Shown: piece by piece, positions 1-64,000 of the stretch
Position numbering within the stretch: the stretch's first letter is position 1
How the letters are laid out: each line of letters starts with the position of its first letter
Source of the DNA: Fragilariopsis cylindrus CCMP1102
Lineage: Eukaryota > Bacillariophyta > Bacillariophyceae > Bacillariales > Bacillariaceae
DNA: 64,000 nucleotides
Direction of reading: 5' to 3'
NCBI GenBank assembly: GCA_900095095.1
Contig: FMBT01000292.1
Coordinates: 62,001 to 126,000, forward strand
Made by a program: the position numbers and the translations under genes
Notes under the pieces: generated by a model
Told to the model about the DNA's origin: nothing
Databases searched by the model: none
Seen by the model: only the letters and a program-made list of their open reading frames with translations

Positions 1-506
1 GATGGTAATCGCGTATTATATCGGTCATCATTATTATCCTCCTTCTTTCGTTTACGTGACATCATCGGTGGATCTGGTGTAACAACAGCAATAGATGATG
101 ATCGTGATATTCTTGGTGGTGGTGGTGGTGGTGGTGGTGGTGGTGGCGGTGGCTTCTGATTCTTGTTCTTGTTCTCGTTCTGATGATGATCATTATTATT
201 AGTAGGGTAGGCAATGGCATCATCAAAGGTTGAGATGTCAACTTTTTCATCTTCTAACTTCGTTAATACAGTTGTTGTTGTACTACAATTAGTAGTAGCA
301 GTAAAGTTGCTGTTACTAAATACATTTTCTGGTCGAAATATCCCATCATCAAAAGTTGAAAAGTCAGCTTTTTCGTCTTCTTCTGCAAAGTAGGAGATGG
401 ATGATCTTCGACAAGGATTTACACTTCTGACGTCATTACCATTATGATTACCATTATGATTATGATTATTATCGTATAAGTTTGTTGAAAAGGGAGTGTT
501 ATTCAT
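1..506 (-). CDS. Asn- and Pro-rich protein, 5' part only (runs off left edge)
   Basis: An ATG at 506-504 opens a frame that stays open to base 1 (168 codons) with no stop, so the 3' part lies outside the window. I do not recognise a family. The visible part is low complexity: Asn/His-rich, then a run of about 12 prolines near 112-148, then a basic stretch (SRKRRK). Two related segments occur about 45 residues apart: DEKADFSTFDDGIF and DEKVDISTFDDAIA, i.e. an internal acidic motif repeated with conserved D-x-STFDD. The frame choice rests on this repeat and on the open length; a competing frame at 62-250 is simply the His-rich reading of the same triplet repeat. Function unknown; a disordered regulatory protein is possible. 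Confidence 0.6.
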   Translation of the reverse strand, partial: MNNTPFSTNLYDNNHNHNGNHNGNDVRSVNPCRRSSISYFAEEDEKADFSTFDDGIFRPENVFSNSNFTATTNCSTTTTVLTKLEDEKVDISTFDDAIAYPTNNNDHHQNENKNKNQKPPPPPPPPPPPPPRISRSSSIAVVTPDPPMMSRKRKKEDNNDDRYNTRLP

Positions 507-1170
507 TGTTGTAATGATTTTATGTTATGCTTTTTATGTATATACAAAAGTATGTTTTTTTATGGGTTCGCTCTACCGGTTTTTGTGAGTGAAGTTTGTT
601 CAAATTCTCACAAAATCAAACGAGAATGGACTTGGGCTTATTTTACTATTTACTAACGTTAGGTTAAAAGATGCATTCAAAGATAAAATAATGAGACCCA
701 AGATAGATTTGTCTCACTACAGTACAATAATTTTATTTATTACTCTATTTCTCTCGGCGTTTTTTTTTTGGGCTGAAAACCCCTTTTGTATCATAATAAA
801 TTTTTATTTCAACAGTCATAAAGGAATCAATCATCAATCAATCGTTTTTTAGTTTTATTAAATACCGTATATTGTTATGTACAAACAATTCTGTTTCATG
901 AGCGCTCATCACGAGGCATATTTAAGACTACTTGAGAATTATTTGAACATATATGCCTCACGCGATGAATCGAATCATCCGTGTCAGTGACTTCTAAAAA
1001 AATTTACTTCAACTTGCCGTTTTTCCTGGAGATCTGTACTATGCCACAGTAGTACATCATTGTACTCGTAGTTCGCTTTTTGTAGATTTTGAATGTAGTA
1101 GTATGTTACGATTAGCTACAGTGTAGTATATGCATTTTCTTCATGACAAAATATGTTCTTCTGGTTTTAT

Positions 1171-1200
1171 TTTGCTTTGCTTTGCTTTGCTTTGCTTTGC
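1171..1200. repeat. (TTTGC)6 pentanucleotide microsatellite
   Basis: Six perfect tandem copies of the pentamer TTTGC in non-coding sequence. Confidence 0.95.
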
Positions 1201-2101
1201 TATACTAGTATCTAAAACATTTACCTGGAATGATTGCACTGGAAAAGATAAAAAAAATAAACAAGAAAGAGGAGCAAACACAAATGCAACATCAATCAAA
1301 TTGAATCAAATGCTGCTGCACAATAACATCAACTGGTGAGTTCAGAGTGCAACAACAAAAAGCATGCATTTTCTTAAGTGCCTTATATTATTATCATAAA
1401 TCATAATCATATGATCATGTGCAATTTCCCCCTCTGTATTTTACATTCATATGATGGGAAGTATGATGCATAAACCTTCTACACTATCGCTTATCCTACT
1501 ACACAAATCTATGGTTATATTACATCATTATCATATGATGCCGCAAAGAAGGCATATCTTCAGTAATGTGAATCAAATTGACTGATATTACTCCCTACTC
1601 TCCAACCTATGGAAAAGGCAACACAGCAAAATGGGACAATGATAGCATTAACAATTACTATGTAACACATTTTGTCAACTTCAATTTGACTGATTATGTG
1701 GTACTCGTAATACTCTAGAAATGGCAATGAGTTGCATGCATGCATGCATTTATACCAGAGATAAAGTGAGATTGTACATATGTGTGTGTGTGTGTGTGGA
1801 TGTTTAAGCCAGCAGATCTCATTTTTGCAAGGAGTTGCATGTATGTTGCTGCAAGCTCATGATATTATTTTAGACCCTCTGATATGGAATTTGTTTCCCA
1901 TTGTTGTGTGAGTGTGTTTGTTTCACCTCTCTATGAGTTTGGGGGTGATACACCTTTGAGAGTGAAGCAAGTTTAATCAACGTCACACAAAGAGCTGTCT
2001 GCTTGTTGGTCTATTCTGGAATCTTTGGAGATACATTATGCAATGATCATAATAAATCTGCACCAGTTAAATAAGCAGCCACTGTATAAAGTATTGTAAC
2101 A

Positions 2102-2122
2102 ATATATATATATATATATATA
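2102..2122. repeat. (TA)n microsatellite
   Basis: About ten perfect TA units in intergenic DNA. Confidence 0.95.
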
Positions 2123-2349
2123 TTTAAGAATGGATCCATTCTTCTAGCTGATGCAGATGATAGCAACAATAATAAGATTGTGGTGAATATTTTCATTCTA
2201 CTTTACCAAGGCAATTCTCATCTCGTGTTTGCATATATAATTTATACATTCTGATATCAATATGTCCATTCCTGGAACATGCTTGTAGAGCTAGTAGCAA
2301 TGTCATGCTTACCCTTACCCCTAAACCTAGCCAACAAGAGGTCAAATGT

Positions 2350-2462
2350 CTCTCTCTATCTCTATCAATCAATCTACCTATCTATATACCTATATACCTA
2401 TATACCTATATCTATATCCATATCTATCTGTCTATCTATATATATATATATATATATATATC
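2350..2462. repeat. Compound (CTAT)n/(TA)n microsatellite
   Basis: An irregular CTAT/CTATAC-type array grades into a pure TA run at about 2437-2460. Short apparent reading frames in this stretch (Ser/Ile/Tyr-only) are translation of the repeat and not genes. Confidence 0.9.
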
Positions 2463-2567
2463 TTTGGAATCTTCTAATAAATTGTATGTAAGGATCTGAA
2501 ATTTATGGTGACTGCCCTCTGCTACAGCAAGCTACAGTCAACAATATTATTGAGAAGCTCACTCATG

Positions 2568-2568
<1 letters not shown>

Positions 2569-2597
<29 letters not shown>
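2569..2597. repeat. (CT)n microsatellite
   Basis: About fourteen CT units on the plus strand. Confidence 0.95.
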
Positions 2598-2601
<4 letters not shown>

Positions 2602-2845
2602 CTTTTCCAAATCATCTAGCACAGCACAACATGTATCATCTAATCAGTTGAATTTATTGGCACTCTCTAGAAAATACTTCTACAGCCAACAATATTATCG
2701 AGAAGCTTCTCTTTGTGAAGTTTCTTCAATAATATCCTAGACAACAATTGCATCAACTCAATCTAAAGATTCAGGAAAATATACCAAGAACAATAAGACA
2801 AAATATTTCATACTGCCCATCAAGATCACATGGAGAAAATACATC

Positions 2846-3243
2846 ATGTTGCACATTATTAGGAGTACCTTCAGCAAGTGTGGATCAATCACCAGAAGCT
2901 TACTATGGTTGAGCAAATTGAACAGCTATTTAATGGAGGTGGTATATACCCCTTTTTTTTGGAAACGATACCACACCAACAAAGGAAGGTCCTCATTTGA
3001 TATGACAAAGTCTAATCAGATCAAATTGACTTTTAGTTCACCAATGGACAAGGATCTTAAAGCACAACTATAAGAAGAGAGGACCAACCTGGACACACTT
3101 GCAAAAGAAGTATCAACCATAGGCAACGCATATTAGGCAATCACTAATGCATCAGAAGAGAAGATAGAACAAGCCATCCAAGCAGAGAATGACAAAGGCA
3201 AGGTTCCAACAGGAACCATCAAAAATCCTCCTCAGCGCACATA
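2846..3243 (+). pseudogene. Decayed coding-like stretch, unknown family
   Basis: One frame reads through about 130 codons interrupted by in-frame stops at 3071-3073, about 3134 and about 3241. Between the stops the translation has protein-like, coiled-coil-prone composition (for example NLDTLAKEVSTIGNAY and NASEEKIEQAIQAEND). This suggests a fossil coding sequence, perhaps from a transposable element, but no diagnostic motif survives. It could also be chance in AT-rich DNA. Confidence 0.25.
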
Positions 3244-4482
3244 GATTAGGTGGAGAAGTCTTCACGCAGAGTATCATGGATGCATATTTCAAATATACAA
3301 AATGGTCAACTAAAAATAGTGAAACCAGGGAAGTAGGTCATACAGATGGAAGCCATGCTCCAAAAGAAAAGAAATGACAACAAGGATTAATCTCACACTA
3401 CTACAATAGATTCAACCACACCCATTCAGTGGAAACATGGAACTTCAAACAATTTGCTTTCTATTCTATCTTGTTTTATTACCAAACCAACTGAAAACCA
3501 AATTTGCCCAAACACTGTGTGTTACAATTTACTTTACATACTGTTCTATTGAAAGATACATTGTTCTACCAGGGTGATGTTAGACTCTCTCACTTAACGG
3601 AGGCAAAATAAAGATGGAATACCTTCTGCTATACATATCTACGACATGGAAATTAGCTAGATTAATAAATAATATACATTTCATAGTAAATCAACAAGTT
3701 TTAGACTAAATTAAAACTGTTAATTTACCAATGGATAGAAAATAGAGATGATACCAAAGAAGAACAATGACAACAACACAGAGTCAGCACATTAAATATA
3801 CCACACATGTCTATGCTACTAGGTGGTTGTCTTAAACTTCCTATGTTTCATCTCATAGAATGATTCTATTGCATTCCTTAACATTCATTCCAAAGCTGAG
3901 GGTTGTTTATTTTGCTTCCGCTGTACTATGGATCAAGCAGATTATATCCTATTGGTTGATCTGATATATCAAGTTGGAAGGGGATAGGAATTCTGTTTCC
4001 TATGGGAATGGCTGTATTTGATCTGCCAATTCAAATATTTGTATACAAAATAGATAGAATCTACCACAGAAGTCAAGTTTGTAATATCAATTTTGTAATG
4101 TCCATCAAGCAACAAGATAACACAACCAAAGCGTATATTGTTCAAAAATTATGCTAGCGCCACTCATTCAAATAAGTAGTACTGTACAATGTGCATGCAT
4201 TTGATAGTCTATCTATTTACCATCACACATGAGTACCGACATAAATGCAGTTGTGACAATATTAGTTGCAAGGGGGTAGTTCTATTTCTTTTGAATCTTA
4301 ATGCATTAAAAGGAATTGCTTCTGGGTTTATTTAAAAGGCTAACAATATCGTTTGATGATGGGAGAAATTTCGGTCTGTTTTTCAGGCAATTGGAATATA
4401 AGGTTGGTGCAGAAACCTTTTTATTTTCCCATACTAATCAAACATTAGCTTTATTGATTCAAACAATTTTCTACTAAAGTAT
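3244..4482. other. Intergenic region, nothing recognisable
   Basis: AT-rich sequence without a supportable ORF, RNA gene or strong repeat. The last few hundred bases lie downstream of the queH stop and must contain its 3' UTR. Confidence 0.5.
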
Positions 4483-5439
4483 CTACCAGTTATTCAGTCC
4501 AAAATCAATTCCAGTCTCTTTTTCATTTTTTCGTCTATCCTTGTAAACATCCAATTTTTTCTTTCGTTCAACTCGGTCGGAGCCTGCTTCTGCTATCTCT
4601 TTGGCTTGGGTAAAGAATTCATCCACAACATCCTGAGATTCTTCCTGAGCGTCCTCAATCGGATCTGTAAAATATCTATTGCCCAATCCTGCATGCTCTC
4701 CTCCTATTTGGATTTTTGGGATTCCGTTTGCTCTACGCCATTCATTTGAGTCGCGTAGAGAATAAGAACAACCGCAATATTCTTGCTTGTAGAATTTGTT
4801 TTCTGCAGATATCTGATATTTTCTCAATGTCATCGTATCACTTGACCAATCCTTATGCCAATATTGTATTCCTTCGTAACGATCAGCTGCTCTAATGCCT
4901 GAATCGTCTACTTGCTTTGCGTCCTTCCATCGAGAGGTGGCGTTGGTCGTAGCGATGGCATCAAAACCATGTTCATGAGCGTAAAGTGCTGTTCGTTCCA
5001 TCCGCATATCGAAGCATTCTGTACAGCGCCCGCCGCGTTCTGCATCAAACTCCATACCCTTCATACGGGCGTACCAATTGTCTGCATCATGATCGCAATC
5101 AACGAATTCGATCGCAAGACTCTTCGCAAATTTCTTATTTTCTTCCTTCCTTATTTCATATTCTTTTTTGGGGTGAATGTTGGGATTGTAAAAGAAGATA
5201 GCAACCTCCAATCCAGTTCTTTCTGCATAACTAAGCATTTCTTCTACCATTGCACCACTGCATGGAGCACAGCAACTGTGTAATAGGATACGAGATATCC
5301 CTTTTGGAACATCAGCCGTGTAAAGACCATCTTTTCCATTTTCCGACATGCGCTCTTGAATTCTTTTGCTTGCGGCGACAGCCCATTCAGGAGCGTTCGA
5401 GGGAAGTGGTGCTCCTTCACTGTATTTTAATTCTGGCAT
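4483..5439 (-). CDS. queH: Epoxyqueuosine reductase QueH (DUF208 family)
   Basis: QueH reduces epoxyqueuosine at the wobble position (34) of GUN-anticodon tRNAs to queuosine, the last step of the bacterial pathway. The 318-residue product carries the family's cysteine sets: CCAPC at residues 56-60, CTEC at 139-142 and CGC at 222-224, of the type that binds a 4Fe-4S cluster and a second metal, plus the family segments FYNPNIHP, DADNWYARMKGME and ATTNATSRWKDAKQV. It has about 50 residues before the core and about 80 after it, both longer than typical bacterial QueH. The start is the first ATG (5439-5437); the frame runs a little upstream but only to a TTG. No signal or transit peptide is visible, suggesting a cytosolic protein. 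It lies on the same strand as, and 3.3 kb downstream of, a gene ending in a QueA domain. The family call is secure; activity is inferred. Confidence 0.93.
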   Translation of the reverse strand: MPELKYSEGAPLPSNAPEWAVAASKRIQERMSENGKDGLYTADVPKGISRILLHSCCAPCSGAMVEEMLSYAERTGLEVAIFFYNPNIHPKKEYEIRKEENKKFAKSLAIEFVDCDHDADNWYARMKGMEFDAERGGRCTECFDMRMERTALYAHEHGFDAIATTNATSRWKDAKQVDDSGIRAADRYEGIQYWHKDWSSDTMTLRKYQISAENKFYKQEYCGCSYSLRDSNEWRRANGIPKIQIGGEHAGLGNRYFTDPIEDAQEESQDVVDEFFTQAKEIAEAGSDRVERKKKLDVYKDRRKNEKETGIDFGLNNW

Positions 5440-5858
5440 CACAAACGGAGAAATTGGTATTATAATTACGGTATAGGCTCTTCTCAATCAGATGTTTGCT
5501 ATCGAAAGGTTGTCGTCTAATACTAGTTAGTAAGGTAGTATAAGTAACGCTTCTATTGTTGTTGTTATTGTTATTGTTTTTGATTTGAGATTATGTGATC
5601 GATGCATTATCACCCCTGGATCGATGATAGGTTGATCTCACCCCCTTTATATCTTTCAAAAATTACCTCCCCCGAAATACTGTATGGCGGTACATGTCAA
5701 AACCTACGATTAACATGGCACTGGTCCCCTTTGCAATGAAACTGTAATGCTACAACAGATACAAATAATGTGCTTTATTATATATCTAGTACAGCTAGCT
5801 AGCATCCATAACTCCAAAGTCTAACAAATTAAAAATAATTGCTATAATAATCGAAACT
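5440..5858. other. Intergenic region between queH and the kinase gene
   Basis: About 420 bp that must contain the 5' region of queH and the 3' UTR of the kinase fusion gene. A short GTT/GTTATT run lies at about 5558-5580. No other structure seen. Confidence 0.5.
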
Positions 5859-8255
5859 TCATTCTATTATCTTACCAAAAAATTTGTTTGCAACGATAAT
5901 TTTTGTTCTACACTCTGGACATTTCATCTTTAGCTTCTTTAGTCCTTGTTTTGTTGAACATATTTTGCAAAGACAAGGGTGACCACATGGTATAAGAACA
6001 ACGGCGACTGGTCTTTCCATACAGACTACACACATTTTCTGACCTGGTATAGTTTCTACTTCGTTGTTGGTTCGAGTGGCTGACGTCACAACTTGACTTG
6101 GGGTATTTGACATCACAGGGCAAGCAATCTGTGTTGGTGGGTCTAGTGCGTGACGAGTTCGATTGGTACTACCTCTCGGTAATTCACGTGGTCTTCCTGT
6201 CGGAACAATACGACGATGGGGGCGACGAATAACTTTGTACGTTATAACAAACTCTGGATAGGCCTGAAATTGATTCATAGTAGAAAAAACACCTCTGCCG
6301 GTGACAGTAGAATGATATACAAGAGGACCGACTAATCGTGGTAAATTGACTTCATCTCTACCTTTGATCCTCCCTAACCCTACTCTCGACAGTACTATAC
6401 TTTTCGTACTGGCGCTTCTATGGGCATAATGGTCTGCAAACAGTGCCGAGCCTGAAAATTTTATCTCATCGACAATGCTTGGGATTACTTTCGCGCAGTT
6501 TTGGTAGAAACTTTCAGGCGAATTAAGGAGGCTCTCAGGAGAATAGTTTCGAGTCCCATGGAACAATCGTCTCTCATTCGGATTCGACCAATTGTCAGTT
6601 GCAATGTCTTCACAACAACTAGCGTATGCATCCCACATGGACTGCAACTGAACCGCATATATAGATATGATTTCGGTCCATTGGATATCCATTCCCCCTT
6701 CTGTTGAGAACAGAAGATCCAGTACCAGTTGTCGTTCTATTCCCTCAGTGAGTGGTACCATCATTCCTATGTCGAGATTCCAAGTCACAGGTACTGGCAA
6801 TGGTTTTCTTGGTGAATTGGTATGTATAGGAAAAGTAGGCATAGGTATATCATGTGTAGGTATACGTATCCTCTCTATAGGTGCTACAAAAATACGATCA
6901 GGTTGTTGACAGTCGATGATAGTACAATTTGGGTTTACTAGTTGACCAGGACAGTAGTTGGAAGCATCTTTGCTGTAAATGACTCCCTCGGTGACGATTT
7001 TTCTCGTTGTCGTATCACCATGAAAAAAATCCAACATTGATGTTGGACCCACCTGTAACTCGTACTTATTTTCTGCTCCGATACGACAGCATATGGAGTT
7101 GGGGGCAGAATTGTTTCGACTTGGAAAGGCAACTTCTGTGTATTCTGCATCAGCATCTAAACGTATCACGACACCAACACTTCCCGGACTCCCATCGGCT
7201 TCGCAGTCATTCCAATCGCGCCCACGTTGTACAAACATACCCAACTGAATATTATCAATTGTTACAGGTGCACCGGATTGGGCGGAATGAGCAGCTGTTA
7301 AAAATTGTGCTACGAGAGGGCTACCATCATGTCTTAACAGCTTTTTGAGCTGAGCTGGCGTCCCACGTTTACTAGGATGAGGATCAAGTAAAATGTTGAT
7401 AATATCTCGTAGTTTATCAGAGTAACCAACATTCGCTGATCCCCCCGCTTCAGGAGGAGGAAGCCACGGAAGGCAGACTTGAGGTAGATTTAGAGCAGCG
7501 TCGGCATTTTGTTGCTGTATTATAAATTCGCCAATTGTTTGTTCACCCTCAAAATCTACCATTCTTTTGCAACAGACCAATTCAAATAGAATACACCCGA
7601 GTGCAAAAGCATCGATTTTTTCTGGCTGTAAGCCAGTGTAGTTGTCACGATTATGTGCATCCAGGAGCTCGGGTGCAGCAAACAACTTGGTGAATGCTTG
7701 CCCTGCTTCTTCTCCCGAAAAAACAGCACTCCCAAAGTCCGAAAGTACAAGTCTTCCGCCTACATCTCTATTAACTAGGACGTTCGACGATTTAATATCG
7801 TGATGGGCAACGCCTTTAGAATGAGCGTATGCCAAAGCGTCTGATAATTGTAGAGCATAGTAAAGAATTCTACGTTCAGCATAAGGTTCTTTTCTTGATT
7901 CAATTTCTTCGGCCAAGGTGCCTCCTCTTATGTACGGCATAACTATACAAGCAAAGTTACGGCCACGAAACCAGTCTTGAAAATTAACAATCGATTTTCC
8001 GTCATCGTTTGTACAGTCAAATACGGCGTTCACTTCTCGCTTAAATAATTCGTAGATTTCCTCTGCATCATCATCAAGAGATATTCGTATCAGCTTCAGA
8101 GCAACGTGACGACCTGATTCTTTCTTCGCGAGAAATACACTGCCAGAACCTCCGTGACCAAGACATGCAACCTTTTGAAAGTTTCTATCAAGCTCCTCCA
8201 ACTCTATCAGAAGCTCCTCCTCCTGCTGATGGCCCGCCATCGTTTCTGGTTCCAT
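5859..8255 (-). CDS. Protein kinase - MIB/HERC2 - PARP-like - RING fusion protein
   Basis: A single-exon 798-residue protein with four recognisable parts. (1) Ser/Thr protein kinase, about 28-305: glycine loop GHGGSGSV (33-40), Lys54 in VALK, catalytic HHDIKSSN (151-158, so HRD is HHD), DFG at 173-175 and APELLD. (2) MIB/HERC2-like region, about 338-463: GMFVQRGRDWNDCEADGSPG then a weaker second copy around YCPGQLVNP. (3) PARP-like domain, about 515-675: RLFHGT (His566), SGSALFAD and PEFVITYKV (Glu668). (4) C-terminal C3HC4 RING, 742-782 (CVVC, CGH, CKIC, CPEC). The domains suggest a signalling enzyme coupling phosphorylation, possible ADP-ribosyl chemistry and ubiquitin transfer. In the PARP part the Tyr of the usual YFA motif is Leu605. 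The ATG at 8255 is preceded by a Met-poor region and fits the kinase N-terminus. Domain calls 1 and 4 are secure, 2 good, 3 probable. Confidence 0.85.
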   Translation of the reverse strand: MEPETMAGHQQEEELLIELEELDRNFQKVACLGHGGSGSVFLAKKESGRHVALKLIRISLDDDAEEIYELFKREVNAVFDCTNDDGKSIVNFQDWFRGRNFACIVMPYIRGGTLAEEIESRKEPYAERRILYYALQLSDALAYAHSKGVAHHDIKSSNVLVNRDVGGRLVLSDFGSAVFSGEEAGQAFTKLFAAPELLDAHNRDNYTGLQPEKIDAFALGCILFELVCCKRMVDFEGEQTIGEFIIQQQNADAALNLPQVCLPWLPPPEAGGSANVGYSDKLRDIINILLDPHPSKRGTPAQLKKLLRHDGSPLVAQFLTAAHSAQSGAPVTIDNIQLGMFVQRGRDWNDCEADGSPGSVGVVIRLDADAEYTEVAFPSRNNSAPNSICCRIGAENKYELQVGPTSMLDFFHGDTTTRKIVTEGVIYSKDASNYCPGQLVNPNCTIIDCQQPDRIFVAPIERIRIPTHDIPMPTFPIHTNSPRKPLPVPVTWNLDIGMMVPLTEGIERQLVLDLLFSTEGGMDIQWTEIISIYAVQLQSMWDAYASCCEDIATDNWSNPNERRLFHGTRNYSPESLLNSPESFYQNCAKVIPSIVDEIKFSGSALFADHYAHRSASTKSIVLSRVGLGRIKGRDEVNLPRLVGPLVYHSTVTGRGVFSTMNQFQAYPEFVITYKVIRRPHRRIVPTGRPRELPRGSTNRTRHALDPPTQIACPVMSNTPSQVVTSATRTNNEVETIPGQKMCVVCMERPVAVVLIPCGHPCLCKICSTKQGLKKLKMKCPECRTKIIVANKFFGKIIE

Positions 8256-8772
8256 TTCTTTGTGATTAGTAGAATATCAGTTCCTTGAGTTGCTCTATTT
8301 CGATGTTTGATTCGATTCGATTCATTCATTGATCAGATGATAAAATGTTAGGTTTTTGCTTGCGACACTTTAAAATTGCATCTCGCAGTCCTGGGACGTC
8401 AAAACAAACGTTATGGTTTTTGGTCGCGGAGCATAATTAGTAATTTAAGGAAAGGCTTCCGGTATTTTACTAATTTGTCTAGGACTACTAATTGGTATTA
8501 GTATATTGGTTAAATGACTAATTATGCTACTAATAATAAAGCCTTTGCTTAAATTACTTTAAAATAATACCGGATATATTATTTTATAGTAAGTTAGTGT
8601 CTACTGCATTTAAGTAACTTCTTTTTTATACAAATTCGAGAACATAATTGTAGTGTCTATAACGCACACTGTTCAAACCTGCTAGGACCATGAACTTATT
8701 ATAATAGGATAGATTGCACAGTAATATTCGATGTGGACTTAATGTGTGTTATTAATTCTTGTTGTCTTAAGC
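8256..8772. other. Intergenic region with an inverted-repeat island
   Basis: About 520 bp between two same-strand genes. The segment 8431-8575 is unusually rich in inverted repeats (separate entry). The sequence next to 8255 carries GATTCGATTC repeats like those flanking the retrotransposon further right. Confidence 0.6.
8431..8575. repeat. Inverted-repeat-rich island, MITE-like
   Basis: Arms of 20 bp at 8439-8458 and 8539-8558 are reverse complements with one mismatch (AGTAATTTAAG followed by G or C, then AAAGGCTT). A second pair, GCATAATTAG at 8431 and CTAATTATGC near 8518, and a third looser pair ending in CCGG also occur. Together they could fold into a branched hairpin. It could be a small non-autonomous element or a transcript 3' end structure; no flanking duplication was identified. 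Confidence 0.5.
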
Positions 8773-11700
8773 TTACTTCGTTTCTTTCGGTCGAGAGAAA
8801 TAACAAGCATCTCCGTAGCTAAGAAATCTGTATCCTCTATCCTGGGCGTTTTCATATACACTTCGTACTTTCTCAGGGTTGCCAAGGAAGGCAGAGACCA
8901 AAAGCATCAGAGTGGAATCTGGTGCATGAAAGTTTGTGATTAGGTCTTCCACAACGCGAAATTTGTAGCCCGAAAAAATCATGAGACTGGTCCTACCAGA
9001 AATGGTTTCAGCGTGTGATTTATCATTGATCACAGCCTTTAGGGCATCGACGGCTGTGATATTCAGCCCATCGTTTGCCAGAAGCAACTCCAAGTCACTC
9101 CATTCGTGTTGACCGAGAATCATCGCATTGTCATCGCCAACTGCGTTAAAGCCAAGGTCCCTATGTCGACATTCCAATATCTTCTTAACGCCGCACCAGT
9201 AAAGGCTTTCTAAAGTTCTAGAACTAGTCGTACCGACAACAACTATGCGTTTTCTAGATTCCAGTGACTCAATGATTCGTTGAAGCTCGCCGACAGAGAC
9301 AACGAAGGTTTCCCCGTGCATTGCATGATCACGAACGTCTTCGGCGACTACTGGCTTGAAGGTTCCAGCTCCAACGTGAAGGGAAAGATAACTGATATTA
9401 TCTTGACCGATCTTCGCTAATAGTGGGTCGGTGAAGTGAAGGCCAGCAGTAGGGGCTGCAACGCTACCTTCCCCAGATGCGTACACATTATTGTATGCAT
9501 GTTCATCCGACGCTTCCGCGTCACGGTCTAAATATGGCGGAATTGGAACCGACCCTACACTGCGTAGTAATTCAGATACACTATGAATATTTGTATCTTC
9601 TACCAAACACTTTACCGTACACTCAGTGCCATTTCCATTGCTCTTTTCATCTTCGATCCATGGTCCTTTGACCGCCACAACCACGAACGATGCTGATCCT
9701 TTCACGTTCTCCTCGAAAATGTCTCCTACTCGGACTCCTTCTTTGCGGACCATAACAGTTAGTTCAGCATCTGCGCATGTCTTGTCGAGATTTTCGCCTA
9801 AATCGAGAACCATCATTTCAAAGCCACTCTTTTTGTTGGAGTCTTCGACGCTATTTACACTCAATCGAGCGTTTACAACTTTGCTTTCGTTAAAAATGAC
9901 ATGCGCATTACTCAAAAATGGCAAAATTGAATCAGAAAAATTATCAAAGTAACGCACATTACCATCTGTGTCAACATTCAATAACTTAGAGCTTCCTCTG
10001 GGCTCGGCAGGGTATTTGGCAATTGAATCGAATCGTAGGTTGTATGTAAAATCACTCATCTTGATCTTTTCACCTTCCTCTTTCAACATAATTTCATTCA
10101 CCTTACGAGCAGCCTCGTAGTCTTTATCTGTGAGCTCGTTTGCCTCAAATGAAAAGTATTCTAAGTCAACATCAACTCCATTTACACATTTGTGCGTGAA
10201 GGATAAATTTGCGTGATGGTCCATTTCGGAACTCATGGTATTGACTTTGTTCGCGAAACTTAATGCTGCATCATAATCTACAAAGTGAATCGATCTGTGA
10301 AGGGATGAACTCTTCTTCTGCCATGTCGCCTCAACATCTCCAGTCTTTGATGCACGCTGCCATGCGGCTCGGGCAACATTCTTGTACAATTGTGCGACAC
10401 TCAACGGTCCAACACCACCAGGAACAGGAGAATACTGTTTCACTGCTTCATTTGATGTAAGGTTATCTTCAAAACCAAAGTCCGAGAACAAACTATCATG
10501 ATCCTCACTAAATGTTGTACCGATATTAACTACAACAGCATCTTGTTTCAACCAGCTTGCATCAAGTACACCTGGTTCACCAGCACACGACACAACAATG
10601 TCCGCAAATCCTACCATGATCATAAGGTCTTCTTTAGAAGTTTGGGAGTGGGCGACAGTTACGACGGCATTACGAGCGCGAAGCATATGAGCCATAGGAG
10701 ATCCGACAATACGACTTCGTCCAACCACGAGAACATGTTTGCCTTTCAGATCGATATTATAGTTGTCTACCAATTCCATGGCTGCTGCTGGTGTGACAGG
10801 AGGGAGTGGCGATGACGAAGCATCTATTTCGATCTGTCCGATAAAATGTGCCCCATCAACGTCGCGATCGATCTCTATGGCATTATAAGCACGACCCGAA
10901 TCGATGTGATCTGGAAGCGGCCACATTAACTGAATACCATCAAAGTCCTTACTCTTGTAAATCTCGCTGAGTAATTCCTCGGTGGTAGTGATATCTGGAA
11001 GATTAATTTCCTTTACGTTGAAACCATTGCTTTCGCCAGTCGATGTTTTGTTAAACCAACTGTTTTGGTTGTTGCTGTATATTTTGATGCGTCTATCACT
11101 GTGCGTGTACCTGGAAAGTTTCCCTACCGTAATAACAGCTAAAGACGGCTTACGGCCATATGCCTTGTAGAATTCTACTGCGGACTTTCTTGTATCGTCG
11201 AGCGATATTCTAGCCAATTCATTTCCCGCTAGAATCTTTGGTGATGGTTGCCAAATAGAAGGATCGAAACCGAAATTCGAATCGACGTCATTATCATCGA
11301 GGAGCCATGTATTTGCTTCGTTCCATCTCTTAGCATCGATGACGCCATATCGATCCCCATGGAAGGTATCCTTAACATAATCTGCACACAAACCAACACT
11401 TTGAATTGAATAGTCCTTGGATGAATCCCAATGATCGTTTGATTCGTTATCTAAATCTAATATACGTTTAGCTTCCTCTACTCGAATCGAGGCATCTTCA
11501 ATGTCACGAATTGCCATCTCCCATCCGGTAAAGGTTGCATCCAAGAATGCTTGAAGGATTTCACGTCTATCTTCTATTAGATCTTCTTCCGGTGCAAACA
11601 ACATTTGTGAATAGCCTAATTTAGCACCATTCAATCCTTCGAGTGGGATACAATTAACAGTAGCACCGTGCCGTTCAAGTGTCGGTACTTCCGTCGTGGT

Positions 11701-12327
11701 GTACGCTTGAATCAAATCAAATTTACCATCAAGTAAATCCGTATTCTTAGTAGCACGTGGACTAGCAATCACCAAATACTTCTTTGAGCTGTCTTCGTTC
11801 AGAATTCTTTCCATCAGTGACACCGTATCTTCATGTACACCAACAATATCTTTATCGTCGTTACTGTTACTGTTACTGTTACTGCTGTCGTCCTCAATGG
11901 ATGCTAAGCATAATGGTGATGTTCGAAACATAGATGCAACAGCTTTTAATTTCAGGTTTGGATTTTTGAATAGGACAGGTGTAAAAATATTCTGTTCGAC
12001 GCTACCAATAACGACATCATCATTATAGTTTTCTAAGCAAGAACGATGATTTCTAACTCTTTCCATTTCAAGTCCAACAGGACAAATCGGTAAAAAATTC
12101 AAATTGTCGATACCAGCTTTTTCATATAAACCTTCCGTCATAGCACAAGCAATTCCAGCGAACTGAGGAGACATATAGTAGTCTAATTGGATTGCAATAC
12201 TACTTTTGTTACGACGAAGATGAAGAAGATGTGGAATTTGAGTTGTCGTTAAGGCATGACGACCGAGACCGAGACTACTACGGCCATATTTCGATGACGA
12301 AACTTGATTTGAAAGGAATCGAATCAT
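8773..12327 (-). CDS. queA: THI5-like - FolD-like - PCD-like - QueA fusion protein
   Basis: One uninterrupted 1184-codon frame. Residues 1-41 are Ser/Arg/Leu-rich without acids, like a mitochondrial presequence. About 42-345 is an NMT1/THI5-like solute-binding fold (YYMSPQFAGIACAMTEGLY). About 365-660 is FolD-like methylene-THF dehydrogenase/cyclohydrolase (GIQLMWPLP, DVDGAHF, VVGRSRIVGSPMA, VPGGVGPLSVAQL), but the catalytic YxxxK appears as Y407-THS-D411. About 675-750 resembles pterin-4a-carbinolamine dehydratase (SSEMDHHANLSF with His704-His705), lacking the third His of the usual TH motif. Residues 757-1180 are a complete QueA: SVAAPTAGLHFTDPLL, LHVGAGTFKPV, VVVGTTSSRTLES, LITNFHAPDSTLMLLVSAF and YRFLSYGDA. 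QueA transfers and isomerises ribose from SAM onto preQ1 in tRNA, giving epoxyqueuosine. QueA and FolD calls are secure, THI5 and PCD good; a gene-model fusion is unlikely because no stop intervenes. Confidence 0.9.
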   Translation of the reverse strand: MIRFLSNQVSSSKYGRSSLGLGRHALTTTQIPHLLHLRRNKSSIAIQLDYYMSPQFAGIACAMTEGLYEKAGIDNLNFLPICPVGLEMERVRNHRSCLENYNDDVVIGSVEQNIFTPVLFKNPNLKLKAVASMFRTSPLCLASIEDDSSNSNSNSNDDKDIVGVHEDTVSLMERILNEDSSKKYLVIASPRATKNTDLLDGKFDLIQAYTTTEVPTLERHGATVNCIPLEGLNGAKLGYSQMLFAPEEDLIEDRREILQAFLDATFTGWEMAIRDIEDASIRVEEAKRILDLDNESNDHWDSSKDYSIQSVGLCADYVKDTFHGDRYGVIDAKRWNEANTWLLDDNDVDSNFGFDPSIWQPSPKILAGNELARISLDDTRKSAVEFYKAYGRKPSLAVITVGKLSRYTHSDRRIKIYSNNQNSWFNKTSTGESNGFNVKEINLPDITTTEELLSEIYKSKDFDGIQLMWPLPDHIDSGRAYNAIEIDRDVDGAHFIGQIEIDASSSPLPPVTPAAAMELVDNYNIDLKGKHVLVVGRSRIVGSPMAHMLRARNAVVTVAHSQTSKEDLMIMVGFADIVVSCAGEPGVLDASWLKQDAVVVNIGTTFSEDHDSLFSDFGFEDNLTSNEAVKQYSPVPGGVGPLSVAQLYKNVARAAWQRASKTGDVEATWQKKSSSLHRSIHFVDYDAALSFANKVNTMSSEMDHHANLSFTHKCVNGVDVDLEYFSFEANELTDKDYEAARKVNEIMLKEEGEKIKMSDFTYNLRFDSIAKYPAEPRGSSKLLNVDTDGNVRYFDNFSDSILPFLSNAHVIFNESKVVNARLSVNSVEDSNKKSGFEMMVLDLGENLDKTCADAELTVMVRKEGVRVGDIFEENVKGSASFVVVAVKGPWIEDEKSNGNGTECTVKCLVEDTNIHSVSELLRSVGSVPIPPYLDRDAEASDEHAYNNVYASGEGSVAAPTAGLHFTDPLLAKIGQDNISYLSLHVGAGTFKPVVAEDVRDHAMHGETFVVSVGELQRIIESLESRKRIVVVGTTSSRTLESLYWCGVKKILECRHRDLGFNAVGDDNAMILGQHEWSDLELLLANDGLNITAVDALKAVINDKSHAETISGRTSLMIFSGYKFRVVEDLITNFHAPDSTLMLLVSAFLGNPEKVRSVYENAQDRGYRFLSYGDACYFSRPKETK

Positions 12328-13062
12328 TCTTTCTTTGTTTGTTTTAGTTTCAGTTTTGATCTTGATTTGTATGTGCTAACCCGGTGTTCTTCGTTCTTGG
12401 AAAAGATTGAACGATAATAACTGTTTTAAAAAAAAAAAGCGTGTTTGAAAGAACCCAGGTTTAATGGAAAGGAAACACGCACAGTTCTATATCTTGGAAA
12501 TGATAATAGTAGAGTTGTTGAGACGATGACGTACGTTAACGATAACGATAACGACGATCAACAACAACAAGGCAGGGACAATAATACGATACTTCTATGT
12601 AGGTGGTACTATTTTGAGCCCAAGTTTAATAGTTGTTGTTGATGTTATCCATTGATGTTATCCATTGTACAAATAAAACTTTGATGGGTTGAAAATATTA
12701 TTTTGTAAATTCATTTTTTCAGTTTTTGGGGGAGGCGGACAGACGAGCACACTTTATATAACATTTTTTCATTATGGCCCCTGCTTTCAACGCACGCGTG
12801 TCGTTCGCATTTCATTGGAAAATGCTCTCGTCGAAAGAATTTAACAACGACTGAATAATCGAGATTACCGTAACTTACTAGTAGAGTAAAAACGAATAAT
12901 AATTGATAATTCTTGTTTCGTTCATTGCCGATTCGATGCTTGTTCGATACAGTACATTCGATGAATCGTGTGAAAATATAATTGTCTTGTTGAGGACTTT
13001 ATTTCTAATTCCAAACACAGCCAACGTAAAGCAAGGGGAAAACATCCATCAACAAGCACATC
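12328..13062. other. Divergent intergenic region (bidirectional promoter region)
   Basis: 735 bp separating the queA-fusion gene (minus) from the glycosyltransferase-like gene (plus), so it must supply 5' regions for both. It contains an A run, an AACGAT/AACAAC repeat near 12538-12570 and no believable coding sequence. No named promoter element could be identified. Confidence 0.5.
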
Positions 13063-14445
13063 ATGATTCCGGTTCTACAACCTTCTATGCTCGCAAGTTG
13101 TAGAACGATACAATATCAGCAACATGACGACAACGTCGACGACGACAACAGCAACAGCAACGATCAACAGAAGAATGAAACAACAAACGTAACAAAGGAA
13201 AATAACGGGAAACCAGTACTATTATCATTGCTACAATCGCGGCTGCGTTCGTATTACATCAGTTATCGTCGTCATCGGTATCTTCGTCGATCTCTTTTAT
13301 TAGTATGGGCTATTGTCGTCTTTAATTCGACCTATTTGCTATCGATGGCTGGGAGTGAGGAGAAAGTTGAGATAGCTTGGATTGGGGAAAGCGTGATGGA
13401 GTTATTGTCTATCACTACCACTCCACCGGTTGACATTTGTTTCATTACCGCACAGTATGCTAGTTCCATGGAACAGACTGACCGTCTTGTCAATTTAAGA
13501 AAAGAATCCCCCCAGTTTTTCACTGATGAACGCAACAAGTCATTTTTTCATTTCTTTGCCTTTACCAATCGACGAGATTGGATTGCAAAAACAACAACAA
13601 GAGAAGAAGAAGAAGAAGAGGAAGAAGAAGAAGGAAAAAATTCCGAGAAGAAAACGAGATCAACGCAAACAAAAAACGGTGGTGATGATGGTGGTGCTGA
13701 TAACGGTTGGACTATTTTACTACAAGAATTCCCTCCCCAAACCTTTCAACGGTTTATAACTCAATCACGATGGCCAAAATTTCAGGGATTTCGACACGAA
13801 ACGATTCAAGGAAAATGTGACGTTGTTTTCTATATGGATGGTACTGTCTTACCGAAAGGGTCACCGTGGAAATTTCAGAGGGAGGCTCGTCGGATCTTAG
13901 ACAGCGAAGCTCAATTTTCTCAACAGCTTCATCCAAACGCGAACAAAGACGGTGGTGGTATCGCCGGAGAAATGGAACGTTGTCGTGTGAAGAACAAGGA
14001 TATAGATACGAATTTACAAGCCACGAAAGAATGGTTCCAGGCGCAACCTGATTTCATTAACGATTGCGTACTCTATCAAAACACCTACTTTGGTTATGCT
14101 GTTACTTCTCCATCCTTCCGTACCGCAGCCGACTTTGCATGGGGGAGGTTTTCACTCGAACAAGATTCGTGGCGCGACCAACCTCTTTGGTGTTACACAT
14201 TACATCATTTTGGGATTCAACCATTAATAATACCAAGCACTCTATTCGAGTATCAAGGCGATCGAAAGGGGGGTAACAAACACACGTACGGTCTAGATGC
14301 TGCCACCAATGCACAGCAATATTACGACAACAACAACAACAATAGTAATAATAATAATAATGATAATAATAATAATAATAACCAAGGAAACAAGAAAGAA
14401 TTCGATAACAGAAATGACAACAATCAAGACTTAGTGGCAAAATAG
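13063..14445 (+). CDS. Putative glycosyltransferase-like type II membrane protein
   Basis: A 460-residue protein with a short Asn/Asp-rich cytosolic tail, one transmembrane helix at about 77-96 after a basic cluster (YRRHRYLRR), a stem, and a luminal domain from about 120 to 420, the layout of a Golgi type II enzyme. The luminal part contains DICFITAQYASSMEQTDRL, FITQSRWPKFQGFRH, CDVVFYMDGTV (257-260 YMDG) and DSWRDQPLWCYTLHHFGI, which resemble nucleotide-sugar glycosyltransferase folds with a D-x-D-like site. I cannot assign a named family or donor sugar. It has an acidic poly-Glu insertion (about 181-190) and a C-terminal poly-Asn tail. The ATG at 13063 is the first in frame and gives the expected tail-TM order. 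Confidence 0.7.
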   Translation: MIPVLQPSMLASCRTIQYQQHDDNVDDDNSNSNDQQKNETTNVTKENNGKPVLLSLLQSRLRSYYISYRRHRYLRRSLLLVWAIVVFNSTYLLSMAGSEEKVEIAWIGESVMELLSITTTPPVDICFITAQYASSMEQTDRLVNLRKESPQFFTDERNKSFFHFFAFTNRRDWIAKTTTREEEEEEEEEEGKNSEKKTRSTQTKNGGDDGGADNGWTILLQEFPPQTFQRFITQSRWPKFQGFRHETIQGKCDVVFYMDGTVLPKGSPWKFQREARRILDSEAQFSQQLHPNANKDGGGIAGEMERCRVKNKDIDTNLQATKEWFQAQPDFINDCVLYQNTYFGYAVTSPSFRTAADFAWGRFSLEQDSWRDQPLWCYTLHHFGIQPLIIPSTLFEYQGDRKGGNKHTYGLDAATNAQQYYDNNNNNSNNNNNDNNNNNNQGNKKEFDNRNDNNQDLVAK

Positions 14446-14994
14446 TTGAAACTTAGTTCTTTACACATGTACTAAAGAATAAAATTAAACGAAACAGAAC
14501 AAAAAAACTTAAGAATAATGTACCATAGGAGCAAATTGATGATTTCGCTATTCAGTACGAGATAAATTTAATACTAGATTAAATAAGGAAAATTGGTATA
14601 TCATTTGCCTACTTATTATTTCTCTTTCTAAAATAAGCACATTCAGTGTATTACAGTACAATGTATGATATTTCTACTTCAAGTACTAGTATAGTACCGT
14701 ACAGTATGAAAAATATTTAGTATTAGTGTTTGAGCTCTTTTTCTTTTCGAAGAATGCTTGCGGCGCGCGCAAATTGAGGTTATTAAAAAAATGAGGGTAC
14801 GGTACCACGTAGTGAGTCACAAAATCGAAAAGCAAATGTACAGAGTATTGAGTATGCATGCAAGCTTCAGTAATATTGTAGTCAGCAAGAAAAGAAAATT
14901 GAGTGGGAAAACCATCACAACACAATAAGACATCGAAACATTTCGGATAACGATAACGTAACTAGTCTGCGATATTGCACAGTGCTTGGTCCCC
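14446..14994. other. Intergenic region, nothing coding
   Basis: AT-rich spacer between two same-direction genes. It contains several TACAGTA/TACTGTA-type palindromic heptamers near 14650-14705 but no ORF with protein character. Confidence 0.5.
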
Positions 14995-15840
14995 ATGCGT
15001 TTCTCATCGTCTCCGTTTCTTTTTTCGTTGGCAGCATCTGCCAGCTTAAGATTTTCAACTGCAGCAGCTGCCGCAAATACTAATAGTAGCAAGACATCCG
15101 CTTTTGTTATTTCTACTGCGGGTTCTATTCACAACAATATTCCTGATTCGTCTCAATCCCGTCAGTCTCGTTTGAATTTATCTTCAACTACTGGAGGAGG
15201 AACACCTATGATGATAGATCCGGAATATCCAGGCACAGCAGTAGAGCGTATGTTAGCTGCTCGATCACGCGTTACATCTCTAACAAAAGATGAGTTAAAC
15301 GGTGATTGGGATGAAGTTCGACGGAAGATATTATGGGCTGGAGGGCTAAAAGATTTAAACTCATCACGTCCCGGACAAGGTTACACAGGCCATAGTTTTA
15401 ATGATTATAATCATGTTGATCTAACCTGTATGCTTGATAAGGTTTCCAGTAATGAAAATGATGGTAGTGTTAAGAAAATTGCCATTGGTAATCAATTGGG
15501 TCCTGGTATTCTGATCGCATCAATACCAGAACTTGGTGAGGGTGGATCATGGTCGACATGTGCTATTGGTTGTAATCAAAATCCGCCACAAGATGTTGCA
15601 CATATACAATTCCGATCACGAATTGCCTTCAAACTTGTTTGGTGTCCAACTAATACATATGATACATTTGTGTTAGTCGATGATGATGGGAAAGAACTTG
15701 CTCGTGGTACTCCATCAGGACGTACTATACCCAGTCTTCCACAACGTCAAATGAATTACAAAATTGTTAGCGGAAGTAAATATTCATTAGTTGCTGACGA
15801 GGTTGCGGGAATGTCTGCTACTGAAACTAAAACAGAGTAG
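14995..15840 (+). CDS. Conserved-looking unknown protein with N-terminal signal/plastid-type leader
   Basis: A 281-residue product when started at the ATG 14995 (the frame runs slightly upstream only via TTG). The N-terminus MRFSSSPFLFSLAASASLRF is a hydrophobic signal-type sequence ending in ASAS-L, followed by an Ala/Ser/Thr-rich stretch, compatible with secretion or plastid import. The mature part is compact and cysteine-containing (LTKDELNGDWDEVRRKILWAG, YNHVDLTCMLDKV, WSTCAIGCNQNPPQDVAHI, IAFKLVWCPTNTYDTFVLVD), with a beta-rich appearance. I do not recognise the family. Coding character is supported by length, composition and leader. Confidence 0.65.
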   Translation: MRFSSSPFLFSLAASASLRFSTAAAAANTNSSKTSAFVISTAGSIHNNIPDSSQSRQSRLNLSSTTGGGTPMMIDPEYPGTAVERMLAARSRVTSLTKDELNGDWDEVRRKILWAGGLKDLNSSRPGQGYTGHSFNDYNHVDLTCMLDKVSSNENDGSVKKIAIGNQLGPGILIASIPELGEGGSWSTCAIGCNQNPPQDVAHIQFRSRIAFKLVWCPTNTYDTFVLVDDDGKELARGTPSGRTIPSLPQRQMNYKIVSGSKYSLVADEVAGMSATETKTE

Positions 15841-16103
15841 TCCGTAGGACCTACAATTGAAGTTGGAATCGACAACATTAATCTTATAATACGGTAGCAG
15901 CAATGGCAATAACATAAGTGGAATGAATTTATAATAATTATATTGCCGAACGTACTTAGTACACATAAGGTCAAAAACGAAATGTTACTACGACTTTATA
16001 TAATTTTAAATTTTATAGTCAATACTGCTACACTCGTTCGCTTGTTCGCCTTCTATACCGTATTCTGATGATTTATATACTGACTTTAAATTGTTCTTTT
16101 CTT

Positions 16104-16841
16104 TTATCCGTGATATCCTCTTGGTAATGGACCACCTTGATTACTACCAAAACTAAATCCAGTCATTTCCATTTCATTTAGTTGCGATTGTTCCATACGA
16201 TTTTTAATCCTGATTTTACTTTTTAACAAACTTTTTCCTAACGTATTAAAATACTTCCACGAGGATGGATACGGTACATTCGTTGCGTGGCCCATATTCA
16301 TTGTTATTGCTTCCTGTCGTGCATCATTGATACTACGTACCCATATCATTGCCTCCTCATTATTTGATACAGCATAATAATGTTTACGTCGAAGTGTAGA
16401 AACAACAAAAATACTTGTATAGCCAGTAGGCAAATCTCCAATTTGTACATCTGATAGAATATCATTATGAATATGAATAATATCTGTATTTATTGTTTCA
16501 ATATCAAATGGTGAACCTTTTGGTACTGACGAAGATCGGTCTTGATATTTATATAGGTACGAGCCACAAAGAATTAAATACCGTTCCTTCCATGATGGTA
16601 TCAGTCCAAATAACGACGAAAACCATTTCATTATAAATTGTTGGATAAATAATGGAAGGATTGAATAAAATAATGGTATATGAAGTTTCAATACAACACC
16701 ATGCTGTTGCGGTGTAGAATCAATTAAAGACTTTGCCTCAAGTCCAGCTCCCTCACTAATATCATGCATATTGCTCGACGATCGTTGCTGTTGCTGTTGT
16801 TGTCTAGATGAACTAGTAGAACGTTGTCGTATATCAGACAT
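16104..16841 (-). CDS. PH-domain protein
   Basis: A 245-residue protein: a Ser/Gln-rich disordered head (residues 1-40, with a Gln run), an amphipathic/hydrophobic segment at about 50-82 (LHIPLFYSILPLFIQQF), then a pleckstrin-homology domain at about 78-177 (PSWKERYLILCGSYLYKYQD and ending in the typical helix NNEEAMIWVRSINDARQEA with the conserved Trp). PH domains bind phosphoinositides or proteins at membranes; the preceding hydrophobic segment could insert in a bilayer. The ATG at 16841 is first in frame. Its 5' flank is interrupted 355 bp upstream by a 10-kb retrotransposon. Confidence 0.75.
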   Translation of the reverse strand: MSDIRQRSTSSSRQQQQQQRSSSNMHDISEGAGLEAKSLIDSTPQQHGVVLKLHIPLFYSILPLFIQQFIMKWFSSLFGLIPSWKERYLILCGSYLYKYQDRSSSVPKGSPFDIETINTDIIHIHNDILSDVQIGDLPTGYTSIFVVSTLRRKHYYAVSNNEEAMIWVRSINDARQEAITMNMGHATNVPYPSSWKYFNTLGKSLLKSKIRIKNRMEQSQLNEMEMTGFSFGSNQGGPLPRGYHG

Positions 16842-17195
16842 ACTCGATGTTGGTAGTGTATTCGAAATTTTCAGTATTCGATAATAAATAGAACAAGAAT
16901 AATGGAAGGAATGCTTGTACTGATGTTAAGTTATTGTGTCTGCGTTAGCAAAATAATTACTAAACTTTCACTTTCCTTTTCTTGCTTTCTCCTTTTCGTT
17001 TTTGTTGTCGTTATGCTTCTTTCGCGTTGTACTTGTAAATTTGTTGAGTGATGTTGTTGCTTATTAGTGACTAGCCTGTGTGTTGATGTTGTTGTTGTTG
17101 TTGTTGTTGTTGTGTTGGCCATTGCATGTGATGATTCGATGATGTGTTGGCACGATTGCTTCATTCATTCGATGATTGATTGATTCGATTCATTC
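16842..17195. other. 5' flank of the PH gene up to the retrotransposon
   Basis: Contains a GTT/TTG trinucleotide run near 17085-17115 and GATTGATTCGATTCATTC repeats immediately before the element. Short Thr-rich reading frames here are repeat translation. Confidence 0.5.
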
Positions 17196-17463
17196 ACTAA
17201 ATTTAGTTGCACTAAATTTAGCCGGAGTTGCTATGCGACTAAAGTAATTATGTGAATCATTCTTCTGGCTTACCTCGGTTTTGTTGAACACGTTTTTCTG
17301 GATCTATCTAAGTGTATGTAGTTTCGTCAAAAGAGGTTGATTGTTGTCAGTCGTGGCTAACTCGGGACTGAACTGATGTGACCTATTTTTGGTGGATTGT
17401 GTATTCCGGACCACTTGTGTTCCGGGGTTCACTAGCCATTAAAGATACTAAAAGAGCTTCCTC
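17196..17463 (-). repeat. Split direct repeat b2 (268 bp), terminal
   Basis: Matches 17663-17930 over 268 bp. It starts with ACTAAATTTAGTTGC on the plus strand and forms the outer 3' end of the element. Confidence 0.93.
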
Positions 17464-17484
17464 TAGGAGTGAGGATGGTTGTGG

Positions 17485-17663
17485 AAGAAGAAGCGCTTTC
17501 AGCGGTCACGTCAGCTCCGGAGCTGCCTCACAACAAAACACGATGTTTCCAAAAGAATGAGTCCAGAATAGATTTCTCTTCTGGACTTTGATTTTTCTAC
17601 TAGCGCGCGCGTTGTATAAAAATAAATCGCTTGATTCCTTTTTACAGCTTTAACACTCCTTGA
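17485..17663 (-). repeat. Split direct repeat a2 (179 bp), internal
   Basis: Matches 27352-27530 over 179 bp, including the GCGCGCGC tract and the CTCCTTGA end. It abuts b1 and is separated from b2 by 21 bp (17464-17484). Confidence 0.93.
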
Positions 17664-17930
17664 CTAAATTTAGTTGCACTAAATTTAGCCGGAGTTGCTA
17701 TGCGACTAAAGTAATTATGTGAATCATTCTTCTGGCTTACCTCGGTTTTGTTGAACACGTTTTTCTGGATCTATCTAAGTGTATGTAGTTTCGTCAAAAG
17801 AGGTTGATTGTTGTCAGTCGTGGCTAACTCGGGACTGAACTGATGTGACCTATTTTTGGTGGATTGTGTATTCCGGACCACTTGTGTTCCGGGGTTCACT
17901 AGCCATTAAAGATACTAAAAGAGCTTCCTC
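17663..17930 (-). repeat. Split direct repeat b1 (268 bp), internal
   Basis: Second copy of the 17196-17463 repeat; it joins a2 with a one-base overlap at 17663, which marks the recombination junction. The repeat contains a short ORF on the plus strand in each copy, regarded as incidental. Confidence 0.93.
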
Positions 17931-18357
17931 CATCAAACCAACTTTAGTTGGGTATAGTCCCATAAATGTGTGGAATGTTGAAATGACTTCCGGTCATAGC
18001 GTGGGTGTGTTAGGCCAGGCTATGTGCACGGGAGTGAGACTCTAGTGTTAGTGTAGCTAATGTGAAAGTTGAGAATGAAATATTTTGTGTTGCAACCTAG
18101 TTGTAGCTTCGGTGAAAGTTACGATTATTAGTTAACTACTGATTATTCTCTTTTCTTTATATATGTATAGTTAAAAATTGTTGGTTCGATTAGGGGTATA
18201 GAACCTTTTAACAAGATGTTCGTTGGATACGTCGTTATTGTATAGGCGTGATCCTGGTGTCTACGATTTGCTCGGTGTAGATGGATGTCGGAATGGTTGA
18301 GTCAGGAGTGCTATTGGGGTAGCACGACTCTGGACATGGTCGAGGTTGTAGGACTTG
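17931..18357. other. Retrotransposon non-coding segment between extra ORF and repeats
   Basis: About 430 bp of element sequence downstream of the extra ORF with no supportable coding content; probably 3' untranslated or reverse-transcription signals. Confidence 0.5.
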
Positions 18358-20091
18358 TTAGTTTTCTACGTTATCATCGAATAATTTGAAGTTGGATTGC
18401 TTGTTTGTAATCCAAACTGCACTGTTCAACTTTAGGTTTCGGTTGTTGTCCTTCTTTGCAGGGAACATGAGTTTTCCGAGGAGTTTGTTGATGCTGCAGT
18501 ATTCCTTGTGCAATAATGCATAATGGGTGCCTTTTCCTAGTGACCACGTGGTTTGTGATGTGTCTGCCTTCGAGGAGGTTGAGACATAGTCGTTGCACGT
18601 GATTACGATGTTCATGGTCGGAATATAGATTACCCATTGGTAATGTTTCTCGGGTTTAGACGTGACGAGATTCCCCTCGATTTCCATTTGGCAGAGGAGT
18701 GGGTTGGTGGTGGTGAAACCCTGTTTGCTAAAATTTCCGCCGTTTTTTCCTAGAAAACATCCCTGTACGTCACATGGGAGGCCGTGGTTGGTGGCCTCGG
18801 ACATGTAGTCTTGTAAGTTGAAATAGTCTTCTCCTTTGTGGTTCCGGAGGATCGTGAACAATGGTTCTTTGTCCTTTGTGTAGTCGTGAGCAGGCGTGAA
18901 GAGGCCGTCGAGCCAATCCTGAGGTACACATACACCCATGATTGTGAACATCGCTTGTAGTGCAGTTCGCGGGTTATCTTCATTCTTGCAGGTTAGGATG
19001 AATGGTCGTTCCGTTTCCGCGACCATAGTAGTTGCAAAGTGGATGCGTAGCGTTGCTCCGACAATTGCGTTGGCGTGGTGTTTGTTTTTCTCCTTGGAAG
19101 GTGTGCAATTATGTTTGAATACTTTGGCCTCGGCATCTACCGGGGCTTCGGTCTCTTCGGTCTGTTCCCTGGCTTCGGCCTCTGCCGCGGTTTCGGGACC
19201 AAAAAGAGTTCTGTTTACCGGAGTCGTTGGTTCAGTGGTGTTATCTCCGATTCCTGGCGCTGCATCCGCTGGTGAACCTGGGGTGATCGGAACCGTTGGG
19301 ATGACTGGAATGACGGCCAGTATGTTTGCTGGTGGAATGACGGCCGCAATGTTTGCCTGCGGAGTGGGAACAGGTGCCGTATGGGTGTCGATTGTGAGAT
19401 CGATTGTTTCGGCAAGTTTACGATGGCGTTGTAGTTCCATGTCCATTAACACAAGTGCTGTAGTGTTGATTTCGGGGACGTTGAGGTGGGGGGTGTTGGT
19501 GAAAGCCTCGGCGATGGAGGCCATGATGGACTGTGGCAGGGAATCGTTCTTGCTGCGTTTTGCGTCCGGTTCGGTGGTTGTACCTTTGCGGAGAAGAGTT
19601 CGGATGTGACGTGCTTTAGCTAGCTCGTAGTCGGCGTTGTACACTTGGGCGTCGGTGATTTCGGTGTAAAAGTCGCGGTTGATGAGAGCACTGATCTCGA
19701 TGTAAGCATCACCTAGGGATTCGAAGCCTGGAATGGTGTGGTTGAGAGGCATGTTTGTTTTAGTAGGGAGTGTGTTGTTGCAATTTGCGTTTTTGTAATT
19801 TAGTGAAAGCGATTTATGGGAGTATTGTGGTGAATTGTACCAGGCTAAATCCGTGTAACTTTCGATTATAGTTCGTTGAGCAAACTTCGTTTGTGTGATT
19901 ATTGTCGCATTGTGAGCCGGTGTTGGTTTTGAATCTGTTGGTTTGCCTAGAGACAGTTGTGAGTTCAGGTTTTTCGTTGTTATTGGAGCCGTTTCGGTCG
20001 TGGCGTTCTCCGTGATGGGTGATTGCCGTTCCTGCAACGGATCTAGCATGGTGGGTAGAGTTGAAACGGTTGTTTCTATTTGTTCCAGCAT
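18358..20091 (-). CDS. Extra retrotransposon ORF downstream of the recombinase, unknown function
   Basis: 577 residues from the first ATG (20091-20089); the frame is open a little further up to 20118 without an ATG. It is the last ORF of the element, after the recombinase. The N-terminal half is Thr/Pro/Asn-rich and partly disordered, with an Ala/Glu-rich acidic middle (ETAAEAEAREQTEETEAP). The C-terminal 250 residues look globular (GATLRIHFATTMVAETERPF, VCVPQDWLDGLFTPAHDYTKD, EKHYQWVIYIPTMNIVITCN). I do not recognise any domain: no SGNH hydrolase, methyltransferase or zinc-finger motif known from other DIRS-type elements is apparent. Its intact length in an otherwise intact element suggests it is a working part. 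Confidence 0.7.
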   Translation of the reverse strand: MLEQIETTVSTLPTMLDPLQERQSPITENATTETAPITTKNLNSQLSLGKPTDSKPTPAHNATIITQTKFAQRTIIESYTDLAWYNSPQYSHKSLSLNYKNANCNNTLPTKTNMPLNHTIPGFESLGDAYIEISALINRDFYTEITDAQVYNADYELAKARHIRTLLRKGTTTEPDAKRSKNDSLPQSIMASIAEAFTNTPHLNVPEINTTALVLMDMELQRHRKLAETIDLTIDTHTAPVPTPQANIAAVIPPANILAVIPVIPTVPITPGSPADAAPGIGDNTTEPTTPVNRTLFGPETAAEAEAREQTEETEAPVDAEAKVFKHNCTPSKEKNKHHANAIVGATLRIHFATTMVAETERPFILTCKNEDNPRTALQAMFTIMGVCVPQDWLDGLFTPAHDYTKDKEPLFTILRNHKGEDYFNLQDYMSEATNHGLPCDVQGCFLGKNGGNFSKQGFTTTNPLLCQMEIEGNLVTSKPEKHYQWVIYIPTMNIVITCNDYVSTSSKADTSQTTWSLGKGTHYALLHKEYCSINKLLGKLMFPAKKDNNRNLKLNSAVWITNKQSNFKLFDDNVEN

Positions 20092-20260
20092 GAGATTGGT
20101 AACGGATTTAGAACTCAAACAGTAGATTATGTGCGAGAGTAAAACCGGAATGGCATCAACTCAAAAAAACGTTGTGGATGCTGCATTCGGTAGCTCAGTG
20201 GTTTTGAGCGCGACTAGTTGTGAGCAAATTAGTTAGGGTAAATGTTTGTTTTTATATTAA

Positions 20261-21511
20261 TTAAGTATCTTCGTTGTCTAAAATAGGGGTCGGGATGGCG
20301 CGAAAGCCTATGTTATGGAAGAAAATGTTCTTGCCCATCGCTGTTGACAGGCCGGCTGAAAAAACAGCGATCTGTTCGTGGATGTAGTCGAGAAAAGTGT
20401 CGCTGCTCCAGCGTCCCATTTTTCGAATCGTGTGTGTTGGGGTGTTGTGTAGGTGCATCGCCATCGCCCCTCCGGCGCGTAGGCTGTGTGAGCTTATTTG
20501 CGCTGCTTCAAACCCGTGTTTTTTCATGTCGAGTTGGAGTACTGCTGCTTTGAGCGCGGAGTTAATTTCGGTTGCGCGCATTACTTTGCCCTGGTGAGTC
20601 GGGTGTTCGAAATACGTGCTAATTATAGCAGTCGGGACTGAAGAGTGAGCAGTGATGTGCTTGACTCTTCTAATTAGTGCTTTTATTGGGCATGTATCCG
20701 TATTTGTTGTAAAATGGTGTATTGCCTGGTTTCGTTTGCCATTTTTCTGATTCGATATTCGAAGAGTTGCTGCTGTGCATCTGATTAAAAGGGCGTCGAT
20801 TGGGAGGTTATGGTCGAGGATGGTATTCTTGTCCCATAATGTGACGTCCTGGAGTCTGAAAGCTTGTGTTAGCTTTTTGGTTGAGGTCGGAGTGTACGTG
20901 TACTCTCCGACTCGGAGGAGATAGTAGAAGGCGATGATGGCTATATCTGCCACTGCCTTTTGTTTTTCGGTGCCTGTTAACGCGTAGTGATACATGTATC
21001 TTGGGACACTGATTGGTACTGCTAATTTGAATTTGGCAGGGGGGTCGGTTCGTCGGTAGCCCTCAATAAGTTGGCCGATTTTTTTATAATATTTTCCTTG
21101 CGTGTTAACCACCGGACTTTGTTCTCCGTCCATCTCGAAACGCGCTGTGATGGCCCGAAGCGATACTTGGACTGTTTGCGCACGAACTTGTTGTTTTTGT
21201 CTTGAAACGCCTCCGGATCGCACATGTTGGGCGAAACTGACCAGCACTTCGATTTTGTCCTGTTGAGTAAGTGTACTGAGTTTTTCGTCATAGGTAGGAA
21301 AGTAAATGGCGAGGTAGTGGGTCCAAGCTTTCCAAAAACGTATTCTTTCGTTGGTAGTCGACGCCACGACTCCAAAGTCGATTGCTTCTGTAGCAGCTCC
21401 GAAGAGACTTTTGACGTAACTTTGTTGCTGAGGAGGAACAGAGTCCAGGATTCGTCCTGTGGTGGGGGAAAATGAGCGGAAAAGTCGGTGAGGAATGTAG
21501 CATTGTCGAGA
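20261..21511 (-). CDS. Retrotransposon tyrosine recombinase
   Basis: Integrates the circular cDNA of the element by strand exchange. The C-terminal catalytic domain shows the R-H-R-Y signature: Arg in YLLRVGEYTY, HSLRAGGA, and GRWSSDTFLDYIHEQ (Trp/Tyr), with an intervening QKNGKRNQ Lys loop. The N-terminal core-binding helical domain (ERIRFWKAWTHYLAIYFPTYD) precedes it. The frame opens after a stop at 21512-21514 and reads protein-like sequence (VPPQQQSYVKSLFGAATEAI) without any ATG until far inside the domain, while overlapping the end of the RT ORF by almost 490 nt in the -1 relative frame. Expression therefore needs frameshifting, splicing or non-ATG initiation. Coordinates given are the open frame. 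Confidence 0.9.
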   Translation of the reverse strand, partial: SRQCYIPHRLFRSFSPTTGRILDSVPPQQQSYVKSLFGAATEAIDFGVVASTTNERIRFWKAWTHYLAIYFPTYDEKLSTLTQQDKIEVLVSFAQHVRSGGVSRQKQQVRAQTVQVSLRAITARFEMDGEQSPVVNTQGKYYKKIGQLIEGYRRTDPPAKFKLAVPISVPRYMYHYALTGTEKQKAVADIAIIAFYYLLRVGEYTYTPTSTKKLTQAFRLQDVTLWDKNTILDHNLPIDALLIRCTAATLRISNQKNGKRNQAIHHFTTNTDTCPIKALIRRVKHITAHSSVPTAIISTYFEHPTHQGKVMRATEINSALKAAVLQLDMKKHGFEAAQISSHSLRAGGAMAMHLHNTPTHTIRKMGRWSSDTFLDYIHEQIAVFSAGLSTAMGKNIFFHNIGFRAIPTPILDNEDT

Positions 21512-23310
21512 CTATGTTTGCGGGATGCAACGTCTGCCATTTTGTTGTAAATGCCGGAGATGTGTTCCACTGAGAGTAATGCTGTTCTGTTGGTGTGCAG
21601 GCGTACCGCCATGGCTCGGAGGATTCGTGCTGCGACCAATGATGTGCTCGTTCTGAATTTGTACATCCACGCTACTGCCGGGAGGTTGTCGCACCAGATT
21701 GAGACGCTGACGCCCCGGAGTGTAATTGGGTCCACGCTGTGCTCGAGAACAAGCCAGTGCATGAGTATTCCGGTTAGTTCTAAATCTGATATCGTGAGTT
21801 GCCCGCTTCTGTTGGATGACGAGCAAAACTGGTCTCGTATTTCTTGCGGCCACTCGAAGAACCATACGATCGGGACTACGGTCGTTGTGCCGCTGAACCA
21901 GACTCCTCCGACTCCCCATTTGGATGCATCTACGAAGCCTTGATAAGATGGTGGATGTTCGATGAGTTCGGAGACATGTGTTGGTCGTCGTCCGACTAGA
22001 CGGATGAGTGCTGACCAATCCCGGAGGATGTTTGCGAAGTCGTTTGTTACTTCGATTTTTCGACCCTGGTTTTTGGCAGCTGCGGCCATGTAACAATTTA
22101 GTTGTCCCAGGATTGGTTTTCCACATGGTATGGCAATGGTCGCGAATTGTAGTCGTCCATGAAGTTTTTGGAAACGTTTTACTTCAATCTTGTCTTTGCG
22201 GCGTATCGCCTTGAGTTCGGTAAGGAGTTCTTCGCATTTACGTTGTGGCAGTTCGATGGTGCGTGAGATTCCATCGAAGAGCCAACCTAGGATTTCTTTC
22301 CTGGTGTCCCAGATTCCGTCCTCGAAAAGCTTCTTTTCCGAGACCGGATGTGCCATCTTGCTTCCGGACAATTCCGGAGGCGGAAATACCTTGGTGATGC
22401 CGTCGAGGATGCGACGTGAAAACTGGAGTAGATCAGCTTCGTTGGTGCTCTGGATTACGCCGATGAAATCGTCGATGTAGACCTCGATGAGTTGAAGGAA
22501 CGTCCGTTTATCAGTTTCCGAGTCGATTGGAGTGTGAAGTTTGTTGATCTTGGTCCAATCGATGTCCATCATGATGTTTTCCATCGGTTGCTCGTCGATG
22601 ATGACGTTATGTCGCATCTTGTCGTTGATGATGTCGCGTGCCGTTTCGGTTGCGGCGCAGAAGAAAGGCGGGCTTTCGCTCCAGCCCATCTGGAGGGCGT
22701 CCGGGATAACGAGTTGTACCGGGTCGTCCGGGCCTGCTCCTGGTAGGACGTATGCAAAATTCCATGCATCTTTTTCGCTGACTGCCATTCGCCAGTAGCC
22801 ATCCTTTAAATCTACTTTTGAGAACATAAAAGGTGTCGTTTTGTCTTTCGACAGAGCCATTGCCCATATGATTCTGGGGATAACGTTCCCTAGTTCGTAC
22901 ATTGATTCTTGTTTTGCCAATGATTTGTCGGAAGCACTGTTTACTGAGTCCAGCTTCTTTCCGTTGACGAGGAGCTGGAAGGATAAGTCTAGGATCATCC
23001 GATAGACGCGAGACTTGTGCGGTACTGCAGCTAGTGGTGAAATTTTTAGATTTGGGGGGAAATCATGTTTGATGTCCTCCCAATTGACGAGGCGACAGGA
23101 GCCCTCCGTGACGCGTTCGAGGGCTTCCTTTTTGCATGCGGCTGCTGCTTCGGGTACGTTTGCACTGGAGTGTGCTCCACTCGCGATTGCTAATTCTAGG
23201 CGCTCCAGAGTCCAATCATCGCCGCAGTCGACTGGGCAGCCTTCGAGTGCGTATTCTAGCAGATCCGGACCTGCTGGGTGATTTAAAACTTCATGACGAG
23301 GAAACATTAG
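21022..23310 (-). CDS. Retrotransposon reverse transcriptase - RNase H
   Basis: Copies the element RNA into cDNA. DIRS-type RT with FSKVDLKDGYWRMAV (palm Asp), LQMGWSESPPFFC, and the catalytic VYIDDFIGV box; then thumb/connection (LHGRLQFATIAIPCGKP) and RNase H (GFVDASKWGVGGVW, SDLELTGILMHWL, SIWCDNLPAVAWM, GIYNKMADVASRKH). The first ATG is at 23310-23308 (MFPRHEVLNHPAGPD); the frame stays open upstream to 23532 through a Pro/Arg-rich leader with an imperfect repeat (PRFTLPS twice) but has only GTG there. The C-terminal 160 residues overlap the recombinase frame. No protease or integrase domain, as expected for this class. Confidence 0.93.
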   Translation of the reverse strand, partial: LMFPRHEVLNHPAGPDLLEYALEGCPVDCGDDWTLERLELAIASGAHSSANVPEAAAACKKEALERVTEGSCRLVNWEDIKHDFPPNLKISPLAAVPHKSRVYRMILDLSFQLLVNGKKLDSVNSASDKSLAKQESMYELGNVIPRIIWAMALSKDKTTPFMFSKVDLKDGYWRMAVSEKDAWNFAYVLPGAGPDDPVQLVIPDALQMGWSESPPFFCAATETARDIINDKMRHNVIIDEQPMENIMMDIDWTKINKLHTPIDSETDKRTFLQLIEVYIDDFIGVIQSTNEADLLQFSRRILDGITKVFPPPELSGSKMAHPVSEKKLFEDGIWDTRKEILGWLFDGISRTIELPQRKCEELLTELKAIRRKDKIEVKRFQKLHGRLQFATIAIPCGKPILGQLNCYMAAAAKNQGRKIEVTNDFANILRDWSALIRLVGRRPTHVSELIEHPPSYQGFVDASKWGVGGVWFSGTTTVVPIVWFFEWPQEIRDQFCSSSNRSGQLTISDLELTGILMHWLVLEHSVDPITLRGVSVSIWCDNLPAVAWMYKFRTSTSLVAARILRAMAVRLHTNRTALLSVEHISGIYNKMADVASRKHSLDNATFLTDFSAHFPPPQDESWTLFLLSNKVTSKVSSELLQKQSTLESWRRLPTKEYVFGKLGPTTSPFTFLPMTKNSVHLLNRTKSKCWSVSPNMCDPEAFQDKNNKFVRKQSKYRFGPSQRVSRWTENKVRWLTRKENIIKKSANLLRATDEPTPLPNSN

Positions 23311-23644
23311 ACCTTTGAATTGTGGTAACTTACTTTGGGTTGGAGTAAACGCATTGTCGTCGACTGGTTGTCGTCGGGGCGGTGGAGGGATCGGTCGACA
23401 ATACGGTGTCCTGTACGGAGTGTCTGGACGGCATGGCGAACGAGGTGGTGGTGGTATACTCGGTAGGGTGAACCGCGGGTGTGGCACACTCGGGAGTGTG
23501 AACCTAGGCGGTACGCTGGGGTCGAAGAAACATTATAGCAGGTGATGGTAATGAGAAAATTATATATGAAAAGTTAACATAGATTGTTTTATAGTTATTA
23601 CTTAATTACTGTATACTCGCTATTGGCGGTGATTTGGGTGTTGC

Positions 23645-26227
23645 TTACATGGTGGTGGCCTTTTTTAACATCTCGATGGCCTTGTCCGGTTTATAAGCGC
23701 TGAAATCGGACTGGTGGGTGTTCTTGCATTTTCCGTTGCAGTAGCAAAAAAGCCCATAGTTGAGACAATTACTCGATTTGAGGCCTAGGGCCTCGCACAT
23801 TTCTTTCGTCGATCCGAACTCGTTGGCAGTCCGGATGTCCGAGAGGCGGGGGAAGTTGCCGTCATGTGATGCGCGGTGGTCCGCGATTAGTTTTCTGATG
23901 GCGTCGCATCCCGGACCCTTGCGTGTTGTAGGTTTGTCCTTCTTTGGTGATTTGTCAGCATTTCGCTTCCGGTCTGTATTCCGGTCTGTAGGTGTTGGAG
24001 GGCTGGGTCGTGGCGTTGCCGGAGTCTTCGCTGGAAGGAAAATTGGACCGTAGCTGTGCGACAAGGACAAGTTGTTGTTTTCGATACCCAGGATGAGAAA
24101 ATCGATGTTGAACTTCGGGAAACGCTTGGCGGCTACGTCCTCTGCTGTGCAAAAGACGCCGAAATACCGCTCAAGATGGCGGCACAGTTGGTAAATAATT
24201 TCGTTGCTGATTAGAGCCCGGAAGTTGGCTATGGCGGATAGACGACTGTAGTTGTCGAACAGGGCATCGAGCAGGCGCTGGAGTTGAATTGACGGTGGCG
24301 CTCTGTCGCCAATTACCTGTATTAAACCTAGTTGAGTTAATTGCAGGTTAGTGATTAGGGCATCGATGGTGTCCGGAATCTGTGGCGTTCCTGGGATGCT
24401 GCGCTCTATGTCGGCTGACGTTGGTACGCATTGTGCGTTGAGAGCGCGAACACTTTCGAGTCGCTCTCTCTCGGCCGTCGACCTGGTGACGTAAGTGAGA
24501 GGGCCAAGCCCCCCATGGGGTTTGGTGCCTTCGAAGTTCGTTGGGGCTAGACGCCAATCCGTGATAGATTTCCGAAATTCGGCCGTGATGATTTGGCGGA
24601 AACGGGGATTCTTCTTGATCATTGGTTGAATGAAGTAGGTGTCAATGACGGAGTCCTTTTCGCCTTTGTCAGGAGCCTTGTTGTATTTCAACCAACCGCT
24701 GTTGTTGCACCGGTGCAAAAAATGGAGCTCGTGTGGTTGTAGATGTGCCCATCCACATAAATTCCACGATCTGGTGCCCATACTGTCCTTTGCCTTTTTT
24801 GGTTGGTCCGGCTTGGTCGAGTTTGGGTGACTCTTGGATTCCGCTGCAAGAAACTTGAGCACTTGAAATCGGTTCATGTCCTCGGAGGTGAGGGGAAGGC
24901 CTGGGCCTCTGTTGAGCATTGCATGTAGGTGATCACCAATACTTTGGTGAGGTGATGCACCCGTGTGACCCCCAAAACTGAAAGCCCCATTGCTTGCCGA
25001 TGCTCCAAAGGTGAAAGCCGGTGCACCATGATATCCTGGGTGCCCCGGAGTGGGTTCACCAAATGGGTTGGTGGCGCCCGGTGTGCCGTACGGATTGTGG
25101 GACCTGGCTGCCGGTTGTTGGAACGTTGACGATGAGTCGTTGCTAAAACCGTTGCCTTCGAACGGGTTGGCCGCGATGTCAAATGGTAGTCCGGTCCTTT
25201 CGGGTCTTTCGGATGAAACTGGGTGCCCGGTTCCATATGGCAATCCGTCGCCTTCGAAGGAGACGTTGCCTGGTGCTGTCCTGGTACTTTGATGTTGTCT
25301 GGCCAATGCTGCTGCGATGCGTTGCTGTTGCGCTAGTTGCTCCTCGAGTTGGACATTTCGTTGTAGTACCGCATTGAGATTAGCCTCGCTGGTTGCAGTT
25401 TCTCCTGGAGCATTTCCTGTGCGCTGACGATTATTGCGCAGAAGTGTTTCATCGTCGACGTCAATGACGTCTTCCGGTGCTGGGGTCGGGCGGAACTCCT
25501 TGCTGAGGCAGTTCAGGACTCCATTGGCGATGGCGGTGCCAAGTGTATTGTCGTCTTCGCTGAAACCCGTCTGTAGGTCCTTGTAAATATCCACCGAATG
25601 TGCAAGTGTGAACCAACGTGGTTGGTCCGGTTCTAGTTGCATTTGACTGGTGCTGTCGGCGTTGTTGGGGAGGGTAGTATCCCTGACCATTGCTGCTGCA
25701 CGAAGCCAGCTATAAACGAATTTGTCATGTTTGTCGGTTCTGTTTTTGAACATTGTTATTAAGTCGCGGACGCTTTTGTGAGAATTGTCGGCATTGAAGA
25801 AATCCGTGATGGTTTCAGCCCGGATTGGGATTAGTTTCATCATGGGTCGTTGCTTGATCAGAGCGCTCGTGACATAGTCCAAGCCCTGATTCGCAGTTGA
25901 GTCGGCATCTTTCGCAATCCAGACGTCCGATGCCACTAGGTCGTTGGCATCGAATATCACTGCCTGTGGGCATGATGTGATTGTGATACCAAAACGTTGT
26001 GTTTGGTAAGCTCGTACCCATAAAATGGGGGTGACCTTCTTCGGTTGAGTGTTTAACACTGCAACTCCCAAGGTTCCGATTCCGCAGAACAACGCTTGGT
26101 CCGGTAGGTGAGTGGTCCTGTTGAAAGTGAGTGGGTGGGTGATGAGTTGGCTTCTGGAGTTCGACTCTTTGGCCCGGGTTGCCTCATCGAGGATTGCTGT
26201 TTGAAATCCTCCCTCTGTGAACGCCAT
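23645..26227 (-). CDS. Retrotransposon Gag-like protein
   Basis: First large ORF of the element, 860 residues from ATG 26227. The N-terminal third is globular; then a coiled-coil (about residues 275-310: NLNAVLQRNVQLEEQLAQQQ), a Pro/Gly/Asn-rich linker with repeated NPFEG/NPFGEP-type words, a globular capsid-like part (PDTIDALITNLQLTQLGLI), a Lys-rich stretch (DRKRNADKSPKKDKP) and a C-terminal Cys cluster (NCLNYGLFCYCNGKCKNTH) that may act as a zinc-binding nucleic-acid knuckle, although it is not a classical CCHC. Position before the RT ORF plus this layout indicates the structural nucleocapsid protein. Family-level homology cannot be proven by eye. Confidence 0.8.
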   Translation of the reverse strand: MAFTEGGFQTAILDEATRAKESNSRSQLITHPLTFNRTTHLPDQALFCGIGTLGVAVLNTQPKKVTPILWVRAYQTQRFGITITSCPQAVIFDANDLVASDVWIAKDADSTANQGLDYVTSALIKQRPMMKLIPIRAETITDFFNADNSHKSVRDLITMFKNRTDKHDKFVYSWLRAAAMVRDTTLPNNADSTSQMQLEPDQPRWFTLAHSVDIYKDLQTGFSEDDNTLGTAIANGVLNCLSKEFRPTPAPEDVIDVDDETLLRNNRQRTGNAPGETATSEANLNAVLQRNVQLEEQLAQQQRIAAALARQHQSTRTAPGNVSFEGDGLPYGTGHPVSSERPERTGLPFDIAANPFEGNGFSNDSSSTFQQPAARSHNPYGTPGATNPFGEPTPGHPGYHGAPAFTFGASASNGAFSFGGHTGASPHQSIGDHLHAMLNRGPGLPLTSEDMNRFQVLKFLAAESKSHPNSTKPDQPKKAKDSMGTRSWNLCGWAHLQPHELHFLHRCNNSGWLKYNKAPDKGEKDSVIDTYFIQPMIKKNPRFRQIITAEFRKSITDWRLAPTNFEGTKPHGGLGPLTYVTRSTAERERLESVRALNAQCVPTSADIERSIPGTPQIPDTIDALITNLQLTQLGLIQVIGDRAPPSIQLQRLLDALFDNYSRLSAIANFRALISNEIIYQLCRHLERYFGVFCTAEDVAAKRFPKFNIDFLILGIENNNLSLSHSYGPIFLPAKTPATPRPSPPTPTDRNTDRKRNADKSPKKDKPTTRKGPGCDAIRKLIADHRASHDGNFPRLSDIRTANEFGSTKEMCEALGLKSSNCLNYGLFCYCNGKCKNTHQSDFSAYKPDKAIEMLKKATTM

Positions 26228-27107
26228 CGTGCTGATGTTTAAATCCTGGCTGCGAGCGGTTTTGAGTTGCTCGAAGTTGAGATTGTGAGAGTGTTGTGTG
26301 CCGAAACAATGTGTTCCGGAATAGTGCCAAATGTGGAAATTTATGTTTTTCGGGCGTTTGACGTCCGGAACTGACGTTTGGTCAGTGATGTGGTGAGCCT
26401 GAATGGCATGCGATTGGCATGGAGTCGCCGTTATTGTTCAGAATCTATGTTGACAAAGGGCGGAAGTCGTCCTAAACGATGTTGTTTAGTTAGGGTGAGC
26501 CCCATTACGTTGGTGAATAATTACGTGAAATATTGTTGAATGTTATTTTGTTTTTGTCCCAACGAGGGATAAGGCAAATAGGAAGTGTGAATAAATTACT
26601 TATGTACCTATGTATTGTGTTCTGGGCTTATGTGTGCCTGAAATCGAAAAATTCAATTCCGGAGTTGAAAATTTGACAGCTAGGAGTGACGCATGCGAGG
26701 GTGCGTGCAGGGGTGCTAACTAGTTTCGTTGAACGGTTGAGTCCTGACAAAATTTGAATGTATTATGTGATTTAACGTTATATTATATTCTTATATTTGG
26801 ACTTGTCTATTATTTAAGATGTTTTTCGTTTTTAATGTGTGGGCACGTGGCATGGTATGCGTGTCGTGCTCCTGACTTTGACCGTTGTACGTTGAGGTCC
26901 GGAATCCCTTTTTGGATCTAAAACCTGTGGTGTTGCATGCAGTCTGTCTGTGTGGGTGTATTCGTCTGTCGTGCGACATTGTGTGCGCGGCGAACATTTG
27001 GTTGGAAATGGTAAAGATTTAGTTTTGACTTGTGAAATGTAGGTAGTTGTCTCTTTACGAGGCGTTTCGTCGTAACCGGGTGTTTCGTCTAGTTGACGCC
27101 ATTCCTA
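26228..27107. other. Retrotransposon leader between short Gag-like ORF and Gag
   Basis: About 880 bp of element sequence upstream of Gag. It contains only short frames (longest 68 codons at 26791-26997, no recognisable features). Probably untranslated leader; it might carry packaging or translation signals. Confidence 0.5.
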
Positions 27108-27302
27108 TTACTCCGGAGTTGGGTAATTGTGTTTTTCATACATGGCCGCAAGCAGGCGCTTGATTTCGGTGGCCTGTGGCGATTCGTTGCCAAAATTCTG
27201 TATCAACACGGCTTGTATTCGTTGCATGTTTGTGATGAGGGCAACGATGTCGTCCGGAGTGTTTCCGTGGATGCTGCGCTCCATGTCTTTGTTGTTTTCC
27301 AT
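27108..27302 (-). CDS. Short ORF homologous to an internal segment of the Gag-like protein
   Basis: 64 codons from the ATG at 27302 (the frame opens slightly earlier). Its core MERSIHGNTPDDIVALITNM, continuing with an IQ-x-VLIQ and a KRLLAAMYEKHN segment, parallels the Gag segment IERSIPGTPQIPDTIDALIT...LIQVIGD...LQRLLDALFDNYS near Gag residues 625-685. The two copies share the ERSI-G-TP, D-I-ALITN and RLL-A-(M/L) positions but differ widely, so this is an old duplication and not a sequencing or assembly repeat. Position: just inside repeat a1, upstream of Gag. It may be a remnant or a small accessory protein. Confidence 0.55.
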   Translation of the reverse strand: MENNKDMERSIHGNTPDDIVALITNMQRIQAVLIQNFGNESPQATEIKRLLAAMYEKHNYPTPE

Positions 27303-27351
27303 GTGGTGGTCTCTGTTGTTGTCTTGTCTCCATTGAGCGGACGGGTAGTCC

Positions 27352-27530
27352 AAGAAGAAGCGCTTTCAGCGGTCACGTCAGCTCCGGAGCTGCCTCACAA
27401 CAAAACACGATGTTTCCAAAAGAATGAGTCCAGAATAGATTTCTCTTCTGGACTTTGATTTTTCTACTAGCGCGCGCGTTGTATAAAAATAAATCGCTTG
27501 ATTCCTTTTTACAGCTTTAACACTCCTTGA
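27352..27530 (-). repeat. Split direct repeat a1 (179 bp), terminal
   Basis: Outer 5' end of the element, matching 17485-17663. On the plus strand it ends CACTCCTTGA and is followed by host sequence TTCGATTCATTCA that also flanks the other end. Confidence 0.93.
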
Positions 27531-27738
27531 TTCGATTCATTCATACCTTCTAGCCTTCCGTGACTGAATATTAATGTAAAAAAAAAATTGAATTGTTCAA
27601 AGTGTTTACAAATAATATTATTACAACATTTAACATCCATCCGATCGACACAACGAGAACGAAGTGGCGAGAAAGAGAAAGAAGACACAGAGAGATCCAG
27701 CCAAACAGAAAAAGTAACACCCCATAATCATATATTAA

Positions 27739-28284
27739 ATGTATGCCAAGATGAGATTGTACAATTCTAATTCTAATTATAGTAATCAAAGAAGCATTCT
27801 ATCTATTTTGCTATCATTATGGACGACGACGTATTATTGTTGCAACACAAGTATGGCTTTCGTATTAGTCGTCCCTGTACAGATTCCATCATTGTTTAAA
27901 TCACAACAAAATCAACAACGACATAATCATCATCAACATCAACATCAGCATCAACATCAACATCAACAATTCTCCTATAACAACAACAACAGCTATAATA
28001 AGAATGAAATCAATGAAGAAAATGAAGAAGAAAATAATAATAATAGTAATAATGACGATGGTGTTGTATCATTTGAAGATCTTGTGCAAGAGGCGACACA
28101 GGGGTCCGTTTGCTCCATCGGTGGTGATTTTGCTGGACTTGCTGCAACATTCAATCCAGGTGATGGTTCGTTCATTCCGATACCTGATTATCTTATACCC
28201 GACGCACTTAAAGAATGGGGACAAGAACCTAAATGTTTAGAGGTATTGGTAAGTGAAGATATTGTACACAACAACGAGAATGAC

Positions 28285-28316
<32 letters not shown>

Positions 28317-29211
28317 CGGACCTATGATGACTCGTGTCACAACGACGATTTTACCGGATGTTGGTTGTGGCGTTGATAATCTAGAAACAGTCATTGCCAG
28401 GGATGAGATTGATTTAGAATCACAATGGAGGAGTGGTGATAATATCATGATCAGCAACAATATCAACATGGCAGCGCTTAATAACTATGATAATACCAGT
28501 AATGATGATGATGATAATGATGTAGACGACATTATTGGACTGCAATATCCAATTGGTGATGATGAACTTCGATTAGAAACAATTTTTGGTCTTGATGACG
28601 ATGATGGACTAGTATCAAGAATACGAGTTGCAATTGACGTAGTTCCATCTCACGAAAATTTCGCCATACAAACTCCTATGGTGATAACATTAGAACGACG
28701 AACTAGTTCAATTAGTAGTGGTGGAACAATTTCAAATGGTGGTGGATTGGATGGACGGACAGTATCGATGTTATTAGGAGAACGATTACGAAGTTCGAAG
28801 ACGTTCGTAGATGAACCAACCACAACAACATCAAATACCGTTATGAGTATGGGTAGTGATGGAAACAATAATTACAACAGCAACAACAACAACAACAGTT
28901 ATCATCATCAATTTGGTAGTAGTATTAGTGATGGTAATAATGAAAATGAAAATGATATACATGTTGTGAACCTTCCGGCGAATATTAGTATCGCTTATGG
29001 TTGGTTACACAGCGATGAAGACAATGATAATGATAATGATTCTTGGATGATCCAGGTGGGTCATACTGGAACAACAACTCGACGGGTTGTCTCTCGACAA
29101 TTTATAGTAGCAGAAAATGGGGAACTACTAAACTTTGAAATACGGTCGTGGAATGAAGACTTTGATGACCAACAAAAAGAAGAAGAAGAACCAGTGATAT
29201 CTTATTATTGA
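27739..29211 (+). CDS. Unknown protein with signal-type leader, acidic and Asn-rich
   Basis: 490 residues from ATG 27739. A hydrophobic segment at about 18-36 (SILSILLSLWTTTYY) followed by CCNTSMAFV could be a signal peptide with a plastid-type S-M-A-F junction. Long low-complexity insertions (His/Gln, Asn, Glu, and an Asp run of about 13) separate blocks that look conserved: VVSFEDLVQEATQGSVCSIG, GDFAGLAATFNPGDGSFIPI, DYLIPDALKEWGQEPKCLEV, and a beta-rich C-terminus with WMIQVGHTGTTTRRVVSRQF. I do not recognise the family. It is divergent from the PH gene; the retrotransposon ends 208 bp upstream of its start. Confidence 0.65.
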
Positions 29212-29606
29212 TATTAATTTGCTTAAAATTCAATTAACCCATTCATCCCTTCAATTTGAGAATATAGATTTTCTACGATAACAAAAATCGTGGCCTTGTT
29301 AAAATATTTTTACAATCTATGATATTCTGCTTTGGCACAGAAGGTTACAAACCCTTGAAGAAATAGTGCATTCATTCTGATAAGATTTCACATAATGATA
29401 AATTAGCTACTGTATACCTGAAAATATTCACGGACGTCTTATCTCTCTTATTCAATCAAAATGCATCCTCTAAAAAAGCTACGAGACCGAGTGCTGGTTT
29501 CAATTAAGAAAGCATTCAGCTTCTCTTATTGAATATCGTGCTTCATCCAAAAGTGTCATCCATTTCTTTCGCATTTTTCTTAGATACCAATAGGATGGGG
29601 AGTTAT
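29212..29606. other. Intergenic region, nothing recognisable
   Basis: Spacer between the 3' ends of the unknown plus-strand gene and the minus-strand sulfotransferase pseudogene. It presumably contains 3' UTR sequence. Confidence 0.5.
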
Positions 29607-30600
29607 TTATTGACACAGATCTTCACTCCATGTGCTGAGTGCATCCTCAAAGAAGTCCTTGTTACTTACAACAACGTCTCTGGACTTAATAAATTTGTCA
29701 AGGATCCACCGTCTTGTTTCGGTCCCTTGCTGTAGGAGCTTCCTTCTAATGCCATCGTAACGAGGCTCACATATGTCAAAATATTCAGCGTATTCTCAAG
29801 CATTGACTGCATTTTTCTTTGGAACTTGACTGAAATCAACTAGGGTTTTTTTCAGTCTGAGGAACTCTTGCAGATCCAGCCTAAATTGCGCTCCTCGTGT
29901 CAAATTTTGGTCATGTAGCTGTTCCACTGTGTAAATAAATACCTTGAAAGGATTTGGAGATATACTCTTTGGCCATAGCTTTTCACTATTCAGCACGTTA
30001 TTCATTTCCACCGGACTCACAGTCACCTTAGCAATTTGCTGCAGGTAAAGCTCAAACCTTGCATGTGCAGTTGAAACACTCCCCCAGTGTTTTGTATCAT
30101 TCAATTCATATGGCTTTGGAATGGTCTCATTCACATTATAAATGTTAATATGGATAAAACAAAAAGAAAGCATCAGTAGGTAATTGCACACACATCAATG
30201 GAATGAATAGATAAATGATCAAGGATAGAATAATTTACACTTACCTATACTTGTAAAAGCTTTGGAACCACAACAGAGGATGCCTCACACCAGCCACAAG
30301 CCGCGTATGATCCAACAGCTTCGCAAAGTTGTCAATTGCGTCTGTAACTCTCACACAATGCTAGGGCATTTCATTCCATATTTCTGTCCAGACAGTGCCA
30401 TTGATGATACATTCTGTAACCAATTCAGCATTAGTTTATCACCATCATCACCATGAATTTAGCAAAACTCCTCAGGATGCATTTTTACCTCCAGGTGTTG
30501 CTCCAGAACATTTTTCAGGAAAGTTGTGCCAGATTTGGGAAACCCAACATGACTGCAAAGTCTGAATCAATCATGTCACCATTTTGCTGGAGAGATGCAT
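29607..30600 (-). pseudogene. Sulfotransferase pseudogene
   Basis: Pieces of one sulfotransferase are readable in order on the minus strand: the PAPS-binding loop HVGFPKSGTTFLKNVLEQ (about 30500-30550), VTDAIDNFAKLLDHTRL then VAGVRHPLLWFQSFYKYR (about 30245-30340), VSTAHARFELYLQQIAKVTV (about 30030-30090), and the C-terminal block EYFDICEPRYDGIRRKLLQQ with ...VVVSNKDFFEDALSTWSEDL ending at 29607. It is broken by an in-frame TAG near 30365, an in-frame TGA at 29796-29798, and a probable one-base deletion just before the PAPS loop. Two GT-starting gaps could be introns, but the second lacks an acceptor giving the right phase. Sulfotransferases move sulfate from PAPS to sugars or other acceptors. 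Decay looks moderate since the motifs remain clear. Confidence 0.8.
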
Positions 30601-31541
30601 CCCTCTGTCATGCTTTGTAGATACCTACATCTCGCAAGGGAAGTGCGACAATAATTAACAAGAAACCTGGTCCTGAATAGAAGAATAGATGTAGGGAGGC
30701 TGATACTGTGAGAAATTTTGCAACAGCGGTCGTCTGTTGTAGGGATTGCACTCTATTCTGTTGTAGGGATTGCCCTCTGTTGACCAATATTTTAGATGAC
30801 ATGATTCTTTGATACGTTTGGATGTTGTGTTGATGGCCAGAATTGTAGAAGGTTCATTCAGGTTCAGTATATATGCAGATACTTTGGACAAAGTTTTGGA
30901 AAAAGATCAGTGGTGAGGTACAGTAGTCTAATAGAGGGTGCACATATCTTGTTGTGTTTCTTCCATGGGATCGCAATAAAGGGGCAATACTTTTAGTTCA
31001 ACTTGCTTGTTGCGGATTGTATCTTCGTATCGGTACTGTAATGATTCAATTCACTTGTTGTAAATCCGATCTTCTTCTTGTCTGTATCAATTCGATTCAA
31101 TTCAATTCAATTCAATTCGCTTGTTGTGGATTGTATCTTCGTATTGGTACTGCTTGTTGTTTAAAGTTATCTTGGATTGAATTGGTTTGGTAAACAATAT
31201 CAGCTTACTATCGATTCAATTAGGTAACCATATTTCTTACCACTGATAAAGTGCTAATGCATTGAAATGACTAGATTCTTTATTATTATTTGTATTAGGG
31301 ACTGACTCGCAATGAGCGTGGATTTTTGTTCTTTTTTGTTCTTTTGTTCTTATATTTTTAGCTTTTCAAAAAATGATTTTTGATGACGTGATACTCCATC
31401 GGAAAATAACGTCTGTATTCTTTTTCCGGCTAGACTGGACCTGCGGGAATCGAATCCTGAATACTTTTGTTCGATTTTTACTTTTTATGTCAGTTTTCTT
31501 TAATTCTTGTTGTTTGAAATTTCCCTCGGACCGAGAGATAA
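30601..31541. other. Intergenic region with short local duplications
   Basis: No coding content. It contains a tandem pair of CTGTTGTAGGGATTGC near 30733-30775, a 34-bp direct repeat (31005-31038 and 31119-31152, two mismatches) and a TTCAA pentamer run near 31097-31117. The right end holds the 5' region of the F-box gene. Confidence 0.6.
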
Positions 31542-32978
31542 ATGAACTTGGATAAAATACACGACGAGGAATTAGAAAGGAAACAACTAAAAATGGTTTC
31601 CCTTCAGGATATTGCGGAGCATCAAGATATTTTCCAGCGCCATTTACTGACTTTCTTATCAAAACAAGAGGTCGGAAGGCTGCAATCTGTATCGAAATGT
31701 TTAAGGTCTTCGTTCGATGACGAGAATTGCTGGAAAGTTCTGTTCCAGCGTGATTTTGGGATCATTGGTAGAGAAGCACCGGAATATAATGCCCACACAA
31801 GGAGTTTTGATTCGTTGAGTGATCAAAAAAAATTCAAAGGAGCATATCAGGAGTGGGCGAAATGGCAATCACAGACTTGTTATGCGATCCAACCCCGACA
31901 TATGGTAATAGCCATTGATATTTGGACTCGTTGTAAAACTATACTAAAACGAAAGAAGTTAACCAAGATTTTGGAGTCCTTAGAACCACCACCCAGCAGA
32001 GAATTTTTTCAACGGGCCGCTGGAAAATTACCATCCTCTCTCGTCGCATTTTATGCTATTCACGCAGGACAATCCTCTTTAACTCCACGCAGCTCCGATG
32101 ATGATTTCTTTGCCGGCTTATTTGGAAGCTACTCATGTTACAACGACTTCTACTCCATGCGGCTATTGCATGTAAATGAATTCTCCTTAGATTCGGTTGT
32201 TAATTCCATCTTCATCGTTGGAATCAATTTGGGTATGCCAAGAAAGTCTTTGGTGATTGATTTTGGAAACAAAGAGAATCCCGATGGTTCTGTGTACATT
32301 ACACAGCCACAATCACACCCACACTTGCCAGGAGTGAGTCGTCATTTGTTTTGCCACAACGGAATCCTGTCATACCTTCAAACTTATGTTGAAAGACTTG
32401 AAAGTGGCATCTATGAGCCCTGTACAATTCATCCTGAATCTCCCCTATCAAGGGGTATCTGTCTATTTCCTGAAAAAGTAAGCGTTGCTGTCACTAACGG
32501 TGTGGAGGTACGAGCTAGTGCTCGGTGGTTTCCTGAACCTGGACATGGTCCTATGAATTTTGGATACAGTATCCGAATTTGTCTAGCAGAAAGTGATTCA
32601 CGTGATGGAGAAGTCTCCTGTCAACTTGTGGATAGGAATTGGGAATTTCATTATGAAGATGGAACAATTAATCGGGTGTCAGGTGAAGGAGCTGTAGGGA
32701 AACAACCTCTTTTTTTTCGACGGAACGATAGAAGTACAGGTTTTATAGACTTAGGACCGGCAGGAAATGGTGAAACGTATACCAATACTGTATTTTCATA
32801 TCAGTCTCAATCAGGTCCTGTTCCAGGTTCTCACTCGCTTGACGTTCTTAAAACTACCAACGCACGCGTTCGAGGGACCTTCAGCTTCCGCCCGGGAAGT
32901 ATACGAAAACCTACAGGACCACTCTTTCTGGTCGATGTTGGAGAATTTCCACTACATGTCGAACTTCCATTTTACTGA
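31542..32978 (+). CDS. F-box protein of FBXO3 type (F-box, SUKH-like, ApaG)
   Basis: 478 residues, single exon. An F-box-like motif at about 33-72 (HLLTFLSKQEVGRLQSVSKC...CWKVLFQRDF) should bind Skp1 in an SCF ubiquitin ligase. The middle (about 130-290) resembles the SMI1/KNR4 (SUKH) region found in FBXO3. The C-terminal part, about 315-475, is an ApaG (DUF525) beta-sandwich: VEVRASARWFPEP, YSIRICLAE, CQLVDRNWEFHYEDG, VSGEGAVGKQPLF and MRGTF-type strands (VRGTFSFRPG). The order F-box, SUKH, ApaG is that of eukaryotic FBXO3, so the role inferred is substrate selection for ubiquitination. ATG 31542 is the first in frame and gives a full F-box. Confidence 0.85.
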   Translation: MNLDKIHDEELERKQLKMVSLQDIAEHQDIFQRHLLTFLSKQEVGRLQSVSKCLRSSFDDENCWKVLFQRDFGIIGREAPEYNAHTRSFDSLSDQKKFKGAYQEWAKWQSQTCYAIQPRHMVIAIDIWTRCKTILKRKKLTKILESLEPPPSREFFQRAAGKLPSSLVAFYAIHAGQSSLTPRSSDDDFFAGLFGSYSCYNDFYSMRLLHVNEFSLDSVVNSIFIVGINLGMPRKSLVIDFGNKENPDGSVYITQPQSHPHLPGVSRHLFCHNGILSYLQTYVERLESGIYEPCTIHPESPLSRGICLFPEKVSVAVTNGVEVRASARWFPEPGHGPMNFGYSIRICLAESDSRDGEVSCQLVDRNWEFHYEDGTINRVSGEGAVGKQPLFFRRNDRSTGFIDLGPAGNGETYTNTVFSYQSQSGPVPGSHSLDVLKTTNARVRGTFSFRPGSIRKPTGPLFLVDVGEFPLHVELPFY

Positions 32979-33593
32979 TTGATATATAGTATTCAAACAA
33001 CCATTGAACTGCTTGGATGTTTTATTTTCTTGATTGGATGGAACAAGACAAACTATACCAGTATACATTATATTAGGGCAACTAGTTTATTAATGATTTG
33101 TGCACCGCATTCCTTATAGCGTCTATAATCTATATTATAATATGTAGCTACCGTAGTGCAAAAAAAATAATTAGATTGTGCTACATGCTATACTACACTT
33201 GCTCACATAACTGTGATACTGTAATGAATTCTTTCTTTTTCTTATATTTTGTTTTTTTAACGAGTCGAGTCAGGCGTGACTCTTCAGTCGTAACTCTTTA
33301 GTCGTGTATGCATGATGCACGTTTGACTGACCGTCGGAGCCACCAAAATCTTATTGATCGTCTCGTTGTATTTTTTTTGTACATTAACATTGCGATGGCA
33401 TGTTTTGATTGTGGATTATTCGATTTTCCGATTAAATCGCAAACAGAGAAAAAAGAGGAAAAAATACATCACATCTAGGCACGAGACGGCAAATACAGTA
33501 CTTGCTTTCTGGTGATTCACGAAAAATAGACCCATTATTCGTGCTCTACTCAATACCAATTATCGATTAGACAAGTAGAGTGTCGCGGAAGTA
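32979..33593. other. Intergenic region upstream of midasin
   Basis: About 615 bp with the 3' UTR of the F-box gene and the 5' region of the midasin gene. It holds a cluster of GTCGTGACTC-like short repeats at about 33257-33305; nothing else seen. Confidence 0.5.
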
Positions 33594-36500
33594 ATGAATT
33601 CGTTAGAAACAAGCGGTACGATGAAGGATAAGGATGGAGACACAGCTGATTCCTCGAAGGTTGATGTCGAAAAATATTTGTCCCACATTTGTAACGCGAC
33701 AAGAAAACTTATCCATGCGGACACAGAAGATAGCGACATCCACATGAAGGTAGAAAATGACGACGACGACGACGAGTTTATGAAAGAAGAGAACAAATGC
33801 TTGAATTCTCTCGATGGATATATCGATGTGATTGCTGAAAATCTATTAAAGGCCTGCAATCCGATGGTTTTGGCGAGTGGTGTTTCTAATTTACCTCCAA
33901 TGGATGATGGTACATTCAATGTTGACGAATATTTGGACCACGAAAACGACAACATTGTTCCGGAAGATTCTGATTTCTTATATAAGTACCGAAGATCAGA
34001 TTATCTGCGTCGTCTTTTGAGAATAATTGCTCCCATTTCTATGGAAGTGACAGCAAATATTTGTTCCACGTTGATGTCTGCTAAGAAACGAAGTAGTGGC
34101 TCCTCATCGTCAAGTGATAATCAGCAGCAAAAGCTTGCGTTTGTACTCTTAATCTCTCATTGGCTACCTGTTGCTCCTCATCTGACACCTATGGTAACAG
34201 AAGTGTTCGCTAGTATCGAAAATCCTTCGCGTGATATCATCCCTGCAAATGGCGATATTGACGTAAAAACTCAACAACAAATGTTTCTGGTTGCCGAAGC
34301 TCTGTACCAATTGTGCTCATTTTTCACAAATAATGGAGAAATATCTACTTTACGCCATTTAAGATGGGACTGGACCTTTGTCTTTAGCATGTTGCATGGT
34401 GCGGGAGATACGATAATGGACGACTCGTCTTTGGTTAACGATACACCTCCTTCTGAGAATGGAATATCTTCTTTCCTTCCTATTGCTCTGAATTGGTTCT
34501 CAGTACGAATACTAACCATGGTGATGGGCTGGAACTCGTCAATCACTAGTACTGTACTGAAAACTCAGAATGTTGAAGATGACCGAGTTCCATGGCAAAT
34601 ACACCCTTGGGAATTCGATCAAGAAGAGGTAGATATGGAGAAGGCATTTTTTCAACGACAGGTATTCCTTTGGAATAATCGTAGTGTTTTCAAATTGCCA
34701 TCCTCTGAGGACATCCAGACAGAGTTACGAATATCTCCCTATCTGTCGAAAGTTGGGTCTGGAATCATTATGTACAAACACGGTACGTTGCGAGGATGTA
34801 TAGATACAACTGTACGTGGCACCAGCGACGGCGATGACGCCAGGGCAAATCAAACTGAAAGTTCGACAGGTGCAGGCAATCTTGTACTCACAGCCACCAC
34901 ATATAGAAATCTATCATTGCTGGGGGCAGCCATGTGCCATTATCCGCAGCCCCCGCCAATTTTGGTTTGTGGTCCACATGGCTCCGGCAAATCAAGCTTA
35001 ATTCGTGAGCTTTTACGATTATGTGGACCGAAAGAATCGCTCATTGAGTTTCATATTGACGAGGAAACAGATTCGAAGACCCTGATTGGATCTTATACGA
35101 CAACTGATGTTCCTGGTGAATTTTCCTGGCGGGCTGGGGCATTAACCAATGCCTCTCGGGAGGGACGATGGGTACTTATTGAAGATCTTGACTGTGTCCC
35201 TGTGGAGATCCAGGCTGCCCTTGCAAAACTTTTTGAAGAAAGGATGATACCACTCGGTAACGGAAAGTATGAACGTTGTCATCCTAACTTCAGGATCTTT
35301 GCTACATGCACTACCAATGCATCAATTGGAGGACGAGATAGACACAGCCTTCGTATTGGGAACCATAGAGGTGGAGGGAAACAGATTTTGAATCCTTCCT
35401 ACTGGAGAAATGTCCATGTCAAGCCTATGCCATATTCAGAGCTGAAAGAGGTTGCAGTGTCACTTTATCCCGACGTACCGATATCCGTGGTTGAATCGGC
35501 CATGACTCTTTTGCAAGCTCTTGATCGAAGTGGGCGTGAGCATACCGTGAATGAAAAAGATGATAATTCTGAGGGAGATAATGCCAATGACGTCGAAAAA
35601 AATGCAGCAAGAGTGACCAAGATCTGGACTGGTGGGAGAATACCGTCTGTTCGGGATCTATTCAAACTTTTATCAAGAATATCCAACGGGATGTGTTTCG
35701 AGAAGAATACACTTTACATCACAGAGGCCCAACGAACACTGTGTATGGCAGAAAGTGTAGATATCTTCATGGCGTCGTGCCCGAATCAGCAAGTTAGAGA
35801 AGAATTTATTGGTTTGGTTGCCGCGCCTGTATGGGGGATAACTGGAGATCTTGCATTCGCGTATATTATGGTTAGAAAACCAACGGTGCTTATGGGCACA
35901 AATTTTTTTGAAATTGGGCGTGCTAAGTTTGATATAACAAAATCCATTGGATACTCCGAAGAGCCTTCCACGACCTTTGCTCAAACAAGTCATGCCTTGA
36001 GACTCATGGAGTCAATAGCAGTTTGTGTCAGGGAAAATGAACCAATCCTTCTTGTGGGCGAGACAGGTTGTGGGAAAACAACAGTCATACAACAACTTGC
36101 CGCATCTTGTGAGAGGACGCTAATTGTCCAAAATCTATCGCTACAAACAGATTCAACAGACCTGTTGGGAGGTTATCGACCCCTTGAGATCCAGAACGTT
36201 GCCAGAAATGTTTACAAGGACTTCGTCGACACTTTCGTATCAAGTTTTTCGCGGAAACAGAACCTAAAATTCCTTCAGTACGCATCTTCAATGCTTGAGA
36301 AGTCAAATTGGAAGAAACTTTCTCAATCTTTCAAAAAGGCGGCACAACTTGGATTGCAAAAGATGAAAGAACGTCAAGAAAACCAGGATATCCTTTTGTC
36401 AGATTCCATGGTAGAAACTTGGCAAAATTTTGCGAAGAAAGCAGAACGATTCGAACGTCAGAGAGTATCCTGTGATGCTGGTCTTGCTTTCGAGTTTGCA

Positions 36501-39500
36501 GAAGGTGCATTAGTGGATGCTATTCAAACTGGAAAATGGTAAGGTCGACGCTCCATAATGTAAGACTAGGTGATAAATTCCGATCCATTTGCTAACAATT
36601 TGTTCTTCTTCTTTCTGCTATTTGTAGGGTTCTACTCGATGAGTTAAATCTTGCTTCCTCTGACACGCTACAACGGCTGTGTGGTCTGTTAGATGAGCCA
36701 ACTGGTAGTCTTACGTTAACAGAACGAGGAGATGACACTGCTATCAGACGACACCCAAACTTCCGACTATTCGCAGCGATGAATCCAGCAACTGATGCTG
36801 GCAAGAAAGACCTCCCATCAAGTATCCGTTGTCGATTTTCAGAGCTTTATGTTGACGAATTACTCGATCCTATTGAGTTAAGACTGGTTGCAGCGCGATA
36901 CCTTGATGGAGTTCTACCTATCAATGGGAATTCCCCCGAACACACAGACATCGTCATATGTGCTGTAGACCAGTACCTACGGTGTCGAGAACTTGCGGAG
37001 ACTACGCTTTCGGACGGAAACGGTCATAAACCGAGATACACATTGAGAACAATGTCGCGCGCTCTCAATGCAGCTAGAACCCTGGTTTTACAGCAACGCA
37101 TTCCTTTACGAAGGGCCATTTTTGAAGGCTTTCAGCTTTCTTTTGAAGGAATTCTTGATACCGGCTCGATAAAAGCTATAAGAAAAATATTGACAAAGGC
37201 TTTTTTGAAAGAAGAGGCAAAGAAAATCGACTTGGACCATCCGGGTAGGAGACCTGGAGGAAAGGATAGTCAAAATGACTACGTAATTATTAAACCATTT
37301 TGGATCAAAGCTGGACCATTGGAGATAGTTGACTGGTCCGAGACTGGAGCAAATGGGAAATCAAAGTTCATTCTTACACCCACAGCTTCAACGAACCTAC
37401 GGAGGCTAGCCCGTGCTCTAGCAACTGGACCGTGGCCAATATTACTAGAAGGACCGACATCGAGTGGAAAGACGACGCTTGTTGAGTACATAGCAGCGAG
37501 ATGCGGGCACCATGTTGTAAGAATCAACAATCATGAGCACACTGACGTTCAGGAATACACTGGATCATTTGCTGCTGATCAGAATGGATCATTATCATTT
37601 CGAGACGGCATTCTTGTGCAAGCGCTCCGGCTAGGACATTGGGTGATCCTGGATGAGCTAAATCTTGCTCCCAGCGAGGTGCTAGAAGCTCTGAATCGGC
37701 TTTTGGATGACAATAGAGAACTATATTTGGCTGAAACAAACGAGACTGTGAAACCCCATCCCAGTTTTCGACTGTTTGCGACACAGAATCCTTCGGGCGC
37801 ATACGGAGGTAGAAAACCTCTGTCAAGAGCATTTCGCAATCGCTTTGTTGAGCTTCATGTTGGTGACATCCCCTGTGATGAAATGTCTATGATTTTGGAG
37901 AAGAGGTGCGGTTGTCCTCCTTCGCACGCCAAACTTCTGGTGAAAATTATGATTGATCTTAGGCACAAAAGAAGTAAAAGCAACATTTTCCTTGGAAAGG
38001 ATAGCTTTATAACACCGAGAGATTTGCTCAGATGGGCTGAGCGCCAAAGTGGATCAAAACATGATTTGGCTGAGCATGGGTATATGATCTTAGCAGAGCG
38101 ACTTCGGTCGGAAGAAGAGAAAAAAATGGTCCGTGACGTCCTTGAGGAACACACTAAGGTAAAAATCGATTTGGAACGACTCTACTATGGTGAAAATTCA
38201 GAAGCGAAACAGCTTCTTGATAAGTCTCTACCAGCGGCCCAGCTTCAAAGCAACCATCTTATTGCATCTATTGCACCAACAAGATCGATGTTGCGACTAA
38301 TACATTTGGTGTTGAATTGCGTGCGACAGAGAGAGCCAGTTCTCTTAGTTGGAGGTACGTAGTATTTTTTGCATGAGTTTTTGTTACGATAAATCATTCT
38401 TCTTTTTCTAATTAAGCGTTTTCTATTTCTTCAGACACTGGTTGTGGGAAGACTACTGTCATCCAGCTGCTGAGTTTTGTGTTGAATCAGACGCTTTATG
38501 CTGTAAATTGTCATGCGACAACAGAGACTTCTGATCTGATTGGAGGGCTTCGCCCCGTACGGGGACGAGATGCAATTAAGAAGAAGATTGCCGCGAAATT
38601 AACAAAGTTGATACAAAAGTGGCCCTACGATGATATGCTCGACGATCTGAATCTACATGAGTACACTCCTGTAGATGATTGTGATACACGAGATTTGGAG
38701 CTGTATGACGTTGAAACAATGGTAGCACTTGCCAAAACCATATCTTCGAGAAGACCTGAAATTTTAGATGAACAATGTACCAATGAGCGTACAAAGAAGA
38801 AGAGAAGAATTATAGAATCGAGCTCACCTAGCAATAGTGACAGTGATCGTTCAGCAAACGATGTAGAATCGCTTGCTATGATTGTGGTGGAAATTGAAGA
38901 GCTTGGACGGCGCTTCAGAGCCCTATTTGAATGGTCTGATGGTCCGCTTGTCAAAGCCATGAAGTCAGGGGAATTGCTGCTTTTGGATGAAATGAGTCTT
39001 GCCGAGGATGCTGTCCTGGAACGACTAAATTCTGTACTAGAACCATCAAGATCACTTGTCCTTGCAGAAAAGGGTGACGATGGCTCGTCAACCATAGGAA
39101 AGGACAATCGCATCATTGTAGCTCATGATCAGTTTCGAATCTTTGCCACAATGAACCCAGGAGGAGACTTCGGCAAAAGAGAATTAAGTCCAGCTTTACG
39201 CAGTCGCTTTACAGAAATATGGGTTCCATCTATCACAGAAAGGAGCGATTTCGAGGTAGTCCTAGGACGATCGTTGGCGCCCAGCATAAGTCAGCAAATC
39301 AATACACAACAATCATCGATTATAGGCTGCATTCTTGATTATGTCGAATGGTTTAATTCGGATGTCTGTGGTGTACCTGCGAGTCCATTTGCTGGTTACT
39401 CTTTGTCTTTGCGAGATATTCTTTCTTGGGCTCACTTTATCGTGGAGGCAAGAAAGTCAAATGCGAACCTCGCAATGTGGGATGCACTATACCACGGTGC

Positions 39501-42500
39501 ATGCCTCATGCATTTAGATGGTCTAGGACTAGGCACGGGTCTAGCTTCTGATGCCTCGACCACCCTCAAGTTGAAAGCCGAGCAATATCTTTTGAGTCTC
39601 GTACCAGATGGGAGTATCTCAAATGTGCGCAGCGTAGACGATTCTTTTTGCATCCAGAATGGGCAGTTTGGCGTGTTCCCATATTTCGTTAACGTTGGAA
39701 AGTCTATCATTCCAGATTCAACTTTCAATATGACAGCTCCGACAACATCTCTGAATGCATTTCGTGTTTTGCGGGCAATGCAATTAAAGAAACCAATACT
39801 TTTAGAAGGATCGCCTGGGGTTGGCAAGACGTCTTTAATCAGCGCTCTTGCATCCGCATCTGGGAACAAACTTGTCCGGATCAATCTTTCCGAACAAACT
39901 GACGTATCTGATTTGATGGGTAGTGATATCCCGGTTGAAAATTCCACAAATAGTGGACCTTCGTTTGAATGGTGTGATGGAGTTTTATTAACAGCTATCA
40001 AAGAGGGCAGCTGGGTCCTCCTTGATGAGCTCAATTTAGCATCACAAGCTGTACTCGAAGGACTCAATAGCTGTCTGGACCATCGCGCAACTATGTATAT
40101 CCCAGAGCTTGGCGAATCTTTTGTCTGTCCTCCAACTTTCCGTGTGTTTGGGGCTCAAAATCCATTAGGCCAAGGAGGAGGTCGAAAGGGCCTTCCGAAG
40201 TCCTTTCTCAACAGATTTACAAAAGTGTTCATTGATGCTCTTACTGATTCAGATCTACGATCGATTGTATCTTCACGTTTCCATTCGTTCTCAGCAGACT
40301 TTGTCAATCAAATTATTGACTTTAACAATGATATTCATAATGAGGTGATAGAGCTGCGGGAGTACGGGTCAGACGGTGGTCCATGGGAGTTCAATCTACG
40401 AGACGTATTTCGTTGGTGCGAATTAATAGAATCAGGTCGATCATCACATATAGCTGGTGCTCGTGATCTTTACTATCAAAGGTTTCGTACTCAAAGAGAT
40501 AGAGATAAGGTGGATAAGACCTTTCAGAAACATTTTGGAAGCTCTTTGGTTCCAGAATGTCCGCCGAAGTTCAAGGTTCTAGATGATACCATACAAATTG
40601 GTGAAACATTGTTGAGCCGTCTTGACCATTTGGGTGAAACACTTCAGACTAGTAGGACCACTATCCGAGAGTCGGACCTACTTTTCTCCCGGCTGATGCA
40701 AATGGAAGCTGTAGCTCGGTGCATCAATTTAAAGTGGCCTTGTCTTCTTGTTGGCGGGACTGGGACTGGAAAGACAACAATGATATCAAACTTGGCAGGA
40801 CTCTGTAATGCGACTCTTGTCGAACATTGTCTCTCACCTTCTTCTGATGTATCAGAACTTGTGGGTGGATTCGAGCAACGCGAAGCTTTGTCAAGAGAAA
40901 TTCAAGTAATTAAAGATCTTTGCATGTTGGCAAATAAGATCTTAATGGCTGACGCATTCCAGTCGAGAAAGTCTAAATGGTGTTGGGATGTCGCAACAAA
41001 ATTGGACAAATACGTAGATGATTGGAATAACTCTAGTCTTTCTTTTGAAGATCAGACCAAGTTACCGTGGGAGCAAGCAACAAAGCTTTCTGAAATACTC
41101 GCAAGTATGGTCGAAGAAAATATCGCTCTTTCTGATTTTAAGACTCGGGTCAATATTATCGATGAAACCGTTCAGGCGCAGACTCATGAACAAAAATCAG
41201 TTCATAAGCAACAGGATTCTGGTCACTTTGTTTGGCGGGATGGTATTCTGGTGGAGGCTCTGTTGAAAGGCTACTGGCTACTGCTGGAAAATGTTAATCT
41301 GTGTCCATCTTCTGTTCTTGATCGATTAAATTCTGTAACAGAACGCGACGGGTTCTTGCTACTCTCGGAATCAGGAACACAAGATGGCGATAATACCAAT
41401 CATACTCATCGGATAATAAAACCACACAAAAACTTCCGGATATTTTTTACGATGAATGCTACAAATGGAGAGATATCACGTGCAATGAGAAATCGTTGCG
41501 TAGAAATTTCCCTACTGGACTCTACAATGCAAAATTCGCTGCACCCAAGTTGTAATTTACCGAACATTCCAAGTCACGATTTGCCAATCGTCTCATCAAT
41601 CTTTTCAAAAGCACAGATTGTCGACTTTCTTAGCATAATGCGCAGCGCTCGAATTCGCTCTATAGAGCTTGCATCTGCAATCATGGAAACATACGCGAAT
41701 GAACGGCTGCAATCATCGGCATCTTTTGAGGACTTACCTTGCTTGAGAAGTTTCTTAGCATCGCTTCGTATCTTTTCGGGTTTGCTTTCTCGAGGTTTGG
41801 ATCCTAGCGCATCGGAACAAAAATTCATTCAAATTTCATTTGAATTCGAAGAATCGGTCATTGCGAATAAATTTGCGACTGAAACTTTCGATACAATCAC
41901 GAACCAAGAGGCTACCCCTTTACCAGGAAATCTTTTACTCAGTTCGGTTGGTAGCGAGGCCTCTTTAACTACCACTTTATGGGAGGCTCGGCTACTACGA
42001 ACTTTTTCAGGAAAGCAATCAAATGTACAGGATGCAATGACAGCTCTCGGTCTTTTTAATGGATCGAAAAATAATCCAAAAACTGATCGATCTGAATTTA
42101 TTGCGCCAGTTTTCCCTTCATTCCATGAGTTGCAATGTATTTTATCACAATTATTCGTCAAAACGAAGTCACTCGAAGAGCTACAAATGAGAGCCTCTAT
42201 CTTATTTGGGTTTCGAAACCCGGTGGCATATACAATCAAGTGGATGTCGTCAGTGCTCATAGATTCGCTCAATCAGCCTGCTCATTATATGGAACATTCG
42301 TCCATCAATGAGTGTAGTAGTCTAATATGGAGACGTCTGCAACAACGTTTTGTTGAAAATGTATGGATTCGGAACTTGGCGAAAAGAGATAGTGTGTTAG
42401 ATTCATCAAATAATCTCACGGTCCTTGAAGCATCTTACTACATTCACGAGAATCTTCTTGATGGATCGGCGGTACCGTGCTCGGTGACTCGTTTGCTCTA

Positions 42501-45500
42501 TCCATTCTTCCTTACAATCGATAATTGGGTAACAAGTATTCTAACCATCAACGATGACACTGATTTGGTAATTTTTTTACCAACACTGAGACTCGTTTTA
42601 GACGAGCGAGACAAACTCTGGACCCTTTTGAAAGAATTGCCGATCAATCTGACCATACTGAATGGGTTTTCTGCCTTCAATGAAAGTGAATTTATTGTCC
42701 AGTGGCAATGGTTAAGAAAAGTGATGCCGACAAATGAGCTTCGAATTCCCCTGGTAGAAGGTTGGCAAAAAATTATTCTATGGATTGACGCTATAGATAG
42801 GGCTATCTTTGGTGGTCCCCGGCCTACTTGGTCTGCTCATAGAATTCGAAAGAAAATGAATATCCCTCTTGTGCCTCGTCGATCCAGGCATTGGGAGGCC
42901 TTTTTCTCGCTCGAGGATCTTTCCCACGGGTGTTCTCTAATGGCGGACGATCGCTTTGATCCATTTAAGAACAATTCGAATCCCATCGATCTTCAGCAAC
43001 TGATGAATTTAGGCCACCCCAGTCTTTACATAACAGACGAGGAAAAGATGCAACTTCTTGCAGCAATTTGTACATCACAGTTGTCGTGGTATAGTAACAA
43101 AGCTAATGAAAGTACATGGATCGACGAAATTGACTTCCCGAAGAAAATGAATGAAGTTTTCGGTAAATTGAGAGGTTCTTTTGAGATTGAGATTGCTTCA
43201 GCTAGGGTAGATTTGGAAATCCAAACCATTGATGCTCAGGTTGAAGCTAAGGTTCTTGATGAATTGAGGGATTTATCTGCCACGACGATATCAAAGATTA
43301 ATGGATATTGCCTTCTCAAAACAAGACTTCTTGACTTTTTCGGAAAGGTTCAAATATCAGCTTTGGCAGAGTTCTGGTGCGTCCACCAGGAAATTGCCAT
43401 ATGTGGTCAACTTTCGAAGCTGCTGTTGGATTCTTCCGATGACGAGAAATGTATCAGTACGGGGCTTCTCTGTCTGATACCAGGGATGAAAATTCTTGTT
43501 GATAATGCAACATTGAAAACTATATGGACAGTAAGCGACATGCGGGCGTTTCAGATGATGATCTGGGCATTGGATGGGAAACCCCCAGAAAACCTATCAT
43601 TGAAGAATTTACTAAGATCTTTGATACCAACTATTCTATCAACTTTGTCCCGCCACTCTTTTACTGGATCATTTATCTGTACAAATTCAATCTCCGCGTC
43701 GTTGGAGATGCCAGATATGTGGACAAGTGACGAAATACAAAGTGATAATTTATTCAATGATAGTGTGCCAGATAGCAATGAATGCATTGTTGGGAATGCA
43801 AGACTTCGTCAGTCAGTTCGTACTGAAATCTTGCTTCGAATGATTGGAGAGCAGCTATCATTCACAAAAGACCATACTACCCTAAAGTTCTACACTATTG
43901 AAAATGCATTACACCGCGAAAGTCAATCGAGAGAGATATTAAGCATGCTCTCAAATTTCTCGATATCCCCATCAAAAGCACGATTGTATACTTATCATTA
44001 TGTTTTATTTGATATCTTGACGGCTGTCAAGGATGTATTCCAAGACCACACCATGGATGCGGTTTTGTGGTTTGTAAAAAATCCACAGAATTTGACAGCT
44101 TCTAGTATAGATCAGATCAGTTCTGCAGGTGAGGATGTCAAGAATAACTTTTTCGGTCTATTTTGGAAGGAATTATTGCTTCCTTTATTGAAAGCTCTCC
44201 ATCTAGCTTGGAAAGTAGATTCTGTCTCGCCAGAATATGGCGAACATTGTTCTCGAGCATCCATTTATCTTGGACTATTGCGCCTGAATCTTTTAACTCC
44301 TTGTACTCCATTGGACCCTGGAAGGGCTCCTCTTGCGAAGGTCTCACTGATCACAAGACAACTTGTGGATATACAGTCAAGACTTACAGCAGTAACACTG
44401 CATAGTGGGTTTGTACAAGGTGATTTTGATCCAGAAACGTCTGAGACGACGTCCCTCCTTGATACAGCTGACAATCTATCGAGGAAGAAGAAATCACAAC
44501 AGAAAAAGGTGATAGAACGAATTGAATCCGCTCCGGCTTTCAGTGAGTTGTTCCGAGAGGCTAAGGAGTTTCTAACCACAGCGTCAGGAAATGCTGCTAT
44601 ACTGGAATTGGTAGAAGCAATTCACGCCGTAAATGCAAAACAAAATGGAGTAGGAAGCACCAAGAGACGTGCCGAAAATTGGCAACGGACTGCCGCCGCT
44701 TTTTGTAGACGACTCTCGACTGACTTTGGCGCATACGAAGACGTTACTACATCTATCATAGATTCTGTTAGAATGATCCAAGATGGACTGTTTGATCTAA
44801 TGCACCAAGAATTGAGTGCAGTTGGGGATATTGGAAATTATTGCGCAGACGTAATTGGGGAGCTACATCAATACCCAATGTCAGAAGATTCAGATTCTAT
44901 CAAATTTCTTTTTGGTGCAACAGGAATGGAAGTGGGAGTAGCGAACGCACGGTTGCTAGAGCTTGAATCGAAGCCGGAATGCTTCAAAACCCTGTCTATA
45001 GCAATCTTAGCACGCCTTTTTCTTAAAAATGAGATTGTTGGACTTGAGAGAGATGAATTATGGATTTGTTCCCGCATATTTGCGGGGCTAACTAATTCAT
45101 GCGATGAATTGGTAGATCGAAAGGAAGACAGCACTTTGGAAGAAATGGAGGAGAGAGCCTTTAGGGAGCAATTTCCTGATCATCGAAAGGATTTTGATGG
45201 TATCCTGCGAGACACATCAGGGGAAATGGATGGAGAGGATGGTATAGTGGACGAAAAGAAAGACATTCCCGATCTTACATGCAAAGATAGGTCTCTATCA
45301 GATACACAGATAGAACTACTGTATCAAATTTATAATGGCATATTTTCTGGGGAAAAAACAATGCAGATCGATTCTATACGAAAGATGGCTTTTCACACGT
45401 CTTACGCCGCTGCTTATGAATTACACAAGACATTTGAAAATACAGACAATTGCAGCCACGGATCAGAGGTGATGGGAGGACACGTCTTTGCTATGTGTCT

Positions 45501-48500
45501 TTCGTCGATTCCCAAGGTCACAATGGGCAGAGTAAACTCTTATTTTCGAGAGACTTCAAATGTTGTCGACTTCCAGAACGAGGCATGCCCTGCAATGGCT
45601 CTATCAGCTGCTGGACCACTTGAACAGCTTATTGCCCGTACTACACAGCTTCTTACAGCATTTCCTGGTCATTCTATCTTGATTGGCTTGGGCAAGATAT
45701 GCGAAAAAGTGAATAAACTCAACGTGATGACAACTCCAATTGGGAAAGTGATGACAGGTCTCGAGGTCATTCTGAAACAATCTCAAGACTGGGAGCAGCA
45801 TGCAAGCGAAAAGGTTCAAATTGGATCACCTCTTACAGGCATAGGGCGGCTGATTTCTGAATGGAGGAAATTTGAACTAGAAAGCTGGGGAAAATTGATT
45901 CAAGGACGACAAAATAGGCATGTCAACAAAACTAAGAAGCATTGGATACGACTCCACGGCATCCTTGCTAATGAGGAGGTACAAATTGGAGATGCCGATC
46001 AAGTGATAGGCAACATGACATTAGCTGCAAATAGAGCAAGATGTAGTACACCGCAGTGGGTATGGAAAGGATCTGCAAGTATCCGCTCGAAGATTTGTGA
46101 TACGTTGGACAACGTCTGCTTACAAGATTTGAAGGCCCTTGTCAAGGCACTCGATACTTTTATGTTGACTTCTCCTCTAGGAGAATTTGAGGAGCGACTC
46201 ACGATATTAAAAGCATGCGCTGATGAGAGCTCTACGAGCCTCGAAGTTACTGACGCACAATCAACTTGGAAGCTCCAGCAATATAGGACACTATATTCGA
46301 TTTGGATGTATTACAGTCAGTATCTACCCGTCCTGGTAAAGAGGTTACTCGATTTAAGAGCTCCAATTGAAACCGAACTGAAGAACGAGACAAAACTTGC
46401 GAAGTGGGATAATCAATCTTACTATGCAATGGCGGAATCTACGGATAGAAACCAACGAAAAATAATGAAAATTCTGTCGAAATTTGACACATCCTTATAC
46501 CTAAATGTAGGGATCATCATCCAGGAGGAGAATTGCTCGGGGCTACGCTCAAGTGTTGATGTCCACGATGAATTCTGTGCAACGTTCCCCTCTTTTTCCT
46601 CCATGTTTCCGATGAAGGGTATAGCCGAACAAATAGATCCAATTGTCGATTTGAAAACGCGTTATTGCTCTGATCTGGTTTATGTTGATGAAGAACCGAT
46701 CAATGCTCCCGAAGACGGGCATATTTCAAAGATTTCCAAGTACGCCCATAAAATGAAAAATTTACAGGTAAAGAATTCCAGAAAAACCACTAACTCGTGC
46801 GTTCGTATGGGTGGAGATACGGCCTCATTTTTTTGTCAGGCAATCTTCGATCGGATTGAATCACTGAGAGCAAATGGGTCTAGACCCATGAAAGAGAGAG
46901 CTCTTGTGGATCTCTTCCGTGAGTTGAAAGAAAACGGATTTTCGACTACAAAATGGTCAACACCGAGTGAGTTGAAACATATTGAGCAACTCTTCCTTCT
47001 TCCAACACCGAGGCTCGATACTAGAGGAATGAAAAATGTTGCTGACGGGACTCTCGTCAAAGCAGAGCGATACTACGTGAAATGCCTTGCAGAAGTAAAT
47101 GCACTGAGGTCCGAGACAATGATGTTGGGTAGTAATCATATGAGTAGGCGTGAGATGGATATAATGGTCAACCTAAGCTACAGTGGGATACACATGTTAG
47201 TTCAACAGCGTTGTTTGTTATCGAATCTTCTGACTGAGAATCATGAGTTGCAAGAATGTATCGTTTCAATGGAAATCTCAAAGCAAAGTCTACCACTTTG
47301 CCAGTCAGATTTGAAGAGACTGTTAAAGATCTTCCAAGAAAAGCGCACTCTTGCTTTCGAAAGTGTGCGACAGCTTTCTCTTCTTCTCCGATCTACGAAG
47401 CACTTGATCAGCGGAGATAACCAGAATAATTGGACAAGAGATATCATATCAAAGTTGGAATCGCTTTATTCTGAGCCATCGATGGAACAGGAACGGCAGA
47501 GCCATATTTGCTATGTCACTTTGGAAATGCTTCAGGAAATGGATGAGGACAGAAAACAATTGGTAAAGGCGAAGGAATTGATTCGTGAAAGCCGTAGGGA
47601 GTGTAAAGACCTTTCCTGCCTCCCATTAGATCCTTTCGACGCATGCCTAGATAGCATTGAACACGCATTAACCTCAGAATCAGATTGCAGAGGGGTTTCA
47701 AATAAGTCCAAGGAAGAAAATACAGAAGTATCGTCATCCAAATGCTCTGAATTTTCAGAAAAATTATCATCAGTAATAGAACGGGTGCTTTTAAACTATC
47801 AGAGGCTTAATAAAGAAGTAGACTCGATCGATCAACTTGAAGAAACCCCACCAAATATGGCTGACGCTCAGCCTGATATTGATGTTGCTATCTGGGACTG
47901 TCACAAGAAATTTCTCAAATCGTGTGCTTCTGTTGAACTGAAGAAACTAAACGAAAACCTTTTTGCTTTGATCGAGTATGTGTGCGGCTTATATGACGAT
48001 AAATCAATCCCAAATGACCAGCGCGAATGCTGTGTTGGATTGGTTTCAAATGCCAGGGTCCTCATTGTGTATTTACATCAATTATCACAGTCCATGTTAC
48101 AAGATTACGTGCATTTTTATTTTTCTACTGCGAAATTGAACTATATCATACTGAGGTTGTTCAGGTCACTTGTTGCAAAGGGTTATTGCTCGGACAAGAC
48201 TGCCGAAGGAGACGGAGAAGATGAAGGTGATATAAAGGGTATGACATTCGAGGATGACCAAGATGGTACTGGAATGGGCGAAGGCGACGGGAAAAAAGAT
48301 GTCACTGATCAGATTGAAAATGAAGATCAACTATCGGGCTTGAAATCTGACAAGGACAATGAAGACGATCAGAACAAACCAGATGAACCAAAAGAGCTGA
48401 ATGAAGAAGAAGCAGATCAAGGTATGGAGATGGAGGGTGATTTTGATGGGGAGATGTACGATCTACCAGAAAAACCCCAGGACGAGAACGAAATTGAAGA

Positions 48501-50931
48501 ACAAGAAGGAGAGGAACTTGACACAGAAATGGGCGAAGATGCGAATCCTGATGACCAAGTAGTCGATGAAAAAATGTGGAATGACAGCGACGACGAAGAT
48601 GAGATAAACAAAGATGAGGAAAAGTTTGAAGAGGATGCTGGCGTTGAGGGGGAAGCAATCGAAGATGCGATGAGAACCAAAGAAGATGAGGATGAAGGAG
48701 AAAAGCCAGACGGCGACGACAATCCCTCTAAGGAAGATCCACGGGAAAAAAGTCTCGAAGGTGGTCCCGAGGATGTCGAAGACCAAGACGATGACGAGGG
48801 AATCAACGAGGACACCGAAGACCGATACGAAGACCAACACGATGTTGATGTCAGAGGCGACGAAAACGAAGAGGAACAAGAAGGAGCTGACCAACTCGAT
48901 GATCAAATGAATCTGGATGATAATCTTGAACTAGACGATAAAGATCAAGAAGATGACGCAGACGACGCAGATGAAACGGGCGCTGAAGGAAGTGGAGAGA
49001 TCGAAGAAGATAACTCCCTCTCCGACGGATCAGAAGGTGATGATGACCACCCTGATGACGAAAATAACTCTGGTGACGAAGATGAGAAAGCAGAAAATGA
49101 GACGACAGTGAACCAGGCAGAAGGTGCAATGGATCTGGATAACGAAGAGAAGGATGATCCCGAAAGAGACGAAGACGACGATAAAAAAGATGAGGCACAC
49201 CTGGATAAATCAAACGAAGATACTCTAGTAGAAGAAGCTCATGGGATTCGTTCAAAGGATGGAACTGACGCTGTTACAGAGGATTGCGATGAAGAAGAGG
49301 ATCAGGAGGGAGATACAGATGAAGCAAATGACGTTGTTGGTAACCCCTCTGCCGGGAAATCAGATGGTGACCAGGCAGAGGTAGATGGAAATGATGGTGG
49401 GGGTTATAGTGATCAGATAAACGAAGCGGACAATTCAAACTCGAAAGAAAACTCGCAGGATATTCCAAACCCGTTCAAAGACCCAGGAGATGCTTCTAAA
49501 TTCTGGCACCGAAAACTCAATGTCATCGACTCGAACGATTCTCCAGACGAGCCTAATACCGAAGAGAATGCAGTTGACGACGTTGACATATCTCAGGACC
49601 AAAAATCTGGTGACTTTGAATATTCTGCTGACGACCAAAATTCAACCCAAGTTCTAGGCGAGGCAACAAAGGAAGAAGCCGTTGAACTGGACCTTTTAGA
49701 CAAAGATGAGGAGGACAAAAAAGAAGAAGAAGAAGGAGCAAGTGAAGTCTCCAAAGAAAATGAGACTGAAATGACAGAACAACATAAGACTGACAAGAAT
49801 CGTTCCCAGAAAAACCCAAAATCTTCTATGGACCAAAAGGAGCAGATAGATAATGATGATGACTTAAACGAAGATGGCGCTTTCATTGACGAGATATTAA
49901 AGGAAGAAACTGAAGATGAAGATATGGTGAGCGAAGAAGAAGATTCAGATGATGTTATTACAGGAACTCAGGTTGTGTCTGATCTTTCAAAGCTGCGAGT
50001 TGACGAAGACGAGTCCAAGGTAGAAATCAGCCCACGAATTGTGCAGGACGAATACGTAGCCAATGCTACTGCAGCTGAAGCTGATGAAGCTCGTTCGCAG
50101 TGGCTCCGTATCCAAGGTGAAACACAAAGTTTATCGAGAAGGCTGTGTGAAAAACTTCGTCTGGTGATGGAACCTTTGGTTGCGTCGAAACTCCGAGGAG
50201 ACTATCGTACTGGTAAAAGGATCAACATGAAGCGTGTCATCGGATACATTGCAAGTGGATATCGCAAAGATAAGATTTGGTTGCGCAGAACGAAACCTGC
50301 GAAGCGTAATTATCGAGTTCTACTTGCTGTAGATGATTCTGAAAGTATGAAAAAGTCGGGAGCAGGCGAAATGGCATTGCATGCCATGGCAACAGTAGCT
50401 GTTGGAATGAATCAGTTAGAGGTTGGTGAGCTCGGAGTGGCAAGTTTCGGAGAAGACATGAAACTCGTTCATCCTTTCCACATGCCATTCACATCTGAAT
50501 CGGGAGTTAGTGTCGTCAGAAATTTTAAGTTTGATCAGCAGCGGACTCGCATTGCTCTGTGCGTTGAAAGTGCCATGGCGGCTCTAGAAGATTCCGGAGA
50601 CCGATCGTCCATGCAGCTTGTCTTCCTGATCAGCGATGGTAGAATTGAACGAGACAGTAGGTCAGCATTAAAGCGTTTAATACGAGAGATGATGGAACGT
50701 AACATTCTCCTTGCTATGATTATTGTTGAGGGCAAAGAGAAGAAAAAAGATAGTATCCTGAACATGAAAGAGGTCACATTTGAAAAGGGAAAACCTGTTG
50801 TTAAGCGATTTATAGACGATTATCCCTTTCCTTACTACATTGTTCTCGATGATGTTGTGTCTTTACCTGAAGTTTTGGGTGATGCATTGAAGCAGTGGTT
50901 TGAAATGCTTACTCAACTGCAATCATCATAA
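33594..50931 (+). CDS. MDN1: Midasin (MDN1/Rea1), giant AAA ATPase of 60S ribosome assembly
   Basis: Proposed exons 33594-36538, 36628-38354 and 38435-50931 (introns 89 and 80 nt, GTAAGG...TGTAG and GTACGT...TTCAG, phases kept) give 5722 residues. Midasin uses six linked AAA modules to strip assembly factors (Ytm1, Rsa4) from pre-60S particles in nucleolus and nucleoplasm. Walker A motifs, by approximate residue: GPHGSGKSS (458), GETGCGKTT (820), GPTSSGKTT (1250), GDTGCGKTT (1555, rebuilt across intron 2), GSPGVGKTS (2012) and GGTGTGKTT (2327), each followed by EL/DELNLA-type Walker B segments. A long helical linker follows, then an Asp/Glu-rich region at about 4810-5400, and the C-terminal MIDAS/VWA domain with LLAVDDSESMKKSG near 5521 and FLISDGRIERDS. 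Length is typical or slightly long for the family. Exon 3 alone is 12.5 kb. Confidence 0.97.
48190..49960 (+). other. Asp/Glu-rich flexible tail of midasin
   Basis: About 590 codons dominated by GAY/GAR triplets encode an acidic low-complexity tract between the linker and the MIDAS domain, as in yeast and human midasin. The many long minus-strand frames here are a by-product of the codon bias. Confidence 0.9.
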
Positions 50932-51039
50932 TCAAATGGGAAATTTTGAACGTACTTTTTTCTACATGACATTGGTTTTGTATGGAGTCTCGAAAGAAAA
51001 GGAATGTATAAACAAACTAGCTAGTATAAATAGTATGCC

Positions 51040-51254
51040 CTATTTTAATCGATTATAGTTACCAAACTCTGCCGCGTTATTTAACCTGAAAATTGCTTCA
51101 AGATGAGGAGGTGCACGACGACGACGTTTTGAACGACGATTGTCATTGCCCTCCTCACCTAGAAGAAGGTCAGGGTGTGCAGCTGCAGCACTGATAAGAC
51201 CTCCACAGATATTGACATTAGATTAGGAATCCTGAGTTGGTTAGATATTTTTTT

Positions 51255-51290
<36 letters not shown>

Positions 51291-51955
51291 CTGGAGGAAA
51301 AGTAGTATCAACAAAACTTTCTATTATTCCTTGCAACTATACGTAATGCGTGTTTGCGAGCTTCCCATTCTCTTTCTATATCAACTTCGTTCTTGAAGTC
51401 ATCGACCGATCCTTCGAGGTCTTCCGTAATAATAGGTCTCATATCTTTTCTACTACTTGAAGCAAGATACTCTTTTCCGTCCTGCAAAAGATACGATTTC
51501 GCTTCCTTCAAGGATAGGTGGTAGCTTTTACTCTTGATCTTATTTTCCGCTGCTTTTCGACTTCTTGTGGCTTCTGCTGCCACAGGCTGAACGTTACGAT
51601 TGGCTGTTTTTTCTCGTCCTTGATCCACCCTGTTCCTTCTTTGATTACCTAATCTAGTTGGGAGGGTAGGTGGTTCGAACGATGATGGTGGTGTGGAAGG
51701 TGGTGAAGATCGAATGTCTTCTGATCCATCACTCATTGGACTCTCTTGAAATGAGACATTTGTCTGGGGAGAAGCTGTCATATATGGAGAGGGTGATACA
51801 ACATTCCAGTCCCCTGGACTGATCAAAGGCGATTGGTAGCGGTTGCCATCACTGTTACTCGGGGATGTCACATTATGGGAATCCTGAGCTTCATTAAATT
51901 TTGGGCTTTGGGGGGAATTGTTTGTGTTATACCAACTTGAAAGTCCTTCCATCAT
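51040..51955 (-). CDS. Unknown Ser/Pro-rich protein, probably two exons
   Basis: ATG at 51955 opens a Ser/Pro/Asn-rich disordered head (repeated SP pairs, PPSTPPSSFEPPTLPTRLG) followed by a basic helical part (AATRSRK-type, SYHLSLKEAKSYLLQDGKEY). The continuous frame ends at 51308. A better model removes an intron 51201-51342 (GTATAG...GTGGAG, weak acceptor), joining EREWEARKHALR to LISAAAAHPDLLLGEEG and a basic C-terminus SKRRRRAPPHLEAIF ending at TAG 51040-51042; the total is 257 residues in phase, and the intron would contain the CT microsatellite. No family recognised. The SP sites suggest a proline-directed kinase substrate and KRRRR a nuclear signal; both are inference. The second exon is less certain than the first. 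Confidence 0.6.
51261..51289. repeat. (CT)n microsatellite
   Basis: About fourteen CT units after a C run, inside the proposed intron or 3' UTR of the minus-strand gene. Confidence 0.95.
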
Positions 51956-52812
51956 GATCGATTCTATATATAAATATGAATATAAATATTAATATGTATT
52001 CTGTTCTAGTATAACTAATTTCTATTCAATAGTGCTAAAGCGTAGTTGTGCTTCTATTTATTTGTAATGTTAATACTAGCAACAGAAGGAAGCAGCATTC
52101 GTATGCTTTTCGAAGAACAAATTCAGATTTTTATTTGAAACTTCAAACTTGTAAAGGATATATTTTATGTCGTCGCTTACAAGACTAATCATGAATGATG
52201 TGTGATTCAGGCGAACTTCGCGCAAATTATTTTAGACTGTAGGGGGGACTTGTTTCAAACACTGATCATTATCATCAAAGAAAGAAAGTTTGGATTCTTA
52301 CCGTATTTTTTTTGAATGCGGCGTTTGAACACAATTAAGATTTAAATCCATGTCGGGATTAAACAGACAAAATTAGAATTCAAAAGATTAATGCCTTCTT
52401 ATTTTCGATATATGCCTGTTCTCGCGCAATAATAATTATTTGATTTAAAGACAACGTGAATTAATTTCAAATTTCAAAAACCTGAATCAAACGACGGACA
52501 AATCTATGTAAAATGTGATTCGATGGCAACGGCCGCGTTTATTGTTACTGGGTTTTGATTTCACTAACATCAACGACATCCTATAAATAGTTGCATTGTC
52601 GCTCTTGTTTCAAGAAGATATAGTCCCATATAATTTCAAAACTGATCGTGCTAGCTAGCTAGAATAGAATAGAGATAGATAATAATAGTTCAGTTGATCC
52701 GATTTCGAAATCATAAACAACAAAACAACAACAACAACAACAGCAATAGCAATAGCAATAGCAACAGCAATACATCAGAACGACATCATTCAACTACTAC
52801 GAAAAAATTGAA
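51956..52812. other. Divergent intergenic region
   Basis: 857 bp between two divergent genes, so a likely shared promoter region. It contains CTAGCTAGCTAG near 52653, CAACAA/CAATAG trinucleotide and hexanucleotide runs at about 52720-52775, and no coding sequence. Confidence 0.5.
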
Positions 52813-53776
52813 ATGAACAAATATTCCGCTGTTAATACATTGTCATCGTTCGAAACCGAAGGACTTCCATCTGATTTCTTCGTCGATGAATCAGGTATGT
52901 CGAACTACTTTTTTGGTTTTTTGTGTTACAATTTTATGATCGTCGTCGTTGTCGTATTTTTCTAAACTACCTTGTCTGAGGAGATCATTATGAAAGAATG
53001 ATCTTTCTTACCAATTGATTAATCTCACACTTCATCTTCCTCTTCCTTTAATTTTATCTTTTTTGTTTTCATTATAATTTCGACACACTACAGAATCTCA
53101 TTCCGAAATCGAACCTTTTAAAATACATCGTAAACTACTTCGACGGCGACACGTACGGAAGATACAAAAGACTCAGGAACGAGAACGCCAACAACAATTA
53201 GAACAACAACAAAAGCAGAAAGAAGACGAAGAAGAAGAGAGACAGTTGACGAGAGAGCGACAACAGCGTCGTGCGGAGGAAAAAGGAGAGGAAGAAAAAG
53301 AAAAAACACGAGCTTTTATAGTACGACGACGTCATCAAAGAAGTAGTGATGAAATATCTATTATTAGCAAAATTAGTAACAAATACGACGGACGAAAGCA
53401 GGAAGAAGAACGGAAAATACGATTGATGAAGAGATATCAGAATAAGCGTAATAATACGGAAGCACAAGCACAAGCAGTAGCAGCAGCAGCGTATTATGGG
53501 GACTATTATTGCACTTGTACTGTTACCGGGGGAGCAACAACAGGAACAACAACAAATAATAATATCACTTATTCACCTTCTTGGATGATTGCTTCTACTC
53601 CTCCAACGAAGTCTCTGACACCGAAACTGTTATCAACGTCACATAGTAGTACCTTGCACGAAAATACTTCCTGTATGGTAACAAGATCAATGGATATGAA
53701 TTATCGACGTATTTCGTATACACTACCCGAATTTTCTCCTGTTCGACCATCTAAATTCCGCAGACTTCAATTCTAA
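52813..53776 (+). CDS. Unknown Glu/Arg/Gln-rich coiled-coil protein, two exons
   Basis: Exon 1 52813-52894 (ATG, 27 codons plus one base), intron 52895-53093 (GTATGT...CTACAG, 199 nt), exon 2 53094-53776; 254 residues in total. The join gives ...LPSDFFVDESESHSEIEPFK in one frame. The protein has a long charged coiled coil (about 45-130, Q/E/R/K heptads), a Thr/Ala-rich middle and a C-terminus with basic/Ser-Pro character ending SPVRPSKFRRLQF. I recognise no family. It is divergent from the minus-strand Ser/Pro-rich gene. The coding evidence is frame continuity over the intron with canonical sites. Confidence 0.65.
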
Positions 53777-54133
53777 ACTGCCACGGGACATTCTAATCAA
53801 TTCATCATACACTACACTATCTATTACTAGCCCTCTGGCTCATAATACTATAGCGTGAGCACTTATATGATTTAATATCTATATATTATTGCTACCATGC
53901 GGTGCATGAGAAAAATAACATCGACGACAGTACTTTAATTACAGTACCAGGTGTTTTTATCTTACAATGTACACTGGAAAATGCTCGTAAATATTTATCC
54001 TGAATTGAATGGACTAATGATAAATATATGCCGCGATGACTGTAACGAGTGATAATTAAAAAATCGGTTATTTACTTAGACACACATTTATTTTAACTTT
54101 AACTTTAGCTTACTATAATATACATGTACACGA
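53777..54133. other. Convergent intergenic region
   Basis: 357 bp between two 3' ends; holds both 3' UTRs and a few TACAGTA-type motifs. Nothing else seen. Confidence 0.5.
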
Positions 54134-56100
54134 CTATGGTCTTTTTCTTTGAAGGAAGAAAATAGAGGATGTCACAAAGCAGGTTGCAGATATTGTGGCT
54201 GTAACTGTTAATATTCTTGACCAACGATCCAAGTCATCGCTTGATAAAGACTCTGTCCACGTAGATGATACATTTTTTTTCTGACCTGAAGGTATTCCAA
54301 CCGGTATACTTGGTGACTTGGTAATCGCAGTATTACTTGTATCAGGAGAACCTTTAACAAGCAGGGTGGTTTCGTTGTTTGTGCTGATATTGTCTCTTTT
54401 CATGACTACATCCTCTATGTCCACTGTGGCATCTTGCTGTTTTTTTTCCTCTTCTTCTTTTTCTTCTTGTTCCTTCTTTTGTATTAACTGTCCACACGCC
54501 GAGGCAATATCCGCTCCCATTGTTCTTCTAATTGTACAAAATGTCCCATATGATTGCACAATATCCCGAAACTCTAACATATGTTCATCTGACGGACACT
54601 GAAGCTTATCCTTAACATCTGTAGCATTATAAGGGATAAGATTAACTACTAGGTGTCTATTCTCACACAATTTCCCTAATTGATGTGCGCATTCGAACGA
54701 GCTGGTTTCTCCTGTTAACATTATATATTCGATCATTGCTCGTCGTCGTGACGACTCCTTTATGCGTTCTTCTACCGTATAAACTTGTAGCTGCTGTTCC
54801 GCTGTTCCTTCTACCGCAGTAGCTGTGATAGAATTATTGTTGTTGCTACTGTTCCTTCGTTTTCGTCTTTGATTCAGATACGCCATCATATGATTATCAA
54901 GTGCATCAATAAGTCCTTCAATAGGATATCGTGAGGCAGTAGGGACGATTGCTGTCCTCGCATCCTGATTGGGAGCATGCAGAGATAAGGCCAACGAAAC
55001 TTCGGGTAGTTCCTTGGTAAGACGTCGAATCTGTGAAATTAAACCAACAGTCGAAACGGTGACTCTTCCATGTGCTAAATTCCATCTTGATGTGTCGATC
55101 ATTGTCCGACATGCTTCTGTGACGTTGTTGTAATTATCAAGGGGTTCTCCCATTCCTTATAAATGATAACTGCACATGTGAGTGGAACAATAATTATTAT
55201 GAAAGAAATATAACAAGAAAAACAAATGCAAGAAAACTAGTTGTTGATTCACGTACCCATAAATACAACATTGCGCACCGATTCGATATTCAATTCCTTT
55301 CTCTTGTTTTTCTTATGGATGCTGCTGCTATTGTCGTCATCGCGATGGTCGTCGTCGTTGTCGTTGTTGTTGTTGTTGTTTTTGGATTGCTGAAAAGATA
55401 AACTCTCCTCCAACAAAACACGATCAGCCCAAACCAATTGTTCCAAGATTTCTCCTGTGGTAAGATTCCCACTTAATCCCATTGTACCAGTAGCACAAAA
55501 TGTACAACCCATCGCACATCCACACTGGGATGAGACACATAAACTAGCCCGTCCGGAACCCTTTTGCTTGTATCGCATCAAAACCGATTCAATAACGAAC
55601 CCATCGTATAATTCAATAATCAGCTTTGTCGTTGATCGATCTTTGGAGGTAAGTCGTTCCTTCACTCGCGATGTTGTATGAACAAAATCTGGTGTCTTGG
55701 CAATATATTTTAAAAGATTCTTTGGAAGTGTCATTTTATTGCGGGTTTTATGATTTTTTTTTTGGTTATTATTATTATTATTATGTTCCTCTTGTGGTGG
55801 TGGTTGTTCGTGATGGACGACGGTATCACTTTCTTCTCGATCATTTCCGTTCTTTTCTTCCTTTACTAGTTGGGGTTGCTGCTGAGAAATTTCCTTTCGT
55901 TCGTTTGCATAGTAATTTTCAACGAAAACAGATAGAGGCGGATACTTTTGTTTATGTAAAGCTTTATAAAATGCATCAATATGTAACCTCTTTACCGAGA
56001 TACCATCTGCTTCTAGCGCCTCAGTCAAAGCTTTACGATCGAGAATTGAATTGGGGTAGGGAGCCTTGCGTCTCCCTATGACCTTGCCTTGAAATCCCAT
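54134..56100 (-). CDS. rlmN: RlmN-type radical SAM RNA methyltransferase with C-terminal hydrophobic tail
   Basis: Exons 56100-55257 and 55155-54134 (intron 101 nt, GTACGT...TATAAG) give 621 residues; the join restores [14 protein letters not shown]. RlmN makes 2-methyladenosine in 23S rRNA and at position 37 of some tRNAs. Visible: the radical SAM cluster C195-AMG-C199-TF-C202, [49 protein letters not shown], and the C-terminal catalytic Cys502 in [17 protein letters not shown]. The first ~130 residues include an Asn/Gln/Glu-rich insertion and further Asn/Asp insertions split the core. After the enzyme there is an acidic linker and a hydrophobic stretch at about 596-615 ([20 protein letters not shown]) followed by QRKRP, like a tail anchor. 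No N-terminal organelle leader is visible. Confidence 0.92.
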
Positions 56101-56709
56101 GCTAGTTTGATATCTTCTCGTGGTGTTCAGTAGTGTCGTTGATTAAAGAACGTAAATTAAATTGCCTTTGTCGTTGTCGTTTATTCTGAAATGGAAGGTA
56201 TGGTTCTTCTTCATTCTTCATGATATGCAATCACAGAAAAACGTACGGCGTACGGAAGATACAAAATATGTGCACGACTTCGTTTTTTTCTCACTTTCGA
56301 CGTGGAATGATTTTTCTTCATTTTCCAGTCGCTTAGCATGATGACGTGTCCAGTCACGGATGTATAACCACGACTGAGGTAAATTGCGATACCTTAGGGC
56401 CTGATAATCCTTACGCGATGGAGCGTATAAGAAGCATCTTGTACATTCTTGATGCAGATGATGTGAGGATTCAGAAGAAAAGAAGATTTTATTTTTGTTG
56501 CATCGCTGTACTTTTGATACAGTACAAGAGAAGTATTGTGTTTTATACTTCACATTACACATTAAAATACCAACTTCTTCATAACTAACTTGCTGAATCA
56601 GACAAAGCAACGAGTATATAGTTCTTGACATAAATACAACAACATACTGTTCAAAGTATTTCGAATTTAAGCTAAGCAACTAACAACACTACTATATAAA
56701 TACAACACC
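56101..56709. other. Divergent intergenic region with a doubtful minus-strand frame
   Basis: 5' regions of the rlmN gene (left) and the SURNod19 gene (right). A minus-strand frame spans 56631-56218 (first ATG) with a partly protein-like segment (TRCFLYAPSRKDYQALRYR), but it overlaps the presumed promoter and lacks recognisable features, so it is not called. A TATATAAAT box-like sequence lies at 56692-56700, close to the ATG. Confidence 0.45.
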
Positions 56710-59700
56710 ATGCGTTTCTTTCCTTTTTCAGCATCGGCGAGTATCATTGCTGCTGGTATCCTCTTCATTGTTGTTAATCATGCCATCGTAATGAGCGGCG
56801 CGGTGACGATTGAAATTGGAAGTAATCCCTCACCTGGAATTGGTTGGATCGAGGGTGTATGTTATGCTCCTATCATTGATGCTCGAGTTGGAGATGAACT
56901 CGAGTTTGACCTCACAGCACATAATGTGTTCAAATTGCCTTCAAAATGGGAGTTCGAAACATGCGAGTTTAATGCTGCCACCCTCCTGGCAGAGGCAGCA
57001 TCGGGTAAATTTATTTACACCATTACCGAAGAGGATGCTCGACAGGGTGATGTGTACTTGGCCTGTGGTGTTGGATCACATTGTCTGGCCAATCAGAAGA
57101 TTAAGATTGCTGTTACTAGTGACGGTAATGATCTCGTCGAAAGACCAACCCCGAAATCAACGTACGTGTTAGGTCTGTCTAGTAAAGATTGCTTGAAATT
57201 ACAATACAGTACAAATGAAGTTTCAAGCGGTGGTGGTAGTGATTCAATTGACGCGGATTCTGATTGTACCGATCCCGTTATGCTGGATGATGGAGGTTAT
57301 CACGTATCGTGTCTCTCCCCTCCTGCAACATTGACACCTGGTGGAGTCATCTGGGATGCTCGTATCATGCACTATCCCTTTCCAAAAGATCGAAGAGTTC
57401 GTAATGGGTTACGAGTATGGGAATTCGTTGAGGGAGATCCGGAGGAAGATGGTTTCTCAGGTCTGACCCCCTCTGCCCTTAATCGACTTTACATCCATCA
57501 TCTCTCAGGAGCTGTTGTGTTTGGTCAAGGATCGGAAGGGTCCCGTCGAAATAATACTGACACTGAATTTCCAAAACCATATGGACAGGTTACAGGTGAT
57601 GAAGGGGATCTTATGATCTTTCATGTTATTGATCTGCGTGATGTGGATGAATGGCTCGAGTGCATCGAGTGTCGATGCAAAGATACTGATGGTACTTATC
57701 TAGACCTTGGAGGAGTGAACTGCTGCTCCAACTGCACCACCACTGCACCAGAACCTGAAACGATTGATTACAGGATGAGATATAATGTTACATACTACGA
57801 AATCGAAGAGGACAAGCCAGTTGAACAGGTAATCTGGCTCACGGCAGATCAGTCTCCGTCACTTGGAAAGAATATTGAATACGATGTACCACTATTTGAT
57901 TCTATACCACAAGACCAACAACTTGTAAGCAGTGATGGTCAGAAGATGCAGCGGTTAGAACGTGTCGGTCCATTCAACGAAATCTTCCAACAAGGGTATT
58001 TTCAGAACGATTATGGTAAGTGCGGCATTTATTAAGGTTGACCTGGTTTCACGTTGGTAATTGTAGCGGCTTCCAACATATAAAAATTTGGTCTAACAAA
58101 TTTCATGTACAATTTGTCCGCATCTCTGCATATATTTTCTGTTGCCAATGTTCTGCAGATGGACCAGAAACGGTAAAAATTCTAAGATGTGTTGGGCATC
58201 TCCATGTTGGTGGAGTAGCAATGTATTTGGAGGATACTGTCACTGGTAAGACAATATGCGCCGAAACCGCTAGGTACGGAACCGATCCAAACAAAAACGA
58301 GGGTCTCTTAATTGGGGTTGACGTGAATAATTACGAAGAACCTATTGAAATCCCTTCAGACCGAGTTGTCCGTCTCATAACAGACTATGACGCAAGTGAG
58401 TTGCACACTGGGGTCATGGCTATAACTTTTTTGTTTATTGCCACTGGAGAAGAGATCACTCGTGACATGACCCCTTTGACTGTTGATATGTGCCTACAAG
58501 AGGCATGTGACCCTTCTGTTCTGCCTTCTTTTGACGCTATGAAGATACCACAAGATTCCACGGACGTCTGCATCGACGAGCTTGCTGACCATCCTATGTG
58601 CAAATTTGGCGGTCTATGTATCTGCGAGGATGTTATTAACTCTCCGGAAAGTACTGGTTGCAATGGAGTGTACACGAGTACGTTTGGCGACATTCCGATC
58701 AATTCAGTATGTAATGCATCCTGCGGCTGCCCCACTCTTCCAGATGAAATCCCCATTCAAGCTGTAACCACGAGTAAGAGTACATGCCTAGATACCCTAG
58801 TAGAGTTCCCCGCTTGTAAATTTGGTGGCATATGTGATTGTGAGGAGTTTGTTAACGCACCAACGAGCACAGGATGTGGTGGTGTTTATAATTCTACCTG
58901 GGGGGAAGTTGAAAACAACGATGTATGCGCCGCATATTGCGACGCATGCCCCGATGAGATTCTGACAAACGAAGAAACTGTTGACATGACAGACACTATC
59001 ATTGAAATGATCGAAAGTCAACTCAGCAATGCATGCCAATTTGCAACGGATGACTGTAAATTTCTCCTGTCAAACTTGTACACCTGTGCTGATATCGCAG
59101 ATGATACGGAGGTTGATCCTGTTATGATCGTTGTCCGTGATTATGGACAGCAGATTGCACTTGAATATGCTAAACTTGGAGAACCCATTCTTCATGTCGG
59201 TGAGGAAGATCAAGAAGTTGCAAGCTGTGGTAAAGGTGCTATTATTTGTGAAGATACATTGCCATCAAATCCCGCGTGTTTATTCGGTAGCTTATGCGAA
59301 TGTGAGGAGTTTGTAAACGCACCAGAGAGCACAGGATGTGGTGGTGTTTATGCTTCTGATTTTGGAGATATTCAAGTCAATGATGTATGCGCTGCATACT
59401 GTGACGCCTGCCCTGACGAAAATACGGGGAACGCTTATGTACCTGGTGCAGACATAGACGATAGTAGTATAACCGAGAGCATGAGAACGGGATGTGAGAA
59501 CCGACTGTCAAAAAGTCCAGCATGTAGATTTGGGAAGCTATGCGACTGTGAAGACTTTGCGACCGACCCGATGAGTTCAGGATGCGGTGGTGTATACACA
59601 TCTAGATTTGGTGATACCAGCGTCGATGAAATGTGCCCTTCTTACTGTGGCGTGTGTCACTTACAAGCATCTTCTCCCCGGATGCATTCTCTTTTACTTG

Positions 59701-59741
59701 CGACAGCTTTATTATTCTTTTCAACGTTAATGCAACTATAA
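56710..59741 (+). CDS. Secreted cupredoxin-like/SURNod19 protein with Cys-rich repeats and GPI-type tail
   Basis: Exons 56710-58015 and 58159-59741 (intron 143 nt, GTAAGT...CTGCAG) give 962 residues. N-terminal signal peptide (about 1-30). About 31-135 resembles a blue copper domain, with His71 (AHNVF), Cys119 and His124 (ACGVGSH) as likely type-1 ligands. About 190-560 resembles the plant SURNod19 (stress-up-regulated Nod19) domain: DARIMHYPFP, YIHHLSGAVVFG, and CVGHLHVGGVAMYLEDT with ELHTGVMAITF. Four ~55-residue Cys-rich repeats follow, starting at residues 573, 645, 799 and 881. The C-terminus (943-962, LLLATALLFFSTLMQL) is a hydrophobic tail with no basic stop, like a GPI-anchor signal. 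Probable role: cell-surface copper-binding or redox protein; substrate unknown. Confidence 0.85.
58569..59657 (+). repeat. Four copies of a ~55-residue cysteine-rich protein repeat
   Basis: Units at 58569-58730, 58785-58949, 59247-59411 and 59493-59657. Shared pattern: C-x9-C-x(F/L)G-x2-C-x-C-(E/K)... then STGC-x-GVY-x-S-x(F/W)G and V/M-C-x3-C/YC-x2-C. Copies 2 and 3 are closest (CEEFVNAP, STGCGGVY, NDVCAAYCDACPDE), indicating a recent internal duplication. I do not recognise the repeat family. Confidence 0.85.
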
Positions 59742-60108
59742 ATAATTAAGAAACTTTTTCTCGACTAAGACGTTTCATCGTGGTGCCGAAGTAATTGCAT
59801 CAGAACTTTATACTGACATATTTGTACACATTATATCTAAATACTTCGACGTTTTAAACTCTTTTTTATTAATACAAATAACAAATATTTTTCCAAAAAG
59901 TTGTAGCAATACGTAGATACACATACATAATAAAATTCTAGTACTTTGTATTTTTGTTTGGTAGTTTCTAGACAAATTTATACAAGTTTGCACGGTGGAG
60001 AAAAATGGAACGTTTTCTCTCCGCAGTGATGGTGCTATTGCTACATAGTCTTAAGTTAATGAATACTGATGTCAATAAAAAACAAAATGGTTGTTATATA
60101 TTCTATGC
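59742..60108. other. Convergent intergenic region
   Basis: 367 bp between two 3' ends; AT-rich, nothing recognisable apart from presumed 3' UTRs. Confidence 0.5.
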
Positions 60109-62412
<2,304 letters not shown>

Positions 62413-63296
62413 CTTGGAGTGATATTGTTTCAGAATTTATTTTGCCTTTTATGGGATTATGTATTAAAGATAGTTTATTGATGTTGAGTGTCTTTCGGAA
62501 AAAGATGTTTCGAAGAAGAAAACTGCACCAGTTGGTATGTGTGGTGCTAATTCACTTTCTACGTTTTCCTTAAAATCATGCAGTTTCATCGAGCGATATA
62601 TCCTTCGTTGTTTTTCTAAACCACCTATGCGATGGTGATAACAGACGTAAAACAGGACTTGATCAATTCGTGATCTATTTACTCAGTAATGATAGCAAAT
62701 ACACTACCGTACTGTACAGTATAGTACAGTAGACTGCACTACTGTACACTCACTACAATGTACTGTACATACAGTACATGATCTGATGTACAATGTAGTT
62801 TCTGACGACAAAAGTAAAGGATGTACAGATTGACATTGAATAATCTCAGTGCAAGATGTGGAAATTTGTGACAGAGTTTTTCTAATACAGCAGTTATACA
62901 GCAGCTGTGTCTTTTACTCCTGGCACATTCACGAAAGTGAATGATGAGCTTTACCTCTATATATAGCTACCAGTAACCCAAAAAAACTAGATCTATATGC
63001 GAGTTATTCTATCTAAAGTATGCATGTAATTTATATGTGGGGTGTGTTTTTTCTGAGGTAGAAGTATTATTATCGATTGAGTATTATTATACCGTACTTT
63101 TGTATTGTTCTATTTTCTTCTTCAAGTAATCATTGGAATTATTCTGAAACTTCTACCCTTTATACAATCTACAATATCTGATTTGATAGGATTTTATTGG
63201 ATAGAGAGGCAAAAAATTACTGTACATTATACCATAGCTATGCAGGTTATATTACTAATAAATAAAAGTTATTTGTACTTCTTCATTTACACAATC
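62413..63296. other. Intergenic region with a dense TACTGTA/TGTACAGTA palindrome cluster
   Basis: About 880 bp with the 5' flank of the KARI gene and the 3' flank of fabZ. Bases 62700-62805 are crowded with TACTGTAC, TACAGTA and TGTACA words able to form many small hairpins. No coding content. Confidence 0.6.
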
Positions 63297-63932
63297 TTAC
63301 TTCTTCTCTGGCTTCATTAGGATCATAGTCATTTCACCAACTTCTACACACAAATCACCATCTGTATATCCCTTGCCTTTTGATTTAATGATTCCATATT
63401 TCTTATTGAATTTAGTAACTTCCACTTCCATAACTAGCAAGTCCCCAGGTACGACGGGTTTCTTCCACTTCACATCATTTACGGATCCAAATAATCCAAT
63501 GGTTCCTTCTTCTATACCCTCAGCGGTGTTCAGAATGATTCCGGTAAGTTGTGCCAAAGCTTCTACTTGTAATACACCGGGCATTACGGGTTGACCGGGG
63601 AAATGTCCTTGGAAAAAATCTTCGTTTTTCGATACGGCCTTAATTCCGACGGCACGCTTTCCGTTTTCAATTTCAATTACCTTGTCAATTAATGCAAACG
63701 GATATCGGTGGGGAAGAATACTATCAACCTCAACGGATGTATATATGGTTGATACATCCTTCGTTAACGCCGAAAGATTCTTTGCACCAACGAATTTTTC
63801 GTCAACTTTTTCGTTGTCGTCATCTGCGTCTTTTTTTCCGCATAACGAAGAATGATGTCTTGATAGGATGGGACCCGAGGTGAATGCACCTACGCAAGAC
63901 AAGGTTGTTAAGAGGACTGCAGCTATCTTCAT
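63297..63932 (-). CDS. fabZ: 3-hydroxyacyl-ACP dehydratase FabZ, plastid-targeted
   Basis: Dehydrates 3-hydroxyacyl-ACP in each round of type II fatty acid synthesis. 211 residues. The hot-dog fold core shows ILPHRYPFALIDKV, the active-site NEDFFQGHFPGQPVMPGVLQ (His110) and Glu124 in QVEALAQLTG, then FGSVNDVKWKKPVVPGD. The N-terminus MKIAAVLLTTLSCVGAFTSG is a signal peptide with a G-A-F junction, followed by a Ser/Lys-rich transit-like stretch, which indicates plastid import through the secretory route. ATG at 63932 is first in frame; no intron needed. Length fits FabZ (about 150) plus leader. Confidence 0.95.
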   Translation of the reverse strand: MKIAAVLLTTLSCVGAFTSGPILSRHHSSLCGKKDADDDNEKVDEKFVGAKNLSALTKDVSTIYTSVEVDSILPHRYPFALIDKVIEIENGKRAVGIKAVSKNEDFFQGHFPGQPVMPGVLQVEALAQLTGIILNTAEGIEEGTIGLFGSVNDVKWKKPVVPGDLLVMEVEVTKFNKKYGIIKSKGKGYTDGDLCVEVGEMTMILMKPEKK

Positions 63933-64000
63933 TATTGTTTGTGTTTATTTTCGTAGTATTAAGAAGTATGGAGTTGTTTATCACGATTGATTGTAGTCGT

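Follow-up and report, generated by a model that had tools for sequence, protein, structure and literature searches.

A single reverse-strand frame of Fragilariopsis cylindrus CCMP1102, found in a window of 64,000 nucleotides (positions 62,001 to 126,000 of contig FMBT01000292.1), is, judged from its sequence, one gene for a four-part fusion protein ending in a QueA-type domain, and a gene for the epoxyqueuosine reductase QueH lies 3.3 kb downstream (Table 1). In the reading that we favour, and to which we give a probability of roughly 0.6, the fusion would be a nuclear-encoded, probably mitochondrial protein whose QueA part makes epoxyqueuosine on preQ1-tRNA, with queuosine then finished by QueH. 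To our knowledge, salvage is generally regarded as the only source of queuine in eukaryotes; the QueA fusion with QueH close by suggests a eukaryotic route by which queuosine may be finished. With nuclear QueA and QueH close together and a bacterial-type TGT elsewhere, the proposal that a major marine algal group turns preQ1 into queuosine for use in its organelles becomes directly testable.

Table 1. Features of the locus, in positions of the window.
Feature	Position	Strand	Remarks
QueH (epoxyqueuosine reductase)	4483..5439	-	318 aa from first ATG; CCxP, RCxxC and YCGC cysteines kept
Protein kinase + RING gene	5859..8255	-	between QueH and fusion; MIB_HERC2 match below cut-off
Complete fusion frame	8773..12327	-	1184 codons + stop, from ATG
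QueA domain, aa 755-1184	8776..10065	-	insert as in Bacteroidota/Kapabacteria/Ignavibacteria QueA
PCD-like domain, aa 667-746	10090..10329	-	Pfam Pterin_4a
FolD-like domain, aa 361-662	10342..11247	-	14-15-residue insert, altered active site
NMT1/THI5-like (ThiY-type solute-binding) domain, aa 43-360	11248..12201	-	Pfam core aa 107-275
Presequence, aa 1-42	12202..12327	-	5 Arg, 2 Lys, 0 Asp/Glu; starts MIRFLSNQVSS as in paralogue

The original prediction of one uninterrupted reading frame was borne out, and a profile search recovered the four domains that it had named, in the same order: NMT1/THI5-like, FolD, pterin-carbinolamine dehydratase (PCD) and QueA, all above the Pfam gathering score (Pfam scores are given here as bits versus gathering score). 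FolD homology stops at aa 656 and PCD starts at aa 667, while PCD stops at aa 746 and QueA starts at aa 758; with a spacing of 10-11 residues these last three domains are too close for separate genes, since any intron, terminator or promoter between them would cut into a domain itself. The stretch between the NMT1 and FolD matches (aa 275-367) is longer than the other joins, and a paralogue holds both parts in one frame too. No close relatives of the whole fusion were found in viral_contigs. Flanks of at most 3 kb per side, less where a contig ends, were searched around the bacterial QueA genes of the best 80 of 583 relatives; PCD, FolD, NMT1 and QueH were each found in 0/80 (E 1e-3), which gives no sign of a bacterial template for the fusion. 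The suggested diatom origin also held: silicon transporters gave 27 matches in the genome, all above the cut-off and with exon pieces counted apart, whereas one of 14 control genomes responded, below the cut-off. Together with the 1.02-Mb contig and the kinase-RING, midasin and ketol-acid reductoisomerase genes nearby, these matches led us to set bacterial contamination aside. The kinase-RING gene, on the same strand as QueH and the fusion, is outside the queuosine pathway.

Judged by its composition, the presequence looks mitochondrial in type. The NMT1 match (PF09084) scored 43.0 vs 20.5 bits. CCCFC is a hallmark motif of THI5 HMP-P synthase, and a motif search found it absent from the NMT1 part. 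A profile search of this half against solved structures gave nothing significant (best E 0.35); at one position, where the alignment is very weak (0.6 bits), F replaces the His of the solved relative 4nmy, and viral_contigs held no close relatives of the NMT1 half. The next part matched THF_DHG_CYH at aa 367-491 (44.7 vs 32.8 bits) and THF_DHG_CYH_C at aa 508-656 (139 vs 27 bits). With FolD/MTHFD (methylene-THF dehydrogenase-cyclohydrolase) it shares both Pfam domains, the NAD(P)-site motif GRSRIVGSP, PVPGGVGP, the DVDG Asp and a Lys at the catalytic place, but it differs by its insert and by lacking the Y-x3-K catalytic pair and the conserved Gln, residues whose roles we take to be those known from the human enzyme. 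Thus aa 361-662 contain no YxxxK, SWFNK standing in its place, and GIQLMWPLP replaces the canonical GILVQLPLP, with M for the Gln. In the FolD alignment the column of the catalytic Tyr is filled by a Tyr further upstream, ten residues from the Lys and not four; a full-length mixed alignment was set aside, its FolD rows being misplaced in their C-terminal part. Canonical FolD is present elsewhere in the genome (C192, L014). The PCD active site has three His, an adjacent pair and a third in the strand that precedes the TExD helix; in the fusion (Pterin_4a, PF01329, 44.0 vs 26 bits) DHH is kept and the third His is F, in FSFEANELTDKD. These losses in the NMT1, FolD and PCD parts leave unsupported the earlier proposal that the fusion ties pterin/one-carbon status to tRNA modification.

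The same genome carries a second presequence-NMT1-FolD gene, in two haplotypes (C628, 692 aa; C93, 691 aa), which begins like the fusion and ends after FolD. Neither PCD nor QueA was found in the DNA fetched around it, and a search for remnants gave chance-level matches only. Its FolD carries the same active-site changes (no YxxxK, Gln to M). The N-terminal half of the fusion is 71-72% identical to this paralogue (pairwise dS ~1.3, dN ~0.2), with a pairwise dN/dS of 0.15 overall (NMT1 0.15-0.17, FolD 0.115), values that suggest purifying selection on each of the two copies; the presequence is less constrained (59-62% identical, dN/dS ~0.44 over 37 codons). The existence of this separate two-domain gene argues that the fusion is a duplicate joined to PCD-QueA and not an assembly error.

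The QueA part matched Queuosine_synth (PF02547) at aa 758-1176 (262.7 vs 25 bits) over model positions 2-321 of 322, nearly the whole model; the "full QueA" of the original prediction was slightly generous, as the part falls just under the NCBIfam cut-offs of TIGR00113 (266.4 vs 267.45) and NF001140 (284.2 vs 324 bits). Three of three Bacteroidota/Ignavibacteria QueA controls pass both models, and none of the four sequences, diatom or control, passes NF002398 (cut-off 588). Because two equivalog cut-offs are missed we call the domain QueA-type and not certified QueA. The blocks GSVAAPTAGLHFT, LHVGxGTF, MHxE, VGTTSxRTLE, TNFHxPxSTL and RFxSxGD are all present. Between VGTTSSRTLE and TNFHAPDSTL sits the insert. 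In the diatom the stretch holding it is 93 residues long; in 80/80 genome_contigs rows it measures 72-105, and in the 35 measurable of 37 viral-contig rows 35-54. It should be noted that the genome_contigs rows, the best 80 of 583 relatives in an alignment-based scan, were chosen by their likeness to the diatom QueA, and the shared insert is thus partly a product of that choice. A tree of chosen rows separates the diatom QueA and 16 insert-bearing rows from 17 viral-contig rows with support 100/100; the diatom branch is long, and support within the insert-bearing side is weak. As, moreover, a topology grouping the 16 bacterial rows without the diatom is not rejected (p-AU 0.323), the tree gives the diatom no place inside a named bacterial group. 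A wider tree (80/113 rows, 5/37 viral-contig rows having been lost beforehand) was spoiled by one long partial row (L151). By its sequence the QueA part is of the Bacteroidota/Kapabacteria/Ignavibacteria type. It resembles the bacterial enzyme (tRNA preQ1(34) S-adenosylmethionine ribosyltransferase-isomerase) in whole-domain match, motifs and insert, but differs in following three other domains in one protein, in being encoded in a nuclear genome, and in reaching 40-42% identity at best.

One QueA and one QueH were found in the 67.9-Mb genome, both within the window. QueH is supported by PF02677 (191.3 vs 23.5 bits) and by cysteines aligned to those of T. maritima QueH (31% identity over a piece, by another method); no NCBIfam model matched the gene. 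In the genomes behind the QueA loci (best 80 of 583 relatives) QueH was hit in 7 of 50, one hit being a fragment of 30 positions. The six usable genes are 34-46% identical to the diatom QueH (39-46% for five of the six aligned Bacteroidota genes, 34% for the sixth), and with these figures a common bacterial donor of QueA and QueH was not supported. By homology all three terminal steps, TGT, QueA and QueH, are encoded. One TGT (C69) has its best solved matches among bacterial enzymes (250.7 bits vs 215.8 for QTRT1 chains), whereas another (C651) prefers QTRT1 (378.5 vs 247.3 bits), and because of these scores C69 is called bacterial-type; TIGR00430 failed to discriminate between bacterial and eukaryotic TGT, as the QTRT1-like C651 passes it too (335.1 vs 306.75). 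The search for further pathway genes took in QueC, QueF and YhhQ. A six-frame, exon-by-exon search of the genome gave no matches to QueC or QueF, the two genes taken as markers of de novo synthesis from GTP; the common GTP origin originally proposed as the link between the domains is, as far as tested, not realised here. The preQ1 importer YhhQ was not found in the genome either.

The sequence of events that we propose is that a bacterial QueA was captured by becoming fused to an organelle protein that had been duplicated and that would have provided its expression and targeting; the fusion would then illustrate how a transferred bacterial gene can gain both. Scavenged preQ1 base would be inserted by the bacterial-type TGT, the QueA part would take the ribosyl moiety from S-adenosylmethionine and, by transfer and rearrangement, attach it to the preQ1 that occupies position 34 of GUN tRNAs, giving epoxyqueuosine, and QueH would reduce this to queuosine. 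The NMT1-FolD half may still bind a ligand and NAD(P), as the paralogue would, rather than carry out FolD, THI5 or PCD catalysis of the canonical kind, and it probably acts beside QueA, not as its control. Counted against this reading are the long branch of QueA, the two missed NCBIfam cut-offs, the weaker constraint on the presequence and the missing YhhQ. The predicted compartments, compared by eye, also disagree and count against it: the fusion looks mitochondrial, QueH shows no presequence when read from its first ATG, and the TGT of bacterial type starts with a hydrophobic stretch and then AVNAF, an arrangement presumably reminiscent of diatom plastid targeting. In the part consulted, the work on Chloropicon holds it plausible that such TGTs take queuine itself (PMC12301720), in which case QueA and QueH would be needless.

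Decay of the QueA part, or its action on a different substrate, with no queuosine made, would fit the slightly low equivalog scores, the long branch and the absence of QueC, QueF and YhhQ from the matches, but the sought motifs are present, the frame is unbroken, and alongside it the partner QueH persists with its cysteines; we consider this reading unlikely. Somewhat less likely again is a coupled sensor-enzyme, in which NMT1, FolD and PCD bind pyrimidine, folate or pterin and NAD(P) and tune QueA activity. The low dN/dS in NMT1 and FolD after duplication and the retained FolD motifs and PCD DHH agree with it, but the N-terminal half exists without QueA in the paralogue, and its constraint therefore needs no coupling; moreover FolD and PCD both have altered catalytic motifs, in FolD with the same change in the QueA-free copy. 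An extended version, an organellar bacterial-type queuosine end with QueH in which QueA is gated by its fusion partners, the solute-binding part, the FolD-like part that binds NAD(P) and the PCD-like part, and a vitamin- or pterin-like ligand sets the wobble modification of organelle tRNAs, is a speculation that we hold to be doubtful. Two genes merged by misassembly, or read as one frame by chance, is very improbable: the frame was read from a genome assembly, which includes separate haplotigs, but an unbroken run of 1184 codons has a chance of ~10^-33 at the base composition of the region (the other five frames stay free of stops for at most 121 codons), the last three domains nearly abut, GC3 of the four parts (32-42%) is near that of the two neighbouring genes measured (34-36%), and the 28% divergence of the N-terminal half from the paralogue shows that the assembler did not misplace a copy.

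As far as the consulted parts of the literature go, a terminal queuosine pathway has already been published for the green alga Chloropicon, with a mitochondrial QueA/QueG/bacterial-like TGT/YhhQ set of which some red algae possess relatives (PMC12301720). Both algae combine a QueA encoded in the nucleus with a reductase for epoxyqueuosine, a bacterial-like TGT and salvage of the QNG1 type, and preQ1 use is proposed for Chloropicon as here. The fusion and QueH are what differ: Chloropicon QueA and QueG stand under separate gene numbers, and its reductase is QueG, with YhhQ present, whereas the diatom reductase found is QueH (PMC12301720). The PPR-TGM proteins of algae and diatoms likewise join a transferred bacterial tRNA-modifying enzyme to a eukaryotic N-terminal part, although there the enzyme is a tRNA guanine methyltransferase and the partner consists of PPR repeats (PMC4029402). 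The diatom proteins Phatr3_J33535 and THAPS_6708 share PF09084 and a weak likeness to THI5 and ThiY with the NMT1 part, but have a signal peptide, and the sections consulted mention no folate-enzyme fusion for them (PMC9544697). A further NMT1-type gene of this genome (C184/C630) looks, from its hydrophobic start, like their counterpart.

The original prediction of a single 1184-codon frame carrying THI5-like, FolD, PCD and QueA parts was borne out: the frame starts at an ATG, and its domains follow in the order NMT1, FolD, PCD and QueA, all Pfam matches exceeding their gathering scores. At the local base composition an open frame this long would arise by chance with a probability of about 10^-33, and the remaining five frames at the locus reach at most 121 codons. 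The joins between FolD and PCD and between PCD and QueA measure only 10-11 residues each, so that these three parts could not be separated by an intron, a promoter or a terminator. We take the locus to be diatom nuclear, judging from its contig (1.02 Mb, of which the window spans bases 62001-126000, within a 67.9-Mb assembly), its kinase-RING, midasin and ketol-acid reductoisomerase neighbours and the silicon-transporter matches in the genome (27 over the cut-off, exon pieces counted separately). Among the literature matches listed for queuosine, QueA and NMT1-THI5/PCD/FolD fusions in algae, diatoms and stramenopiles, the fusion is not described at the level of titles and opening abstracts.

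Features of the fusion, its neighbourhood and the bacterial-type TGT (positions in the window unless stated)
Feature	Position	Strand	Basis
NMT1-FolD-PCD-QueA fusion	8773-12327	-	
NMT1 (PF09084)	aa 107-275 of fusion		Pfam, above gathering score
FolD, first domain	aa 367-491 of fusion		Pfam, above gathering score
FolD, second domain (PF02882)	aa 508-656 of fusion		Pfam, above gathering score
PCD	aa 667-746 of fusion		Pfam, above gathering score
QueA	aa 758-1176 of fusion		Pfam, above gathering score
QueH, 318 aa from first ATG	4483-5439	-	
Protein kinase + RING in one frame	5859-8255	-	
478-aa frame, ApaG (DUF525) at aa 338-391	31542-32978	+	
Midasin (MDN1/Rea1) homologue, at least 3 long frames	33594-50931	+	
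Ketol-acid reductoisomerase (KARI_N + KARI_C)	60109-61440	-	
Bacterial-type TGT, 600 aa	L031 (locus on contig C69): 4445-6244	-	

Most likely, a bacterial QueA was captured behind an NMT1-FolD protein that carries a presequence, is duplicated and remains constrained; this QueA is predicted to act with QueH to finish queuosine. Outside the window PF09084 and PF02882 co-occur on contigs C628 and C93, an apparent haplotype pair (protein identity 96.5%; several other loci, such as C184/C630, also resemble such pairs). These paralogue alleles, of 692 and 691 aa respectively, have the order presequence-NMT1-FolD as in the fusion, share its first residues MIRFLSNQVSS and end in a stop codon directly after FolD; the surrounding 9-9.5 kb retrieved for each allele showed no PCD or QueA remnants. 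The fusion shares 71-72% identity with the paralogue, with dS of about 1.3, dN of about 0.2 and dN/dS of 0.146-0.155 over 652 codons. The ratio is 0.149-0.171 in the NMT1 part, about 0.44 in the presequence (37 codons) and 0.115 in FolD, the last being rough as synonymous change is near saturation (pS 0.69). Both copies look constrained, since free drift of the fusion copy would not be expected to give so low an average.

All conserved blocks searched for are present in the QueA part. Its relatives were sampled as the best 80 of 583 matches, those closest to the diatom query, and by record title all are from Bacteroidota, Ignavibacteria or Kapabacteria save one unclassified MAG. Between GTTxxR and TN[FY]H the diatom protein has 93 residues. 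This stretch is 72-105 residues long in every one of the 80 relatives, and 35-54 in those viral-contig homologues where it could be measured (35 of 37). Residues within the insert align in the 12 rows displayed, and the insert is absent from the three solved QueA proteins. In a tree of the diatom QueA with 16 rows chosen from the 80 and 17 from the 37, it groups with the 16 bacterial rows (support 100/100), but its branch is long (2.12) and it may lie either within or beside them.

The roles given here to FolD, PCD and NMT1 residues follow the enzyme literature. The FolD part retains the DVDG Asp, GRSxIVG and PVPGGVGP; it lacks the canonical Y-x3-K pair, keeping a Lys in SWFNK, and has Met instead of Gln (GIQLMWPLP). 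In an alternative alignment that includes this part, a Tyr further upstream would be the catalytic one, the Tyr-Lys spacing still being non-canonical. The paralogue active site is changed in the same way and agrees in a 14-15-residue insert, and a canonical FolD gene is present on C192. The two-domain NMT1-FolD gene may represent a new protein family. The PCD part retains DHH, with Phe at the third His and Ala for the Pro following HH. The CCCFC motif of THI5 is absent from the NMT1 part. By sequence its closest solved relative is 4nmy, an ABC-type solute-binding protein (E 4e-4), followed by the formylaminopyrimidine-binding protein 3ix1 (E 0.01); a three-sequence profile gave a weaker match (E 0.35). 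The metabolic coupling of pterins or folate to tRNA modification that had been proposed is possible but unsupported. According to a passage in PMC9544697, Phaeodactylum mutants lacking a signal-peptide NMT1 gene, a different gene from the fusion, grow without thiamine.

QueH has one match in the whole genome, on the same strand as the fusion and 3.3 kb past its end, with one kinase gene intervening. Its cysteines align with those of T. maritima QueH, and it is 34-46% identical to six aligned bacterial QueH; a QueH match occurs in 7 of 50 bacterial genomes behind QueA loci from the best 80. At title and opening-abstract level, no diatom QueH appears among the literature matches listed for queuosine, QueA, QueH, eukaryotes and diatoms. 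Three TGT genes were found. That on C69, its second haplotype apparently split across C418 and C143, matches solved bacterial TGTs best (250.7 bits vs 215.8 for QTRT1), whereas that on C651 matches QTRT1 best (378.5 vs 247.3 for bacterial); both pass TIGR00430, and we take a partial match on C306 for QTRT2. The bacterial-type TGT has a long N-terminal extension with a hydrophobic start and an AVNAF stretch resembling a diatom plastid-targeting site. QNG1-type salvage is encoded on C35/C152, and a six-frame genome search, blind to introns, gave no matches to QueF, QueC or YhhQ. Chlamydial-type queuine tRNA-ribosyltransferase homologues in algae and diatoms were mentioned in 2013 as data not shown (a passage in PMC4029402), and a table row in PMC2490706 places the enzyme under green and red lineages.

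A TGT-QueA-QueH set without QueC and QueF is consistent with scavenged preQ1, whose use is proposed for Chloropicon mitochondria in a passage of PMC12301720; the same source also considers queuine a plausible substrate of bacterial-like TGTs. A TGT taking queuine would leave QueA and QueH with no substrate; that the diatom retains both speaks for production of preQ1-tRNA. The targeting clues for the fusion, QueH and the bacterial-type TGT conflict, on composition counts rather than predictor output: the fusion presequence is basic with no acidic residues, and QueH has 6 acidic residues among its first 42. The intervening kinase-RING frame also has sub-cut-off matches to MIB_HERC2 (21.2 vs 33.5 bits) and a PARP-like domain (E 0.097).
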